Of a stretch of DNA of 64,000 nt, positions 1-64,000 are shown piece after piece. Location of the stretch: NCBI GenBank assembly GCA_001899305.1, contig MKWL01000022.1, positions 62,001-126,000 on the forward strand. The letters run 5' to 3'. The number at the start of each line of letters is the position of its first letter. Position 1 is the stretch's first letter. The notes beneath the pieces were generated by a model. It saw nothing but the letters and a program-made list of their open reading frames with translations, made no database searches and was not told the origin of the DNA. This DNA is from Thiobacillus sp. 0-1251 (lineage in GTDB: Bacteria > Pseudomonadota > Gammaproteobacteria > Burkholderiales > Thiobacillaceae). A program made the position numbers and the translations under genes.

Positions 1-2
1 TC

Positions 3-1046
3 AAGGAAATGCTGGCGGCGATCCTGCGGGCGGAAGCCGGATCGGACGCCGCCGTGCTTCATACCGAAGGCAATCTCAACAACGACATCGGCCTGCCGCT
101 GATGCTGCTGCGCCTGCGCGAGTCGCATCAATACGCCGTACTGGAAATGGGCATGAACCATGCAGGCGAAATCGACTATCTGACGCGCCTGGCCGCGCCC
201 GATGTGGCAGTGGTCAACAACGCCCTGTCCGCGCACATCGGCTTTCTCGGTTCGATCGAGAATATCGCACGCGCCAAGGGCGAGATATTCAATGGCCTGT
301 CGGATGCCGGTATCGCGGTGTTCAACGCCGATGATCCGCATGCCTGGCTGTGGCGCGAAGCCAATGCGCACCGCTGCGTGATCGACTTCGGCATCAGGCA
401 GCCGGCTGCGGTGCGCGGGCACTACCAGCCGTGCGATTTCGGCTCGGTGCTGACCCTCGCGCTACCCAATGCCACACTGGAAATCAGCCTACAGCTGCCG
501 GGCGAGCACAACGCAATGAATGCGCTCGCCGCGGCGGCGGCCGCCTTTGCGCTCGACATCAGCCACCGCAGCATCGTCGCCGGGCTGTCGGGATTCGGCG
601 GCGTCAAGGGTCGCCTGCAGAAGAAGCCCGCACTGCACGGCAGCACCTTCATCGACGACACCTACAACGCCAATCCCGATTCGGTTAAGGCCGCATTGGC
701 CGTGCTGGCGCAACAGGCCGGCAAGAAAGTGCTGGTGCTGGGTGATATGGGCGAACTGGGCAGCGACGCCGCGGCGATGCACGCTCAGATCGGACAGGCG
801 GCACGCGAAGCCGGCGTCGACAGGTTGCTGGCGCTGGGCGAACTGACGAAGGAAACCGTCGGAGCCTTCGGCGCCGGGGCAATGCATTTCGAACGTATCC
901 AGGAACTGCTTGCCGAACTCGAAAACGCACTCACGCCCGACACCACCGTGCTGGTGAAAGGTTCGCGTTTCATGCAGATGGAACGCGTGGTCAACAGTTT
1001 TATGGAAGACCCGGCACCTCCGCAGCCGGGGCACGAGGGACACTGA
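3..1046 (+). CDS. murF: UDP-N-acetylmuramoyl-tripeptide--D-alanyl-D-alanine ligase, 5'-truncated by window
   Basis: MurF is the cytoplasmic ATP-dependent ligase that adds D-Ala-D-Ala to UDP-MurNAc-tripeptide, the last soluble step of peptidoglycan precursor synthesis. The frame is open from base 3 and begins inside the family, at the KEMLAAIL segment that follows the ATP-binding loop, so roughly the first 100 residues lie outside the window. Visible Mur-ligase features include the central-domain segment [10 protein letters not shown], then [10 protein letters not shown] and [15 protein letters not shown], and the C-terminal-domain segments [10 protein letters not shown] and LGDMGELG. It is the first visible gene of the dcw cluster and ends one base before mraY. 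The ATG at base 9 is internal and is not the real start. Confidence 0.95.
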
Positions 1047-1047
1047 C

Positions 1048-2133
1048 ATGCTCCTGTGGCTGTTTCAGCATCTAGGCCAGGACGTTCGGGTATTCAACGT
1101 CTTCAACTACCTGACGCTGCGTGCCGTGCTGGCCACGCTCACCGCGCTGACGATCTCCTTCATCGTCGGCCCGGCCGTGATCCGCAAGCTCACTGCGCTG
1201 AAAATCGGCCAGTCGGTGCGCAGCGACGGCCCGCAAACCCATCTGGTCAAGGCCGGCACGCCGACCATGGGCGGCGCGTTGATCCTGGTCTCGGTCGCCG
1301 TGACCACGCTGCTGTGGGCGGACCTGTCCAACGACTATGTGTGGCTGGCCTTGCTTACCCTGCTGGGCTTCGGCGTCATCGGCTGGGTCGACGACTGGCG
1401 CAAGGTCGTCGAGAAGAACTCGCGCGGCCTGCCCTCGCGCTGGAAATATTTCTGGCAGTCGGTGATCGGCCTCGCGGTCGCGGCCTACCTGTGGCACACG
1501 GCCAGCCTGCCGGCGCACACCGAGCTCATCATTCCCTTCCTCAAGCACGCCACGGTTCCGTTGTCGGCGGTGGGCTTCATCGCGCTGACCTATTTCGTCA
1601 TTGTCGGCTCCAGCAACGCGGTCAACCTGACCGACGGCCTCGATGGCCTGGCAATCCTGCCGACCGTGATGGTGGCATCCGCCCTGGCGATCTTTGCCTA
1701 CGTCGCGGGCAACGCGGTGTTCTCGAAATACCTCGGCCTGCCGCACGTGCCCGGTGCGGGCGAGCTCGCGGTGTTCTGTTCGGCGATGGCGGGTGCGGGG
1801 CTGGCCTTCCTGTGGTTCAACGCCTATCCGGCGGAAGTGTTCATGGGCGACGTCGGCGCGCTGGCGCTGGGTGCGGCGCTCGGCGTGGTCGCCGTCATCG
1901 TGCGGCAGGAAATCATCCTCTTCATCATGTGCGGCGTGTTCGTGGTGGAAACCCTGTCGGTCATGGTGCAGGTTGCCTCGTTCAAACTCACCGGCAAACG
2001 CGTGTTCCGCATGGCGCCGATCCACCATCACTACGAACTGAAAGGCTGGAAGGAGAACCAGGTGGTGGTGCGTTTCTGGATCATCAGCATGATGCTGGTA
2101 CTGATCGGCCTGTCGAGCCTGAAACTGAGATGA
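1048..2133 (+). CDS. mraY: Phospho-N-acetylmuramoyl-pentapeptide-transferase
   Basis: MraY is a polytopic inner-membrane enzyme that transfers phospho-MurNAc-pentapeptide to undecaprenyl phosphate, making lipid I. The protein is 361 residues, the usual length, with about ten hydrophobic segments. Family signatures are GTPTMGG, the DDWRK loop, NLTDGLDGL, the metal-site segment [10 protein letters not shown] and the histidine-rich [13 protein letters not shown] loop. It follows murF by one base, and its stop overlaps the murD ATG (ATGA), so translational coupling is likely. Confidence 0.97.
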
Positions 2134-3554
2134 ACTACGACAGCCTGAACCTTTCCGGCAAACAGGTCTTGGTGCTCGGCCTCGGCGACACCGGGCTGTC
2201 ATGCACCCGCTGGCTGGCGGCGCGTGGCGCCCAGGTGAGCGTGGCCGACAGCCGCGCGACGCCGCCGCATGCTGCGCGTCTGGCGGAATGGTTGCCGCAG
2301 GTGCCGCTCTTTACCGGTCCGTTCGACGATGCCCGCTTACTGGCGGCCGACATGCTGGTGCTCAGCCCGGGCGTGCCGTTGGCCGAACCGGCCGTCGCGC
2401 GTGCCGTCGCTGCAGGCGTCGAAGTGGTGGGTGATGTGGAGCTGTTCGCTCGCGCGATCCATGCACTCAACACCGAGCGTGCCGCGTCGACCGATTCAAG
2501 CGGCCCGATGCGGGTGATCGCCATCACCGGCAGCAACGGCAAGAGCACCGTCACCTCGATGTGCGGCGACATGTGTCGCACGGCTGGGCTGACCACTTGC
2601 GTGGCCGGCAATATCGGCCTGCCGGTGCTGGATGCACTGGCCGAGATCGAACAAGGCATCGCCCCTGCACCCCAGGTGTGGGTACTGGAATTATCGAGCT
2701 TCCAGCTCGAGACGACCACCAGCCTCAATGCCGATGCCGCCACGGTGCTCAACGTGTCGGAAGACCACATGGATCGCTATCCCGACATGGACGCTTACGC
2801 CGCTGCCAAGGCACGCATCTATGACGGCGTCGGCGTGCAGGTGGTGAACCGCGACGATGCACGCAGCCTCGCCATGGCACGACCCGGCCGCCACGTGGTC
2901 AGCTTCGGTCTGGATCGCTGCCCGAGGGGAGAGAACTTCGGTTTGTGCGAGGACGAGCTCTGCCTGGGCGGCGACATGCTGATGCCCTTGTCCGCGCTGC
3001 CGGTGGCCGGGCTGCACAACGCGGCCAATGCGCTGGCGGCCCTGGCGCTGACCCGCGCGCTGGATTTACCGATGGAGGCCTTGTTGCGCGGTCTGTTGCA
3101 TTTCAAGGGACTGCCGCACCGGGTGGAAAAAGTCGCCGAGATCGAGGGGGTGACCTACTACGACGACTCGAAAGGCACCAATGTCGGCGCCACCGAGGCC
3201 GCGCTGTATGGCATGGGCAATCGCAAGGCAGTGGTGATCCTGGGCGGCGACGGCAAGGGGCAGGATTTCAGCCCGCTCAAGGGGGCAGTGGAAGCCAATG
3301 CCCGGGCCGTGGTGCTGATCGGGCGCGACGCCCCGCTGATCGATGCCGCCATCGCAGGCTGTGGCGTCGACGTCTATGCGGCCGCGAGTCTTGCCGATGC
3401 GGTAGGCCAGGCGCAGCGTCTCGCCCATCCCGGCGATGCCGTCCTGCTGTCGCCCGCCTGCGCCAGCTTCGATATGTTCCGCAACTACGTTCATCGCGCC
3501 GAAGTGTTCGTCGCCGCCGTGAACAAGCTGGCGGCTGAAAGGGCGGCGAACTGA
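2130..3554 (+). CDS. murD: UDP-N-acetylmuramoyl-L-alanine--D-glutamate ligase
   Basis: MurD adds D-glutamate to UDP-MurNAc-L-Ala in the cytoplasm. The chosen ATG overlaps the mraY stop and gives 474 residues beginning [19 protein letters not shown]. This fits the family; the frame stays open far upstream through mraY, but that extension is a shadow. The N-terminal Rossmann-like domain (GLGDTGLSC) is followed by the ATP loop [13 protein letters not shown] near residue 130 and by the C-terminal segments LPHRVEKV and [11 protein letters not shown]. Its stop overlaps the ftsW start (TGATG). Confidence 0.96.
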
Positions 3555-4711
3555 TGCTCTATGCCGCGCGTGCGCCCAAACCCAGTGCCGAGCTCGATTT
3601 CAGCCTGCTGTGGCTGGCCATGGGCCTGCTGGCGATCGGCCTGGTGATGGTCTATTCCGCGTCGATTGCGATCGCCGAAGCCGCTCGTTATACCCATCAC
3701 AACGGCGAGTACTACCTGCTGCGGCAGGGCATCTTCATCGCCATGGGCGTCGGGGTCGGCATCGCCGCGTTCCGGGTGCCGATGCGCGTGTGGCAGCAGG
3801 CAGCTCCCTATCTCTTTCTGGCCGGCCTGCTGTTGCTGGTGGTCGTGCTGATCCCGCATATCGGTCGAGAGGTCAACGGCAGCCGGCGCTGGATTCCGCT
3901 CGGTTTTGCCAACCTGCAGCCCTCGGAACTGATGAAGTTCCTTGCCGTGTTGTATGCGGCCGACTACACCACGCGCAAGGCCGCCTTCATGCATGACTTC
4001 AAGAAGGGGTTTCTGCCGATGGCCGCGGTGATGATGCTGGCCGGTGCCCTGTTGCTGCGCGAGCCGGATTTCGGCGCCTTCGTCGTCATCGTCTCGATCG
4101 CCATGGGCATTCTGTTTCTCGGCGGTCTCAACTGGAAGGTATTCGCTGGACTGGTGGTGGTGCTGCTGGTCGGGTTTGCTCTCCTGATCCTGACCTCGCC
4201 GTATCGCCTGCAGCGCGTGCTCGGCTTCATGGATCCGTTCGCCGACCCGTATGGCAAGGGTTACCAGCTGTCGCACGCCCTGATCGCCTTCGGTCGTGGC
4301 GAGTGGCTGGGCCTGGGCCTGGGCGGCAGCATCGAAAAACTGTTCTACCTGCCGGAGGCGCACACCGATTTCCTGATGGCCGTGATCGCCGAGGAGTTCG
4401 GTTTCGTCGGCGTCGTCGTGGTAATCGGTCTGTTTGGCTGGCTCATCGTCAAGGCCTTCCTGATCGGCCACCGTGCAGCCCAGCTCGAGCGCAATTTCTG
4501 TGCACTGGTGGCGCAGGGCATCGGGATCTGGATCGGTGTGCAGGCGCTCATCAACATGGGCGTGAACGTCGGCCTTCTGCCCACCAAGGGTCTCACGCTG
4601 CCTTTCCTGTCGTTCGGCGGCAGCGGCATCATCGCCAACTGCCTGGCGGTCGCCATCCTGTTGCGCATCGACTGGGAACACCGGCAGATGATGCGGGGAA
4701 AAACCTTCTGA
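3554..4711 (+). CDS. ftsW: Septal peptidoglycan polymerase FtsW (SEDS family)
   Basis: FtsW is the SEDS-family glycosyltransferase of the divisome. It polymerises lipid II at the septum together with FtsI and sits in the inner membrane. The 385-residue product has about ten membrane spans. SEDS signatures include [25 protein letters not shown] and the terminal PFLSFGGSG segment. The start overlaps the murD stop and the stop overlaps the murG start. Both neighbours act on the same lipid-linked substrate. Confidence 0.95.
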
Positions 4712-5835
4712 TGGCCGCCCTGAACCGTACGCTCATGGTCATGGCCGGCGGCACCGGCGGTCACGTCTACCCGGCGCTTGCGGTGGCCGACGCGCTGCGC
4801 GCGCGCGGCTGGGAGGTATTCTGGCTCGGTACGCGCGCCGGGCTGGAAGCGCGCGTAGTCCCGGCGGCGGGCATCGACATGGTGTGGGTCAGCATGGGGG
4901 GCGTGCGTGGCAAGGGCCTGCTGAAAAAACTGCTGTTGCCGGCCACCCTGCTGGTCGCCTTCTGGCAGAGCCTTGTCGCCATCCTCAAGCGCCGCCCCGA
5001 TGTCGTGCTCGGCATGGGCGGTTATACCGCCTTCCCCGGCGGCATGATGGCGAGCCTGCTCAACCGGCCCCTGGTCATCCACGAACAGAATTCGATCGGC
5101 GGCCTCACCAACCGGGTGCTGGCTTGTCTTGCAGACCGTGTGCTGACGGCTTTTCCCAAGGTATTCACTCATACGCACGACAAACCGATCCCATGCCGTC
5201 ATGTGACGAGCGAATGGGTGGGTAACCCAGTACGGAGCGACATTGTCGCTCTGGCAAACGAGCAGCGCACCGACATTGCCGCCGCCACGCCGATGGCGCA
5301 CAGCGGACCGCTACGCCTGCTGGTGGTCGGCGGCAGTCTCGGCGCACAGGCCCTGAACGAACGGGTCCCGCAGGCGCTGGCCCTGCTGCCTGCGGACCAG
5401 CGTCCGCAGGTCGTCCATCAGTCCGGCCGTCAGCACCTGGATGCGTTGCGTACGAACTATGCCGCCGCCGGCGTCGAGGCCGAGGTGCGCGATTACATCG
5501 AGGACATGGCTGCCGCCTATCGCGACTGTGATTTCGCCATCTGCCGTGCCGGTGCGATGACCGTGGCCGAACTGGCCTGTGCCGGTGTGCCTGCGGTGCT
5601 GGTGCCTTTCCCCTTTGCGGTGGACGACCACCAGACCGGCAACGCCGAGTTTCTGTCCGATGCCGGTGCAGCTTGGCTGATGCAACAAAAGGACCTGAGT
5701 GCGGAAAAGCTGGCCGCGCTGATCGGAAGCCTCGACCGCGCCACACTCGCCGTCATGTCGGACAAAGCCCGGCAACTGGCCAAGCCCGATGCCACGGCTC
5801 GCGTCGCCGATATTTGCGAGGCACTTGCCAAATGA
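4711..5835 (+). CDS. murG: UDP-GlcNAc--lipid I N-acetylglucosaminyltransferase
   Basis: MurG is the peripheral membrane glycosyltransferase that converts lipid I to lipid II on the cytoplasmic face. The ATG overlapping the ftsW stop gives 374 residues with the family N-terminus [17 protein letters not shown]. The GT28 features [36 protein letters not shown] and, near the C-terminus, [11 protein letters not shown] are all present. The stop overlaps the murC start (ATGA). Confidence 0.96.
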
Positions 5836-7241
5836 AACACGCCGTCAAGCACATCCATTTCGTGGGCATTGGTGGAGTCGGCATGAGCGGTATCGCCGAA
5901 GTGCTGCTGAACCTGGGTTATAGCGTGTCGGGCTCGGACCTGGCCGACAACGCGGTGACGCAGCGGCTGGCCGGACTGGGCGCGCGCATCCATCGCGGCC
6001 ATGCGGCGGAGAATATCGTCGACGCCGATGCTGTCGTCACTTCGACCGCAGTACAGGAAGACAACCCCGAGGTCATCGCTGCGCGCGAGAAGAAGATTCC
6101 CATCGTGCCGCGCGCACTGATGCTGGCCGAACTGATGCGGCTGCAGCGCGGCATTGCGATCGCCGGCACGCACGGCAAGACCACCACCACCAGCCTGGTT
6201 GCCAGCATTCTCGGCGAAGCCGGCATGGACCCGACCTACGTCATCGGCGGCAAGCTCACTGCCGCCGGCACCAACGCGCGACTCGGCAAGGGCGATTTCC
6301 TGGTGGCCGAGGCCGACGAGTCCGATGCCTCCTTCCTTTACCTCACGCCGGTGATCGCGATCGTCACCAACATCGACGCCGATCACATGGATACCTATGG
6401 CCATGATTTCGAGCGCCTGAAAACCGCCTTCGTCGACTTCTGCCAGCGGCTCCCCTTCTACGGTATGGCGGTGCTGTGCATCGACGATCCGCACGTGCGC
6501 GAGATCCTGCCGCGCATCACCAAGCCGATCACCACCTACGGTCTGGACGAGTCGGCGCAGGTGCGTGCGGTCAATCCGCGCTTCGAGCGCGGCCAGATGC
6601 GTTTCACGGTCAAGCGCGAAGGCATGGCCGATCTCGACGTGATGCTGAATCACCCGGGCATGCACAACGTGCTGAATGCGCTGGCGGCGATTGCCGTGGC
6701 GAGCGAAGTCGGTGCCGATGATGCCGCCATCGTCAAGGCGCTTGCCGAGTTCCATGGCGTGGGCCGCCGCTTCCAGCGTTACGGCGAGTTGTCCGCGAAG
6801 GATGGCGGGAAGTATTGCCTGGTCGACGACTACGGCCATCATCCGGTCGAGATGGCCGCCACGCTTGCCGCAGCGCGCGGCGCCTTTCCCGGCCGGCGTC
6901 TGGTGCTGGTGTTCCAGCCACATCGTTTCACGCGCACGCGCGACTGCTTCGAGGATTTCGTGAAAGTGCTGTCGGAAACCGACGTGCTGGTGTTGACCGA
7001 GGTGTACCCGGCAGGCGAGGCCCCCATCGTGGCGGCCGATGGCCGCGCGCTGGCGCGCGCGGTGCGGGTGGCAGGCAAGGTCGAGCCGGTGTTCGTGGAA
7101 AACGTGACCGATGTCCCTGCCACGGTGCGCGATCTCGCGCAGGCGGGCGACGTGGTGCTGGTGATGGGAGCCGGCAGTATCGGCCAGGTGGCGCCCGCAC
7201 TGGGTTCGGAATCCGCCGGGAGGACAAACCATGCGGCATGA
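5832..7241 (+). CDS. murC: UDP-N-acetylmuramate--L-alanine ligase
   Basis: MurC adds L-alanine to UDP-MurNAc, the first amino-acid step of the peptide stem. The product is 469 residues and starts [20 protein letters not shown]. The ATP loop [11 protein letters not shown] lies near residue 115, followed by [11 protein letters not shown] and the C-terminal-domain segment DDYGHHPVE. It overlaps murG at the 5' end and murB by 11 bases at the 3' end. Confidence 0.96.
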
Positions 7242-8205
7242 CTACCGCATGAGCGAAGTCGACATGGCGGGCGGGGGCGCACCCGTCCTGCGCGGGCACT
7301 TCCTCTACAACGAACCGATGAAGAAGCATGTGTCGTGGCGCGCTGGCGGTGCCGCGCAACGCGTCTACATTCCGGCCGATCTCGAGGATCTGACCTGGCT
7401 GGTCCGTTCGGTCCCGGCGCACGAAAGCGTTCACATGGTGGGCTTGGGCAGCAATCTGCTGGTGCGTGACGGCGGGGTCGCCGGCGTGGTGATCTTGTTG
7501 CACGGCGTGCTGAGAAAACTGGCCATCGAAAGCCGTACGCATGGATTGCCGCCGGCACCGGCAGATGTCGACACCGCCTTGGTGTACGCCCAGGCAGGCG
7601 TCGCCTCGCCCAAGCTGGCACGTTTTGCCGCCAACCACGATCTCGTCGGCGGCGAGTTCTGGGCCGGCATTCCGGGCACCGTCGGCGGTGCCATCGCCAT
7701 GAACGCCGGCTGCTACGGCAGCGAAACCTGGGACAAGCTGGTGCAGGTACAAACCCTGGATCGCGATGGCCAGTTGAACGAACGGTTGCCGGATGAATAT
7801 GTGACCGGCTACCGCCATGTCGCGCTGAAGCTTCCGCATCAGGAATGGTTCATCGGCGGCTGGTTCCGCCTCACGCGTGGCGATGGCGCGGCTTCGCGCG
7901 AAATCATCAAGGACTTGCTGAAAAAACGCATTGCCTCGCAGCCGCTGAATCTGCCCAACGCCGGTTCGGTGTTCCGCAATCCCCCTGGCGACTATGCGGC
8001 CCGGCTGGTCGAGACCTGTGGCCTCAAGGGTTTCAGGATCGGTGGCGCGCAGGTGTCGACCAAGCATGCCAACTTCATCGTCAATACAGGCAACGCCACG
8101 GCAGCCGACATCGAGCGACTGATCGAGCATGTGGAAGAGACCGTGGAGACGCGCACCAATGTGCGGTTGATCCGCGAAGTGAGAATTATTGGAGAACGTC
8201 TGTGA
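7231..8205 (+). CDS. murB: UDP-N-acetylenolpyruvoylglucosamine reductase
   Basis: MurB is the FAD- and NADPH-dependent reductase that makes UDP-MurNAc. The FAD-binding PCMH-type domain shows [24 protein letters not shown] and [18 protein letters not shown]; the catalytic region has [11 protein letters not shown]. The length is 324 residues from the ATG at 7231, which overlaps the end of murC. A second in-frame ATG at 7249 would give 318 residues, so the exact start is uncertain. Confidence 0.95.
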
Positions 8206-9131
8206 GCACGATCGTATCGGCGAAGGCATTCGGAAAAGTCGCCGTGATGCTGGGCGGCACGTCGGCGGAACGGCCGGTGTCGCTCAATAGCGGCGCAGCG
8301 GTGCTGGCTGCGCTGGCCCGACAGGGGGTCGATGCGCACGCATTCGACCCGGCGAACCGTAATCTCGGAGATCTCATCACAGGTGAGTTCGACCGGGTCT
8401 TCATCGCGCTGCACGGGCGCTACGGCGAGGATGGGTGCATGCAGGGCGCACTCGAACTGCTGGGCATTCCCTATACCGGCAGCGGCGTGATGGCGTCGGC
8501 CATCGGCATGGACAAGTGGCGTACCAAGCTGTTGTGGCGCGCCGCCGGACTGCCGACTGCCGACTGGGACATTCTCACCGCGGCCAGCGATTTTGTCGCA
8601 GCGGAAAAGAAGCTGGGCCTGCCCATTTTCGTGAAGCCCGCCCGTGAGGGGTCGAGCATCGGCATGAGCAAGGTGACCGAGCCGGGTACGCTGAAGGCGG
8701 CCTATGAGACCGCCGCCGAACACGACACATTGGTGCTGGCCGAGAAGTTCATCGACGGCGCCGAATTCACCGTCGGCATCCTCGGCGAGACCGCCTTGCC
8801 GCTAATCCGCCTGGAGCCCGCGAAAGACAAGGCCTTCTACGACTTCGAAGCCAAATACCTGCGCAACGATACCCAATATCACTGCCCGGCTGGGCTCCCG
8901 GAGATGCAGGAAATGGCGTTGCGGAAATTGGCGCTCGACGCTTTCCGCCTGGTCGGCGGGCGCGGCTGGGGACGGGTCGACGTCATGCTGGACAGCCTCG
9001 GCAACCCCTACCTGCTGGAGGTGAATACCTCGCCCGGCATGACCGACCACAGCCTGGTGCCGATGGCCGCGCGCGTCGCCGGCCTGGATTTCGACGCCCT
9101 GTGCATGAAGATACTGGAGCAGACGCTGTGA
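8202..9131 (+). CDS. ddlB: D-alanine--D-alanine ligase
   Basis: DdlB is an ATP-grasp ligase that makes the D-Ala-D-Ala used by MurF. The GTG start overlaps the murB stop (GTGA) and gives 309 residues, typical of DdlB. Signatures are [17 protein letters not shown] near the N-terminus, [12 protein letters not shown], the ATP-grasp segment [15 protein letters not shown], and the C-terminal catalytic segment [16 protein letters not shown]. An ATG at 8247 would cut into the conserved GGTSAE region, so GTG is preferred. Confidence 0.95.
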
Positions 9132-9892
9132 CGTCTCCGGAACTCGCCGCCCATCCGCTGTCGCAGGTCGCCCGTGTGCTGACCTGGGGCGCGCTCGGGC
9201 TGCTGGCCTACGGCGCCGCCAGCTGGGTGGCTGCGCAGCCGTGGTTCGCCCTGCACACCATCGAGGTGAAAACGCCGGTCGCGCACGTCACCGAGGCGCA
9301 GATCCGGCTGGTGGCGGAGCGGCAGGTGCGCGGCACCTTCTTCACCGTCGATCTCGAACGCGTGCGCAACAGCCTGGAAAAACTGCCCTGGGTGCGCGAA
9401 GCGCGCGTGGAGCGTCGCTGGCCCGATACGCTGGTGGTGTCGCTCACCGAACATGTGCCGCTGGCACGCTGGAACGACGATGCCCTGGTGAGCGAGACCG
9501 GCGAAGTGTTTGGTGCCGCTGTGTCCACCAAGCTGCCGCGCCTTGTCGGCCCCGAGGGCAGCAGCACCGAAGTGGTCGCGACGTACCGCCGCTATCAGGC
9601 GGCGCTGGCTCCCCTAGGCATGACGATAGACGAATTGCGGCTGTCACCGCGCCGCGCCTGGCGTGTGCGCCTCGACAACGGCATGCAGCTGGCGCTTGGC
9701 CGGATGCAGACCGACAAGCGGCTGGCGCGTTTCGTCGCCCTGTATCCGCGCCTGTTCGGCCCGCAGCCGGCAAAGGACGGGCAGGCTGCGGCCACCCCTC
9801 CCATCCCGCTGATGGTTGACCTGCGCTACACCGACGGCTTCGCCGTGCGCATGCCGAACGGCGTGACCCCTTTTAAATCGAGTGAAACATGA
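9128..9892 (+). CDS. ftsQ: Cell division protein FtsQ
   Basis: FtsQ is a bitopic inner-membrane divisome protein that links early and late division proteins. A GTG overlapping the ddlB stop gives 254 residues. There is one membrane segment at about residues 17-38 ([19 protein letters not shown]), then a periplasmic POTRA domain ([35 protein letters not shown]) and the FtsQ beta domain. A frame-consistent start at 9101 would run deep into ddlB without reason. Confidence 0.93.
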
Positions 9893-9904
9893 GTGCACCG
9901 CAAC

Positions 9905-11140
9905 ATGAGTAAGCCAAGAGATCCCAAAAACCTCGTCGTCGGTCTCGACATCGGCACCTCCAAGATCGTCTGCATCGTTGCCGAGATCAACGACGAGGGC
10001 ATGCTCGAGGTCATCGGCATGGGCACGCATCCGTCGCGCGGCCTGCGCCGTGGCGTGGTGGTCAACATCGAAGCCACCGTCAACGCCATCCAGCGCGCGC
10101 TGGAGGAGGCCGAGCTGATGGCCGACTGCAAGATCCGCGAGGTGTACACCGGCATCGCCGGCAGCCACATCAAGAGCTTCAACTCGCACGGCATGTTCGC
10201 CATCAAGGACAAGGAAATCAGCCAGATGGACGTCGACCGCGTGGTGGAAACCGCGCGTGCGGTGAACATCCCGACCGATCAGCAGATCCTGCACACCATC
10301 CCGCAGGAATTCATCGTCGACGGCCAGGAAGACGTGCGCGATCCGCTCGGCATGAGCGCGGTGCGCCTGGAGGTGAAGGTGCACATCGTCACCGGCGCGG
10401 TGTCGGCGGCGCAGAACATCATCAAATGCGTACGCCGCTGCGGGATCGAAGTAGCCGACCTGGTGCTGCAGCCGCTGGCCAGCGCGATGGCGGTGCTGAC
10501 CGAGGACGAGAAGGAACTCGGCGTGTGCCTGGTCGACATCGGCGGCGGCACCACCGACATCGCGGTGTTCACCAACGGTGCCATCCGCCATACCGCGGTG
10601 ATTCCGGTGGCGGGCGACCAGGTCAACAACGACATCGCGGTGGCGTTGCGCACGCCGCCGAAGGAGGCCGAGGACATCAAGGTGCAATACGGCTGCGCCT
10701 TGCGCCAGCTGGCCGACGCGCGCGACATGATCGAAGTGCCCGGCATCGGCGACCGTCCGCCACGGACGCTGTCCCGCCAGACGCTGGCCGAATTCATCGA
10801 ACCGCGCATGGAAGAGCTGTATTCGCTGGTGCAGGCCGAATTGCGCCGTAGCGGATTCGAGGAACTGCTGTCGTCCGGCATCGTCATTACCGGCGGCTCG
10901 GCGGCGATGCAGGGCATGGTCGAGCTCGGCGAAGAGGTCTTCCACATGCCGGTGCGGATGGGGTGGCCGCGTTATGAAGGCGCGCTGTCGGACGTCATGC
11001 GCAATCCGCGTTATGCCACTTGCATGGGCCTGTTGATGGCCGGCCTGGAAGCGCGCGGGCGCGATGCGCCGAAGTTGTCCAGCGGCAACTTCAAGGACAT
11101 TTTTGAACGCATGAAGAGCTGGTTCAAGGGGAATTTTTGA
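9905..11140 (+). CDS. ftsA: Cell division protein FtsA
   Basis: FtsA is the actin-like ATPase that tethers FtsZ to the membrane. From the ATG at 9905 the product is 411 residues beginning MSKPRDPKNLVVGLDIGTSK. Actin-fold features include the phosphate-1 loop GLDIGTSKI, the phosphate-2 segment LVDIGGGTTDIAVF and ITGGSAAMQGM. The C-terminal end FERMKSWFKGNF is the expected amphipathic membrane-targeting helix. A GTG at 9893 immediately after the ftsQ stop could add four residues. Confidence 0.96.
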   Translation: MSKPRDPKNLVVGLDIGTSKIVCIVAEINDEGMLEVIGMGTHPSRGLRRGVVVNIEATVNAIQRALEEAELMADCKIREVYTGIAGSHIKSFNSHGMFAIKDKEISQMDVDRVVETARAVNIPTDQQILHTIPQEFIVDGQEDVRDPLGMSAVRLEVKVHIVTGAVSAAQNIIKCVRRCGIEVADLVLQPLASAMAVLTEDEKELGVCLVDIGGGTTDIAVFTNGAIRHTAVIPVAGDQVNNDIAVALRTPPKEAEDIKVQYGCALRQLADARDMIEVPGIGDRPPRTLSRQTLAEFIEPRMEELYSLVQAELRRSGFEELLSSGIVITGGSAAMQGMVELGEEVFHMPVRMGWPRYEGALSDVMRNPRYATCMGLLMAGLEARGRDAPKLSSGNFKDIFERMKSWFKGNF

Positions 11141-11262
11141 CGCCGTGCGAACGACGTTGAAACGGTATTTGGCGGTGGTGTCGGGTGTATCGGTACATCG
11201 AGGCAAACACGCCAAAGGATTTTCGAGTGTGGTTTTTGATTGGGCAAAAAGGAGGAAGCAAT

Positions 11263-12411
11263 ATGTTTGAACTGATGGATGTAGACACCCAGGACGCAGT
11301 GATCAAGGTCATCGGCGTGGGCGGTTGTGGCGGCAATGCGGTCGATCACATGATCAGCTCCGGATTGAATGGCGTGGAGTTCATCGCCATCAATACCGAC
11401 GCGCAGGCGCTGAAGCGCAACCAGGCCAAGCTGCAACTGCAGTTGGGCAACGGCGTGACCAAGGGCCTGGGCGCCGGCGCCAACCCCGATGTCGGCCGCG
11501 AAGCCGCGCTGGAAGACCGCGAGCGCATTGCCGAATTGATCGACGGCGCCGACATGCTGTTCATCACCGCCGGCATGGGTGGCGGTACGGGCACCGGTGC
11601 GGCGCCGGTGGTGGCCGAGGTCGCCAAGGAACTCGGCATCCTCACGGTGGCGGTCGTCACCAAGCCCTTCATGTTCGAAGGCAAGCGCGTGCGCGCCGCC
11701 AACGCTGGCATCGAGGCGCTGTCGCGCCACGTCGATTCGCTGATCATCATTCCCAACGAGAAATTGATGCAGGTGCTGGGCGACGACGTCTCCATGCTCG
11801 ACGCCTTCAAGGCCGCCAACAACGTGCTGCATGGCGCCGTCGGTGGCATCGCCGAAGTCATCAACTGCCCCGGCCTGGTCAACGTCGACTTCGCCGACGT
11901 GCGCACCGTGATGAGCGAGATGGGCATGGCCATGATGGGTTCGGCACAGGCCAGCGGCGAGAACCGTGCGCGCATCGCCGCCGAGCAGGCCGTCGCCAGC
12001 CCGTTGCTGGAAGACGTCAACCTCGCCGGCGCGCGCGGCGTGCTGGTCAACATCACCGCTTCCTCCACCGTCAAGATGAAGGAAATCCACGAGGTGATGA
12101 ACACCATCAAGGGCTTCACCGCGGAAGAGGCCACCGTCATCGTCGGCCAGGTGCTCGACGACACCATGGAAGACGCTCTGCGCGTCACCATGGTCGCCAC
12201 CGGCCTGGGCAATCCCGTTGCCCGGCAGAACCAGAAGCCGATGCAGATCATCCGCACCGGCACCGATGATGCGCCGATGATGGTGAACGGCAACAGCGAG
12301 GAACTGCCCAGCGTGATGACCAGCCGTCGTAGCCGGACCATCCAGGCGATGACCGATTCCGGCATCGACACCCTGGACATCCCGGCCTTCCTGCGTCGCC
12401 AAGCTGACTGA
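11263..12411 (+). CDS. ftsZ: Cell division protein FtsZ
   Basis: FtsZ is the tubulin-like GTPase that forms the cytokinetic ring. A strong GGAGG (11251-11255) precedes the ATG at 11263, giving 382 residues. The GTP-binding signature GGGTGTGAAPVVAEVAKELG and GVGGCGGNAVDHM are intact. The C-terminal conserved peptide that binds FtsA and ZipA is visible as TLDIPAFLRRQAD. The 122-base spacer after ftsA is the longest gap inside the dcw cluster, so a separate ftsZ promoter is plausible, though I see no convincing -35/-10 pair. Confidence 0.97.
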   Translation: MFELMDVDTQDAVIKVIGVGGCGGNAVDHMISSGLNGVEFIAINTDAQALKRNQAKLQLQLGNGVTKGLGAGANPDVGREAALEDRERIAELIDGADMLFITAGMGGGTGTGAAPVVAEVAKELGILTVAVVTKPFMFEGKRVRAANAGIEALSRHVDSLIIIPNEKLMQVLGDDVSMLDAFKAANNVLHGAVGGIAEVINCPGLVNVDFADVRTVMSEMGMAMMGSAQASGENRARIAAEQAVASPLLEDVNLAGARGVLVNITASSTVKMKEIHEVMNTIKGFTAEEATVIVGQVLDDTMEDALRVTMVATGLGNPVARQNQKPMQIIRTGTDDAPMMVNGNSEELPSVMTSRRSRTIQAMTDSGIDTLDIPAFLRRQAD

Positions 12412-12415
12412 GCGT

Positions 12416-12469
12416 GGTTGTAGCCGCATACGATTCCGCATGGGCTTTAGCCCATAGCGGATCGGAGTC
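12416..12469. repeat. REP-like palindromic unit A (ftsZ-lpxC spacer)
   Basis: A 54-base unit starting GGTTGTAGCCGC and ending GGATCGGAGTC. Its core is a hairpin with stem ATGGGC/GCCCAT (12440-12445 and 12450-12455, loop TTTA), extended by CCGC/GCGG with one bulge. A larger inverted repeat encloses the unit: GTGGTTGT (12414-12421) pairs with ACAACCAC (12491-12498), and GCCGC (12423-12427) pairs with GCGGC (12483-12487). The GGGCTTTAGCCC core resembles bacterial REP elements. Confidence 0.7.
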
Positions 12470-12523
12470 CTTTAGGGCTTTAGCGGCTTTACAACCACGG
12501 CCTGCCCCTTGCGGGTAGAACGA

Positions 12524-12578
12524 GGTTGTTGCCGCGTACGAGTCCACGATGGGCTTCCGTCCATCGTGGATCGGCGTC
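12524..12578. repeat. REP-like palindromic unit B, diverged copy of unit A
   Basis: A second unit, starting GGTTGTTGCCGC and ending GGATCGGCGTC, aligns with unit A over its whole length. It carries a perfect 10-bp stem, TCCACGATGG (12543-12552) with CCATCGTGGA (12561-12570), around an 8-base loop. The stem sequence differs from unit A while both arms changed together, which is the pattern expected if the hairpin rather than the primary sequence is kept. Confidence 0.65.
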
Positions 12579-12684
12579 TTTTGCGTGGGAATCCCATGCC
12601 GGGTGAACTCGTCCGCATGGAACCGGGTCCTATTCCCGTTCCATGTGTAGGGTTGCCTGTCGCGCGACCGGTTAAAATGGCGGA

Positions 12685-13599
12685 ATGATCAAGCAACGTA
12701 CTCTTAAAACGCCCGTCAAGGCGACCGGCGTCGGTCTGCATTCCGGCGTCAAGGTCGAGATGACCCTGCGCCCTGCCGGGCCCAATACCGGCATCGTGTT
12801 CAGGCGCATGGATCTCGATTCGCCGGTCGACCTCAAGGCCGACCCCTATCTGGTTACCGACACCCGGCTGTGCTCGATGCTCGAGTCCGGTCCGGCCAAG
12901 GTATCGACCGTCGAGCATCTGATGTCGGCGCTCGCCGGCCTGGGGATCGACAACCTGTTGGTCGATCTGACCGGCCCGGAGATTCCCATCATGGATGGCT
13001 CCTCGGCGCCGTTCGTGTTCTTGCTGCAGTCCGCCGGCATCGTCGAGCAGGATGCGGCGAAGCAGTATGTGCGCATCACGCAGCCGATCGAGGTGAAGGA
13101 CGGCGACAAATGGGCGCGTTTCGTTCCACACAACGGCTTCAAGGTCGAATTCACCATCGACTTCAAGCATCCCGTGTTCGACAAGAGCGGCAAGACCGTC
13201 AGCATTGATTTCGCCGACACGGCCTACACGAAGGAAGTCGCGCGCGCCCGTACCTTCGGCTTCATGCACGAGGTCGAGGCCTTGCGCAACAGCGGACTGG
13301 CGCTGGGCGGCTCACTCGACAACGCCATTGTCATGGATGAATACCGCGTGCTGAACCAGGATGGCCTGCGTTATGACGACGAGTTCGTCAAACACAAGGT
13401 GCTCGACGCCATTGGCGATCTCTATCTGCTGGGTCATCCGGTCATCGGCGCCTTCGAGGCCTACAAATCAGGCCATGCGCTCAACAATGCGCTGCTGCGC
13501 GAGTTGCTGCAGCACCGGGAATCCTGGGAATTCGTCAGCTTCGCGCATGAAGAGGAGGTGCCGGCCGCCTTCCTGCGCCTGCATCCGCTCACGGCCTGA
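12685..13599 (+). CDS. lpxC: UDP-3-O-acyl-N-acetylglucosamine deacetylase
   Basis: LpxC is the zinc metalloamidase that catalyses the committed step of lipid A synthesis. It is 304 residues, the normal length. Zinc ligands are visible as H78 in TVEHLMSAL and H237 and D241 in HKVLDAIGD; the catalytic-site segment GHALNNALL is near residue 264. A TAAAAT hexamer lies only a few bases upstream (12673-12678) and the ribosome-binding sequence GGCGGA abuts the ATG, an unusually tight 5' end. It commonly follows ftsZ in proteobacteria. Confidence 0.97.
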
Positions 13600-13781
13600 T
13601 GATCGTCATCCGGCTGCTGATCGTCGCCCTGCTCATTGCGGTGGCTGCGCTCGGGTTGGCCTGGCTGTTCACCGGCAATCGGAAATATCTCGGATATATG
13701 GGCCGCGTGCTGCGTTTCGCGATCGTGTTTGGCTTTGTCGCCGCCTTGTTGTTTGTAGTGGAACGCGTGGTACTGAGATGA
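13599..13781 (+). CDS. Small two-span membrane protein downstream of lpxC, function unknown
   Basis: A 60-residue product whose ATG overlaps the lpxC stop (TGATG), so it is probably translated by coupling with lpxC. It has two hydrophobic stretches, about residues 3-24 and 40-55, separated by the polar turn TGNRKYLGYMGR and ending in ERVVLR. I know of similar short membrane proteins after lpxC in other betaproteobacteria, but no function. The size, coupling and clean membrane topology make it a likely real gene. Confidence 0.7.
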   Translation: MIVIRLLIVALLIAVAALGLAWLFTGNRKYLGYMGRVLRFAIVFGFVAALLFVVERVVLR

Positions 13782-13962
13782 GCGACGATGTGGAAAAGCC
13801 ACAGCCAAGGCATGGAATTGATGCTATAAAACAACGGAGTGTGCGGACCGTATCGAGTACCAAGCAAGGCGCATTCCGCGACGGCGCTTGCGAAAATTAG
13901 GGTGGAATGGCGTATTTACAAGGCCGCCGAGGCTATCCATATAAAACCCTGGAGGAGTAACA

Positions 13963-14001
13963 TTGCGCCAGACCGCACTCCTGCTGATGGGAGAGCGCTA
14001 G
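13963..14001 (+). CDS. Possible 12-codon leader ORF upstream of the OmpA-family gene
   Basis: A TTG-initiated frame of 12 sense codons (reading MRQTALLLMGER) ends at TAG. It is preceded by a perfect GGAGGAG (13951-13957) at 5-base spacing and by a TATAAA hexamer at 13940-13945. The context GGAGTAAC just before it is repeated directly before the downstream ompA start (AAGGAGTAACC). It could be a leader peptide or a relic of a duplicated translation start. Only the strong ribosome-binding site supports it. Confidence 0.3.
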   Translation: MRQTALLLMGER

Positions 14002-14056
14002 CTTATTGTTGAAGATCCGTCCATTTTGAATCCCACAGATCCCAAGGAGTAACCCT

Positions 14057-15091
14057 ATGCGTATCAAGACCCTGTCAGTCCTCATCGCCCTTGCCGGCAC
14101 GGCCCTGCAGGCGCACGCGGCGGACGACCGCCTCTACGTCGCGCCGACCCTGAACTACACCTTCTCCGACAACGATCGCCACGCCGACGACGGCTGGGGC
14201 GGCGGTCTGGCACTCGGCAAGCCCATCACCGAACACCTGAACATGGAGTTGTCGCTGACGGGCAGTTCGCTTGATTACAAGACCGGCAGCGGCAAGTACG
14301 ACCTGTGGGGTCTGGGGGTCGACGCGCTGTATCTCTTCAACCGCGATGCCGACTTTACGCCCTACGGCGTGGTGGGCTTGGGCGCCTTGTACACCGACAT
14401 CCCGGGCAAGCATGACACCGGCTTGATGGGCAATATCGGCCTCGGCATCATGAAGCGCCTGACCGACAATATTTCCCTGCGTGCCGACGCACGCTACCGC
14501 ATGGATGGCAATTCCACCAAGGCGTTTGGGGCGAATGATTTCGGCGACGCGATCATCAGTGTCGGCCTGAACTTCGCCCTGGGCCAGAAAGCCCAGCCCA
14601 TGCCCAAGCCGGAACCCGCGCCTGCCCCCGTTGCAGAGCCCGCGCCTGCCCCCATGCCGGAACCTGCGCCCGCCCCTGTCGCGCAGCCGGAGCCTGCCGC
14701 CCCGGCGCTCAAGACTCCGCAGGCGCAGCAGCTCGATCAAGCCAAGTCGGGCGATGTGGTGGTGATCCTGGAAGGCGTGAATTTCGAGTTTGATTCCGCC
14801 CGCCTGCGCCCGGATGCCATCACCATCCTTGACGAGGCCGTGACGGTGCTGAACCGCCGCAAGGACATCAGCGTGGACGTGGTCGGCCACACCGACAGCA
14901 CCGGTACCAAGCAGTACAACCAGGGCTTGTCCGAGCGCCGTGCCAAGTCGGTGTACGACTATTTCGTCAACAAAGGCATCGCCGCCGATCGGCTGACCAC
15001 CAAGGGCTATGGCGAGACCAAGCCCATCGCCAGCAACGCCACCCGCGAAGGTCGTGCCAAGAACCGTCGCGTGGAGCTGGTCGTCAAGTAA
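14057..15091 (+). CDS. OmpA-family outer membrane protein
   Basis: A 344-residue outer membrane protein that anchors the envelope to peptidoglycan. A signal peptide ends near residue 21 (LQAHA). Residues 22-175 are a beta-barrel domain with alternating short amphipathic strands. A proline/alanine-rich linker of PEPAPAP-type repeats follows at about 178-212. The C-terminal OmpA domain carries EFDSARLRPDA, VVGHTDSTGTKQYNQGLSERRA and the terminal NRRVELVVK. AAGGAG precedes the ATG. The upstream 275 bases hold a possible leader ORF and TATAAA hexamers; a strong terminator follows. Confidence 0.9.
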   Translation: MRIKTLSVLIALAGTALQAHAADDRLYVAPTLNYTFSDNDRHADDGWGGGLALGKPITEHLNMELSLTGSSLDYKTGSGKYDLWGLGVDALYLFNRDADFTPYGVVGLGALYTDIPGKHDTGLMGNIGLGIMKRLTDNISLRADARYRMDGNSTKAFGANDFGDAIISVGLNFALGQKAQPMPKPEPAPAPVAEPAPAPMPEPAPAPVAQPEPAAPALKTPQAQQLDQAKSGDVVVILEGVNFEFDSARLRPDAITILDEAVTVLNRRKDISVDVVGHTDSTGTKQYNQGLSERRAKSVYDYFVNKGIAADRLTTKGYGETKPIASNATREGRAKNRRVELVVK

Positions 15092-15111
15092 GCGCACACC
15101 GCCGTACACGG

Positions 15112-15141
15112 AAAGGCCGCATCTACGGATGCGGCCTTTTT
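15112..15141 (+). terminator. Rho-independent terminator after the OmpA-family gene
   Basis: A perfect 12-bp stem (15112-15123 with 15128-15139), loop TACG, then a T run through 15141, starting about 20 bases after the stop codon. Confidence 0.9.
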
Positions 15142-15246
15142 GCTTTTATGGACGAGAGCTAACAGGCGCGGCTCGAGGAAGGGACGTGCCGGGCGGCTGC
15201 AAGCAGCCGGCTCGAATCCGGGTCCAGGTGGGTAATCAATGATGGC

Positions 15247-16710
15247 CTAGACGCGCGGCGCCAGGCAGACACGGTTGCGGCCGCCATGCTTCGCCGCATA
15301 GAGGCCGGCGTCCGCGCGGCTGATGGCCTGTTCGTAGGACTCCGCGCCGTCATACTGGCTGACGCCGATGCTGACGGTGACCGAGACCGGTTGTGCGTCG
15401 ACGGCGAACTGTGTCTGCTCGATTCTCAGGCGCAACTGTTCGGCGACATGCTGCCCCTGTTCGAGGGCGCTGCCCTTGAGTACGACGAGAAATTCTTCCC
15501 CGCCCCAACGGATGGCGATATCCGACGCCCGCAGCCCTTTCTGAAGCGAGGCCGCGACCTGGCTGAGGATGCGATCGCCGCCGATGTGCCCGAACCGGTC
15601 GTTGATCGATTTGAAGTGGTCGATGTCGATCAGCAGGATGGAAATCGGGCGCGGGTCGCGCCGGTATTCGGCGAAGGTCTTGTCGATCAGGATGCTGAAT
15701 GCCTGGCGGTTGAGCAGGCCGGTGAGCTTGTCGGTAGCGGCCATGTCCTCGATGCGTTGTTGATACCGTGCAAGCGCGATATGGGTCAGGAACAGCACCA
15801 GCAGCGTAATGCCCAGACATACCGCGAGATTGACGTAAAGGGTCTGACGGATGTCGGCCAGCGCGGCATCTACGCCTTTTTCCACGAACAGATACCACTT
15901 GAGTTCGGGGACATAGTTCACATTGAGCAGATGCAGGCCGTGGCTGTCCCTGAACTGATAGGAGCCGGACTTTTCACGCAGGATGCGGTCGACGATGTCG
16001 CGCAGGCCCGGCGTTGCGCGCAGGTCGGTTTCCTGACGTCCGGACTGGTTGCCGAACAGGACGGTCTTGCCGTGCGCATCCACGAAATAGATGGTGCGCT
16101 GGAAACGCTGCTGATAATTCGAGATGAGGTGGCGCACGGCATCCACAGTGAGCCCGACGCCGGTGGCGCCGAGAAAGCGCCCGTCGAAGTCGAAGACACG
16201 ATAGTTGACGAAGATGGTCAGTGCATCCCGGTTGGCCAGGTCGGGATCGACATTGATCTCGTAGGGTTCCGACATGGCGCGTACCCGGTAGTACCAGACG
16301 TCGCGGGATGCCTTCGGCGACACCTGCTTCAGGATGCCCTCGCCGGTGTAGTAGTTGGCGCTACGCTCGGAGACGAAGAAGCTGCTGAATGCGCCGTAGC
16401 GCGTTTTGATCTCCTGCAGATAACGGACCATGGCGCCGACGTCCTGCTCCCCGCCCACGACCCAGTCGCGCAGGAAGGTGTCGTGCGCCATGGTCGACGA
16501 GATGAGCACGGGCCGCACCAGATCCTTCTGGATCTCCGAATAGATATTGCTCGAGGTGAGCGGCAGTTCCTGGGCGACGATGGCATTCAGGATCGCCTGC
16601 TTCGACACGTAGTAGCTGCTGAGCGTGGTGGCGAAGAAGCCGGCTGCCAGCAGGATGCTCAGCCACAGGAGCAGGCGCTGACGCTTGAAAATACGGTGTG
16701 CTGAGTACAT
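15247..16710 (-). CDS. Membrane-bound diguanylate cyclase with periplasmic Cache-type sensor
   Basis: The product makes cyclic di-GMP in response to a periplasmic signal. From the ATG at 16710 it has 487 residues: a membrane span at about 13-33, a periplasmic Cache-like sensory region (WYYRVRAMSEPYEINV, FDGRFLGATGVGLTV), a second span near 285-307 and a C-terminal GGDEF domain. The active site reads RWGGEEF at about 402-407. An intact inhibitory site, RASD, sits five residues upstream, so product inhibition is expected. A TTG at 16746 is the alternative start. It is transcribed convergently with the OmpA gene. Confidence 0.88.
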   Translation of the reverse strand: MYSAHRIFKRQRLLLWLSILLAAGFFATTLSSYYVSKQAILNAIVAQELPLTSSNIYSEIQKDLVRPVLISSTMAHDTFLRDWVVGGEQDVGAMVRYLQEIKTRYGAFSSFFVSERSANYYTGEGILKQVSPKASRDVWYYRVRAMSEPYEINVDPDLANRDALTIFVNYRVFDFDGRFLGATGVGLTVDAVRHLISNYQQRFQRTIYFVDAHGKTVLFGNQSGRQETDLRATPGLRDIVDRILREKSGSYQFRDSHGLHLLNVNYVPELKWYLFVEKGVDAALADIRQTLYVNLAVCLGITLLVLFLTHIALARYQQRIEDMAATDKLTGLLNRQAFSILIDKTFAEYRRDPRPISILLIDIDHFKSINDRFGHIGGDRILSQVAASLQKGLRASDIAIRWGGEEFLVVLKGSALEQGQHVAEQLRLRIEQTQFAVDAQPVSVTVSIGVSQYDGAESYEQAISRADAGLYAAKHGGRNRVCLAPRV

Positions 16711-16870
16711 ATGGGAGGGAAACAGGGGCGCGCGCGATTTTAGCAAACACCCATGCAGGGCATGGGGTCAATGCGGGCAGTATGACATCGCCGGGCGGTT
16801 TTCGGCGAGCGTGCAATATTGAGTTCAACGTGCAATAGAACGGGCTCGGCTGGCGGGCCAGGCCACTTGA

Positions 16871-17302
16871 TCAGGTTTTCCGGTGGTGACGCAGCAGGTT
16901 GTCCAGCGCGTCCTTCAGCGGACCGTCCTCGATCTCCGCATTGAGATGCGCCAAGCCTTCCAGTGCGGCGGGCGGCAAGCCGGTTTTTTCGACAGGATGG
17001 ACATAGCGCGCGAGCAACTCGGGGTTGACGCTGACGCGTACCGCCGTCGCCACGATTCCGAGCTTGCCGAGGCTGGCGATCAGCGCGTCGGTCTGGTGGC
17101 GCAGGCGGCTGGCGACGGCCCCGCTGTCACAGGCGAGGCTCAACACCTCGTTATCCAGCTGCATGACGCGAACGTGTCCGGCCAGCGCAGCGGGCAGGGA
17201 ACGTTCGAGCGCAGCCTGGGTCTTGAGCAGGGTCCGGGCGCGTATGGCCAGGCCGTTCGGCAGTTGACTGGCGAGCAGGTCGGCCAGGCTCGAGGCACTC
17301 AT
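16871..17302 (-). CDS. dciA: DciA-family DnaB helicase loader (DUF721)
   Basis: A 143-residue DUF721 protein. DciA proteins help load the replicative helicase in bacteria that lack DnaC. The recognisable N-terminal half contains LANGLAIRARTLL-like text and the segment LDNEVLSLACDSGAVASRLRH typical of the fold (VRVxLDxxxL...AxxLR). It is divergent from secA across an 89-base spacer; the DUF721-secA neighbourhood is familiar in betaproteobacteria. The assignment rests on family resemblance and context. Confidence 0.75.
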   Translation of the reverse strand: MSASSLADLLASQLPNGLAIRARTLLKTQAALERSLPAALAGHVRVMQLDNEVLSLACDSGAVASRLRHQTDALIASLGKLGIVATAVRVSVNPELLARYVHPVEKTGLPPAALEGLAHLNAEIEDGPLKDALDNLLRHHRKT

Positions 17303-17391
17303 GGGCGTGACACGCCGGCGTCACGGGATGCCGGCCCCGCTATGTTAAGATTCAACGGTTTACCGCGTCCTGCGGGCATTTCGGATTCCTC

Positions 17392-20097
<2,706 letters not shown>

Positions 20098-20106
20098 GGA
20101 CCCGCC

Positions 20107-20334
20107 ATGCCTTACTATGTTTTCCGTCTGGGAATGTTCAAAGTACTGGAAAAGCAGGGCGAATGGGCGAGCTTCAAGGAAGCCAAGGCCCACACCAACG
20201 AACTGCGCAAGACGCTCGACCCCAAGACCGGCGACAAGTACAAGATGATCTTCGCCGAGAACGAGATTGCCGCCCAGGAAACGCTGACGGCGGAGCGTGA
20301 ACTGGATCAGCGCTTGTCGGGCGACGACTGGTAA
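20107..20334 (+). CDS. Conserved small protein downstream of secA, function unknown
   Basis: A 75-residue soluble protein starting nine bases after secA and so probably cotranscribed with it. It reads YYVFRLGMFKVLEKQGEW, then a lysine/glutamate-rich helical stretch, and ends in a short acidic tail LSGDDW. I have seen this type in other betaproteobacteria, but no function is known to me. No signal peptide, membrane span or catalytic motif is visible. Confidence 0.72.
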   Translation: MPYYVFRLGMFKVLEKQGEWASFKEAKAHTNELRKTLDPKTGDKYKMIFAENEIAAQETLTAERELDQRLSGDDW

Positions 20335-20379
20335 AGTTGTTCACGCACTGCGCGTCCTGATCACTCTGATTAAGCAGTC

Positions 20380-20826
20380 ATGGCTGAATACAACGAAGAC
20401 GCTTATCGACTGGCTAGAAAAGCCTACATCGAATACAGCTGCCCATTCGAACGGGCCCTGTTGTCGCGCTGCGTGAGCTGCGATCGCTCGCGCAAGCTGA
20501 GTCTTGCCGAGCGTGAGGCGATCGCCTGCAGCGATCCCGTGGTACGCGAGCATTGCCTGGCGTTTTACCAGGACCTGCACGAGAACGCGCAATTCGCGCT
20601 CCGGATCAACCCTGATGCGCCCTGGCCGTTTGGCAAGGAGATCCGCGCCCAATGCGGCGGCGTGCGCGGGCTGTCGGCTGCCCTGGATGGCCCGACCGAC
20701 GAGGCGACCGATATTGCCGCCAGTGTGCTGCAGGGGCGAGCACGTTTCGGCGACATTGCCGATTTCCCCTATTCCGAGATCATGCGTGCCGTGGTGCACT
20801 ACGAGCCGCGCAAGCGTCGCCCATGA
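20380..20826 (+). CDS. Cysteine-rich cytoplasmic protein of unknown function
   Basis: A 148-residue protein with no signal peptide and six cysteines, at residues 21, 31, 34, 50, 59 and 92. The CVSC pair (31-34) plus the others could form a metal or iron-sulfur site; that is inference from spacing only. The start lies 45 bases after the preceding gene. The C-terminal part (RARFGDIADFPYSEIMRAVVHYEP) looks well structured. I do not recognise the family. Confidence 0.65.
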   Translation: MAEYNEDAYRLARKAYIEYSCPFERALLSRCVSCDRSRKLSLAEREAIACSDPVVREHCLAFYQDLHENAQFALRINPDAPWPFGKEIRAQCGGVRGLSAALDGPTDEATDIAASVLQGRARFGDIADFPYSEIMRAVVHYEPRKRRP

Positions 20827-20895
20827 GCGGAGCGGGAACCCGGCTCGCCGCGCCCGGTCACTTGTCAGCTTTCGTTTTTTGATTACACTTTCCGC

Positions 20896-21267
20896 GTGCG
20901 CGCCCGACTCCGTCGATTCCTGCTGATGCTGTTGCTGCTGACCCTGCCGGTGCAGGCGTTTGCCTATTCCGCCATGCGGGTCTGCATCCTGTCGGACCAG
21001 GCCGCGATGGAACAGATGACGGCGATGCCCGATGACGCCATGGCCATGGCAGACTGCCACGCGCCCGACCAGCCACATCATCCGTCTGACCAGCACGAAT
21101 GCAAGTTCTGCGCTGCCTGCGCGCTGGCCACGGCCCTGCCGATCGGGTTCGCCGATGGCGTCCCGGTCGTCCCGATCGCACACCGCTATGCTCCGCAGCC
21201 GGCTGCATCGTTCAGCGGCTTCATTCCCGACAGTCCCGACCGTCCCCCCCGAACCGCCCTCGCCTGA
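20896..21267 (+). CDS. Small secreted Cys/His protein heading copper cluster (DUF2946-like)
   Basis: A 123-residue exported protein with a GTG start and an N-terminal signal peptide (residues 1-23, cleavage near AFA). The mature part is rich in Met, His and Cys, including HAPDQPHHPSDQHECKFCAA, a plausible soft-metal binding stretch. It resembles DUF2946-type proteins that sit at the head of copper-resistance operons, and the next genes are copper related. The function is inferred from composition and neighbours. Confidence 0.6.
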   Translation: MRARLRRFLLMLLLLTLPVQAFAYSAMRVCILSDQAAMEQMTAMPDDAMAMADCHAPDQPHHPSDQHECKFCAACALATALPIGFADGVPVVPIAHRYAPQPAASFSGFIPDSPDRPPRTALA

Positions 21268-21333
21268 ATCCCGCGCACGAGCGCGGTTCCGTTTTGCGCG
21301 CGGCGATCCTGCCGCGAAATTGCGAGGACGATC

Positions 21334-21636
21334 ATGTTGAAACTTTATTTACGCCATGCGGCGCCGTGGGCGCGCGCATCTTTCCTGGGCCTGACGGCGG
21401 CTTCTGCGTGGCTGGTAGCGTTGCCTGCCGCACAGGCAGCCGAAACTCCGCCTTCTCCGCCAGCTGTATCCAATCCTTTCGCGCACTATCGGGCCTGGCG
21501 CGAGGACGCATTGCAGGACTGGCGCCAGGCCAACGACCGGGTGGGTGAAATCGGCGGCTGGCGTACCTACCTGCGCGAGTCGCAGCAAACCGGCGAGGCC
21601 CCGGATCAGACCGGGCAGGCACATCATGCGCACTGA
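21334..21636 (+). CDS. Small periplasmic protein of copper cluster, function unknown
   Basis: A 100-residue protein with a signal peptide (hydrophobic core near residues 17-34, cleavage near AQA). The mature part contains NPFAHYRAWREDALQDWRQAND and VGEIGGWRTYLRES and ends in a short HHAH tail. I recall similar small proteins preceding TolC-type genes in copper-oxidase clusters. Its last codons overlap the start of the TolC-type gene, so the two are probably coupled. Confidence 0.62.
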   Translation: MLKLYLRHAAPWARASFLGLTAASAWLVALPAAQAAETPPSPPAVSNPFAHYRAWREDALQDWRQANDRVGEIGGWRTYLRESQQTGEAPDQTGQAHHAH

Positions 21637-23059
21637 GCGGAAGGCCATGCATCCGACTTTTCCTGCGCCGCGTACGCTGACCCTCGCCGTGTTGTCTGCC
21701 ATCCTGCTGGGCGGCTGCGCGAGCTTTTCCACCGACGGCGGCTTCGAAACGGTCCGGTCCGCCACCCAGTCGCGCATCCAGAAGGATGTCGTCTGGTCAC
21801 GCGATGAAGCCAGTCGTGCGCAGATCCAGGCGCGCATCGATGCGCTGCTGGCGCAACCGCTCTCCGCAGATGACGCGGTACAGATTGCGCTGCTCAACAA
21901 TCCCGGCCTGCAGGCGGCCTTCAACACGCTCGGCATCGCCGAGGCCGACTGGATCGCGGCGCAGCGCCTGCCGAACCCGGGCGTTTCCATCGGCCGTCTC
22001 ACGCGGGGCAGCGAAGTGGAATGGGAACGCAGCCTGCATCTCAACCTGATGCGGCTGCTGACCATGCCGATACGCATCGACATCGAGCAGCGGCTGTTCG
22101 AGCAGACCCGGCGCGAACTGATTCTGAACGTACTGCGGCTGGCGGCGGACACCCGCAAGGCCTGGGTCATCGCGGTGGCGGCGAAGCAGTCCGCGCATTA
22201 CCAGCAGCAGACGATGGATGCTGCCGAGGCCGGCGCGGAACTGGCGCGCCGCATGGCGCAGGTCGGCAACTGGAGCAAGCTGAAGCAGGCACGCGAGCAG
22301 TCGTTCTATGCGGACGCCGCACTGGCGGTGGCACGCGCCGAGCAGACGAAGCTGCAGGCGCGCGAACGCCTGGTCCGGCTGCTGGGCCTGCCCCATGGCG
22401 ATGCGCTGCAATTGCCCGAACGTTTGCCGGATCTGCCTGCAACCCTGCCCGCGCTGCCGGATGTCGAACAGCAGGCCATGGATTCGCGCCTGGATCTGCA
22501 GGCCACCCGGCTGCAAACCGAGGCGCTGGCCAGGAACCTGGGACTCACACGCCGCACGCGCTTCGTCAACGTGCTGGAGCTGGGCGCCATCAGCAACAGT
22601 TCGAACGAAGCGCCCTTGCAGCGCGGTTATGAAATCAGCTTCGAACTGCCGCTGTTCGATTGGGGGCAGACCCGGGTGGTACAGGCTGAATCGCGCTACC
22701 GCAAGGCGCTCGAGCGCGCACGCGAGACCGCGGTCAATGCGCGTTCCGAGGTGCGCGAGGCCTATGCCATGCAGCAGAGCCAATATGCCATTGCGCGCCA
22801 CCTGCGCGACGAGGTGGTGCCACTGAAGCAGCGCATCTCCGAGGAAAACCAGTATCGCTACAACGGCATGCTGATCGGCGTGTTCGAGCTGCTGGCCGAC
22901 GCGCGTTCGCAGATCGCATCGGTCAACGCCGCCATCGAGGCGCAGCGCGATTTCTGGCTCGCCGACGCCGACATGCGGATGGCACTGGCCGGCACGCCGG
23001 GCAAAGCCCAGGTCACCTCTCTCCCGTCCGCATCTGCCGATGCGGCGGGTGGACACTGA
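21626..23059 (+). CDS. TolC-family outer membrane lipoprotein of copper cluster
   Basis: An outer membrane efflux-channel protein of about 477 residues. The N-terminus carries a lipoprotein signal with lipobox LLGGC about 30 residues in. Long amphipathic helices with repeated Ala/Gln/Arg heptads (for example NNPGLQAAFNTLGIAEADWIAAQRLPNPG) are typical of TolC-type coiled-coil barrels. ATGs at 21626 and 21647 are both possible starts: the first overlaps the preceding gene, the second follows GGAAGG closely. No inner-membrane pump is adjacent here, which is odd for a TolC family member. Confidence 0.82.
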   Translation: MRTERKAMHPTFPAPRTLTLAVLSAILLGGCASFSTDGGFETVRSATQSRIQKDVVWSRDEASRAQIQARIDALLAQPLSADDAVQIALLNNPGLQAAFNTLGIAEADWIAAQRLPNPGVSIGRLTRGSEVEWERSLHLNLMRLLTMPIRIDIEQRLFEQTRRELILNVLRLAADTRKAWVIAVAAKQSAHYQQQTMDAAEAGAELARRMAQVGNWSKLKQAREQSFYADAALAVARAEQTKLQARERLVRLLGLPHGDALQLPERLPDLPATLPALPDVEQQAMDSRLDLQATRLQTEALARNLGLTRRTRFVNVLELGAISNSSNEAPLQRGYEISFELPLFDWGQTRVVQAESRYRKALERARETAVNARSEVREAYAMQQSQYAIARHLRDEVVPLKQRISEENQYRYNGMLIGVFELLADARSQIASVNAAIEAQRDFWLADADMRMALAGTPGKAQVTSLPSASADAAGGH

Positions 23060-23070
23060 AAGGATCTACC

Positions 23071-24456
23071 ATGACCTCAAGACGTGATTTCTTCAAACTC
23101 GGCAGCGCAGCCGCCGTCGCCACGGTGAGTCCGGCTGCCCTGGCGGCGCTTCCTGAAATTGTCAGCATGGACAGGCCCGATACCCAGCCGCCGCTGATTC
23201 CATCCAGCGGTCGTCCCTACAATCCGGTGGTGACGTTGAACGGCTGGACGCTGCCGTGGCGCATGAAGGATGGCGTGAAGGAATTCCATCTCGTCGCCGA
23301 GCCGGTGGTACGCGAAATCGCCCCCGGCATGAAGGCGCACTTGTGGGGCTACAACGGCCAGAGCCCTGGGCCCACTATCGAAGTAGTGGAAGGCGACCGG
23401 GTGCGGCTCTATGTCACCAATCGTTTGCCCGAACACACGACCATCCACTGGCACGGCCAGCGCCTGCCCAACGGCATGGATGGCGTCGGCGGATTGACTC
23501 AGCCGCATATCAAGCCGGGCAAAACCTTCGTCTACGAATTCGTCGCGCGTCGCCCCGGCACCTTCATGTACCACCCGCATGCCGACGAGATGACGCAGAT
23601 GGCGATGGGCATGATGGGTTTCTGGGTGACACACCCGAAGGGCAGGCATCCGGCGATCGAGCCGGTCGACCGCGATTTTTGCTTCCTCATCAACGCCTAC
23701 GACATCGATCCTGGCAGCGCCACGCCCTCGGTCAACACCATGCTCGATTTCAACCTGTGGACCTGGAACAGCCGTGCGTTCCCGGGCATCGACAGCCTCA
23801 ACGTTCGGCTGGGCGACCGTGTGCGCATCCGCATGGGCAACCTCACCATGACCAACCATCCGATGCACCTGCACGGCGTGGAGTTCGAGGTGACCGGCAC
23901 CGACGGCGGCCCGGTGCCGAAGTCCGCGCGCTGGCCGGAGGTGACCACCGACATCGCAGTCGGCCAGATGCGCCAGATCGAATTCGTCGCCGACGAGGAG
24001 GGCGACTGGGCGTTCCACTGCCACAAGAGCCACCACACCATGAATGCGATGGGCCATGCGGTGCCGACGATGATCGGCGTCGACTACAGCGGCCTGGCGG
24101 GCAAGATCGGCAAGCTCATTCCCGACTACATGGCGATGGGTGAGCGCGGCATGGCCGACATGGCTGAAATGGAGATGCCGCTGCCCGACAATACCTTGCC
24201 GATGATGACTGGCAAGGGACCATTCGGTCCGGTCGAGATGGGCGGCATGTTCAGCGTGATGAAGGTGCGGCGCGGGCAGAAGCGCGGCGATTATTCCGAC
24301 CCCGGCTGGTACAAGCAGCCGCCCGGCACGCAGGCACGCGAGCTTGCCGGCGCGATGGCCGAACCGATGCGCGCGCCATCCACTGCCTCGCCCCAGGGTA
24401 CCCCGGGCGATGTCGAGATCACCGTACGCAAACCGGTCGGCCACGCCGGCCATTGA
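23071..24456 (+). CDS. Tat-exported multicopper oxidase with Met-rich C-terminal extension
   Basis: A periplasmic copper enzyme that probably oxidises Cu(I) or acts as a laccase-like oxidase. The N-terminus is a Tat signal, SRRDFFKLG, consistent with folded, copper-loaded export. The four copper motifs are present: HWHG (126-129), MYHPHADE (167-173), HPMHLHG (263-269) and HCHKSHHTMNAM (316-327). The type 1/type 3 motif usually lies near the C-terminus. Here about 130 residues follow it, including a Met-rich stretch (MAMGERGMADMAEMEMP, LPMMTGKG, VEMGGMFSVMKV). The length of 461 fits a two-domain architecture. It follows the TolC gene by 11 bases. Confidence 0.88.
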   Translation: MTSRRDFFKLGSAAAVATVSPAALAALPEIVSMDRPDTQPPLIPSSGRPYNPVVTLNGWTLPWRMKDGVKEFHLVAEPVVREIAPGMKAHLWGYNGQSPGPTIEVVEGDRVRLYVTNRLPEHTTIHWHGQRLPNGMDGVGGLTQPHIKPGKTFVYEFVARRPGTFMYHPHADEMTQMAMGMMGFWVTHPKGRHPAIEPVDRDFCFLINAYDIDPGSATPSVNTMLDFNLWTWNSRAFPGIDSLNVRLGDRVRIRMGNLTMTNHPMHLHGVEFEVTGTDGGPVPKSARWPEVTTDIAVGQMRQIEFVADEEGDWAFHCHKSHHTMNAMGHAVPTMIGVDYSGLAGKIGKLIPDYMAMGERGMADMAEMEMPLPDNTLPMMTGKGPFGPVEMGGMFSVMKVRRGQKRGDYSDPGWYKQPPGTQARELAGAMAEPMRAPSTASPQGTPGDVEITVRKPVGHAGH

Positions 24457-24491
24457 ATGCCGTTTTTATATTGTTACGTAGGAGCTGAAAA

Positions 24492-24803
24492 ATGAAGACA
24501 TGGATTCCCTTGCTGGCCGCGCTGGCGATCGCCGCACCGCTGCATGCCGAACCTGTGGCCGCGCCGGTTGCCCAGGCCAATGTGATGACCGATGGCGTCG
24601 TGCGCCGGGTGGATGTAGCCAACGGCAAGCTCACCCTGCGGCACGGGCCGATCGTCAATCTCGACATGCCCGCCATGACCATGGTGTTCCGGGTGCAGCC
24701 GCCGGAACTGATGAAGGGGCTCAAAGTGGGCGATGCGGTGAAATTTCATGCCGAGAGCATCGACGACACCCTGACCGTCACCGCGATCCAGCCTGCGCAA
24801 TAA
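24492..24803 (+). CDS. CusF-like periplasmic copper-binding protein, Trp replaced by Met
   Basis: A 103-residue periplasmic copper chaperone-like protein with a signal peptide ending near residue 19 (PLHA). The OB-fold contains the CusF metal site: H51, then M59, M62 and M64 (NLDMPAMTM). The spacing H+8, +3, +2 matches CusF H36, W44, M47, M49, except that the capping tryptophan is a methionine here. It lies 35 bases after the multicopper oxidase and completes the copper operon. Confidence 0.85.
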   Translation: MKTWIPLLAALAIAAPLHAEPVAAPVAQANVMTDGVVRRVDVANGKLTLRHGPIVNLDMPAMTMVFRVQPPELMKGLKVGDAVKFHAESIDDTLTVTAIQPAQ

Positions 24804-24958
24804 CGGACAAGGCATGGACCAGGCGAATCGCCGGGCCCATCCAGGCCCGAAGTATCCCGCATTAGGATAAGTGGGTCTTTTGTACTAGATTGGAAATGGA
24901 CGATGTCGAACACGCGCAACATCGAGTACAGGGACATTTTTTAGCGAAGGAGACAGAG

Positions 24959-25330
24959 ATGAAACGCATAACACGCCTATCCATAGCCGCCCTTGCCCTT
25001 TCCTTGGGGATGGCGGGTGTCATGCCGGTGTATGCCGCCGATCAGGCGCGCGATCAGGATCGTACCCAGGTGCGTGATCAGGATCGCATTTACGGGTCCG
25101 AACTGATGACGCGGCAGGAACGGGCCGAATACCGCAATCGTATGCGCACGCTGAAAACCCAGCAGGAGCGCGAAGCCTTCCGCCTGGAACATCACAAGCA
25201 GATGCAGGAACGTGCCCAGGCCCAGGGCAAGACCCTGCCCGACATGCCGCCTGCCGGCATGGGGCCCGGCTCGGGGATGGGGCCGGGTATGGGACCGGGC
25301 TCCGGCATGGGACCGGGGTCCCGCCGCTAG
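24959..25330 (+). CDS. Secreted protein with C-terminal GMGPGS repeats, function unknown
   Basis: A 123-residue protein with GAAGGAGA before the ATG and a signal peptide ending near VYAA. The mature N-terminus has a repeated DQDRTQV / DQDRIYG motif. A charged helical middle follows (TRQERAEYRNRMRTLKTQQE), then a Met/Gly/Pro tail with several GMGPGS units encoded by short tandem repeats (about 25256-25320). The tail could bind soft metal ions. Its place beside the copper genes supports an envelope metal or stress role; the function is unknown. Confidence 0.68.
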   Translation: MKRITRLSIAALALSLGMAGVMPVYAADQARDQDRTQVRDQDRIYGSELMTRQERAEYRNRMRTLKTQQEREAFRLEHHKQMQERAQAQGKTLPDMPPAGMGPGSGMGPGMGPGSGMGPGSRR

Positions 25331-25347
25331 CGGGTTGCCCCGTGCGG

Positions 25348-26718
25348 TCAGGTGGGAGCGGCTGCTGCGCTGAAGCGCAGTGTGGCTGCGAATCCGTGGC
25401 CGCCATCCGCGCGCGGCAATCCATCTCCCAGTTCAAGCTGGGCGTGTGAGAGCGCCGCAATGCGCGCGACGATGGAAAGACCAAGGCCGCATCCTTCGGT
25501 CTCGACCTCGCCGCGCACGAAGCGGGCGCTGAGTTGCGACCGCAACACGGGGGCGACGCCCGGGCCATCGTCGGCAACGGTGATCGCACAGCCCGTTTCG
25601 CGATGCGCGATGCGCACGTCGATCCGCGCCCCTTCCCCTGCATAGTGCACGGCATTGTCGAGCAGGTTGCGGACCGCGACTTGGAGCCACGCCGACGTGA
25701 TGGCGATACGGCATCCCGCTGCCGCATCGACCGTCAGGGTTTGCCCTTGGCGTTGCGCGTGCGGCAAAAGCTCTTCGCACACTGCGGCGACGATGTCTGC
25801 GGGATCCAGCGGTGCGGGCGGATTGCCCTGCGTAGCTGGATCGACGCGCGCCAGCGTCAGCAATTGCTCGACCAGGTGCGTCATCCGGTCCACGCCGGCG
25901 ATCACCTGTGCCAGCGCGTGCTGCTGGCTGTCTGCCGTTTGCGCGCGCAGCGCGACCTGCGTCTGCACTTTCAAGGCCGCCAGCGGCGTGCGCAATTCGT
26001 GCGCGGCATCCGCGGTGAAGCGGCGCTCGTTTTCGAAGGCTTCGTTGACGCGCCGGATCAGCGCATTGAGCGCGGTGCGCAGCGGCGCAATTTCCTCAGG
26101 CAGGGCGGGCGATTCGTCGAGTGGCGTCAGGGCCTGCGCATCGAGCGCGCCGACCTGGTGCGCCACCGTATCCACCGGTCGCAAGTTGCGGCCGATACCC
26201 CACCAGACCGCCAGCGCCATCAGCGGCAGCGCCAGCGCGGCGGGAATCAGCAGCGACAGGCCAATCTCGCGCGCCAGGCCTTCGCGTGCCGCATGGGCCT
26301 GGCCGACGACGACCCGATATTCCGCGTCGGGATCCTGTACTGCATAGAACCGCCAGCGTGCGCCTTCGTACTGGCGTTCGCTGAATCCCGGCCCGATGCC
26401 GGATTCAAACCCGGCGTGGCCCATGGACGTGGCCAGACGCAGCATCCGTCCGTCATCGTCGTGCCACACCTCGAATGCGATGGGCACCGGATTGTGGTGG
26501 CTGTGATCCTGGAGTTCCTTCGCAAAATGCTCGACTTCGCCGGCCGCCACGATCGCCAGCAAGGTGTCGGCGACTTGCGTCAGCTGGCCGTCGAGCAATT
26601 CGTCCGCTTCATGGTGCGCGCGCTGATACACCACCAGCGCGGATAGCAGCCAGATCGCCGCCACCGATCCGGTCAGCAACCACACCAGCCGCCGGCGCAG
26701 GGAATACGGCCGGCTCAT
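25348..26718 (-). CDS. QseC-like two-component sensor histidine kinase
   Basis: A 456-residue inner-membrane sensor kinase. It has spans at about 11-31 and 151-173, a periplasmic sensory region with a histidine-rich patch (DHSHHN, 71-76), a HAMP region, the phosphoacceptor H240 in FTADAAHELRTPLAALK, the N box VRNLLDNAVHY, and G boxes VADDGPGV and GCGLGLSIV. Its ATG overlaps the stop of the upstream response regulator (ATGA). It is the last gene of the b561-SHP-diheme cytochrome-regulator operon. The histidine patch could mean metal sensing, but the true signal cannot be read from sequence. Confidence 0.9.
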   Translation of the reverse strand: MSRPYSLRRRLVWLLTGSVAAIWLLSALVVYQRAHHEADELLDGQLTQVADTLLAIVAAGEVEHFAKELQDHSHHNPVPIAFEVWHDDDGRMLRLATSMGHAGFESGIGPGFSERQYEGARWRFYAVQDPDAEYRVVVGQAHAAREGLAREIGLSLLIPAALALPLMALAVWWGIGRNLRPVDTVAHQVGALDAQALTPLDESPALPEEIAPLRTALNALIRRVNEAFENERRFTADAAHELRTPLAALKVQTQVALRAQTADSQQHALAQVIAGVDRMTHLVEQLLTLARVDPATQGNPPAPLDPADIVAAVCEELLPHAQRQGQTLTVDAAAGCRIAITSAWLQVAVRNLLDNAVHYAGEGARIDVRIAHRETGCAITVADDGPGVAPVLRSQLSARFVRGEVETEGCGLGLSIVARIAALSHAQLELGDGLPRADGGHGFAATLRFSAAAAPT

Positions 26719-27386
26719 GACGCGGGGGCGCCCGTCGACACCATGTAGCCGACGCCACGCACCGTGCGGATCAGGTCGTTGCCGAGCTTCTTCCGCAAAT
26801 GGTGGATGTGGACCTCGAGCGCGTTGCTGTCGACGGCGTCGTTCCAGGTGTAGAGCTGCTCTTCCAGCGTGCGCCGCGTCAGCACCCGGTCGGTGTTTTC
26901 CAGCAGCAGGTGCAACAGATCGAATTCACGCGGAGTCAGTTCGACAGTCTGGCCGGCGCGCGTCACGCTGCGCGCCGCCGGGTTGAGTTCGATCTCGCCG
27001 ACGGCGAGCACAGGTTCCGGGCGGCCATGGGCGCGCCGTACCAACGCGCGCAGGCGGGCGGTGATCTCGTCGAGATCGAACGGTTTCAGCACATAGTCGT
27101 CGGCACCGAGATCGAGTCCGCGTACCTTGTCCTCCAGCTGGTCGCGCGCGGTCAGGATCAGCACCGGCGTGGCGTCATGGCGCCCGCGCAGCCATTGCAG
27201 CACCGACAGGCCGTCGCGTTTCGGCAGCCCCAGGTCGAGCACCACGGCCGCAAACGATTCGGTGGACAGAGCCGTTACCGCCGCCTCGCCATCGCGCAGC
27301 CAGTCGACGGCATAGCCCGCCTGGGTCAGTCCCGCCTGCAGGCCGTCACCCAGCAGGCGGTCATCTTCCACCAACAATATGCGCAT
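26715..27386 (-). CDS. QseB/PmrA-subfamily response regulator
   Basis: A 223-residue OmpR-family regulator. The receiver domain has the acidic pair ED/D near residues 7-9, phosphorylation site D51 in VLDLGLPKRDGL, and the conserved K in LKPFDL. The winged-helix domain carries LTPREFDLLHLLLE and YTWNDAVDSNALEVHIHHLRKKLG, the recognition-helix text characteristic of the QseB/PmrA subfamily, whose members bind CTTAAG-type direct repeats. Two such repeats lie at 29020-29036 and 30587-30603. It is coupled to the kinase by a 4-base overlap. Confidence 0.9.
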   Translation of the reverse strand: MRILLVEDDRLLGDGLQAGLTQAGYAVDWLRDGEAAVTALSTESFAAVVLDLGLPKRDGLSVLQWLRGRHDATPVLILTARDQLEDKVRGLDLGADDYVLKPFDLDEITARLRALVRRAHGRPEPVLAVGEIELNPAARSVTRAGQTVELTPREFDLLHLLLENTDRVLTRRTLEEQLYTWNDAVDSNALEVHIHHLRKKLGNDLIRTVRGVGYMVSTGAPAS

Positions 27387-27406
27387 CGTTCCGGTTCATC
27401 CTTGGG

Positions 27407-27937
27407 TCATTGTTTCGGAATCCTGACCGTGTCCTCATCGAACACGCCCTGTTCCGCCTGGCGGTGGCAGGCAGCACAATTGGCGGCGGAGCCGATCGAT
27501 TTGCGCGTCCACACCGACTTCGACACCTCATCGTGCTTGCGCGCGAACCAGCGGGTTTCGGTGATGCGCAACGGCGCCTGGTTGGCCCCCATGCTTTGCA
27601 TCACCCGACTGCCCATCCGGCTGGTACCGCTGTCGGCGGCGTTGGCCTCCAGGAATCGCAGGATATCAGCCTGGGTTGCCGGATCAAGGCTGGCGTTTTC
27701 GCCGAAGTGCTGATCGAGCCCGCCCATCAGACGGCGCCATGAGGCCTTCGGCAGGAAAGCCGGCGAATAGGCGATATGGCAGCTGGCGCATTCCTGTTGC
27801 CAGGCCTTGTTGGTCGTCCGCGGCAGGACATTGCCGCCGCCATCGCCGTGCGCATCGCCGGATGGCAGCGAAAACGCCAACAGGCTGAACACGCCGACTG
27901 CCGTGACGACTCCGATTCCGCGCAATAGATAGTTCAT
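27407..27937 (-). CDS. Periplasmic diheme cytochrome c (DHC type)
   Basis: A 176-residue exported protein with an N-terminal signal/anchor and two CXXCH heme c sites, CASCH at 50-54 and CAACH at 154-158. The text between (ASWRRLMGGLDQHFGENASLD, ETRWFARKHDEV) matches the DHC family. DHC proteins are electron donors to the oxygen-binding cytochrome SHP, which is encoded 10 bases upstream. The protein ends EDTVRIPKQ. Confidence 0.87.
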   Translation of the reverse strand: MNYLLRGIGVVTAVGVFSLLAFSLPSGDAHGDGGGNVLPRTTNKAWQQECASCHIAYSPAFLPKASWRRLMGGLDQHFGENASLDPATQADILRFLEANAADSGTSRMGSRVMQSMGANQAPLRITETRWFARKHDEVSKSVWTRKSIGSAANCAACHRQAEQGVFDEDTVRIPKQ

Positions 27938-27947
27938 GGTGTGCTCC

Positions 27948-28358
27948 TTATCGGGCCTGGCTCAGCCAGGCGATGAAATCGCCTTTTTCCTGCGCGCTGC
28001 ATTCGCGTTGCAGAACGTCCTGGCAGTTGCGCCGGAACCATTTCTCGACCTTGGCGGCATCGGTGAAGCGCTGCGGATTGGCCACCGGCGCCAGCGGCTC
28101 GATGCGCTTGCCGACGCGGCTGCGTCCGGCCTGGGCGGGGTTGGCGGTATGGCAACCGGCGCAGCTCACGGCCTGGCCATCGCGGCCCGGGTGCTCAGTG
28201 CGATACAAGGCAGCACCGCGCGAGGCGGACAGGCCGGACACCGGCACGCCCGCCTGCTGCGCATACTGCGCCATCAGGCTGGCAGGGCTGTCGGCCGCCG
28301 CCACGGCGGAGGCCATGCCGAGTACCGCCAGGCCACCGTAGAGAAGGTGCTTAATCAT
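27948..28358 (-). CDS. shp: SHP-type oxygen-binding cytochrome c (DUF1924)
   Basis: A 136-residue periplasmic cytochrome with a signal peptide ending near residue 21 and a single CAGCH heme site at 66-70. No methionine lies where a sixth ligand would be expected. The segment RRNCQDVLQREC (109-120) is the SHP signature: an asparagine (N111) is the likely weak distal ligand, and C112 with C120 may form the nearby disulfide. SHP cytochromes bind oxygen and nitric oxide; their physiological role is unsettled. The gene overlaps the b561 gene by 8 bases. Confidence 0.85.
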   Translation of the reverse strand: MIKHLLYGGLAVLGMASAVAAADSPASLMAQYAQQAGVPVSGLSASRGAALYRTEHPGRDGQAVSCAGCHTANPAQAGRSRVGKRIEPLAPVANPQRFTDAAKVEKWFRRNCQDVLQRECSAQEKGDFIAWLSQAR

Positions 28359-28974
28359 GCTGCACCTCGTTCCCCGCGCCGAGGTATTGCTTGCCGGTCA
28401 CCATGCTTTGCGCCACCCGGTCGCCGCGCCATTGGTGAAACACCAGCGCAGCCAGATGCAGACCGATGAAGCCGAGCATCAGGCCGAATCCGAATTCGTG
28501 CGGTTCGCCCAGCACATCCTCCAGCCACGCCACATTGCCCAGCCAGCCGGCGAGCGGGCCCGTCTGGAACTCGCTGGCGGCCAGCCCCAGTCCGGTGACG
28601 ACCATCAGCGCCATCACGCCATAGGCAAACAGATAGCCCAGGCTGGCGATCGGATCGTGCCCGGCGCGGTGGGTCTTGGGCAGGCGCAAATTCCTGACGC
28701 TGTCCTTCCACACGGCGGGATGCCACAGGTCGCGCCAGCGCGCGCTGGCCGGGCCGGCCAGACTCCACAGCAGGCGTGTCAGCAGGCCTGCCGTCAGGGT
28801 GTATCCGATGAGAATGTGCAGATTCCAGAGCGTCTTTTCATATGGCCCGTGTTCGAACCAGTCGGCCATCTGGCTGGTGGCGATGAGCGATACGATGGAC
28901 AGCGCAATGACCCAGTGCAGCAGGCGCAACAGGGGGTCGAACACGCGGTGCGGATGGGTGGCGGCATGTGACAT
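28351..28974 (-). CDS. Cytochrome b561-type membrane protein of SHP operon
   Basis: A 207-residue inner-membrane b-type cytochrome with four main hydrophobic segments. Histidines sit in RLLHWVIAL, LWNLHILIGY, GEPHEFG and FIGLHLAALVFHQW, as expected for the cytochrome b561 / Ni-hydrogenase b-subunit family. It probably passes quinol electrons to the periplasmic diheme cytochrome and SHP. It is the first gene of the minus-strand operon, with GAGGAG before its ATG and a CTTAGG-N5-CTTAAG box about 46 bases further upstream. Confidence 0.88.
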   Translation of the reverse strand: MSHAATHPHRVFDPLLRLLHWVIALSIVSLIATSQMADWFEHGPYEKTLWNLHILIGYTLTAGLLTRLLWSLAGPASARWRDLWHPAVWKDSVRNLRLPKTHRAGHDPIASLGYLFAYGVMALMVVTGLGLAASEFQTGPLAGWLGNVAWLEDVLGEPHEFGFGLMLGFIGLHLAALVFHQWRGDRVAQSMVTGKQYLGAGNEVQHD

Positions 28975-29019
28975 GGCAATCTCCTCAGAGGGGAATGCAG
29001 CAGACTGTATGCGCGTCAG

Positions 29020-29036
29020 CTTAGGGGCACCTTAAG
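29020..29036. promoter_or_regulatory. QseB/PmrA-type direct-repeat operator between b561 and flavocytochrome genes
   Basis: The sequence is CTTAGG-GGCAC-CTTAAG, one base off the perfect CTTAAG-N5-CTTAAG box used by PmrA/QseB-subfamily regulators. It lies about 46 bases upstream of the b561 start and 164 bases upstream of the divergent flavocytochrome gene, and the matching regulator is encoded in the same operon, which suggests autoregulation. Confidence 0.7.
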
Positions 29037-29199
29037 AGAAACATTTATTCGGCAATCCGGGCCGCCGCATAGGTTCACTTTCTCCAAGCACGCGCACAAA
29101 GGCTATTCTGACGGTGGATCGAAAAATACATGCATGTCCACATGCGTGCTTCGAGTCATTGCACGGAGCCATTGGCAATCAACCGGATCGGGTTTGGGC

Positions 29200-30534
29200 A
29201 TGAAGAACATCAAGCTGGGTTTTTGGCTGCTGCTACTCGTGCTGACGGCGCTGTGGCTGCTGGCCGACACGTGGGTACCCGACCCATTCACCTATTTCGC
29301 GCTTCGCACCGTGCTGATGCAATACACCGGCGTCATCGGCATGGGCGCCATGAGTGTCGCCATGCTGCTGGCCACGCGGCCAAAATGGCTGGAGCCCCCT
29401 CTGGACGGGCTCGACAAGATGTATCGCCTGCATAAATGGCTGGGGATCACCGGGCTGGCGTTTTCCTGCATTCACTGGTGGTGGGCGCAAGGAACCAAGT
29501 GGATGGTGGGCTGGGGATGGCTGAGCAGGCCTGCACGCAAGTCGGCTGCCGGCCCGATGCTGGGGCCGGCCGAGAGCTGGCTGCGCGGCCAGCGCGGGCT
29601 GGCTGAATCGCTGGGCGAGTGGGCGTTTTACGCCGCGGTGGTGCTGATCGTCCTGGCGCTGGTCAGGCGTTTTCCCTACCACCTGTTCACCAAGACGCAC
29701 AAATGGCTGGCGGTGGTTTATCTGATACTGGTTTATCACTCCGTCGTGCTGCTCAAGTTTGCCTACTGGTCGCAACCAGTCGGGTGGGCCATGGCTCTGT
29801 TGATGCTGGGCGGCACCGTGGCGGCGCTGCTCGTCCTGTTGCGCCGTGTCGGCGCCAGCCGCAGAGTGCAGGGCACGATCGAATCGCTCATCTATTATCC
29901 GGAATTGCGCGTACTCGAAACGGCCATTCGCCTGGAAAGCGGCTGGTCTGGCCACAATGCCGGACAGTTTGCCTTTGTCACGTCCAGAAAAAGCGAAGGT
30001 GCCCATCCGTATACGATTGCATCGGCCTGGGATGCCGATGACCGCCGCATCGTCTTCATTACCAAGGCGCTTGGCGACCATACCAGCAAGCTGCACGATA
30101 GCTTGAAGGTCGGGGCGCCCGTCACGGTGGAAGGACCTTATGGCTGCTTCGATTTCCGCGACGGGCGCTCGCGCCAGATCTGGATTGGCGCCGGCATCGG
30201 CATCACCCCCTTCATCGCCCGCATGAAGCAGCTGGCACGCCCGCCCGGCGAACAGGAGATCGACCTGTTCCATCCGACGGCGGATTTCGAACAGGCCGCC
30301 ATCGACAAGCTCACGGCCGATGCCCAGGCAGCCCGGGTACGCTTGCATGTGCTGGTCAGCGGGAAAGATGGACGGCTTGATGCCGACCGCATTCGCGCAG
30401 CTGTGCCGCAATGGCAGTTGGCGAGCATCTGGTTCTGCGGTCCGCCAGGATTTGGCCAGGCCATACGGAACGATTTCGTCGCTCATGGCCTGGCGCCGGA
30501 TGATTTTCACCAGGAAATATTTCAGATGCGCTGA
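29200..30534 (+). CDS. Ferric-reductase-like transmembrane flavocytochrome
   Basis: A 444-residue membrane oxidoreductase. The N-terminal half is a ferric-reductase-type heme domain with several spans and two His pairs at the correct spacing, H78/H92 and H167/H180. The C-terminal half is a ferredoxin-reductase-type FAD/NAD(P) domain with HPYTIAS (269-275), GPYGCFDF, GAGIGITPF and WFCGPPGFG. It should carry electrons from NAD(P)H across the membrane, perhaps to metal ions or oxygen. The ATG at 29200 is preferred over an upstream in-frame GTG/ATG at 29134, whose extension is not membrane-like. It is divergent from the SHP operon and may share its regulator. Confidence 0.83.
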   Translation: MKNIKLGFWLLLLVLTALWLLADTWVPDPFTYFALRTVLMQYTGVIGMGAMSVAMLLATRPKWLEPPLDGLDKMYRLHKWLGITGLAFSCIHWWWAQGTKWMVGWGWLSRPARKSAAGPMLGPAESWLRGQRGLAESLGEWAFYAAVVLIVLALVRRFPYHLFTKTHKWLAVVYLILVYHSVVLLKFAYWSQPVGWAMALLMLGGTVAALLVLLRRVGASRRVQGTIESLIYYPELRVLETAIRLESGWSGHNAGQFAFVTSRKSEGAHPYTIASAWDADDRRIVFITKALGDHTSKLHDSLKVGAPVTVEGPYGCFDFRDGRSRQIWIGAGIGITPFIARMKQLARPPGEQEIDLFHPTADFEQAAIDKLTADAQAARVRLHVLVSGKDGRLDADRIRAAVPQWQLASIWFCGPPGFGQAIRNDFVAHGLAPDDFHQEIFQMR

Positions 30535-30586
30535 GAGCGGTCGTCCGAAATGGGACGACCGCCCTGCCGGGCGCGGCGGACAGCCA

Positions 30587-30603
30587 CTTAAGGCGGTCTT
30601 AAG
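30587..30603. promoter_or_regulatory. Perfect CTTAAG-N5-CTTAAG operator upstream of RND efflux cluster
   Basis: The sequence is CTTAAG-GCGGT-CTTAAG, an exact QseB/PmrA-type box 72 bases upstream of the first gene of the efflux cluster. The same regulator type is encoded at 26715-27386. The chance of two such boxes in one small neighbourhood of a G+C-rich genome is low because the half-site is A+T-rich. Confidence 0.75.
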
Positions 30604-30674
30604 AATTCACCGGCAGGATGCGCCTCGAGCCTGGTGTAGGTATCAGTGCCGACGCCCATCCTATAACTTAACTT

Positions 30675-31088
30675 TTGCGACGCATTCCACTTCGACCCGT
30701 GCCGAACCGATTTCTCCGCCTGTTGATGCTCTGGTTGGTCATTGCCTTGCAGGCGATGACGCCGTTCGTCCATGCCCATGCGGGATCGACACAAGCGAGC
30801 CATGCAAGTGGGCTGCATGGGCATGCGGGCGCAGCCGGCGACGTGGCCTGGCACCTGGCTGAAAACAGGGAGCAAGGTGCGGAGATCGAAGTGGCGCAGG
30901 GCATGCCATCGTTGCGGCAGGCCGTGCTGTTTGCGGCGGATGCCGATGCGTCCTATCCCGTACCGGCGCTTCCGCCGTCGGTGGCGACAGCCGTCAGACT
31001 GAGCCCTGCCTGGCTGGGTGTCATCCCGTTGCAGGCCAACTTTCCCGATCACACCCTACCGCACGCGCTGGCGCCGCCGCGCTGCTGA
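30675..31088 (+). CDS. Small secreted His-rich protein heading RND efflux cluster, function unknown
   Basis: A protein of up to 137 residues with a hydrophobic export segment (LRLLMLWLVIALQAMTPFVHAHA) and a mature region beginning with many histidines (HAHAGSTQASHASGLHGHAG). It could bind metal ions in the periplasm. The start is unclear: TTG at 30675, GTG at 30699 and ATG at 30726 are all possible, and none has a good ribosome-binding site. It parallels the Cys/His-rich small protein that heads the copper cluster at 20896. Confidence 0.55.
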   Translation: MRRIPLRPVPNRFLRLLMLWLVIALQAMTPFVHAHAGSTQASHASGLHGHAGAAGDVAWHLAENREQGAEIEVAQGMPSLRQAVLFAADADASYPVPALPPSVATAVRLSPAWLGVIPLQANFPDHTLPHALAPPRC

Positions 31089-31150
31089 TCGTTCCACGCG
31101 GCGCACCTGCCTGTGTGCCGGCCCGAATTTCTTGCTCATGGAGATCAAGC

Positions 31151-32224
31151 ATGATCGCTGGTTATGTTTCTACTCGTATTCTCGTATTGGCGCTGCTCGG
31201 CGCCGCCCCGGCTTTCGCCGCCGACGTCCTGCCCTTGTCCGCAGCGCAGAAGAAGAATCTTGGCATCGTCACCGTCGTTGCGGCCACGCAGGACACCAGC
31301 CCCGCGCTTGCCTATACGGCGCGGGTGACCCTGCCGCCTGCCAGCGTGCGCGTGGCCGCGGCGGCCGGCGCCGGGCTGGTCACCCAGCTGCATGTACAGG
31401 CGGGCGACACGGTCAAGCGCGGCGCCCCGCTCGTCACCCTGTCGATGACCGGCCTGGCCGAAGCGCAGAATGCCCTGACGCAGGCCCGGCTGAGATCGCA
31501 ACTGGCGGCCAGCAATGCCGCGCGCGACGAAAAACTGTTCAGCGAGGGTTTGATCGCGGAGTCGCGCCTGCGCGCCACCCGCTCCGAAGCCCAGTCTGCG
31601 CATGCCAGCCTGATTGCGGCACAGACCGCATTGTCCATGATGGGCGCAGGCAAGGTGACGGGCAGTTCGATCACATTGACCGCGCCGATCGCCGGCGTGG
31701 TGACGGAGAGTGTCGCCGAACCGGGCCAGCGCGTGGATGCCGGCATGGCACTGGTGAAAGTGGCGGATCTGTCGAATCTGGCCCTGGAGATTCCGTTGTC
31801 GACGATCCAGGCGCGTCAGGTGGCGGTCGGGCAATCCGTGACGGTGACGGACAGCAAGGCCAGTGGGCGCGTCATTGCGCTGCTGCCGCAACTCAATGCG
31901 TCGCAAAGCGTGCTGGCGCGCGCCAGTCTTGTCGATCCCGACAAGCTGCTGCGTCCCGGCCAGTCGGTTCAGGTTGCCCTGGCCGGGACGTCGGCTTCGC
32001 AGGGCAAGCAGCCGGCCCAGACCCTGATTGTGCCGGTCGCCGCGCTGGTGTGGCAGGCCAGCCGGCCCTACGTGTTTGTCGAAACCGCGCAAGGCTTCGT
32101 GCCGACGCCGGTGCAGCTGATTCGCCAGAATGCCAGCCAGGCCGAAGTGACCGGCCTGGCTGGCGGCAGCCGCGTCGCCGCCAAGGGTGTGGCGGCGCTC
32201 AAGGCGCAGTGGCTGGGAGAGTAA
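31151..32224 (+). CDS. RND efflux periplasmic adaptor subunit (membrane fusion protein)
   Basis: A 357-residue periplasmic adaptor that joins the RND pump to its outer membrane channel. GGAGA precedes the ATG at 31151, and a signal peptide ends near residue 22 (PAFAAD). The lipoyl-like halves are visible as GLVTQLHVQAGDTVKRGAPLV and SITLTAPIAGVVTESV, separated by an alpha-hairpin rich in Ala, Gln and Arg. No extra C-terminal metal-binding domain is seen. It ends just before the pump gene. Confidence 0.9.
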   Translation: MIAGYVSTRILVLALLGAAPAFAADVLPLSAAQKKNLGIVTVVAATQDTSPALAYTARVTLPPASVRVAAAAGAGLVTQLHVQAGDTVKRGAPLVTLSMTGLAEAQNALTQARLRSQLAASNAARDEKLFSEGLIAESRLRATRSEAQSAHASLIAAQTALSMMGAGKVTGSSITLTAPIAGVVTESVAEPGQRVDAGMALVKVADLSNLALEIPLSTIQARQVAVGQSVTVTDSKASGRVIALLPQLNASQSVLARASLVDPDKLLRPGQSVQVALAGTSASQGKQPAQTLIVPVAALVWQASRPYVFVETAQGFVPTPVQLIRQNASQAEVTGLAGGSRVAAKGVAALKAQWLGE

Positions 32225-32227
32225 TCC

Positions 32228-35200
32228 ATGATGAATAACCTGATCGAAACCGCGCTCGCGCGACGCTGGTTCGTGCTCGCATTGGCACTGGTGCTGGCCG
32301 GGCTGGGCGTGCGCGCATTCCAGCAGATTCCCATCGACGCCTTCCCTGATGTCTCGACCACCCAGGTCAAGCTGATCCTGAAAGCGCCGGGTATGACGCC
32401 GGAAGAAGTGGAGTCGCGCATCGCCCAACCGGTGGAAACCGAACTGCTGGGCATTCCGAAACAGACCATCCTGCGCAGCCAGTCGAAAAACGCACTGGTC
32501 GACATTACCGTTGATTTTGCCGAAGGCACGGACATCTACTGGGCACGCCAGCAGGTGGCGGAGCGCTTCGCCAACGTGAAGGGTGATCTGCCCGCCAACG
32601 TATCGGGCGGCCTGGCGCCGATTTCCACGCCGCTGTCGGAACTCTTCATGTTCACCCTCGAAGGGCCGCTGTCGCTGACGGAGAAGCGCACCCTGCTCGA
32701 CTGGACGGTGCGGCCGCAGTTGCGGGCGATTCCCGGTGTGGCCGACGTCAACTCGCTCGGTGGCCGCGTCGCTACCTTTGCGGTGAGCCCTGATCCGGCG
32801 GCACTGTCTGCGCGCGGCATCACCTATGACGAATTGCGCAAGGCGCTGGAAAGCAATACCCGCAACGACGGCGCCGGGCGCGTCAACGAAGGCGAGGAAA
32901 CCTGGGTGGTGCGCGTCAACGGCGGCATCGGTTCGCTGGAGGATCTGCGGCACGTCGGCATCAAGACCGTCGATGGCGTGGTCGTCACTGTCGGCGACGT
33001 CGCGCGCGTGGAACTGGGCGAGATGACGCGCTACGGCGCCGTGACGCAAAACGGCAAGGGCGAGGCCGTGGAAGGCCTGGTCATCGGCCTGAAAGGCGTC
33101 AATGCGGGCGAACTCATCAAAAACGTCAAGGCCAAGCTCGCAGATATCCAGGCCACGCTGCCCAAGGGCGTGACGATTTCGCCGTTCTACGATCGCGCGC
33201 AACTGGTCGACCGCGCCGTCGGCACGGTGAGCAAGGCGCTGCTCGAAGCGGCGGTGCTGGTGGTCATCCTGCTGTTGCTGTTCCTCGGCAATCTGCGCGC
33301 GGCCATTGTGGTGGCCTTGATCCTGCCGCTGTCCGTGCTGGCGACGTTTGTGCTGATGCGTCAGTTCGGGCTGTCGGCCAACCTGATGAGCCTGGGCGGA
33401 CTGGCCATCGCGATCGGCCTCTTGGTCGATGCGGCGGTGGTGGTGGTCGAGAACGTCGTCGCGCATCTGGCGCACGACCCGGAAGACACCAGTGAAACGC
33501 CGCTGCAGCGTGTACTGTGGGCGACCCAGGAAGTTGCCCGCCCGGTGACCTCGGGCATCGCCATCATTGCCATCGTGTTCCTGCCGCTGCTGACGTTGCA
33601 AGGCCTGGAAGGCAAGCTGTTTGCGCCGGTCGCGCTGACCATCGTGTTTGCGCTGGCGGCATCCCTGCTGCTGGCGCTCAGCGTGATCCCGGTGCTGGCC
33701 TCGATATTGCTGAAGCAGGGCGCACACACCGATCCGTGGCTGCTGCGCAAGGCACAAGGTCTCTACACGCCGCTGCTCGATCGCGCGCTGGCGCGGCCGA
33801 AGATCGTCTACGCCACCGCAGGCGTGCTGATGCTGGCGGCGGTCGGCGTCTATCCGCTGATCGGCAAGACCTTCATGCCGACCATGGACGAGGGCGATAT
33901 CCTGGTGCAGCTGGAAAAACTGCCTTCGATCAGCCTGGAAGAGGCTGTCGCGCAGGATCTGCGGGTACAGCAGGCGCTGTTGAAGAACATCCCGGAAATC
34001 CGCCGCATCGTTGCGCGCGCCGGTGCCGACGAACTCGGGCTCGATCCGATGGGGCTCAACGACACCGACTCCTTCCTGGTGCTGAAGCCGATGGCCGAGT
34101 GGCGTCGTCCGGACAAGGAATGGTTGATCGGGGAAATCCGAACCGTGGTCGAAGGCTTTCCCGGCATCGCCTACACCTTTACCCAGCCAATCGACATGCG
34201 GGTGTCGGAAATGCTCACCGGCTCGCGCGGCGACGTCGCGATCAAGATTTTCGGTCCTGACCTCGCCACGCTCAACCGGCTGACTGGCGAGATATTCAAC
34301 GTGGTCGGGAAAGTCCCTGGCGCGTCCGACGTCTATACCCAGCAGAATGCGGGCGTGCAGTACCTGCAGGCGGAGGTCGACCGGAATGCGGCTGCCCGTT
34401 TCGGCCTCAGTGCCGACGACATCGCCATGCTGTTGCGTACCCAACTCGAGGGCGAAGTCATCGGCACGATCCAGCAGCAGGGACGGCGCATCCCGCTGCA
34501 ACTGCGCGGGCCTGCCGATTTGCGCGCGTCACCCGATGCCCTGCAGGCGCTGCGCCTGACCCTGCCGGATGGCCGCGAGATCAGCCTCGACCAGGTGGCG
34601 CACCTGAAGCGCACCAACGGGCCGGTGGCGGTGAAGCGTGAAAACGCAGCCCGTTTCACCGTGGTGCAGAGCAACGTTGCCGGCCGCGATCTGGTCAGCT
34701 TCGTCGAGGACGCGAAAGCGGCCGTGGCCGCGCAGGTCAAGCTGCCGCCCGGCTACAGCATCACTTGGGGCGGCCAGTTCGAAAACCAGCAGCGTGCCGC
34801 GAAACGCCTGATGATCGTGGTGCCGGTGGCGCTCTTGCTGATCGGCTTCCTGCTGTATGTCACGTTCGGCGATGCGCGCCAGGCGCTGCTGGTGATGATG
34901 AACGTGCCGCTGGCGCTGATCGGCGGCATCTTCGCCCTGGCGGCGTCGGGCGAGTACCTGTCGGTGCCCGCCTCGGTCGGTTTCATCGCATTGCTGGGTA
35001 TCGCGGTGCTGAACGGCGTGGTGCTGGTCAGCCATTTCAACCAGTTGCGTGCGCAGGGATTGCAGGGCGACGCCGTGGTGCGTGATGGCGCGTTGCGGCG
35101 CCTGCGTCCGGTGCTGATGACCGCCAGTATCGCCGCGTTCGGCCTGGTGCCGCTGCTGTTCGCGACCGGGCCCGGTTCCGAAATCCAGCGCCCGCTCGCC

Positions 35201-35299
35201 ATCGTCGTCATCGGCGGCCTGGTCAGCGCCACTCTGCTGACGCTGGTGATGCTGCCGCTGTTGTACCGCCAATTCATATTGAAAGGAGCGCACGCATGA
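32228..35299 (+). CDS. Heavy-metal-type RND efflux pump, CzcA/CusA family
   Basis: A 1023-residue inner-membrane proton-driven exporter, full length for HME-RND pumps. It shows the N-terminal span, the porter segment DFAEGTDIYWARQQVAERF, the TM4 charge site GLLVDAAVVVVENV (D about 401, E about 408) and the C-terminal PVLMTASIAAFGLVPLL. The usual zinc/cobalt/cadmium-pump triad DFG-D-E is reduced: the first Asp is absent (AIAIG), as in CusA. That weakens a simple Czc assignment; the substrate stays open. It is coupled to the next gene by a 4-base overlap. Confidence 0.92.
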   Translation: MMNNLIETALARRWFVLALALVLAGLGVRAFQQIPIDAFPDVSTTQVKLILKAPGMTPEEVESRIAQPVETELLGIPKQTILRSQSKNALVDITVDFAEGTDIYWARQQVAERFANVKGDLPANVSGGLAPISTPLSELFMFTLEGPLSLTEKRTLLDWTVRPQLRAIPGVADVNSLGGRVATFAVSPDPAALSARGITYDELRKALESNTRNDGAGRVNEGEETWVVRVNGGIGSLEDLRHVGIKTVDGVVVTVGDVARVELGEMTRYGAVTQNGKGEAVEGLVIGLKGVNAGELIKNVKAKLADIQATLPKGVTISPFYDRAQLVDRAVGTVSKALLEAAVLVVILLLLFLGNLRAAIVVALILPLSVLATFVLMRQFGLSANLMSLGGLAIAIGLLVDAAVVVVENVVAHLAHDPEDTSETPLQRVLWATQEVARPVTSGIAIIAIVFLPLLTLQGLEGKLFAPVALTIVFALAASLLLALSVIPVLASILLKQGAHTDPWLLRKAQGLYTPLLDRALARPKIVYATAGVLMLAAVGVYPLIGKTFMPTMDEGDILVQLEKLPSISLEEAVAQDLRVQQALLKNIPEIRRIVARAGADELGLDPMGLNDTDSFLVLKPMAEWRRPDKEWLIGEIRTVVEGFPGIAYTFTQPIDMRVSEMLTGSRGDVAIKIFGPDLATLNRLTGEIFNVVGKVPGASDVYTQQNAGVQYLQAEVDRNAAARFGLSADDIAMLLRTQLEGEVIGTIQQQGRRIPLQLRGPADLRASPDALQALRLTLPDGREISLDQVAHLKRTNGPVAVKRENAARFTVVQSNVAGRDLVSFVEDAKAAVAAQVKLPPGYSITWGGQFENQQRAAKRLMIVVPVALLLIGFLLYVTFGDARQALLVMMNVPLALIGGIFALAASGEYLSVPASVGFIALLGIAVLNGVVLVSHFNQLRAQGLQGDAVVRDGALRRLRPVLMTASIAAFGLVPLLFATGPGSEIQRPLAIVVIGGLVSATLLTLVMLPLLYRQFILKGAHA

Positions 35300-36573
35300 G
35301 GGCCGTACACACATTGAGTCTCGCGCTGGCACTGGCGTTCGCCACGCCGACTTTATCCACGGCGGCCTACGCCGATTATCTGCCCGACCCGGTCGCGGCC
35401 GAAGCGGCCTTACGGGCCTCGCCCATGGTGGCGCAGGCACGCGGCGAATTTGCCGCGCAATCGCTGAGAAGCGAGAGCTTGCGCCGCGGTCGCGAAGAGT
35501 GGGTGCTGGGCGCGGATGCCCTGCAGCGCCGGATCGATACGCCGCAGGATCGTTTCGCGGAGTGGGGCGTGGCGTTGTCGCGCCCACTGCGTCTGCCCGG
35601 GCGCGCCGCGGCCGACCGCGTGCTTGCCGGCGCGCTGACCGCCCATGCCGAAGCGAGTTACGGCGAAGCGATGCACGAAAGCGGACGGCAACTGCTTGCG
35701 CTCTGGTTCGACTGGCTGAACGAAGCCGGCCAGACCCGGTTGTGGCTGGCGCAGGTGAGTCTGGCCGAGCAGCAGCTCGCCACCGTGGATGCCCGCATTC
35801 GCCTGGGCGAGGCGCCGCGTTCCGAACGCGTCAACGCGGAAGCGGCGCTGGCGCAGGCGCGCCTGCAGCAGCAACAGGCGGCCACGCGCGAGCAACGGGC
35901 GCGCAGTCGGCTCATGGCGCAATACCCGGGCCTGCCGGTGACGGCGGACGACACGTTGCCGGCGCCGGTCGAGCCAGCCGGGTCGGCTGAGGACTATGTC
36001 AGCGCCGTGCTGGCACACAACCACGAACTGTTCCGCGCGCGGCGCCAGGCCGAGGTGTTGCGGGCCGAGGCCCGGCAACTGGCCAGCCGCCGCAGCATCG
36101 ACCCCACGGTCGGCGTGTTCTACAAGAATGAATTGGGCGGCAGCGAGCACCAACTGGGCGTAAGCGTCGGGCTGACGTTGCCGGGCAGCGCGCGGCGTAC
36201 CGACCAGCAGGCCGCCGAGCAGCTCAGCACCACCGCGGAAGAGGCGGCCGTCCGTCTGGAGCAACGCTTGCGTCAGGAGGCGCGCGCGGATTTCGAGGCG
36301 GCGGCGGCCCAGGTGGCAAACTGGCAGCAGGCCGACCATGCCGCCCAGTCGCTGGCGGAGGCGGCGCGGCTGGCGGCGCGTGCCTACAGCCTGGGCGAAG
36401 GCAGTCTGGATCAGGTGCTACTCAACCGCCGGCTGGCGCTGGAAGGCCAGTTGAACGCCCAGCAGGCGCAGTTCGCTGCGTTGGCGGCAGATGCCCGATT
36501 GAAGCTGGACGCCCATCGATTGTGGCCGCTCGATGTGGCCGCGGACCAGGACGGCGAGCACGCCCATCCGTAA
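35296..36573 (+). CDS. RND efflux outer membrane factor (CzcC/TolC family)
   Basis: A 425-residue outer membrane channel subunit with a signal peptide ending near AYADY. Two long helical repeats with Ala/Gln/Arg-rich coiled coils are visible (LWLAQVSLAEQQLATVDARIRLGEAPRSE and the second copy near AARLAARAYSLGEGSLDQVL). There is no lipobox, unlike the TolC-type protein at 21626. It overlaps the pump gene and completes the tripartite CBA-type system. Confidence 0.9.
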   Translation: MRAVHTLSLALALAFATPTLSTAAYADYLPDPVAAEAALRASPMVAQARGEFAAQSLRSESLRRGREEWVLGADALQRRIDTPQDRFAEWGVALSRPLRLPGRAAADRVLAGALTAHAEASYGEAMHESGRQLLALWFDWLNEAGQTRLWLAQVSLAEQQLATVDARIRLGEAPRSERVNAEAALAQARLQQQQAATREQRARSRLMAQYPGLPVTADDTLPAPVEPAGSAEDYVSAVLAHNHELFRARRQAEVLRAEARQLASRRSIDPTVGVFYKNELGGSEHQLGVSVGLTLPGSARRTDQQAAEQLSTTAEEAAVRLEQRLRQEARADFEAAAAQVANWQQADHAAQSLAEAARLAARAYSLGEGSLDQVLLNRRLALEGQLNAQQAQFAALAADARLKLDAHRLWPLDVAADQDGEHAHP

Positions 36574-36602
36574 AACGGAAGTCAAGTCGGGCGCGCCCTC
36601 GT

Positions 36603-37379
36603 TCAGGGCGTGGCGGGGGCCGGTGCCGCTGCGGGCGCCTGCTCCGGGCGGGCCGAAGCGGGCGGCGAGGGCGTCGGGCTCATGCGCCGGGCCTCTTCCT
36701 GCATCGCGGTGATCTGTTCGGGCTTCAGCTGCCATACCAGGCTGTCGCGCGCCTTGGCGGCAGCCTCGATCCCTTGCGCCGCGGCGAGATTGAACCAGAG
36801 ATAGGCACGCGCCTTGTCGATCGCAGTGCCGGTTCCATAGCGGTAGAGTTCGCCCAGACTGTACTGAGCCTTGGCGTAGCCGCGTTTCGCGGGTTTTTCG
36901 ATCCAGCTGAAGGCTGCGCGGTAATCCTGCACGACGCCGCGTCCCTTCAGCAAGGCGAGGCCGTAACGATATTGCGCTTCGGGCAGGCCCTGCTGGGCGG
37001 CCAGAGCAAACCAGCGGGCCGCTTCCTTGTCATTCTGGATCACACCATCGCCCTCGGCATAGCGCATGCCCAACTGCAATTGGGCCTCGGCATCGCCTTT
37101 CTCGGCTCGGGCGTGGGGCACGCTGATGGGTTCCTGTGCGGCAGTCATGGTGTCGCTCGGGTCGATGGCAAACCAGGCTGTGACACCAACCAGTGCACCG
37201 AGGGTTGTCAGCAACAGCACCGGCTTCAGGGGATTGAACGTCCAGAAGCGATGGCGGCAGTCGCGGCAGCGCAGGGGCGTGTGCAGCAGGAGGTGGCGGA
37301 TCCCGTCATGGGCATGCAGCGAACCGCTGCGAATCTTGTCGCTTCCGCATTGGGGACAGATGTGCGGTAGATGGGCCAT
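36603..37379 (-). CDS. Zinc-ribbon, single-span protein with Sel1-like repeats
   Basis: A 258-residue membrane protein. A short zinc ribbon (C8, C11, C38, C41: CPQC and CRDC) is followed by a span at about 52-71, three to four Sel1/TPR-type repeats (DAEAQLQLGMRYAEGDGV, LPEAQYRYGLALLKGRGV, YAKAQYSLGELYRYGTGT) and a Pro/Ala-rich tail. Sel1 repeats usually mediate protein contacts. The ATG overlaps the stop of the upstream cytochrome c5 gene, so the two are coupled. It converges on the RND operon, with 29 bases between stops. Confidence 0.8.
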   Translation of the reverse strand: MAHLPHICPQCGSDKIRSGSLHAHDGIRHLLLHTPLRCRDCRHRFWTFNPLKPVLLLTTLGALVGVTAWFAIDPSDTMTAAQEPISVPHARAEKGDAEAQLQLGMRYAEGDGVIQNDKEAARWFALAAQQGLPEAQYRYGLALLKGRGVVQDYRAAFSWIEKPAKRGYAKAQYSLGELYRYGTGTAIDKARAYLWFNLAAAQGIEAAAKARDSLVWQLKPEQITAMQEEARRMSPTPSPPASARPEQAPAAAPAPATP

Positions 37380-37843
37380 CAATGTACCTGCCCGGCGAGG
37401 TAATCGACCGCCGCCCGGACGTCGGCATCCGCCAGCGACGGATTGCCGCCTTTGGCCGGCATGGCATTCCTGCCTTGCAGGGCCGAGGCGTAGAGGGCGG
37501 TCATGCCTTGGGCCAGGCGGGGACGCCAGTCGCTGGCTTCACCGATGATCGGCGCGCCCGCGATGCCCTTGTCATGGCAGAAGGCGCAGGTCTGGCGATA
37601 GACCTGCAGGCCGTGGGCGAGGTCGGACTGGATTGCAGGAGAGACGCCGTCGTTGTCGCTGCCGGGGATGGCGGTCGGAGCGGGTTGTGCGGAAGCGGTG
37701 GGCAATTCAGGCGGGAGCATGGCGTGGGGCCCGGTTTGCATCGGGGTGGGCGCCATGCCCATTCCCGCCGGGGGCATGGCGGATTGATCGCAGGCTGCGA
37801 GCGACAGGGGAGCCAGCATGGTCAGCAAAGTGACGTATTTCAT
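37379..37843 (-). CDS. Monoheme cytochrome c5-family lipoprotein
   Basis: A 154-residue cytochrome c. From the ATG at 37843 it starts with a lipoprotein signal, lipobox LAAC at 15-18, then a Met/Pro-rich spacer and one heme site CAFCH at 86-90. The probable axial Met lies in NAMPAKGGNPSLAD, the c5 signature. It resembles each half of the diheme protein encoded just upstream and probably arose from it or shares its origin. Confidence 0.87.
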   Translation of the reverse strand: MKYVTLLTMLAPLSLAACDQSAMPPAGMGMAPTPMQTGPHAMLPPELPTASAQPAPTAIPGSDNDGVSPAIQSDLAHGLQVYRQTCAFCHDKGIAGAPIIGEASDWRPRLAQGMTALYASALQGRNAMPAKGGNPSLADADVRAAVDYLAGQVH

Positions 37844-37904
37844 GGCGGCTGCCTCCTCGTCTCCCAATGCGCGTTCGGGCGAAGCCCGTTCGTGCAGTCC
37901 CGGT

Positions 37905-38705
37905 TTACAGCTTGCCGCCTCCCTGGGTCATGAGGAAGCCGACCGCGTTGGCGAGATCGGCTTCCGACAAACCGGCGTTGCCGCCTTTGGCCGGCATGCC
38001 GCGAATGCCGTTCAGCGCATGGCTGTAGAGCGTCGCATAGCCTTGGCTCACGCGCGGGCCCCAGGCTGCCTTGTCGCCCATCTTGGGGGCGCCGGCCACG
38101 CCGGTGGCATGGCAGACGGCGCAATTGGCTTCGTAGACAGCCTTGCCCTTGGACGGGTCAGGTTTGGCGGCCGACGCCGTGGCAGCCGCGGGTGCCGCCG
38201 GTGCCGCAGCTTCCGGTGCCTTGAATTTGGCGCCGACTGCATCGGCCATGTAGGCCACTGCACGAGCCACTTCGGTGTCGGACAAGTCGCCGTCGCCACC
38301 ACGCGGCGGCATCTGGCGGATGCCTTCGAGGGCATGCTTGATCAGGGTCTCATAGCCCTGGCTGATACGCGGCCCCCAGTCGCCTTTATTGCCGAACTTG
38401 GGCGCGCCCAGCGCGCCGGGTGTGTGGCAGGTAGTACACACGGCATCGAAGACTTCCTGGCCGGACTTCTCGACCTTGGGCGCATTGGCGTCGAGCGCGA
38501 CCAGATGGGCGAAAGGCTTGATGCGGTCGAGTGTTGCTTTCTGGGCGGCTTCGCTGGTGGTGTCGGGCAGGTGTTTGTCCTGAATGCTGAGCACCAGCAT
38601 GACGATCAGGAAAATCGCCAGCAGCGGCGCGAACAATCCGGCAAGAACGGAAATGATGATCTCCTGCGGGGTGGCTTGAGTCATCTTGGCGTGCGAATCG
38701 GCCAT
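37905..38705 (-). CDS. Membrane-anchored diheme cytochrome c5-family protein
   Basis: A 266-residue protein with AAGGAACC before the ATG at 38705, a membrane anchor at about 15-40 and two tandem c5 domains. Heme sites are CTTCH (90-94) and CAVCH (195-199), each followed by a WGPRxSQGY segment and an axial MPPRGG or MPAKGG. The domains are joined by an Ala/Pro linker near 163-182. It probably shuttles electrons on the periplasmic face of the inner membrane. The internal duplication is plain. Confidence 0.9.
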   Translation of the reverse strand: MADSHAKMTQATPQEIIISVLAGLFAPLLAIFLIVMLVLSIQDKHLPDTTSEAAQKATLDRIKPFAHLVALDANAPKVEKSGQEVFDAVCTTCHTPGALGAPKFGNKGDWGPRISQGYETLIKHALEGIRQMPPRGGDGDLSDTEVARAVAYMADAVGAKFKAPEAAAPAAPAAATASAAKPDPSKGKAVYEANCAVCHATGVAGAPKMGDKAAWGPRVSQGYATLYSHALNGIRGMPAKGGNAGLSEADLANAVGFLMTQGGGKL

Positions 38706-38829
38706 GAAAGGTTCCTTGGGGGGTGGCATCGAAAGCGGCGATTATAAGGAAAGCCACCCCGACAGGAAAGGGCGTCGCGCCCGGCGGATGGACGTCACGT
38801 GGCAAAAAGGCTATGCTTCGCGGCTCCTA

Positions 38830-38906
38830 GCGCCCGTAGCTCAGCTGGATAGAGTACTGCCCTCCGAAGGCAGGGGTCGTGCGTTCGAATCGCGCCGGGC
38901 GCGCCA
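38830..38906 (+). tRNA. tRNA-Arg (anticodon CCG)
   Basis: A 77-base tRNA with encoded CCA (38904-38906). The acceptor stem GCGCCCG pairs with CGGGCGC (38896-38902). The anticodon stem CTGCC/GGCAG encloses the loop CTCCGAA, giving anticodon CCG, which reads CGG. The T arm contains TTCGAAT. All stems close, so the gene looks functional. Confidence 0.95.
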
Positions 38907-39011
38907 GTTTCCCCGATCCCCCATCGGCTTCAGCCCCTTGTCCCTCAAGGGTTTAAACTTCGCATGACGGGTTTAAACTTCGTACTGGCGTTCAATTTCG
39001 AGTGTTACAAC

Positions 39012-39410
39012 ATGGCCCATCCCACCCCGACCGACATCAAGTTGCATCAGGCTTCGCGCAAGCTGGAAATCGCCTTCACCGACGGCGCCCGCTTCGAATT
39101 GCCGTTCGAGCTTCTGCGGGTCTATTCGCCGTCCGCCGAAGTGCGCGGCCACGGCCCCGGGCAGGAAGTGCTGCAGGTCGGCAAACGTGAAGTGCTGATC
39201 AATGCCGCCGAACCCGTAGGCTTGTACGGCATCAACTTCTTCTTTTCCGACGGCCACGACACCGGGATTTATTCCTGGGAATATCTCTACGATCTGGGCA
39301 TCAACCAGGCTGCGTTATGGGACGAGTATCTCAAACGCATGGACGCCGCTGGCGCCTCGCGCGATCCCGGCATCTCCAAGATGTTCGAGCAGCGCCCCAA
39401 GGCCAAGTAG
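39012..39410 (+). CDS. DUF971 protein (gamma-butyrobetaine hydroxylase-like N-terminal domain)
   Basis: A 132-residue soluble protein beginning MAHPTPTDIKLHQASRKLEIAFTDG. It is a stand-alone DUF971 domain, the same fold as the N-terminal domain of gamma-butyrobetaine hydroxylases, seen in LPFELLRVYSPSAEVRGHG and the C-terminal GIYSWEYLYDLG. Many betaproteobacteria carry this protein next to ubiE; here it precedes the radical SAM operon by 6 bases. An upstream in-frame start at 38964 adds a segment of non-family sequence and is disfavoured. Confidence 0.85.
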   Translation: MAHPTPTDIKLHQASRKLEIAFTDGARFELPFELLRVYSPSAEVRGHGPGQEVLQVGKREVLINAAEPVGLYGINFFFSDGHDTGIYSWEYLYDLGINQAALWDEYLKRMDAAGASRDPGISKMFEQRPKAK

Positions 39411-39416
39411 GCTGTC

Positions 39417-40832
39417 ATGGACAGTTCCTGTGCGGTACCCACACGCGCGCCTTCCGGGGCGCGTGTTGTTTTGGTGAGTCCGTACGAACTGGGTCGACAG
39501 CCGTTCAACCTGGCGCAGCCTGCCGCATGGTTCGCGCGCGAACACATTGCCGCCGCCTGCGTCGACCTGTCGCAGCAAAAACTCGACCCCGCCACTTTTG
39601 CTGATGCCGAATACGTGGCGATTTACCTGGACATGCATACTGCTACGCGGATTGCTGCTGCGGCGCTGCCGAAGATCCGCTCGCTCGCTCCGCGGGCGCG
39701 CATCGCCGCCTTCGGCCTGTATGCGCCGGTCAACGCCGCATGGTTGAAAACGCTGGGCGTGGACGCGATCTTCGGCGGCGAGTCCGAGCCCGACCTGCTG
39801 GACTGGGTGCGAACGGGGATTGCACCGGTCGACACCCTGGTGCGGCGCGACAAGATCACGTTCCTGCTGCCGGAACGACGCGGACTGCCCGATCTGCAGC
39901 GCTACGCCAAGTTGATCCTGGCCGACGGCACGCAAAAAATCACCGGTTTCGCCGAGGCGAGCCGCGGTTGCAAACATTTGTGCCGCCACTGTCCGGTGGT
40001 GCCGGTGTACGAAGGGAAATTCCGCATCGTCCCGGTGGAGACGGTGATGGCCGACATCGCGCAGCAGGTCGAAGTGGGTGCGCAGCACATCAGTTTTGGT
40101 GATCCCGATTTTCTCAATGGGCCGACCCATGCGTTGAAAGTGGCCGAGGCCTTGCATGCGCAATTCCCCGAGTTGAGCTGGGATGCCACGATCAAGGTCG
40201 AGCACCTGCTGAACCACGCCGACCTGCTGCCGCGTCTCAGACAATGCGGCCTGCTGTTTGTCGTCACCGCGGTCGAATCAATCGACGACGCGATCCTGGA
40301 CCGGCTCGCCAAGGGCCATACCCGCGCCGATTTCGAAGCGGCGCTGGCGCACTGCCGTATGCTCGGCATCGCGCTGGCCCCCACCTTCGTGCCGTTCACG
40401 CCGTGGACCACGCTGGCTGGCTATCGCGAGCTGCTCGCCACCCTGCTGCGGCTGCATCTGGTCGAGGCCGTGCCGCCGGTGCAGCTGGCGATCCGCCTGC
40501 TGGTGCCGCAGGGCTCGCACCTTCTGCACTTGCCCGATTTCGCCGAACAGGTCGGCGCCTTCGACGAGGTCATGCTGGGGTATCCGTGGCAGGCGGACGA
40601 CCCGCGCGTCGATGCGTTGCAAAGCGAGGTCATGGCCTGGGTGATGGACGCCGAGAAAAAGGGATTGCCGCGTGCCGACGTGTTCGCCGGAATCTGGATA
40701 CGCACCCATGCTGCCCTGGGCGAGACGCCGCCGCCGCTCGATCCCGCGCAATTTGGCGAGACCATCGCCCATCATTCCGAGCCCTGGTACTGCTGCGCCG
40801 AGCCGACCGAAACCCAACTCGCCAGCTTCTAA
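39417..40832 (+). CDS. B12-domain-type radical SAM protein with CCAEP C-terminal tail
   Basis: A 471-residue radical SAM enzyme. The N-terminal 130 residues look like a cobalamin-binding-type Rossmann domain. The [4Fe-4S] cluster motif C185-x3-C189-x2-C192 (RGCKHLCRHCPV) is followed by a radical SAM barrel. The C-terminus carries WYCCAEP, with adjacent Cys 459 and 460. I recall a named family, CUAEP/CCAEP-tail radical SAM (seleno)proteins, in which the first Cys may be selenocysteine; here both codons are TGC (40791-40796). The conserved tail Cys pair is probably functional, perhaps as an extra cluster ligand or redox pair. It starts 6 bases after the DUF971 gene and ends two bases before the ATP-grasp gene. 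The substrate is unknown. Confidence 0.85.
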   Translation: MDSSCAVPTRAPSGARVVLVSPYELGRQPFNLAQPAAWFAREHIAAACVDLSQQKLDPATFADAEYVAIYLDMHTATRIAAAALPKIRSLAPRARIAAFGLYAPVNAAWLKTLGVDAIFGGESEPDLLDWVRTGIAPVDTLVRRDKITFLLPERRGLPDLQRYAKLILADGTQKITGFAEASRGCKHLCRHCPVVPVYEGKFRIVPVETVMADIAQQVEVGAQHISFGDPDFLNGPTHALKVAEALHAQFPELSWDATIKVEHLLNHADLLPRLRQCGLLFVVTAVESIDDAILDRLAKGHTRADFEAALAHCRMLGIALAPTFVPFTPWTTLAGYRELLATLLRLHLVEAVPPVQLAIRLLVPQGSHLLHLPDFAEQVGAFDEVMLGYPWQADDPRVDALQSEVMAWVMDAEKKGLPRADVFAGIWIRTHAALGETPPPLDPAQFGETIAHHSEPWYCCAEPTETQLASF

Positions 40833-40834
40833 CC

Positions 40835-42058
40835 ATGCCGCGCCTCCTGTTGCTGCTCCCTGCCGCGGGCTATGCCAACCAGGACTTCATCGCCGCTGCC
40901 AGACGGCTGAACATCGAACTCGTCGCCTGCGCCGACTATTGCCATCGGCTTGCGCCGGGCTGGGGCCTGCCGCCGCTGATGAGCGTACCCTTCGATCAGC
41001 CCCACATCGCCGTGCCTCAGGTTTTATGCGCCTTGACGCAGACCGTCGATGCGGTGCTGGCCGTGGACGATCACGGTGCGGCCCTGGCCGCGCAGTTGCG
41101 CGTGGCACTCCAGCTGCCCGGCAATCCACCCGAGGCCGTGGCGAGCTTGACCGACAAGCTGCGTTTTCGCCGGCAGCTGCAGACGATCGGATTGCCCTGC
41201 CCTGCATTTGTCGAGGTCGGAGACGATGACGTGGGTGCCGCGCTTGCGCTGGGTTTTCCGCTGGTGGTGAAAGCGCGCCGATTGAACGCCAGCCGCGGCG
41301 TGATCCGGGTGGACGATGCCGCCCAACTCAGGCGCACGCTCGGACAGGTTCGGCGCATCCAGGCCCGCGCCCAGCGCGACGCCGGTCCAGGCCTGCTGCT
41401 CGAGCGTTTCATCCCGGGTGCCGAAGTCGCACTCGACGGCGTGCTGGTCCACGGCGTATTGCAGGTACTTGCCGTGTTCGACAAACCCGATCCGCTCGAC
41501 GGGCCTTACTTCGAGGAAACGCTGTTCGTCACGCCTTCGCGCCTGCCAGCTGCCACGCAGGCCGAGCTGGCTGCCGCCGTGCAGCGCGTCTGTATGGCGA
41601 GCGGTGTGACCGAGGGCATGATCCATGCCGAAGCCCGCATCAACGACGCTGGCGTGTGGCTGCTCGAAATCGCGCCGCGCGGCATCGGCGGGTTATGCGG
41701 ACGCGTGCTGGACGCAACGCTGGGCATGACGTCGGCCGAAATCGTGCTGCGCCATGCAGCGGGCCTGCCGCTACCGGCGCAGGCGGGGAAGGAGGCGGCC
41801 GGCGTGATGATGATCCCCGTGCCGGCGAGCGGTATCCTGCAGGGCGTCGACGGCCTCGATGCGGCACGCGACGTACCGCATGTCAGCGGCATCGACATCA
41901 CTGCCCAGGCCGGTCAGCTGGTGGCGCCACCGCCCGCGGGCGCGAGCTATCTCGGCTTCATCTTCAGCCGTGCCGCCACGCCGCAGGCGGCCGAACATGC
42001 CCTGCGGGCCGCCCATGCGGCGCTCACCGTCCGCGTCCAGCCTTTGCTCGCGCCATGA
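40835..42058 (+). CDS. ATP-grasp ligase in radical SAM operon
   Basis: A 407-residue ATP-grasp enzyme that likely joins a carboxylate to an amine or similar nucleophile. The ATP-grasp features are LTDKLRFRRQL near 100, GFPLVVKARRLNASRGV, LLLERFIPGAEVALDGV and the metal-site region MIHAEARIND...LLEIAPRGIGG. It resembles the amino-acid-ligase/carboxylase-type branch rather than Mur or glutathione ligases. It follows the CCAEP radical SAM gene by two bases and overlaps the kinase gene by four (ATGA), so the three are surely cotranscribed. Confidence 0.85.
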   Translation: MPRLLLLLPAAGYANQDFIAAARRLNIELVACADYCHRLAPGWGLPPLMSVPFDQPHIAVPQVLCALTQTVDAVLAVDDHGAALAAQLRVALQLPGNPPEAVASLTDKLRFRRQLQTIGLPCPAFVEVGDDDVGAALALGFPLVVKARRLNASRGVIRVDDAAQLRRTLGQVRRIQARAQRDAGPGLLLERFIPGAEVALDGVLVHGVLQVLAVFDKPDPLDGPYFEETLFVTPSRLPAATQAELAAAVQRVCMASGVTEGMIHAEARINDAGVWLLEIAPRGIGGLCGRVLDATLGMTSAEIVLRHAAGLPLPAQAGKEAAGVMMIPVPASGILQGVDGLDAARDVPHVSGIDITAQAGQLVAPPPAGASYLGFIFSRAATPQAAEHALRAAHAALTVRVQPLLAP

Positions 42059-42936
42059 ACACCTTCCATCATGAACTCGCCACGGCCATCGGCCACGCCA
42101 CGGGCTTGCCATTCGTGGTATCCGGCGCACAGGCCGTGCATGGCGGAGACATCAGCCAGGCTTTTAAGCTCAGCGACGGGGTACGCAGCGTGTTCGTCAA
42201 GATCCAGCCTGCTGCCGGGCTCGCGATGTTCGAAACCGAAGCGGCCGGGCTCGCCGAACTGGCGGCCGCGAACGCCGTGCGGGTCCCGCAGGTGATCTGT
42301 CATGGCATGGCCGCAGGGCAGGCATATCTGGTACTCGACTATCTGTCCTTGAGTGCGCGGGGCGACGCCGTGCTACTGGGACGGCAACTCGCGCAACAGC
42401 ACCGTGTCAGCGCTGCATGGTTCGGCTGGACGCGCGACAACTGGATCGGCGCCACGCCGCAGCCGAATGCCCGGCACGACGACTGGATCGGCTTCTGGCG
42501 CACGCAGCGGCTCGGGTTCCAGCTGCGTCGGGCAGCCGAGAACGGTCATGCCGGCGCGTTGCAGCGGGACGGCGAAGCCCTGCTCGCCCACCTCGACGCC
42601 TTTTTCGACGGCTACGCGCCCGGCCCTTCGCTGCTCCACGGTGACTTGTGGGGTGGCAACCACGCCTATCTGGCCGACGGAACGCCCGTGATCTTCGATC
42701 CGGCGGTGTATTTCGGCGACCGCGAAAGCGACCTGGCGATGAGCGAACTGTTCGGCGGATTCGCGCCGGATTTTTACGCGGCCTACCGCGAGGCGTGGCC
42801 GCTTGATGCAGGCTACGGCGTGCGTAAAACGCTCTACAATCTCTACCATATTCTCAACCACGCCAATCTGTTCGGCGGCGGCTATGCAACGCAGGCCGCG
42901 CGCATGACCGCCCAGCTGCTGGCGCAGATTCGATAG
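42055..42936 (+). CDS. Fructosamine kinase family protein
   Basis: A 293-residue small-molecule kinase. The family is clear from GDISQAFKL, the Brenner-type catalytic segment LLHGDLWGGNHAYL, VIFDPAVYFGDRESDLAM, LFGGFAPDFYAAY and LYNLYHILNHANLFGGGY. Fructosamine kinases phosphorylate ketoamine adducts of sugars on amines and trigger deglycation. The start overlaps the ATP-grasp stop. In this operon the real substrate may be a metabolite made by the two neighbouring enzymes; that is inference. Confidence 0.9.
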   Translation: MNTFHHELATAIGHATGLPFVVSGAQAVHGGDISQAFKLSDGVRSVFVKIQPAAGLAMFETEAAGLAELAAANAVRVPQVICHGMAAGQAYLVLDYLSLSARGDAVLLGRQLAQQHRVSAAWFGWTRDNWIGATPQPNARHDDWIGFWRTQRLGFQLRRAAENGHAGALQRDGEALLAHLDAFFDGYAPGPSLLHGDLWGGNHAYLADGTPVIFDPAVYFGDRESDLAMSELFGGFAPDFYAAYREAWPLDAGYGVRKTLYNLYHILNHANLFGGGYATQAARMTAQLLAQIR

Positions 42937-42943
42937 GCTTTTT

Positions 42944-43423
42944 ATGCTGCAGCGTCTGCTCATCTTGTTCTTTGCCCTGGGCCTGGTCGCCTGTTCCGGC
43001 TTGCCGTTCAATGCGGTCGCACCCAAGGTGAGCGTGGCGGATGTTGCGATCAGCCGTCTTGGTTTCTTCGAACAGCATTTCGATGTGGGTTTGCGCGTGA
43101 GCAATCCGAACGATTTCGACCTGACGATCGAAGCACTGGATTTCGAACTGGAGCTCAATGGGCTTCCGTTTGCCAATGGCCTGTCGCAGACCTCGACCCG
43201 GATCGCGGCGACCTCCAGTACGCTGTTGCGGATTGATGCCATCACGCAATCGAAGGACCTGATCAGGCAGATCGAGAGCCTGGCCCCGGAATCCTTGAAG
43301 GCGGGGGTGCCTTATCGCATCCACGGCCGGTTCAAGACCGACCGCTCGCCCAACTGGGTGCCGTTCGACCATGCGGGGGTGTACAGTGGCGGCAAGGAGA
43401 AGTCCCCGGGCCACGCAGTCTGA
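42944..43423 (+). CDS. LEA14-like (WHy domain) lipoprotein
   Basis: A 159-residue lipoprotein with lipobox GLVAC (C17). The mature part is one LEA-type-2/WHy domain: VADVAISRLGFFEQHFDVGLRVSNPNDFDL followed by LELNGLPFANGLS. Such domains are linked to desiccation and stress protection in other organisms. It begins 7 bases after the kinase gene, so it may be the fourth gene of the radical SAM operon, though it also occurs alone elsewhere. Confidence 0.85.
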   Translation: MLQRLLILFFALGLVACSGLPFNAVAPKVSVADVAISRLGFFEQHFDVGLRVSNPNDFDLTIEALDFELELNGLPFANGLSQTSTRIAATSSTLLRIDAITQSKDLIRQIESLAPESLKAGVPYRIHGRFKTDRSPNWVPFDHAGVYSGGKEKSPGHAV

Positions 43424-43453
43424 TCGGGGCGGCTGAACGCTCCCCAGGCGGGA

Positions 43454-44209
43454 TCAGCCCGCCAGGGATCGCAGGGCAGGGACGCCCAGCCCGAATGCGT
43501 CCGCGTGCTGCAGCGCGCGTGCCAGCCGTGCCGGCGCCGAACGGCCGGTGCAGCCATGGTCCGGATCGCCGTCGAAAGCCTCGAGCATGCCGGCGATCAG
43601 TGCGTTGCGGTCGTGCACGACGCCGGTCAACGCATCCTGAATGTCCATCACCTCGTTCGCCACCTGGCGCGCGAAGGTTTCGTGCTGCGCCCACAGCTGG
43701 GAAACTGTACCGCCGGTTTTCAAACCGGCGATATTGGTGGTGAGGATGTAGACGTTCTTGCGCACCAGTTCGAACAGCAATGCGCCGCCCGGGGAAACTT
43801 CGCGGCACGGCAGATCGATGGCGGCCAGCGCCTGGCACAGCAGGGCGGCGCCGGGGCCTGCCGCTGGCGAGGCGATCAGGGGCTTGGCGTCGGTGCCCTT
43901 CTTCTTTTCGAACCAGACCGAGATCACCGTGGGGTCGGCGTAGCCATGGGCTTCCCAGTCGCGCGGCAGCAGTTCGTTCTGGATCAGCGCGGCACGCGGC
44001 TTCCAGGCATCAGGTAGCGCGGCCAGTATCGCGTGTAGATCGGCTTCGGCAACTGCGATCAAGACGAGTTCCGGCGCGGGATGGCGTTGCGCCACCGCTG
44101 CCATGTCGTCGCCGCGATTGACCGGAACCACGGTACGGCCGGCGCGCAGCAGGCCGCCGGCGAATACGCGGCCGAGCTGGCCGAGACCGATGACGACGAC
44201 TTCGTTCAC
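43454..44209 (-). CDS. Ketopantoate-reductase-like NAD(P)-binding protein
   Basis: A 251-residue protein with an N-terminal Rossmann motif, [16 protein letters not shown], and [11 protein letters not shown], as in ApbA/PanE-type dehydrogenases. The C-terminal helical domain ([21 protein letters not shown]) is also PanE-like, but the canonical catalytic set is not clear enough to claim pantothenate synthesis. It overlaps the preceding ABC-F gene by four bases (ATGA), an odd functional pairing. It converges on the LEA lipoprotein gene with 30 bases between stops. Confidence 0.7.
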
Positions 44210-45798
44210 TCGAGGCCCTTCGAATGCAGGTATTCGTCGTAGGTGCCCATGTAGAACTCGACGCCTTCAGGCGTGATTTCCAGGATGCGGGTGGCCAGGC
44301 TGCTGACGAACTGGCGGTCGTGCGAGACGAAGATCAGCGTACCCTTGAACAGGTCGAGCGCGAGGTTCAACGACTCGATCGATTCCATGTCCATGTGGTT
44401 GGTCGGCTCGTCCATCACCAGCACGTTGTGGCGGCCGAGCATCAGCTTGCCGTAGAGCATGCGGCCCTTTTCCCCGCCGGACAGCACACGCACCGATTTC
44501 TTGACGTCGTCGCCGGAGAACAGCAGGCGCCCGAGGATGCCGCGCAGCACCTGCTCGTCGTCGCCCGGTTGGGTCCACTGGTGCATCCAGTCGGTGAGGT
44601 TGAGATCCATATCGAAATCGCTGACGTGGTCCTGCGAGAAGTAGCCGATGCTGGCGTTCTCGCTCCATTTCACTTCGCCGAACTGGGGCGTGAGTTCATT
44701 CATCAACAGCTTCATCAGCGTCGATTTGCCGACGCCGTTGCCGCCGATGACGGCCATTTTTTCGCCGGCTTCCAGCGAAAAGTTCATGTTGGAAAACAGG
44801 GGCGTGCCGTCGTAGCCGAATTTCAGGTTTTCGACTTCGAGCGCGCGGCGGTGCAGCAGCTTTTCCGGTTCGAAACGGATGTAGGGGTTCTGCCGCGACG
44901 ACGGCTTGAAATCCTCGATCTTGATCTTGTCGATCATCTTCATGCGGCTGGTGGCCTGGCGTGCCTTCGACTTGTTGGCCGAGAAGCGGCGCACGAACTC
45001 CTGCAGCTCGGCCACCTTGTCCTTGGCCTTGGCGTTGGCCGAGGCCTGGCGTTCTTTGGCCTGGGTGGAGGCCAGCATGTAGTCGTCGTAGTTGCCCGGG
45101 TAGACCTTGATGGTGCCGAAATCGAGGTCGGCCATGTGGGTACAGACCTGGTTCAGGAAGTGGCGGTCGTGGGAGATGACGATGATGGTGGCGTTGCTCT
45201 CGTTCAACACGTTTTCCAGCCAGCGGATGGTGTTGATGTCGAGGTTGTTGGTCGGTTCGTCCAGTAGAAGGATGTCAGGATTGGAGAACAGCGCCTGTGT
45301 CAGCAGCACGCGCAGCTTGAAGCCCGGTGCGATCTCGCTCATGGGTCCATTGTGCTGCTCGGTAGGGATGCCGACACCGAGCAGCAATTGGCCGGCGCGG
45401 GCCTCGGCGTCGTAGCCGCCCATTTCGCCGAACTTGGCTTCGAGTTCGGCGGCATGCAGGTAGTCTTCCTCGCTCGCCTCGGGATTCATGTAGATGGCGT
45501 CCTTTTCCTGCATCACACGCCACATCTCGGCATGTCCCTGCAGCACCACGTCGAGCACGCGCTGGTCCTCGTAGCCGAACTGGTCCTGGCGCAGCCAGGC
45601 CATGCGTTCGCCGGGATCGAGCGAGACGTTACCGGCAGTAGGCTCCAGCTCGCCGGCCAGGATCTTCATGAAGGTCGACTTGCCGCAGCCGTTGGCGCCG
45701 ATCAGGCCATAGCGGTTGCCGTCGCCGAACTTGACGTTGACGTTCTCGAACAGCGGCTTGGAGGCAAATTGCAGAGTGATGCTGGAAGCGGTGAGCAC
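44206..45798 (-). CDS. ybiT: ABC-F family ribosome-associated ATPase YbiT
   Basis: A 530-residue ABC-F protein, the length of E. coli YbiT, with no membrane span. Two ATP cassettes are present: [11 protein letters not shown] with [19 protein letters not shown], and [11 protein letters not shown] with [13 protein letters not shown] and [17 protein letters not shown] charged linker ([20 protein letters not shown]) separates them. ABC-F proteins act on translating ribosomes. The GTG at 45798 fits family length; an upstream in-frame start at 45882 adds unrelated residues. Confidence 0.93.
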
Positions 45799-45884
45799 GG
45801 CGGAAATCCTGGGACGCAAAGCCGGGCATTTTAACATTCCGCCCGCGTGATCATGGCGGACGGCCTGCCGGCTGTCGGGCACAG

Positions 45885-48662
45885 CTAGGTGGAGGCGTGT
45901 AGCGCCGGGTGGTCGAGAATCGGCCGGTCGAGAAAATAGCCTTGTACCAGGTCGACGCCGAACTGGCGCAGCAGGGCAAGCGTCGGGCCATCCTCGACAT
46001 ATTCCGCGACGACGGACTTGCCGAGGCCGAGCGCGACGCTGACCATGGCCTGGACGAACACCTGGTTGTCGGGGTCGCTGGGCAGATCACGGATGAAAAT
46101 GCCGTCGATCTTGATGGTGTCGACGTGCAGATGTTTGAGGTAGGCGAAGGAGGCGAAACCGACGCCGAAATCGTCGAGACAGACGCCGCAGCCGAGCTGG
46201 CGCAAGGCTTCGATCATGCGCTGCGCATCGTGCAGGTCGGACACCGCCGCAGTCTCGGTGATCTCGACGATCAGGCGGCTGGGATTGACGCCGGCCTGGC
46301 GCAGTTCGTCGCCGATGTATTGCGGCAGGCCGGGCTCGGACAGCGAGCGCCCGGACAGGTTGAGCGCGATCGATGGAATCGCCGGATTCTCCGCCAGCCG
46401 GCGCAAGGTTTCGTGGACCACCCAGCGGTCGATGTCGAGGATGCGCCCGCTTTTCTCGGCCAGCTGGATGAAATGCCCCGGCATGATGAGCTGGCCGGGA
46501 TTGCGCTCGTCGGTCATGCGGATGAGCGCTTCCAGGTGGGACAGGGTGCCGTCTTCCGCCCGGTATACCCCCTGGAAATGCAGCTGGAACAAGCCCTTGT
46601 CGAGCGCATTGCTGATGCGCTCGCCCCACGACAGGCGGGTGCGCATTTCGGTGTCGGCCTCGGTGTCCGCACGAAATACGCGCCAGGTGTTCTTGCCGGC
46701 ATCCTTGGCCTGGTACATGGCGATGTCGGCGCGCGCGACCAGGTCGTCGGCGTCGGCGGCATGTCCGGGATAGTAGGCGATGCCGAGGCTGGTGGTGAGC
46801 CGCAGGTTCTGTCCCTCGAAGCGGAAGGGGATCTGCGCGATCGCCCGCACCACGCGGTCGGCCAGCACTTCGGCTTCATTGCCTTGCGCCGACGGCAGCA
46901 GGATGGCGAACTCGTCGCCACCCAGTCGCGCCAGGACTTCATTGCGCCGCACCAGCGTGCTGATCTCGCTGGCCACCCGGATCAGCAGCGCATCGCCGGC
47001 GCGATGGCCGTAGCTGTCGTTGATGGTCTTGAATTCGTCGAGGTCGAAGAACATGACCGCGCATTGCGTCTGATGACGGTCGCTGTCCAGCATGGTGCGC
47101 GCCAGCTCCTGCTGGAAGCGGTGGCGGTTGTAGAGCCCGGTCAGGGCGTCGCGTTCGGCCAGATACACCAGTTGTTCGGCCGTCTGGCGTTCGCGGGTGA
47201 CATCCTCGTAAATCCACAGATGGCCGATGAAACGGTTTTCGCGGTCGCGTACCGGGTAATCGAGCTCGGTGATGACGCGTCCGTCGGTCATCTGGATTTC
47301 GTAGCTGTCGGAGAGTTCGCGCGTTTCCAGCACCGACAGCAGATGCTTGGAGAAATGGTCGGGGCGCGCCAGCATCGAGGTCGATTTGGCCAGTACTTCA
47401 TGCACCGGCAGGCCGATCAGATGGATATCCTCGTCGATCATCCACATGCGGGTGAACGCGGGATTGTGATAGATCACCCGGCCGTCGGCAGCAACGAACA
47501 GAATGCCGAGATTCATGGCCGACAGCAGCGACACCAGCCGGGCGCGTTCCTGCTCGGTCTCTTCCAGATAACGGCCTTGCAGGCTTTCCGCCATGCGCAG
47601 TTCGTTGATGGCCTGACGCAGGTTGGCCTCGGTTGCCTTGAGGTCGTCGATGCTGTGGATGCTGGCGCGGATGCCCTGATAGACGCCGCTGTAATCGTGA
47701 ATCGGCTGCCAGTTCACCGCTGCCCAGAAATGGCCGCCGTCCTTGCGGCAGATGCGCAAGGCATATCCCTGGCCGGATGTGCCGCGCAGGGCGTGGCGCA
47801 ACTGGAATTCGGCAGCGGTACGGTCTTCCGGATGGATGATGTCGGCCGGGAAGTTCATCTGCGTCATGCATTCGCCGACACTATGGCCGAGCATGCGCTC
47901 GACCGAGGGATTCACCCACAGGAGCTTGCCCTCGGGCGACAGCCAGAATTCGAGATCATGGGTGTAATCGGCGATGGCGTGAAAGCGTGCTTCGTTTTCA
48001 CGTGCACGGTCGACGTTGAAGCGTACCGACTCGGCCATGCGATTGAAGGTGTCGATCAGCTGGCCGATTTCGTCCTCGCCTGCGCCGGTCAGTTTCACGT
48101 CCAGGTCGCCCTGTGCCATGCGCTTGCTGGCACGGGTCAGCGCATCGAAGCGGCGGATCACGCCGCCGACCGACAGGGCCAGCAGAATGCCGGTCAGTAG
48201 CAAGGCCGCTGCCGCAATGAACAGGCTTTGCCGGAGGTAACGGTTGCGCGCGTGCTGGATGAAATCGCTCGACAGGGCCAGGGCGATTTCGCCATAACGC
48301 TGGCCGGCATACTCGATCGGCAGGACCAGGCGGAAATCGGTATCGGTGCTTTCGGCTCCTGCTTGATGCACGATACGCCGGTTGCTGTCGCGTACCTCGA
48401 TCATTTTCAGGCCGCCTTCGCGTTGAAGGGTTTCGACGATGTCGCGCACGCTGGCGTCATCCTGCTGCGAGAGCGGGGCCAGCAGGGCGGCAATCAGGGT
48501 CTTGCCCATGTCGTGTGCCCGGTTCTCGGCCTGTTGCTGCAATTCCTCGCTGGTGAGGTGGACACCGTTGATGATCAGGAATGCCAGCATCAGCGCTTCC
48601 ACACCCAATGCAGCGAGGGTGAGCTTGTAGCGCAACGAGAGGCGCCCGAACCAAGCCCTCAA
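45885..48662 (-). CDS. Membrane-bound PAS-GGDEF-EAL cyclic di-GMP enzyme
   Basis: A 925-residue signalling protein. It has spans near 14-34 and 150-168, a HAMP-type linker ([22 protein letters not shown]), two PAS domains ([22 protein letters not shown] and [18 protein letters not shown]), a GGDEF domain with intact RLGGDEF and a C-terminal EAL domain. EAL residues expected for activity are seen: EAL in [37 protein letters not shown] and QGYF. The site five residues before GGDEF reads RRNE, so the inhibitory RxxD is degenerate. Its ATG overlaps the stop of the PhnD-like gene, suggesting a sensor-partner pair. Confidence 0.92.
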
Positions 48663-49534
48663 TGCGCCACCTGCATCATTTTCTCCGCCTGCAGGGCGTA
48701 CGGGCGGAAAGCGCGCAATTCATTGCCATCCACCGGGACGAATCCCCCGTACCCGCCGTGCTGCAAAAATACCTTGCCCTCCGGAGTGGAGGCAAAATCG
48801 AGCAATGCCCGGCGGACTGCGTTCGCTTCCTGGTCGCGCAGGCGGGGGTGTGTCAGATACATCAGGCTTGAAAGGGGCGCGGTCTCGACGACGATACGCA
48901 ATTGTTTGCGTATTTCGGCAGGCAGCAGCTTGTAGGGATGCAAGCCCAGCATGGCCGCCGCCGTGCGTCCGTTGATGACCTGCATCACGGCATTGAGGTG
49001 GGAGCCGTAATCCATGATCTGGTAATCGATATCGCGCCGAAGCCCCAGCGCGGCCATATCGGCCTGCACGGCCAAGGCTGCCACGGCAATGGAATCGGGG
49101 GTGGCGATGTTTTGGTCGCGCAAGTCCTCCGCTATCCGATAGGGCCCGGTGCTCTTGACGACCAGCAGGCCGCGCGTGGGCTGGGCATACTTCAGCAGTG
49201 GCCGATAGCCGGCGTCCTGCCGGGCCAGCCAGGCCAGGTGCGGGGCGGTGAGCAGGATGTCGTAGTCGCCCTGGCGGGTACGTTCGACAAAGGTCTTGAA
49301 GTCGCGCGCGCTATAGATGGCGACTCGCCGCCGCAAGCGCTTTTCCATCTCTCTGGCCAGCGGCTGATAGATTTCGAGGGTCTGCTTGGCCGTCATGTTG
49401 GGAAAGACACTGAATACGAGCGGAGTGTCCGTATCGGTTTCTGAATGGGCGTCGGCAATCAACATGAAGACGAGCGCCCCCGACAGGACTACAAACCTGA
49501 GCCACGGCACCCACGCCGGAAGACGATGGCCCAT
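48659..49534 (-). CDS. PhnD-like periplasmic substrate-binding protein
   Basis: A 291-residue exported binding protein of the PhnD/transferrin-type fold, seen in LVFSVFPNMTAKQTLEIYQPLAREMEKRL, GDYDILLTAPHLAWLARQ and LLKYAQPTRGLLVVKS. The ATG at 49534 (MGHRLPAWVPW) gives a standard signal segment; a longer frame upstream is likely untranslated. No ABC permease or ATPase is adjacent. Instead it is coupled by four bases to the GGDEF-EAL gene, so it probably feeds a ligand signal to that sensor. Confidence 0.85.
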   Translation of the reverse strand: MGHRLPAWVPWLRFVVLSGALVFMLIADAHSETDTDTPLVFSVFPNMTAKQTLEIYQPLAREMEKRLRRRVAIYSARDFKTFVERTRQGDYDILLTAPHLAWLARQDAGYRPLLKYAQPTRGLLVVKSTGPYRIAEDLRDQNIATPDSIAVAALAVQADMAALGLRRDIDYQIMDYGSHLNAVMQVINGRTAAAMLGLHPYKLLPAEIRKQLRIVVETAPLSSLMYLTHPRLRDQEANAVRRALLDFASTPEGKVFLQHGGYGGFVPVDGNELRAFRPYALQAEKMMQVAH

Positions 49535-49666
49535 AGCGCGGACGCGCGCCGACGCGTGTACGGCCCGGCCCGGCAGATGTTGGGAGGTGACGTGCGCGAG
49601 CGCATGGGCGTAAAGGCGAGACAAACTCGGCCGCGGGAAAAATCGATGCAAGCGTGCTTTCCTCGT

Positions 49667-51001
49667 TTACAGTTTTTTTTGCAGAACCTTGGATCTCCGC
49701 TTGTAGTTGTATAACGCCTGCTTGCTGCGGGGCAGATGATCCGGGCTGCTGTCGACGAAGCCGCGCTCCTCGAACCAGTGCTCGGTACGCGTGGTCAGCA
49801 CGAACAGTTGCTTGAATCCTGCCTTCTTTCCTCTTTTCTCGGCTTCGGCCAGCAGCAGATTGCCGAAGCCGCGTCCGCGATATTCGCCGGAAACCGCCAG
49901 ACAGGCGAGCTCGGCCGCCTGCTCTTCAGGAAAGGGATACAGCGCCACGCAGCCGGCAATGACGCCGTCGGATTCGAGCACCAGGAAACGCTCGACTTCC
50001 ATTTCCAGCAACTCGCGCGAGCGCCGCACCAGGATGCCGTCGCGTTCGAGCGGTTCGATCAGGCCGAGGATGCCGCCGACATCGTCGATGGTGGCAGCGC
50101 GCAGGGTTTCCAGCGGCGCCGGCGTAATGAGGGTGCCGACGCCTTCGCGGGTGAACAATTCGGACAGCAGCGCACCGTCGCGGTGGCGGCTGATGAGATG
50201 AGCGCGCTTGACGCCCTGCGTGCAGGCGGTGATCGTACAGGGCAGATAGTAGGTCACGTCCTCGGGCAATTGGCGGGCCTTGCCGTGTCCTGCCTGTTCG
50301 AGTACCTGTCGCGCCTCGTTGACAGTGAGGGCGTTGTGGATCGTACGGCCCTTGCCCGGCACGCCTTCGGTGTCCATCAGGAAAATCAGTTTGTCGGCTG
50401 CCAGTTCGACTGCGGCTTGGGTGGCCACGTCCTCCAGGCTGAGGTTGAAGATTTCGCCGGTCGGCGAGTAGCCGATGGGCGAAAGCAGTACGATGTCGTG
50501 CTGATCCAGCCGCCTGCGTATGGCGGCGGCGTCGATTTTGCGGACTTCTCCGGTGTGCAGCAGATCCTCGCCTTCGATGACGCCGATGGGCTTGGCGGTA
50601 ACGAAGTTGCCCGAGGCCACCCGGATGTCGGCGCCTGCCATCGGCGTGTTGGCGAGCCCCAGCGACAGCAGGGCCTCGATCTCGACCCGCACCGTGCCGG
50701 CGGCTTCCTTGACGCAGGCCAGCGCCGCGTCGTCGGTGACGCGCAGGCCGCTCACATAGCGGATCGCGGTGCCGTTCTCGGTCAGGCGCGCCTCGACCTG
50801 CGGCCGCACGCCGTGCACCAAGACCAGCCGGACGCCCAGGCTATTCAGCAGGTTGACGTCGTGCGCCAGCTGCACAAATCCCCCGTCCGCCACCAGTTCG
50901 CCGCCAAACGCAATGACGAAGGTCTTGCCGCGAAAGCCGTGAATGTACGGCGCGGCCGAGCGGAACCAATGGACGAAATGGGTAGTGTCTTTCAATGACA
51001 T
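49667..51001 (-). CDS. argA: Amino-acid N-acetyltransferase (N-acetylglutamate synthase)
   Basis: ArgA makes N-acetylglutamate, the first step of arginine synthesis. The ATG at 51001 (MSLKDTTHFVHWFRSAAPYI) gives 444 residues, close to the 443 of E. coli ArgA. An N-terminal amino-acid-kinase-like domain (FGGELVADGG, LVLVHGVRPQVE, LSPIGYSPTGE) that serves arginine inhibition is followed by a GNAT domain with ACLAVSGEYRGRGFGNLLL. The frame extends about 190 codons upstream, but that part is antisense to the next gene. Confidence 0.95.
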   Translation of the reverse strand: MSLKDTTHFVHWFRSAAPYIHGFRGKTFVIAFGGELVADGGFVQLAHDVNLLNSLGVRLVLVHGVRPQVEARLTENGTAIRYVSGLRVTDDAALACVKEAAGTVRVEIEALLSLGLANTPMAGADIRVASGNFVTAKPIGVIEGEDLLHTGEVRKIDAAAIRRRLDQHDIVLLSPIGYSPTGEIFNLSLEDVATQAAVELAADKLIFLMDTEGVPGKGRTIHNALTVNEARQVLEQAGHGKARQLPEDVTYYLPCTITACTQGVKRAHLISRHRDGALLSELFTREGVGTLITPAPLETLRAATIDDVGGILGLIEPLERDGILVRRSRELLEMEVERFLVLESDGVIAGCVALYPFPEEQAAELACLAVSGEYRGRGFGNLLLAEAEKRGKKAGFKQLFVLTTRTEHWFEERGFVDSSPDHLPRSKQALYNYKRRSKVLQKKL

Positions 51002-51169
51002 GGCCTGGAACGGGGAGTCTTTAGGGCGAAGGATACAGAAAACCCTGCGAAACTGGAGGACGCCGACTTTTCTGCATGAAATAAATGGAATAAATCGGAT
51101 AGGCTTGGCGTCATAACAAGGCGTGACAACATTAACTGCAACCGTTTCAACGACCGAAGGAGACAAATA

Positions 51170-51604
51170 ATGAAGCAAATGAACAAATTGATGGGCGCCC
51201 TGCTGGGCGGTGCGCTGATGATGGGCGCGTTGGCACTGCCGACCGCCGTCCAGGCCGCGGACAAGGCGAAACTGGTGGTCCAGGTCAGCGACGCCAATCC
51301 CGCCACCTGGAATCTGGCGCTGAACAATATCAAGAACGTTCAGAAGGATCTGGGCAAGGACAACGTCGATCTCGAACTCGTGGCATACGGTCCCGGCATC
51401 GGCATGCTCAAGGCCGAGTCCGAAGTAGCCAACCGCATCGACGAGGCGGTCGACTCGGGCGTCCAGGTGATGGCGTGCGAAAATACCATGCGCGGCCAGA
51501 AGCTCAGCAAGGCTGACATGAATGCCAAGATCGGCTACGTCAAGGCCGGCGTGGTGGAAATTCTCCAACGCCAGCAGCAGGGGTACGCCTATCTGCGTCC
51601 GTGA
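51170..51604 (+). CDS. Periplasmic DsrE-like protein
   Basis: A 144-residue protein with a signal peptide ending near VQAAD (residue 30). The mature domain is DsrE/DsrF-like (LVVQVSDANPATWNLALNNIKNVQKDL, VDLELVAYGPGIGMLKAES) with a single conserved Cys in ACENTMRGQKLS. Cytoplasmic DsrE relatives carry sulfur; the exported version may bind persulfide or metal in the periplasm. GAAGGAGA precedes the ATG and a terminator follows, so it is probably a single-gene transcript. Confidence 0.85.
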   Translation: MKQMNKLMGALLGGALMMGALALPTAVQAADKAKLVVQVSDANPATWNLALNNIKNVQKDLGKDNVDLELVAYGPGIGMLKAESEVANRIDEAVDSGVQVMACENTMRGQKLSKADMNAKIGYVKAGVVEILQRQQQGYAYLRP

Positions 51605-51620
51605 TCGGATGCGGATTTGA

Positions 51621-51647
51621 AAAACCGGGCAGCTGCCCGGTTTTTTT
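51621..51647. terminator. Bidirectional terminator between DsrE-like gene and rsmE
   Basis: A stem of 10-11 bp (AAAACCGGGCA with TGCCCGGTTTT) is followed by seven T on the plus strand and preceded by A residues that serve as the T run on the minus strand. It separates two convergent genes. Confidence 0.88.
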
Positions 51648-51661
51648 ATGCCAGTACGCGC

Positions 51662-52390
51662 CTAAAAGTCACCCCATAGCGTTTGCATGGCAGCCAGCGC
51701 GGCCAAGGCTGCGGTCTCGGTACGCAGCACGCGCGGCCCCAGTCGGACCGGAACGGCACCTGCTGCATGCAGCGCAGCGATTTCATCGGCCTCAAAGCCC
51801 CCCTCAGGGCCGGCCACCAGCCAATCCTGAATAGTCGATGATGGCAGGTCGGCCAGTCGCACTTCGGCCGCCGGGGACAAAAACAGCAGGCGCCCGGCCT
51901 CATGCTGCCCCAACCAGTTGGCCAGCGTCATCGGTGAAGCCACTACGGGTACCTGATTGCGGCCGCACTGTTCGCAGGCACTCGCCACGACGCCTTGCCA
52001 GTGCGCCACCCGCTTGTCGGCGCGATCGCCTGCCAGCTTGACTACGCTCCGTTTGGCGGCGATCGGCTGGATCGCCGCCACGCCCAACTCGACCGCCTTC
52101 TGCAACGTGTAGTCCATGCGCTCGCCGCTCGAGATGCCTTGCGCCAGCATCACGCGCAGACGCGATTCGCGTTCGACATCGGCAAAACCGGTGACGCTGA
52201 CTGCCACCCCGTCCTTCTGGATACGTTCGATGCGCGCGGCATATTCGCCGCCATGGCCGTTGAACAGGGTGATGGCATCGTTCACCGCCAGCCGCAGCGC
52301 GCGCACGGCATGGCGCGCGGGGCCGGCCGGCAGGTTGAAACGGGCGCCCGATGCAAGCGGCTGGTCAAGGTAGAAGCGTGGCGGTGACAT
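51662..52390 (-). CDS. rsmE: 16S rRNA (uracil-1498-N3)-methyltransferase
   Basis: RsmE is a SPOUT-class methyltransferase that modifies U1498 of 16S rRNA. The ATG at 52390 gives 242 residues beginning MSPPRFYLDQ. Features are the N-terminal PUA-like region (HAVRALRLAVNDAITLFNGHGGEY), LQKAVELGVAAIQPIAAKRSVVK, SACEQCGRNQVPVV and the knotted C-terminus AGPEGGFEADE and LGPRVLRTETAALAAL. The frame continues far upstream but runs antisense to the next gene, so the shorter start is right. Confidence 0.95.
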   Translation of the reverse strand: MSPPRFYLDQPLASGARFNLPAGPARHAVRALRLAVNDAITLFNGHGGEYAARIERIQKDGVAVSVTGFADVERESRLRVMLAQGISSGERMDYTLQKAVELGVAAIQPIAAKRSVVKLAGDRADKRVAHWQGVVASACEQCGRNQVPVVASPMTLANWLGQHEAGRLLFLSPAAEVRLADLPSSTIQDWLVAGPEGGFEADEIAALHAAGAVPVRLGPRVLRTETAALAALAAMQTLWGDF

Positions 52391-52435
52391 CTTGGTATTA
52401 TGCCGACGTTGTCCAGAGATTTTGCGGAGCGCGAC

Positions 52436-52993
52436 ATGGTTTCCCTCACCACCCCGGTATGCGACTTTGGCTGGAAGGCCCCCGGTTTCAGTCTGCCCGG
52501 CGTCGACGGCAGGATATGGACGCTGCGTGACGCGATGGGCCAGAACGGCTTGCTGGTGATGTTCATCTGCAACCATTGCCCGTATGTGAAGGCGATCCGC
52601 CCGCGCCTGGTGCGTGATCTGGCCGAGCTCAAGGCGCATGGCATCCAGGCCATCGCCATTATGTCGAACGATCCGACCGAGTACGCCGAGGATTCGTTCG
52701 ACAATATGAAAAAAGTGGCCGCCGAATTCGGTTTTCCGTTCCCTTATGTGATCGATGAAACCCAAGACGTGGCAAAAGCCTATGGGGCCGTATGCACCCC
52801 CGATTTTTTTGGCTTCAACCGCGATTTCGAACTGCAGTACCGCGGCCGCTTCGACGAATCGCGCAAGGAGACCGCGCCCGAGGGCGTGCGGCGCGACCTG
52901 TTCGAGGCGATGAAGGCCATCGCGGCGACCCAGCATGGACCTGCAGAGCAGATTCCCAGCATGGGCTGTTCGATCAAATGGAAGGAGGCGTGA
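52436..52993 (+). CDS. Thioredoxin-fold (AhpC/TSA-like) protein with CNHC motif
   Basis: A 185-residue soluble thioredoxin-like protein. GGAG precedes the ATG at 52436. The redox motif is C-N-H-C in FICNHCPYVKAIRPRL, and the fold continues with AIMSNDPTEYAEDSF and GAVCTPDFFGFNRDFELQYRGR. This PRX-like family probably reduces thiols or peroxides; the exact substrate is unknown. An upstream in-frame ATG at 52400 has no ribosome-binding site. It starts a three-gene run with a methyltransferase and an inositol-phosphatase family protein. Confidence 0.85.
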   Translation: MVSLTTPVCDFGWKAPGFSLPGVDGRIWTLRDAMGQNGLLVMFICNHCPYVKAIRPRLVRDLAELKAHGIQAIAIMSNDPTEYAEDSFDNMKKVAAEFGFPFPYVIDETQDVAKAYGAVCTPDFFGFNRDFELQYRGRFDESRKETAPEGVRRDLFEAMKAIAATQHGPAEQIPSMGCSIKWKEA

Positions 52994-52994
52994 C

Positions 52995-53609
52995 ATGGCT
53001 GACCGTCGGCAGCATTGGGAAAACGTGTATCGCGGCAAGACAGCGGACCAGGTCGGCTGGTTCCAGCCGCATGCCGCGCCGTCGCTTCGTTTGATCGAAG
53101 CCAACGCCGGCAAGGATGCGCACATCATCGACGTCGGCGGCGGTGCGTCGGTCCTGGTGGACGACCTGCTCGATGCCGGCTACCGCAACCTGACCGTGCT
53201 CGACCTCGCCGAACCGGCGCTGGAAGCCAGTCGCGCGCGGCTTGGCGCGCGCGCGCAGTCAGTGCAGTGGATCGTCGCGGATATCACCCGGGCTGAATTG
53301 CCGGCGGCACACTACGACGTCTGGCACGACCGGGCCGTGTTCCATTTCCTGACCGATCCCGCGGATCGTGCGCGCTATGTGGCGCAGGTTCTGGCCAGTG
53401 TAAAACCGGGCGGGCATGTTGTCGTGGCCGCATTCGGCCCCGGCGGGCCGCTGCAATGTTCTGGGCTGGACGTGGTGCGCTATGCCCCCGACTCGCTGCA
53501 TGCCGAATTCGGCGCGCCATTTCGCCTGCTTGGGCACGAAACCGAAATCCATCACACGCCGGCGGGCAAGGAGCAGGAATTTGTCTACTGTTATTGCGTG
53601 CGGGTCTGA
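52995..53609 (+). CDS. Class I SAM-dependent methyltransferase, substrate unknown
   Basis: A 204-residue soluble methyltransferase with GGAGG (52984-52988) before its ATG and one base after the preceding stop. The SAM-binding motif I is IIDVGGGASVLVDDLL; motif II text is LTVLDLAEPAL and VQWIVADITRAE. The N-terminal segment HWENVYRGKTADQVGWFQPH is found in a group of small methyltransferases, some linked to thiol or metalloid compounds. No specific substrate can be assigned. Confidence 0.85.
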   Translation: MADRRQHWENVYRGKTADQVGWFQPHAAPSLRLIEANAGKDAHIIDVGGGASVLVDDLLDAGYRNLTVLDLAEPALEASRARLGARAQSVQWIVADITRAELPAAHYDVWHDRAVFHFLTDPADRARYVAQVLASVKPGGHVVVAAFGPGGPLQCSGLDVVRYAPDSLHAEFGAPFRLLGHETEIHHTPAGKEQEFVYCYCVRV

Positions 53610-53611
53610 CC

Positions 53612-54394
53612 ATGCTTGAACAGGTCGAGGCGCTGGTCCGCGAGGTGGCGCGGCGTGAAGTGACGCCGCGCTTCCTCAAGGTGGCGCATAGCCACAAGCT
53701 CGACGGTAGCCTCTTTACCGAGGCCGATGCGGCGACCCAGGCCGCATTGGAAGAAGCGCTGCCCCGGATCCGCGATGTGCCGGTGCTGGGCGAGGAAATG
53801 ACCGAGCGACAGCAGCACGATGCCTGGGAAGCCGGCCGCGACGGATTATGGTGCGTCGACCCGATCGACGGCACGTCCAACTTCGTCGCCGGCGTGCCCT
53901 ATTTCGCGGTGTCGGTGGCGTATCTCTACAAGGGCGAGCGCCAATTGGGCGTGGTGTACGACCCGGTGGCCGACGAGATGTTCAGCGCCGAACGCGGGCA
54001 CGGTGCTCATCTCAACGGGACGCCGTTGCCCCTGCGGGCGCCGGCCACGGAGTTACGCCGCGCGCTCGCTGGCGTCGAGATGAAGCGCATCGACCGCGAA
54101 CTGGCCGGTCGCCTGGCCTCGTGGCCGCCTTATGCCTCGCAGCGTAATTTCGGCGCGTCCACCCTGGATTGGTGCTACACGGCTGCTGGCCGTTTCGACA
54201 TCTATGTCCATGGCGGGCAGAAATTATGGGATTACGCTGCCGGCGCCCTGATTCTGGAGGAGGCTGGCGGGCGGTTGGCCAGCCTGTCGGGCAGTTTCGA
54301 CATCGCCAACGTATGGGAGCGTTCCGTCGTCGCCTCGGCCAGTCCCGAACTGTTCGAATTGTGGCGCGACTGGCTGAAGGCGGCAGGCGCATAA
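53612..54394 (+). CDS. Inositol monophosphatase family protein
   Basis: A 260-residue metal-dependent phosphatase of the IMPase/CysQ/FBPase superfamily. Metal-binding signatures are VLGEEMTE, CVDPIDGTSNF (near residue 85) and LWDYAAGALILEEAGG. The second motif reads DPIDGTSNF rather than the common DPLDGTxNF. The substrate could be an inositol or nucleotide phosphate; sequence alone does not decide. It begins two bases after the methyltransferase stop. Confidence 0.88.
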   Translation: MLEQVEALVREVARREVTPRFLKVAHSHKLDGSLFTEADAATQAALEEALPRIRDVPVLGEEMTERQQHDAWEAGRDGLWCVDPIDGTSNFVAGVPYFAVSVAYLYKGERQLGVVYDPVADEMFSAERGHGAHLNGTPLPLRAPATELRRALAGVEMKRIDRELAGRLASWPPYASQRNFGASTLDWCYTAAGRFDIYVHGGQKLWDYAAGALILEEAGGRLASLSGSFDIANVWERSVVASASPELFELWRDWLKAAGA

Positions 54395-54627
54395 GCCGTC
54401 GCATCGGGCAAATAAAAAGATTTTAGGGTCTCATTTGTGAGTCATGGCTTGAGCTTGTCGGCTTAAGTCCTTGTTGCGTCACCTGTTTTGTTCGGTTTGG
54501 GCTTGGCTTGCGGAAGCCTGCCCTGCTGACGGATAATCAAGGTTTTTGCATATTCTGCCCAAGCTGTCTGTGCGCGGCTTACCCGGGTGGGGATGCGACC
54601 GTTTTTTACTTAGCAGAAGGGAACGCA
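54395..54627 (+). other. Intergenic region upstream of the tkt-fba cluster
   Basis: A 233-base spacer with no supported gene. It contains poly-T/A-rich stretches, a GCTTAAG at 54461-54467 and AGAAGGGA as the tkt ribosome-binding site. The lead promoter of the Calvin-cycle cluster probably lies here, but no convincing -35/-10 pair or CbbR-type T-N11-A dyad could be identified by eye. Confidence 0.5.
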
Positions 54628-56613
54628 ATGCCAACCCGTAATGACCTGGCCAATGCCATTCGCGCGCTTGCGATGGATGCCGTCGAAAAAGCCAAATCCG
54701 GCCACCCCGGCGCCCCCATGGGCATGGCGGAAATCGCTGAAACGCTGTGGAACCACCACATGCGCCACAACCCCACCAACCCCAAGTGGGCAGACCGCGA
54801 CCGCTTCGTGCTGTCGAACGGCCATGGCTCGATGCTGATCTATGCCTTGTTGCATCTGACCGGCTACGACCTGTCGATGGACGACCTCAAACAGTTCCGC
54901 CAGCTGCATTCCAAGACCCCTGGTCACCCCGAGTACGGCTACGCCCCCGGTATTGAAACCACCACCGGCCCGCTCGGCCAGGGCATCACCAATGCCGTCG
55001 GCATGGCGATGGCAGAAAAGATCCTCGCCGCCGAATTCAACAAGCCCGACCACACCATTGTGGATCACCACACCTACGTGTTCATGGGCGACGGCTGCAT
55101 GATGGAAGGCATCTCGCACGAAGCCTGCGCGCTCGCCGGCACCTGGAAGCTGAACAAGCTGGTCGCCTTCTGGGACGACAATGGCATCTCGATCGACGGC
55201 CACATCGAGAACTGGTACACCGACGACACCGCCAAGCGCTTCGAAGCTTATGGCTGGAACGTGGTGCCGAACGTCGACGGCCATGACGTGGTCGCGCTCG
55301 AAGCAGCGATCCAGAAGGCCAAGGCCAGCACCGACAAGCCCACCCTGATCTGCTGCAAGACCGTCATCGGCAAGGGCTCGCCCAACAAGGCCGGCACCCA
55401 CGACGTGCACGGCGCCGCGCTGGGCCACGACGAAGTCGAAGCCACCCGCAAGAACATGGGTTGGAACCACCCCGCGTTCGAGGTTCCCGCCGACATCTAC
55501 GCCGGCTGGGATGCCAAGACCAAGGGCCAGGGGCTCGAAACCCTGTGGAACAACAAGTTCGCTGAGTACAAGAAGGCCTTCCCCGCGGAAGCTGCCGAGT
55601 TCGAGCGCCGCATGAAGGGCGAGCTGCCCGCCAACTGGAAGGCGCACGTCGCCGAGAAGCTGGCCGCGATCAACGCCAAGGGCGAGACCGTCGCCACCCG
55701 CAAGGCCAGCCAGATCGCGATCAACGCGCTGGCGTCCGCGCTGCCCGAGTTCCTCGGCGGCTCGGCCGACCTGACCGGCTCCAACCTGACCAACTGGGAA
55801 GGCTGCCATCCGGTGCGCCACGGCAACCCCGGCAATTACATCAGCTATGGCGTGCGTGAATTCGGCATGGCCGCGATCATGAACGGCATGGCGCTGCACG
55901 GCGGCCTGCTGCCGTTCGGCGGCACCTTCCTGATGTTCTCGGAATACTCGCGCAACGCCATCCGCATGGCCGCGCTGATGAAGCAGCGCGTGATCCACGT
56001 GTTCACGCACGACTCCATCGGCCTCGGCGAGGACGGCCCGACCCACCAGCCGGTGGAGCAGACCGCCACCCTGCGCATGATCCCCAACATCGACGTCTGG
56101 CGTCCGTGCGACACCGTGGAAACGATGGTCGGCTGGGCTGCGTCGGTCGAGCGTACCGACGGCCCGACCTGCCACATCCTCAGCCGCCAGAACCTGCCGT
56201 TCATGAAGCGCGACGACGCGACCCTGGCCAACATCGCCAAGGGCGGTTACGTGCTGAAGGATGCCGCGGGCGCCAAGGCGGTCATCATCGCCACCGGTTC
56301 CGAAGTCGAGCTGGCCGTCAAGGCCCAGGAAGCGCTGGCCGCCGAAGGCGTCGCGGTGCGCGTGGTCTCCATGCCGTCGACCAACACCTTCGACAAGCAG
56401 GATGCGGCCTACAAGGCCAGCGTGCTGCCCAAGGGGCTGCCGCGCGTCGCCGTGGAAGCCGGTGTTACCGACTTCTGGCGCAAGTACGTCGGCCTGGAAG
56501 GCGCCGTGATCGGCATCGACCGCTTCGGCGAATCCGCCCCGGCCCCGGCGCTGTTCAAGGAGTTCGGCATCACGGCCGAGGCCGTCGCGGCCGCGGTCAA
56601 GGGCGTTCTGTAA
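54628..56613 (+). CDS. tkt: Transketolase
   Basis: A thiamine-diphosphate enzyme of the Calvin cycle and pentose phosphate pathway that moves two-carbon units between sugar phosphates. The ATG at 54628 gives 661 residues beginning [20 protein letters not shown]. Signatures are [11 protein letters not shown] near 24, [15 protein letters not shown], the ThDP motif [12 protein letters not shown] with [11 protein letters not shown], and the C-terminal-domain [18 protein letters not shown]. It opens the tkt-gap-pgk-pyk-fba run. A longer frame to 54508 has no ribosome-binding site. Confidence 0.97.
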
Positions 56614-56616
56614 ACC

Positions 56617-56684
56617 GTGAGGTGTGAGGCGCGAGGGTGAGGGGGCGTTGACCCGCCTCACGCCTCGCGCCCCGCGCCTCACCA
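56617..56684. repeat. GTGAGG/CCTCAC palindromic spacer, tkt-gap
   Basis: An imperfect palindrome starts four bases after the tkt stop. GGCGCGAGG-GTGAGG (56628-56642) pairs with CCTCACG-CCTCGCGCC (56656-56671), with one bulge; outer GTGAGGTG and CCTCACC copies extend it. No T run follows. Related sequence recurs in the next two spacers. Confidence 0.65.
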
Positions 56685-56714
56685 CAACAAGATTTTCAAC
56701 TCACTGGAGACTGA

Positions 56715-57719
<1,005 letters not shown>

Positions 57720-57726
57720 GGCCGTA

Positions 57727-57797
57727 AGGCGTGAGGGGGAAAGGGTGAGGAAACGGACATCGTGCCGCTCCTCACCCCTGACGCCTCACCCCTCACC
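57727..57797. repeat. GTGAGG/CCTCAC palindromic spacer, gap-pgk
   Basis: A second imperfect palindrome of the same kind: AAGGCGTGAGGGGG and GGGTGAGG (57743-57750) face CCTCACCC (57770-57777) and GACGCCTCACCCCTCACCTT. It lies seven bases after the gap stop and is similar in sequence to the tkt-gap element. Confidence 0.6.
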
Positions 57798-57871
57798 TTG
57801 GTTGAGCTTTAAGGCCTGGCGCGGCTCATCCCGCGCCAACCCTTAAACCTTACTTTCAGGAGAAACAAGCC

Positions 57872-59053
57872 ATGGCATTCATCCGCGTCACCGATCTCGA
57901 TCTGGCAGGCAAGCGCGTATTCATCCGCGCCGACATGAACGTGCCCGTCAAGGACGGCAAGGTCACTTCCGACGCCCGCATCACCGCGTCGATGCGCACC
58001 ATCGAGCACTGCCTCAAGGCCGGTGCAAAAGTGATGGTCACTTCCCACCTCGGCCGCCCGACCGAAGGCGAGTTCAAGGAAGAGGATTCGCTGAAGCCGG
58101 TGGTCGACGTGATTGCGCAGAAGCTCGGCAAGAACGTGCGCCTGATCCGCGAATGGACCGACGGCGGCTTCGACGTCGCCGACGGCGAGCTGGTGGTGCT
58201 GGAAAACTGCCGTGTCAACAAAGGTGAGAAGAAGAACGTCGACGAGACCGCGAAGAAATACGCTGCGCTGTGCGACGTGTTCGTGATGGACGCCTTCGGC
58301 ACTGCGCACCGCGCCGAAGCCTCGACCCACGGCATCGCCAAGTTCGCGCCGACCGCTGCAGCCGGCATCCTGCTGACCGAAGAACTCGAGGCGCTCGACA
58401 AGGCGCTGGCCAACCCGGCGCGTCCGATGGTCGCCATCGTCGGCGGCTCCAAGGTCTCGACCAAGCTCACCGTGCTGGAGGCGCTGGCCGAGAAATGCGA
58501 ACAGCTGGTGGTCGGCGGCGGCATCGCCAACACCTTCCTCAAGGCCACCGGCCACAATGTCGGCAAGTCGCTGTGCGAGGACGACCTGGTGCCGACCGCG
58601 CAGGCGCTGATCGAGAAGATGACCGCCCGTGGCGCGACCATCCCCATCGCCGTCGACGTGGTGTGCGGCAAGAAATTCGACGCCAACGAACCCGCCGTGC
58701 TGAAGGACGCCGGCGACGTCGCCGACGACGACATGATTTTCGACATCGGACCGAAGAGTGCGCAGCAGCTCGCCGACATCATCATGAAGGCCGGTACCGT
58801 GGTGTGGAACGGCCCGGTCGGCGTGTTCGAGTTCGACCAGTTCGGCGAAGGCACCAAGACCATCGCCATGGCGATCGCCAACACCAATGCCTTTACCCTG
58901 GCCGGCGGCGGCGACACGATCGCCGCGATCCAGAAGTACGACATCTACGACAAGGTGAGCTACATTTCCACCGCCGGCGGCGCCTTCCTCGAATACCTGG
59001 AAGGCAAGGTCCTGCCTGCTGTGGCGATCCTGGAGGAACGCGCGCAAGGCTAA
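57872..59053 (+). CDS. pgk: Phosphoglycerate kinase
   Basis: Pgk transfers phosphate between ATP and 3-phosphoglycerate. The length is 393 residues. N-terminal substrate features are [18 protein letters not shown] and [11 protein letters not shown]; the C-terminal nucleotide domain shows [27 protein letters not shown] and the terminal [19 protein letters not shown] precedes the ATG. An intrinsic terminator starts 12 bases after the stop, so pyk and fba may be transcribed less than the first three genes. Confidence 0.97.
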
Positions 59054-59065
59054 GGTACAAACGGC

Positions 59066-59096
59066 AAACGGTGAGCGGTTCCCGCTCACCGTTTTT
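59066..59096 (+). terminator. Intrinsic terminator in pgk-pyk spacer, part of GTGAG repeat
   Basis: A perfect 13-bp stem, AAACGGTGAGCGG (59066-59078) with CCGCTCACCGTTT (59082-59094), loop TTC, and five T. Part of the 5' arm (59070-59078) also matches CCGCTCACC at 59127-59135, and GCAAACGG (59064-59071) matches CCGTTTGC (59106-59113), so an alternative fold is possible. Confidence 0.8.
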
Positions 59097-59140
59097 GTTT
59101 TTATACCGTTTGCTACTCACTGCTCACCGCTCACCCCAAT

Positions 59141-60574
59141 ATGATTCGCAGAACCAAAATCGTCGCCACCCTCGGCCCCGCCTGCTCCGATCCCAAAACG
59201 CTGGATCGCATGATGGAGGCCGGCCTGGACGTGGTGCGTCTCAACTTTTCACACGGTGCGGCGCAAGACCATATCGACCGCGCCGAACTGGTGCGCTCGC
59301 TGGCGCGCACGCGCGGCCGCGCGGTCGGCGTGCTGGTCGACCTGCAAGGCCCGAAAATCCGCATCGGCAAGTTCAAGGACAGCAAGATCACGCTGGCCAA
59401 GGGCGATACCTTCATCCTCGATGCCGCCTGCGCGCTGGGCGACCAGACCCGCGTCGGCCTCGACTACAAGGAATTGCCGAATGACGTGAAGCGGGGCGTG
59501 ACCCTGCTGCTGGACGACGGCCGCATCGAGTTCTGGGTCGAGGACGTCCAGGGCGCGGAGATCATCTGCAAGGTGGTGCAGGGCGGCGTGCTGTCGAACA
59601 ACAAGGGCATCAACCGCAAGGGCGGCGGCCTGTCGGCCTCGGCGCTGACCGAGAAGGACATCGAGGACATCAAGACTGCCGCCGCCCTGAAGGCGGATTA
59701 CCTGGCGGTGTCGTTCCCGCGTTCCGGTGCCGACATGCGCCAGGCGCGCGAACTGCTTCGCGCGGCTGGCGGCAAGAGCCAACTCGTCGCCAAGATCGAG
59801 CGCACCGAAGCGATCGAGCATCTGGAAGACATCCTCGAGGCGTCCGACGCCATCATGGTCGCGCGCGGCGACCTCGGCGTGGAAGTCGGCGACGCGGCCG
59901 TGCCGGCGCTGCAGAAGCGCATGATCCGCATGGCGATCGAGCGCAACAAGGTCGTCATCACCGCGACCCAGATGATGGAGTCGATGATCTCGAGCCCCAT
60001 CCCGACCCGTGCCGAAGTGTCCGACGTCGCCAACGCGGTGCTCGACGGCACCGACGCGGTGATGTTGTCGGCGGAAACGGCGGCGGGCCAGTTCCCGGTC
60101 GAGGCGATCCAGGCGATGGACCGCGTCTGCCTGGAAGCCGAAAAGGAAGCCGAGCCCGGTTTTTCCAACGACCGCCTGAGCAAAAGCTTCCTGCGCGCTG
60201 ACGAGGCGATCGCGATGTCGGCGGTGTTCACGTCGGTTCACCTCAACATCAAGGCGATCGCCGCCCTGACCGAGTCGGGCAACACCTGTCTGTGGATGAG
60301 CCGTCTGTCCACCCGGGTGCCGATCTATGCCTTGACACCGCAGGTCGAAACCCGTAGAAAAGTCACTCTTTTCCGCGGCGTCTATCCGATCAACCTGAAA
60401 ACCGCCAGCAAGGAGCGCGATGCCTTGCTGGCCGAAGCCGAGGAAGAGTTGCGGCGGCGTGGCGCGGTACGTGACGGCGACCTGATCCTGCTGACCATCG
60501 GTGAACCCATCGGCCAGTCGGGCGGCACCAACACCATGAAAATCGTCCGCGTGGGCGGATCGAAAAAATCCTGA
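59141..60574 (+). CDS. pyk: Pyruvate kinase
   Basis: Pyk converts phosphoenolpyruvate and ADP to pyruvate and ATP. The length is 477 residues, beginning MIRRTKIVATLGPACSD. Active-site text includes RLNFSHG near 32, DLQGPKIRIGKF, AKIERTEAIEHL, ARGDLGVEVG and ATQMMESMI. It sits between pgk and fba. A catabolic enzyme in a Calvin-type cluster probably supplies pyruvate from fixed carbon. No ribosome-binding site is strong, and the preceding terminator may reduce readthrough. Confidence 0.96.
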   Translation: MIRRTKIVATLGPACSDPKTLDRMMEAGLDVVRLNFSHGAAQDHIDRAELVRSLARTRGRAVGVLVDLQGPKIRIGKFKDSKITLAKGDTFILDAACALGDQTRVGLDYKELPNDVKRGVTLLLDDGRIEFWVEDVQGAEIICKVVQGGVLSNNKGINRKGGGLSASALTEKDIEDIKTAAALKADYLAVSFPRSGADMRQARELLRAAGGKSQLVAKIERTEAIEHLEDILEASDAIMVARGDLGVEVGDAAVPALQKRMIRMAIERNKVVITATQMMESMISSPIPTRAEVSDVANAVLDGTDAVMLSAETAAGQFPVEAIQAMDRVCLEAEKEAEPGFSNDRLSKSFLRADEAIAMSAVFTSVHLNIKAIAALTESGNTCLWMSRLSTRVPIYALTPQVETRRKVTLFRGVYPINLKTASKERDALLAEAEEELRRRGAVRDGDLILLTIGEPIGQSGGTNTMKIVRVGGSKKS

Positions 60575-60619
60575 TTTTGAAAACAGCTTGCTGCACATTT
60601 TTAACCTAGGAGACTGTAA

Positions 60620-61687
60620 ATGGCCCTGATTTCCCTTCGTCAATTGCTCGACCATGCCGCCGAAAACGGCTATGGCCTGCCTGCGTTCAACGTCAACAAC
60701 ATGGAACAGGTCCATGCCATCATGCAGGCCGCCGCCGCCGTGGATTCGCCGGTGATCCTGCAAGGTTCCGCCGGCGCCCGTTCCTATGCCGGCGAGCCCT
60801 TCCTGCGCCACCTGATCTTGGCCGCGATCGAAATGTACCCGCAGATTCCCATCTGCATGCACCAGGACCACGGCGCGTCGCCCGCCATCTGCTTCCGCTC
60901 CATCCAGTCCGGCTTCAGCTCGGTAATGATGGACGGCTCGCTCGGTACCGACGGCAAGACCCCGTCCACCTACGAATACAACGTCGCCACCACCGCCAAG
61001 GTGTCCGAACTGGCCCATGCCTGCGGCGTGTCGGTTGAAGGGGAACTGGGCTGCCTGGGATCGCTCGAGACCGGCAAGGCCGGCGAGGAAGACGGCCACG
61101 GCGCCGAAGGCGTGCTGGATCATTCCGCCCTGCTGACCGACCCCAACGAGGCCGCCGACTTCGTGTCCAAGACCAAGGTCGACGCCCTGGCGATCGCCAT
61201 CGGAACCTCGCACGGCGCCTACAAGTTCACCCAGAAGCCCACCGGCAAGGTGCTGCGCATCGACCGCGTCAAGGAAATCCATGCCCGCATCCCCAACGTC
61301 CACCTGGTGATGCACGGCTCCTCCTCGGTGCCGGAAGACTGGCTCGCCATCATCAACAGCTACGGCGGCGACATGGGCCAGACCTACGGCGTGCCGGTCA
61401 GCGAAATCGTCGAAGGCATCAAGAACGGCGTGCGCAAGGTCAACATCGACACCGACCTGCGCATGGCCTCCACCGGCGCGATCCGCAAGCACCTGGCCGA
61501 GAACAAGTCGAACTTCGACCCGCGCAAATTCCTCAAGGAGGCGACCAAGGGCATGAGCGAGATCTGCAAGGCGCGTTACGAAGCCTTCGGCGCCGCCGGC
61601 CAGGCCAGCAAGATCAAGAAAGTCTTCAATCTGGAAGAAATGCAGAAGCGCTACGACAAGGGCGAACTGGATCCCAAGGTCAACTGA
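60620..61687 (+). CDS. fba: Class II fructose-bisphosphate aldolase, Calvin-cycle subtype
   Basis: A zinc-dependent aldolase that condenses triose phosphates to fructose (and sedoheptulose) bisphosphate. The length is 355 residues; this subtype is shared with CbbA proteins of autotrophs. Features are the N-terminal [19 protein letters not shown], the zinc-site HQDHGASP near 84-91, [30 protein letters not shown] and the late [10 protein letters not shown] and [13 protein letters not shown]-type region. AGGAGA precedes the ATG and an intrinsic terminator follows. Confidence 0.95.
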
Positions 61688-61719
61688 TCGTCGGCTTGCC
61701 GAGATCGGACGCTGGAATC

Positions 61720-61747
61720 AAATGGGACGCTGCGGCGTCCCATTTTT
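61720..61747 (+). terminator. Rho-independent terminator after fba
   Basis: An 11-bp stem AAATGGGACGC (61720-61730) with GCGTCCCATTT (61735-61745), loop TGCG, followed by T residues. It closes the tkt-fba cluster. The next 190 bases up to the orphan gene contain no other supported feature. Confidence 0.88.
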
Positions 61748-61940
61748 CTATCCAGGGGTGCCGACGCGGGGATATTGACGGGCAGCAATCGGCCAGGAGC
61801 GGTCATTGAGCATGTGGCCCGAAAGCAGACGTTGGCCATGAATTCACCTGAGCGGTTTTGCGCGTCTTTCGCTCAGGCCAGTAAGATAGCTCGCAAGTAA
61901 TACTTACAACCATGAATAAATATCAATGGGGGAGAGTCAC

Positions 61941-62681
61941 GTGAGCAACAACCGTTGGCTGTTTAGGGCATTCAAGACGATTGGTCCTGCATTGGCCTTG
62001 GGTCTCAGCATGAGTGCGAGCGCATCGTTCTTAGGCTTTGGCGGGGATAGCTGGAAAGAGGAAGCGTTGCTCCATGACGGCAGCAAGATCCTCGTTACAC
62101 GCACGGTCGAGCATGGTGGGCGTCATGAGATTGGGCAAAAGCCGCCGTACAAAGAACAGACCCTGACTTTCACTCTGCCGAGTACAAACCAGCGCATCAC
62201 GTGGAAAGACGAATACAGCGAGGACTTAGGCAGCTCAAACTTTAACCCCATGCTGGTGGAGGTATTCGGGAACACAGCGTATGTATTGGTAACTCCCGCA
62301 GGCTGTATTTCCTACAACAAGTGGGGCAGACCCAATCCACCCTACGTGGTCTTCAAATATCAAGGCAAGGAATGGAAGCATGTTCCGCTGAACGAACTGC
62401 CAGCCGATGTCAAATTACCCAACCTCGTGATTTCTTCACCGGACGATGAGGCAAAGAAGGCGAACTATGGCGTGCTCTCCGTCGAAATGATCAAGCAGGC
62501 GAATGAGGGATTTAGGCAACCTGAGTACCAAACCATTCTCCGAGCGCCATCGGCGATTTCAGATAACCGCTGCCTGAACTTGGTTCCGAGGAAAGGGGGC
62601 GGTTGGGAAACGCCCGGCGGTTTTAGATCGATAAAATCAATCACCATTCCACCCCGCCCCAACGCTGAGACCAACAAGTAA
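61941..62681 (+). CDS. Secreted orphan protein of lower G+C, function unknown
   Basis: A 246-residue exported protein. GGGGAG (61928-61933) precedes the GTG at 61941, and the signal peptide runs to about SASA; an ATG at 61926 is the alternative start. The mature part has mixed beta-like segments (VFGNTAYVLVTPAGCISYNKWGRP, YVVFKYQGKEWKHVPLNEL) with two cysteines and no family I recognise. Its base and codon use is visibly less G+C-rich than its neighbours, which hints at recent acquisition. It has no obvious operon partner. Confidence 0.6.
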   Translation: MSNNRWLFRAFKTIGPALALGLSMSASASFLGFGGDSWKEEALLHDGSKILVTRTVEHGGRHEIGQKPPYKEQTLTFTLPSTNQRITWKDEYSEDLGSSNFNPMLVEVFGNTAYVLVTPAGCISYNKWGRPNPPYVVFKYQGKEWKHVPLNELPADVKLPNLVISSPDDEAKKANYGVLSVEMIKQANEGFRQPEYQTILRAPSAISDNRCLNLVPRKGGGWETPGGFRSIKSITIPPRPNAETNK

Positions 62682-62795
62682 TGGCTCACCGAGCGGCCGC
62701 TTTCCAAAATCTTGAATGACTGCAACGGGTCGATAACGGCCTGTGGCCCCACGCCGCTCAGTCAATGGGCCGTGGGACTTTCTGAGGGGTAGGCC

Positions 62796-64000
62796 TCAGC
62801 CTAGCATCGCCTTCAACGCCGCCAGCCGATCGCTGCCGCTGGCCTTGGCATCGGCGCTGGAGGGTTTTTCCGGCATGCGCACGTCGTCACCGAGCTCGTC
62901 GATGAAGCGCGAGGGGTCGCAGGCGACCGTTTCGCGGGCGCGCTTGCGGCGCGAGCAATAGGACAGCGTCAGTGACTTCTTGGCGCGGGTGACGCCGACG
63001 TACATCAGGCGACGTTCTTCTTCCAGGCGGCCTTCGTCGACCGCGTCGCGATGCGGCAGGATGTTTTCCTCGACGCCGACCAGGAACACGTGGCCGAACT
63101 CCAGCCCCTTGGCGGCGTGCAGCGTCGACAGGCGCACGGCGTCGGGCTCTTCCTCCTCGCGGCCTTCCAGCAGGGTGATCAGGGCGATGGTCTGTGTCAG
63201 TTGCAGCAGATCCTTCTCGTCCTCTTCGCCTTTCTTGCCGATCCAGGCGGCGAATTCGAGCACGTTGTTCCACTTGCTCTGCGCGGCGCGCTGGTCGTCC
63301 TGGTCGAAGAGATACACCTCGTAGTCGATGGTCTTCAAGAGGTCGTTCAGCAGTTCGCCCGCCGGCTCGCGCGGCACGCGCTCTTCCATGCGGTTGATGA
63401 AGTTGCAGAACTCGATTAGCGGCGCCAGCTGACGCTCGCCGATCTGTGATGCGGCAGCGGCGGAAAACACCGCCTCGAACAGGCTGACGTGCAGGGTGGC
63501 GGCGACCTGGCCGAGCTTTTCCAGCGTCGCGGCGCCGATGCCGCGCTTGGGCGTGGTGACCGCGCGGATGAAGGCGGGATCGTCGTCGCTGTTGGCGATC
63601 AGGCGCAGGTATGAAATCACGTCCTTGATTTCGGCGCGGTCGAAGAACGACTGCCCGCCGGACAGCTGGTACGGCACTTTCTCGTTGCGTAGTGCCTGCT
63701 CGAAGATACGCGCCTGGTAGTTGCCACGATAGAGAATCGCGTAGTCGCGCCATTCGGTGCGGTGCTGGAATTTGTGCGACAGGAGCCGCATCACCACCGA
63801 TTCGGCTTCGTGCTCGTCGTCCTTGGTCGGCATCACCTGGATCGCGTCGCCAAGGCCGAGGTCGCTCCACAGGCGTTTCTCGAACAGCTTGGGGTTGTTG
63901 GCGATGAGGCTGTTGGCCGCTTTCAGGATGCGCACGCTCGAACGGTAGTTCTGCTCCAGCTTGACCACATGCAGGTGCGGGTAGTCCTCGTTCAGCTGGC
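62796..64000 (-). CDS. rep: ATP-dependent DNA helicase Rep, 5'-truncated by window
   Basis: Rep is a superfamily 1 3'-5' helicase that helps replication forks past obstacles. The frame runs open to base 64000, so only the C-terminal 400 or so residues are visible; the Walker A region is outside. Visible motifs are QLNEDY...LEQNYRSS, FDRAEIKDVISYLRL, VRLSTLHAAKGLEFGHVFLVG and EERRLMYVGVTRAKKSL. The end GSDRLAALKAMLG suits Rep rather than UvrD. Confidence 0.9.
   Translation of the reverse strand, partial: QLNEDYPHLHVVKLEQNYRSSVRILKAANSLIANNPKLFEKRLWSDLGLGDAIQVMPTKDDEHEAESVVMRLLSHKFQHRTEWRDYAILYRGNYQARIFEQALRNEKVPYQLSGGQSFFDRAEIKDVISYLRLIANSDDDPAFIRAVTTPKRGIGAATLEKLGQVAATLHVSLFEAVFSAAAASQIGERQLAPLIEFCNFINRMEERVPREPAGELLNDLLKTIDYEVYLFDQDDQRAAQSKWNNVLEFAAWIGKKGEEDEKDLLQLTQTIALITLLEGREEEEPDAVRLSTLHAAKGLEFGHVFLVGVEENILPHRDAVDEGRLEEERRLMYVGVTRAKKSLTLSYCSRRKRARETVACDPSRFIDELGDDVRMPEKPSSADAKASGSDRLAALKAMLG

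Follow-up and report, generated by a model that had tools for sequence, protein, structure and literature searches.

The window analyzed here is a stretch of 64,000 nt from Thiobacillus sp. 0-1251 (GCA_001899305.1, contig MKWL01000022.1, forward-strand positions 62,001-126,000). It contains a predicted operon for SHP and associated cytochromes, which also encodes a two-component system, and a predicted HME-RND efflux operon; both are preceded by a direct-repeat box. The relevant features, in window coordinates, are as follows.

25348-26718, minus strand: QseC-like sensor histidine kinase with a 2CSK_N sensor domain
26715-27386, minus strand: response regulator of the PmrA/QseB subfamily, with REC and winged-helix domains
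27407-27937, minus strand: dihaem cytochrome c, DHC (PF09626)
27948-28358, minus strand: SHP (PF09086/DUF1924; relative of 1DW0, E 9e-29)
28351-28974, minus strand: membrane cytochrome of the cytochrome b561 type (PF01292), with which the operon begins
29004-29009, minus strand: -10-like hexamer TACAGT, 10 bp past box 1 (27 distinct genus promoters)
29020-29036, minus strand: box 1, which reads CTTAAG-GTGCC-CCTAAG on the strand of the operon and lies 46 bp before the start of the cytochrome b561 gene
29134-30534, plus strand: ferric-reductase-like flavocytochrome between the two boxes, whose membership in the regulon is unsupported
30587-30603, plus strand: box 2, CTTAAG-GCGGT-CTTAAG, ahead of the HME-RND genes
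30614-30619, plus strand: -10-like hexamer CAGGAT, 10 bp past box 2 (24 distinct genus promoters)
30675-31088, plus strand: small His-rich protein, first gene past box 2, probably secreted as judged by reading its sequence; homologues in many congeners
31115-32224, plus strand: CzcB-like RND periplasmic adaptor
32228-35299, plus strand: HME-RND permease of the CzcA/CusA family (TIGR00914)
35296-36573, plus strand: outer-membrane efflux protein (PF02321)

The alignment places SHP in its family, with the Asn at 1DW0 position 88 kept, a residue which we take to be a haem ligand. The permease scores 1073 bits against TIGR00914, above the cut-off of 701.45. Its best PDB match is ZneA; in alignments its AIG...D signature is nearer to that of CusA (AVG) than to that of ZneA (DFG). 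A Pfam search with the small His-rich protein gave no match.

The response regulator consists of a REC and a Trans_reg_C domain, and its best curated matches are QseB (NF007663, 266 bits, below the equivalog cut-off of 345) and PmrA (NF007928 of NCBIfam, 253.7 bits, below the cut-off of 330). The kinase likewise scores below the QseC equivalog cut-off (277.8 against 475 bits). Alignment to PDB 4S04 bears out the first-pass annotation in assigning a PmrA/QseB-type recognition helix to the regulator, and the PmrA-like helix SNxxEVHxHHLRxKL is kept in all nine regulators aligned. An alignment of 29 sequences of the kinase sensor region shows a handful of conserved His and acidic residues, among which no metal motif could be named.

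Both boxes, which that annotation had picked out, lie exactly at 29020-29036 (CTTAGG-N5-CTTAAG on the forward strand, heading the SHP/qseBC operon) and 30587-30603. Three of the four CTTAAG hexamers in the window fall within them. Allowing at most one mismatch, the window holds two sites, while 300 Markov shuffles averaged 0.01 and no single shuffle exceeded one; at up to three mismatches there is no excess (3 sites, 4.2 expected from dinucleotide shuffles). The sites are also rare elsewhere in the genome, where many random copies would have spoken against a regulon. In all 3.66 Mb, box 2 is the single perfect site, and four places have at most one mismatch, two of them being boxes 1 and 2 (reversed control pattern: two places). 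When a -10 hexamer (YANNNT, 10 bp downstream) was added to the pattern, box 2 (no mismatch) and box 1 (one mismatch) ranked first and second, and the next places had two mismatches. At up to three mismatches the control pattern was commoner than the real one (35 per strand, compared to 13 and 10), so weak matches with two or three mismatches carry no meaning. A looser PmrA-box pattern added nothing, with seven matches genome-wide, both strands counted, and five for its control.

The two boxes are kept in other members of the genus. Where the upstream DNA of congener loci is visible, 25 of 26 have box 1 before cytB and 22 of 23 have box 2; absence from the spacers of close relatives, the outcome named beforehand as one that would speak against the boxes, was not what was seen. 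Locus L062 of G011, for example, has the SHP/QseB operon, its box 1 carrying two mismatches and its box 2 one. Both persist even where inserts of 2-10 kb part them. CTTAAG is a simple palindromic hexamer, and two further places in the genome come within one mismatch of the box; chance matches or functionless relics are nevertheless a hardly credible explanation, given this conservation, the fixed spacing described below and a perfect site somewhere in 38 of 56 congener genomes (reversed control: 2 of 56).

Since CTTAAG is its own reverse complement, a perfect box does not reveal which way it points. Direction can be read instead from copies that are degenerate and from the position of the -10 hexamer, whose letters are kept at the same offset, 28-33, in the distinct genus promoters of both kinds (27 for box 1, 24 for box 2). 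The offset seen at box 1 recurs outside Thiobacillus: among 31 distinct SHP promoters of the QseB type, pooled from the two sets described below, A29 is present in 30 and T33 in 30. The pattern TA...T starts at offset 28 in 18 of these promoters, never at offsets 20-27 or 29-39, at offset 40 in three and at offset 44 in one. In both half-sites of the 31 promoters the 5' letter is the most variable and the 3' letters are almost fixed, a shared pattern that fits a direct repeat. No separate kept -35 element was seen apart from the box in the aligned genus and QseB-type promoters.

This arrangement bears on the sign of regulation. A regulator that binds both boxes might repress, or act both ways depending on its phosphorylation state: the half-sites occupy the promoter core, so that a bound regulator could equally get in the way of polymerase, and phosphorylated PreA (QseB) has been discussed as a possible repressor in Salmonella (PMC2653508). 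The lack of a kept -35 apart from the box and the fixed 10-bp spacing from box to -10, which fits an activator that replaces -35 contacts, make repression or such a dual mode improbable, and we favor activation as the predicted mode of action.

The same reading of direction decides which genes the boxes serve. Box 1 had been described as standing before the regulator's own operon and as facing the flavocytochrome; the first part holds, whereas the direction evidence points to cytochrome b561 and away from the second. A wider regulon, in which box 1 controls the flavocytochrome as well, could be argued from the position of this gene between the boxes, with its start about 100 bp from box 1, and from homologues in other SHP loci. 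One of these (56%) lies directly upstream of SHP on the same strand in L162 (L352 is the same locus), and another (52%) is divergent in L212. Yet among the congener loci examined, the flavocytochrome occurs at this place only in Thiobacillus sp. 0-1251, G060, and G079. The A29/T33 pair is absent from its side of box 1, where offset 28-33 reads ATTCGG or TATTTG, and in L162 the first gene is not preceded by a box. The wider regulon thus has only a slim chance of being correct; the flavocytochrome is a clade-specific insertion, and we rejected its membership in the regulon as unsupported, given its three-genome spread and the missing A29/T33 pair.

In congeners, box 2 is faced by a gene for an LtaS-like sulfatase. 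The box starts 17-30 bp before the sulfatase start codon in 15 of the 16 close homologues (72-100% identity), too close for a -10 to fit in that direction. Box 2 is therefore read as directed to the pump, and the sulfatase was rejected as its target; 14 more distant homologues examined have no box. A PMT-family, ArnT-like gene is preceded by the box in 5 of the 30 best-scoring genus loci, a count outside which 21 further matches lie, and in L101, an additional locus picked for its box. None was found in Thiobacillus sp. 0-1251, and with so few loci we did not retain this gene as a general member of the regulon. RND pumps preceded by the box were seen only in Thiobacillus, the genus that the search for such boxes covered.

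Outside Thiobacillus, the box accompanies SHP operons with an adjacent QseB-type regulator. It was found at 9 of 11 such operons in a first class-wide set (0.12 expected) and at 22 of 24 in a named set (0.16 expected from shuffling), the exceptions being L162 and L172 in the former and L358 and L380 in the latter. "QseB-type" denotes a threshold of 230 bits, which was fixed after the first set had been seen and then used unchanged for the named set; the script for the latter differed slightly (operon start from the extrapolated SHP start, fixed BLAST database size). All sets contain related sequences, so that the counts are not independent events. SHP operons with other regulators had the box in 2 of 29 cases in the first set (L178 and L186). 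For the named set a Fisher test gave p 0.003, on which we do not rely because three of the five "other" loci (L343, L372, and L378) have partial regulator matches (54-69% identity), apparently truncated genes of the QseB type. The promoter architecture is kept in Thiobacillus, Rhodocyclaceae, Gallionella, Sulfuricella, Aquabacterium, and other lineages.

Boxes also exceed chance at SHP operons without an adjacent regulator (6 of 21 in the first set, 0.11 expected; 8 of 28 in the named set, 0.26 expected), so the box does not strictly depend on a neighboring regulator gene; these cases could be explained by a regulator encoded elsewhere. Together with a second QseB-like regulator in G028 that has overlapping perfect boxes of its own, they might suggest that the boxes are bound by a regulator other than the operon's own. 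We consider this very unlikely, as the box mostly accompanies a QseB-type neighbor across families and the five paralogues examined in the Thiobacillus sp. 0-1251 genome (of six further matches) lack the EVHIHHLR helix; none of these five has a box with up to two mismatches.

Sequence comparison shows that the promoters of the two gene sets match and have persisted over a long time. We regard it as likely, with good confidence, that an autoregulated system of the QseBC/PmrAB type activates the SHP operon widely and, in Thiobacillus, the HME-RND pump through both boxes; very probably, one PmrA/QseB-type switch jointly turns on the oxygen-binding cytochrome pathway and the metal pump in Thiobacillus and relatives. 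The phosphorylated regulator would bind boxes 1 and 2 as a head-to-tail dimer on two NTTAAG-like half-sites 11 bp apart, and would recruit RNA polymerase to a -10 hexamer located 10 bp further on, with the -35 place coinciding with the last part of half-site 1. Box 1 would then drive cytB-SHP-DHC-qseB-qseC, i.e., an electron path to SHP and the regulators, and box 2 the small His-rich protein and the efflux pump, presumably in response to a shared envelope/metal or redox signal. The first-pass annotation had proposed a single system for SHP cytochromes, a transmembrane reductase, and metal efflux; comparative evidence supports its regulator subfamily, the autoregulation of the SHP operon, and joint control of the pump, but not control of the flavocytochrome.

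In 2010, SHP was described as the sole known oxygen-binding c-type haem protein, with an open function (PMC2909971). The kept architecture names its most likely regulator and co-induced genes, which makes SHP function directly testable. One tentative and rather doubtful idea is that the SHP path forms the effector arm of an envelope metal-stress response (Cu/Ag or Fe) under PmrA/QseB-type systems; if so, electrons passing from quinol via b561 and DHC to SHP would act on periplasmic metal or metal-made reactive oxygen while the pump exports the metal. The model NTTAAG-N5-NNTAAG-N10-NANNNT, built from the 31 QseB-type SHP promoters, can be used to collect PmrA/QseB-type regulons in environmental proteobacteria.

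The closest parallel for the promoter is the PmrA box of the PmrAB regulon in Salmonella and Klebsiella, which shares the kind of half-site, the 5-bp spacer, the head-to-tail order, and the placing of the -35 region. In K. pneumoniae, PmrA occupies CTTAAT-N5-CCTAAG, the box of the pbgP promoter, in head-to-tail fashion (PMC3973317), and the -35 of pbgP lies at half-site 1 (PMC4660055). The recognition helix of the Thiobacillus regulator is also closely similar to that of PmrA, but PmrAB targets lipid A modification, whereas the predicted targets in Thiobacillus are the electron path to SHP and the HME-RND pump. QseBC/PreAB provides the closest curated models for regulator and kinase, although both proteins stay under the equivalog cut-offs. 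The preAB genes are autoregulated and Salmonella PreA activates the cytochrome b561 gene STM1253 (PMC2653508), and a gel shift showed binding of QseB to the Glaesserella site CTTAAN4CTTAG (PMC10714720).

Meyer et al. (2010) described SHP-DHC-cytB operons that include a QseC-like kinase (SK2) and also suggested that SHP is connected with heavy-metal transport and regulators (PMC2909971). They argue this connection from Chromatiaceae of the SK1 type and from three further species in which CzcD neighbors SHP and for which that section gives no kinase type, and the divergent promoter that they guessed concerns SK1-type operons. The portions of their paper considered here give no regulator binding site and do not contain the words box, consensus, or direct repeat; "binding sites", in the 12 of 13 places covered, refers to haem or co-substrate. 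Among the titles and abstract openings listed from the open literature, none reports a box of the QseB/PmrA type for SHP operons or for Thiobacillus. ZneRS and CzcRS resemble the present system in placing a two-component system beside an HME-RND pump, and ZneS groups with QseC (PMC10127602); they differ in that the Thiobacillus regulator genes are part of the SHP operon and act with a PmrA-type box in the predicted regulon. The kind of regulon is thus already known, and the SHP/pump regulon is a new, well-supported member of it.

The regulator and the two boxes occupy the following places:

26715-27386, minus strand: response regulator with receiver and winged-helix domains
29020-29036, minus strand: box 1, CTTAGG-N5-CTTAAG as read on the plus strand, before the predicted cytB-SHP-DHC-qseB-qseC operon
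30587-30603, plus strand: box 2, CTTAAG-N5-CTTAAG, before the HME-RND pump cluster

Both boxes were found exactly where the first-pass annotation had put them. With up to three mismatches allowed, the window holds 3 sites against 4.2 expected, a comparison that is hence uninformative; with at most one mismatch it holds two, against a mean of 0.01 in Markov shuffles. We then ran the full-genome scan that the annotation had proposed (3,658,319 bases, 24 contigs). The only perfect site is box 2, and four places, boxes 1 and 2 among them, match with no more than one mismatch, compared with two for the reversed control. When YANNNT was demanded at the relatives' spacing, the top two matches were box 2 and box 1.

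The best curated models for the regulator are QseB and PmrA, with scores under the equivalog cut-offs for both. Its recognition helix, SNALEVHIHHLRKKLG, had been read as PmrA/QseB-type, and comparison with the BasR/PmrA chain 4S04 (TNTLEVHIHNLREKIG), which we take to be the K. pneumoniae protein, backs this reading. The five inspected of six further OmpR-type relatives in the genome have neither the EVHIHHLR helix nor a box with ≤2 mismatches. The kinase is QseC-like and carries a 2CSK_N sensor domain. In another genome (G028), two overlapping perfect boxes, i.e., three half-sites, precede a second QseB-like regulator that is 55% identical (L107:4585-4612).

On the regulator's strand, genes for a b561-type cytochrome, a DUF1924 protein and a dihaem cytochrome c lie in tandem. 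The DUF1924 protein matches 1DW0 (E 9e-29), retains the Asn at 1DW0 position 88 and is, judged by sequence, SHP (Sphaeroides haem protein); it is 96% identical to the SHP of Thiobacillus denitrificans UBA2410. Box 2 is followed by genes for a small His-rich protein, an adaptor, an HME-RND permease and an outer-membrane protein. Downstream of qseC and on the opposite strand (21545-24803) are genes for an outer-membrane efflux protein, a multicopper oxidase and a CusF-like copper-binding protein, in an order common to many congeners, which suggests that the metal may be copper. Two congeners have a one-mismatch box before a homologue of the small protein at 24890-25330 (L046:2200-2216, L058:2426-2442); the pattern scan of the window gave no such box there.

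The comparison with relatives' matching spacers, also proposed at first pass, drew on 30 same-genus loci fetched around the regulator. Box 1 is present in 25 of 26 loci with DNA visible upstream of cytB, and box 2 in 22 of 23 with DNA visible upstream of the pump cluster. Two loci depart from this: in L051 only part of cytB is matched, and L066 has its perfect box 566 bp ahead of the adaptor match, beyond the scanned 320 bp. Of 56 genus genomes, 38 have a perfect site somewhere and 2 a perfect match to the reversed control; some of the former sites are located at other genes. A minority of congeners have a box and a -10-like hexamer, at the same spacing, before an ArnT-like (PMT family) gene (perfect in L243, L249, L265, and L101; one mismatch in L244 and L253), and in L110 box and hexamer are divergent from a PAP2 phosphatase gene. 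These genes resemble the classic lipid A-modification targets of PmrA.

The boxes are kept although the DNA between them is highly variable across congeners. The gap (29036-30587 in the window) is an insertion hotspot here and in the five congener loci below.

Contents of the space between the boxes
Window: flavocytochrome (29134-30534, plus strand)
L039: CzcD-like transporter
L046: LtaS-like sulfatase
L041, L044: type I restriction genes
L037: protein weakly matching defence ATPases

Control of the flavocytochrome, proposed at first pass, is not supported. Among the congener loci inspected, the gene occupies this position in just three genomes, the present one, G060, and G079, and on its side of box 1 offset 28-33 (counted from the box start) reads ATTCGG in the window and L122 and TATTTG in L123 and L303. 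The flavocytochrome may nonetheless have a functional connection with SHP: the SHP loci of L162 and L212 contain homologues.

Beyond the genus, SHP was detected in 64 of the 370 genomes searched across the class. The first set comprised 60 of the 67 SHP match rows plus L067 and L068 from the regulator search. Loci were called QseB-type at a 230-bit threshold, chosen after a first look at this set, and boxes were called at ≤2 mismatches in a 300-bp stretch around and upstream of the first gene. A box stood at 9 of 11 QseB-type SHP operons (0.12 expected), 2 of 29 with other regulators, 6 of 21 without a nearby regulator, and the single intermediate one. The second set of 80 named loci kept threshold, mismatch limit, and stretch; its script differed in deriving the operon start from the extrapolated SHP start and in using a constant BLAST database size. 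Loci L303-L319, the 17 closest, were treated separately as Thiobacillus. Boxes were called in 22 of 24 new QseB-type loci outside these 17 (0.16 expected), 3/3 new Thiobacillus loci, 8/28 without a nearby regulator, and 1/5 "other" loci, three of which five have partial regulator matches. The remaining 20 were 18 repeats of earlier loci (box in 14/14 Thiobacillus, 0/1 QseB-type, 2/3 without a nearby regulator) and two that were too short. Boxes at five SHP loci that have no nearby regulator (L321, L327, L350, L353, L381; Crenobacter, Pseudomonas, Vogesella, Craterilacuibacter, Pseudogulbenkiania) may be bound by one encoded at another place in the genome; four of the five loci have two boxes, ~32-35 bp apart.

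Genus promoter copies were aligned on the box (27 distinct for box 1, 24 for box 2). Outside the box, conservation is highest in a hexamer that begins 10 bp after it, at an identical offset for both: TACAGT-like for box 1 (T1 in 24, A2 and T6 in all 27) and CAGGAT-like for box 2 (C1, A2, and T6 each in 24). Further positions above 1 bit among close relatives are 21, 24, 38, 44, and 54-56 for box 1 and 20, 21, 26, 34, and 35 for box 2. In 31 distinct QseB-type promoters of the two SHP sets, positions +29 (A) and +33 (T) are each conserved in 30; TA...T is found at offset 28 in 18 cases, at 40 in three, and at 44 in one, and is absent from 20-27 and 29-39. In both half-sites of these promoters the 5' letter is the most variable and the AAG end almost invariant, the pattern of a head-to-tail repeat, which is the order reported for PmrA (PMC3973317). 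Placed at the usual 17-bp distance, a -35 element would overlap the end of half-site 1 and the spacer, in agreement with the PmrA-bound pbgP promoter, whose -35 lies at half-site 1 (PMC4660055). This layout is that of an activator substituting for -35 contacts, from which we infer activation.

Several elements of this picture are already on record in the portions of the literature consulted: the presence of a QseC-like kinase in SHP operons was proposed in 2010, as was a possible connection of SHP with metal transport (PMC2909971), and PmrA boxes (PMC3973317), QseB regulation (PMC10714720), activation of a b561 gene by Salmonella PreA (PMC2653508), and QseC-group kinases adjoining metal pumps (PMC10127602) are known. 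As far as the literature searched shows, the new element is a kept, predicted PmrA-type promoter at QseB-linked SHP operons of many lineages, together with a putative second copy before the HME-RND pump in Thiobacillus. Such a PmrA-type promoter is a good handle on the role of SHP.
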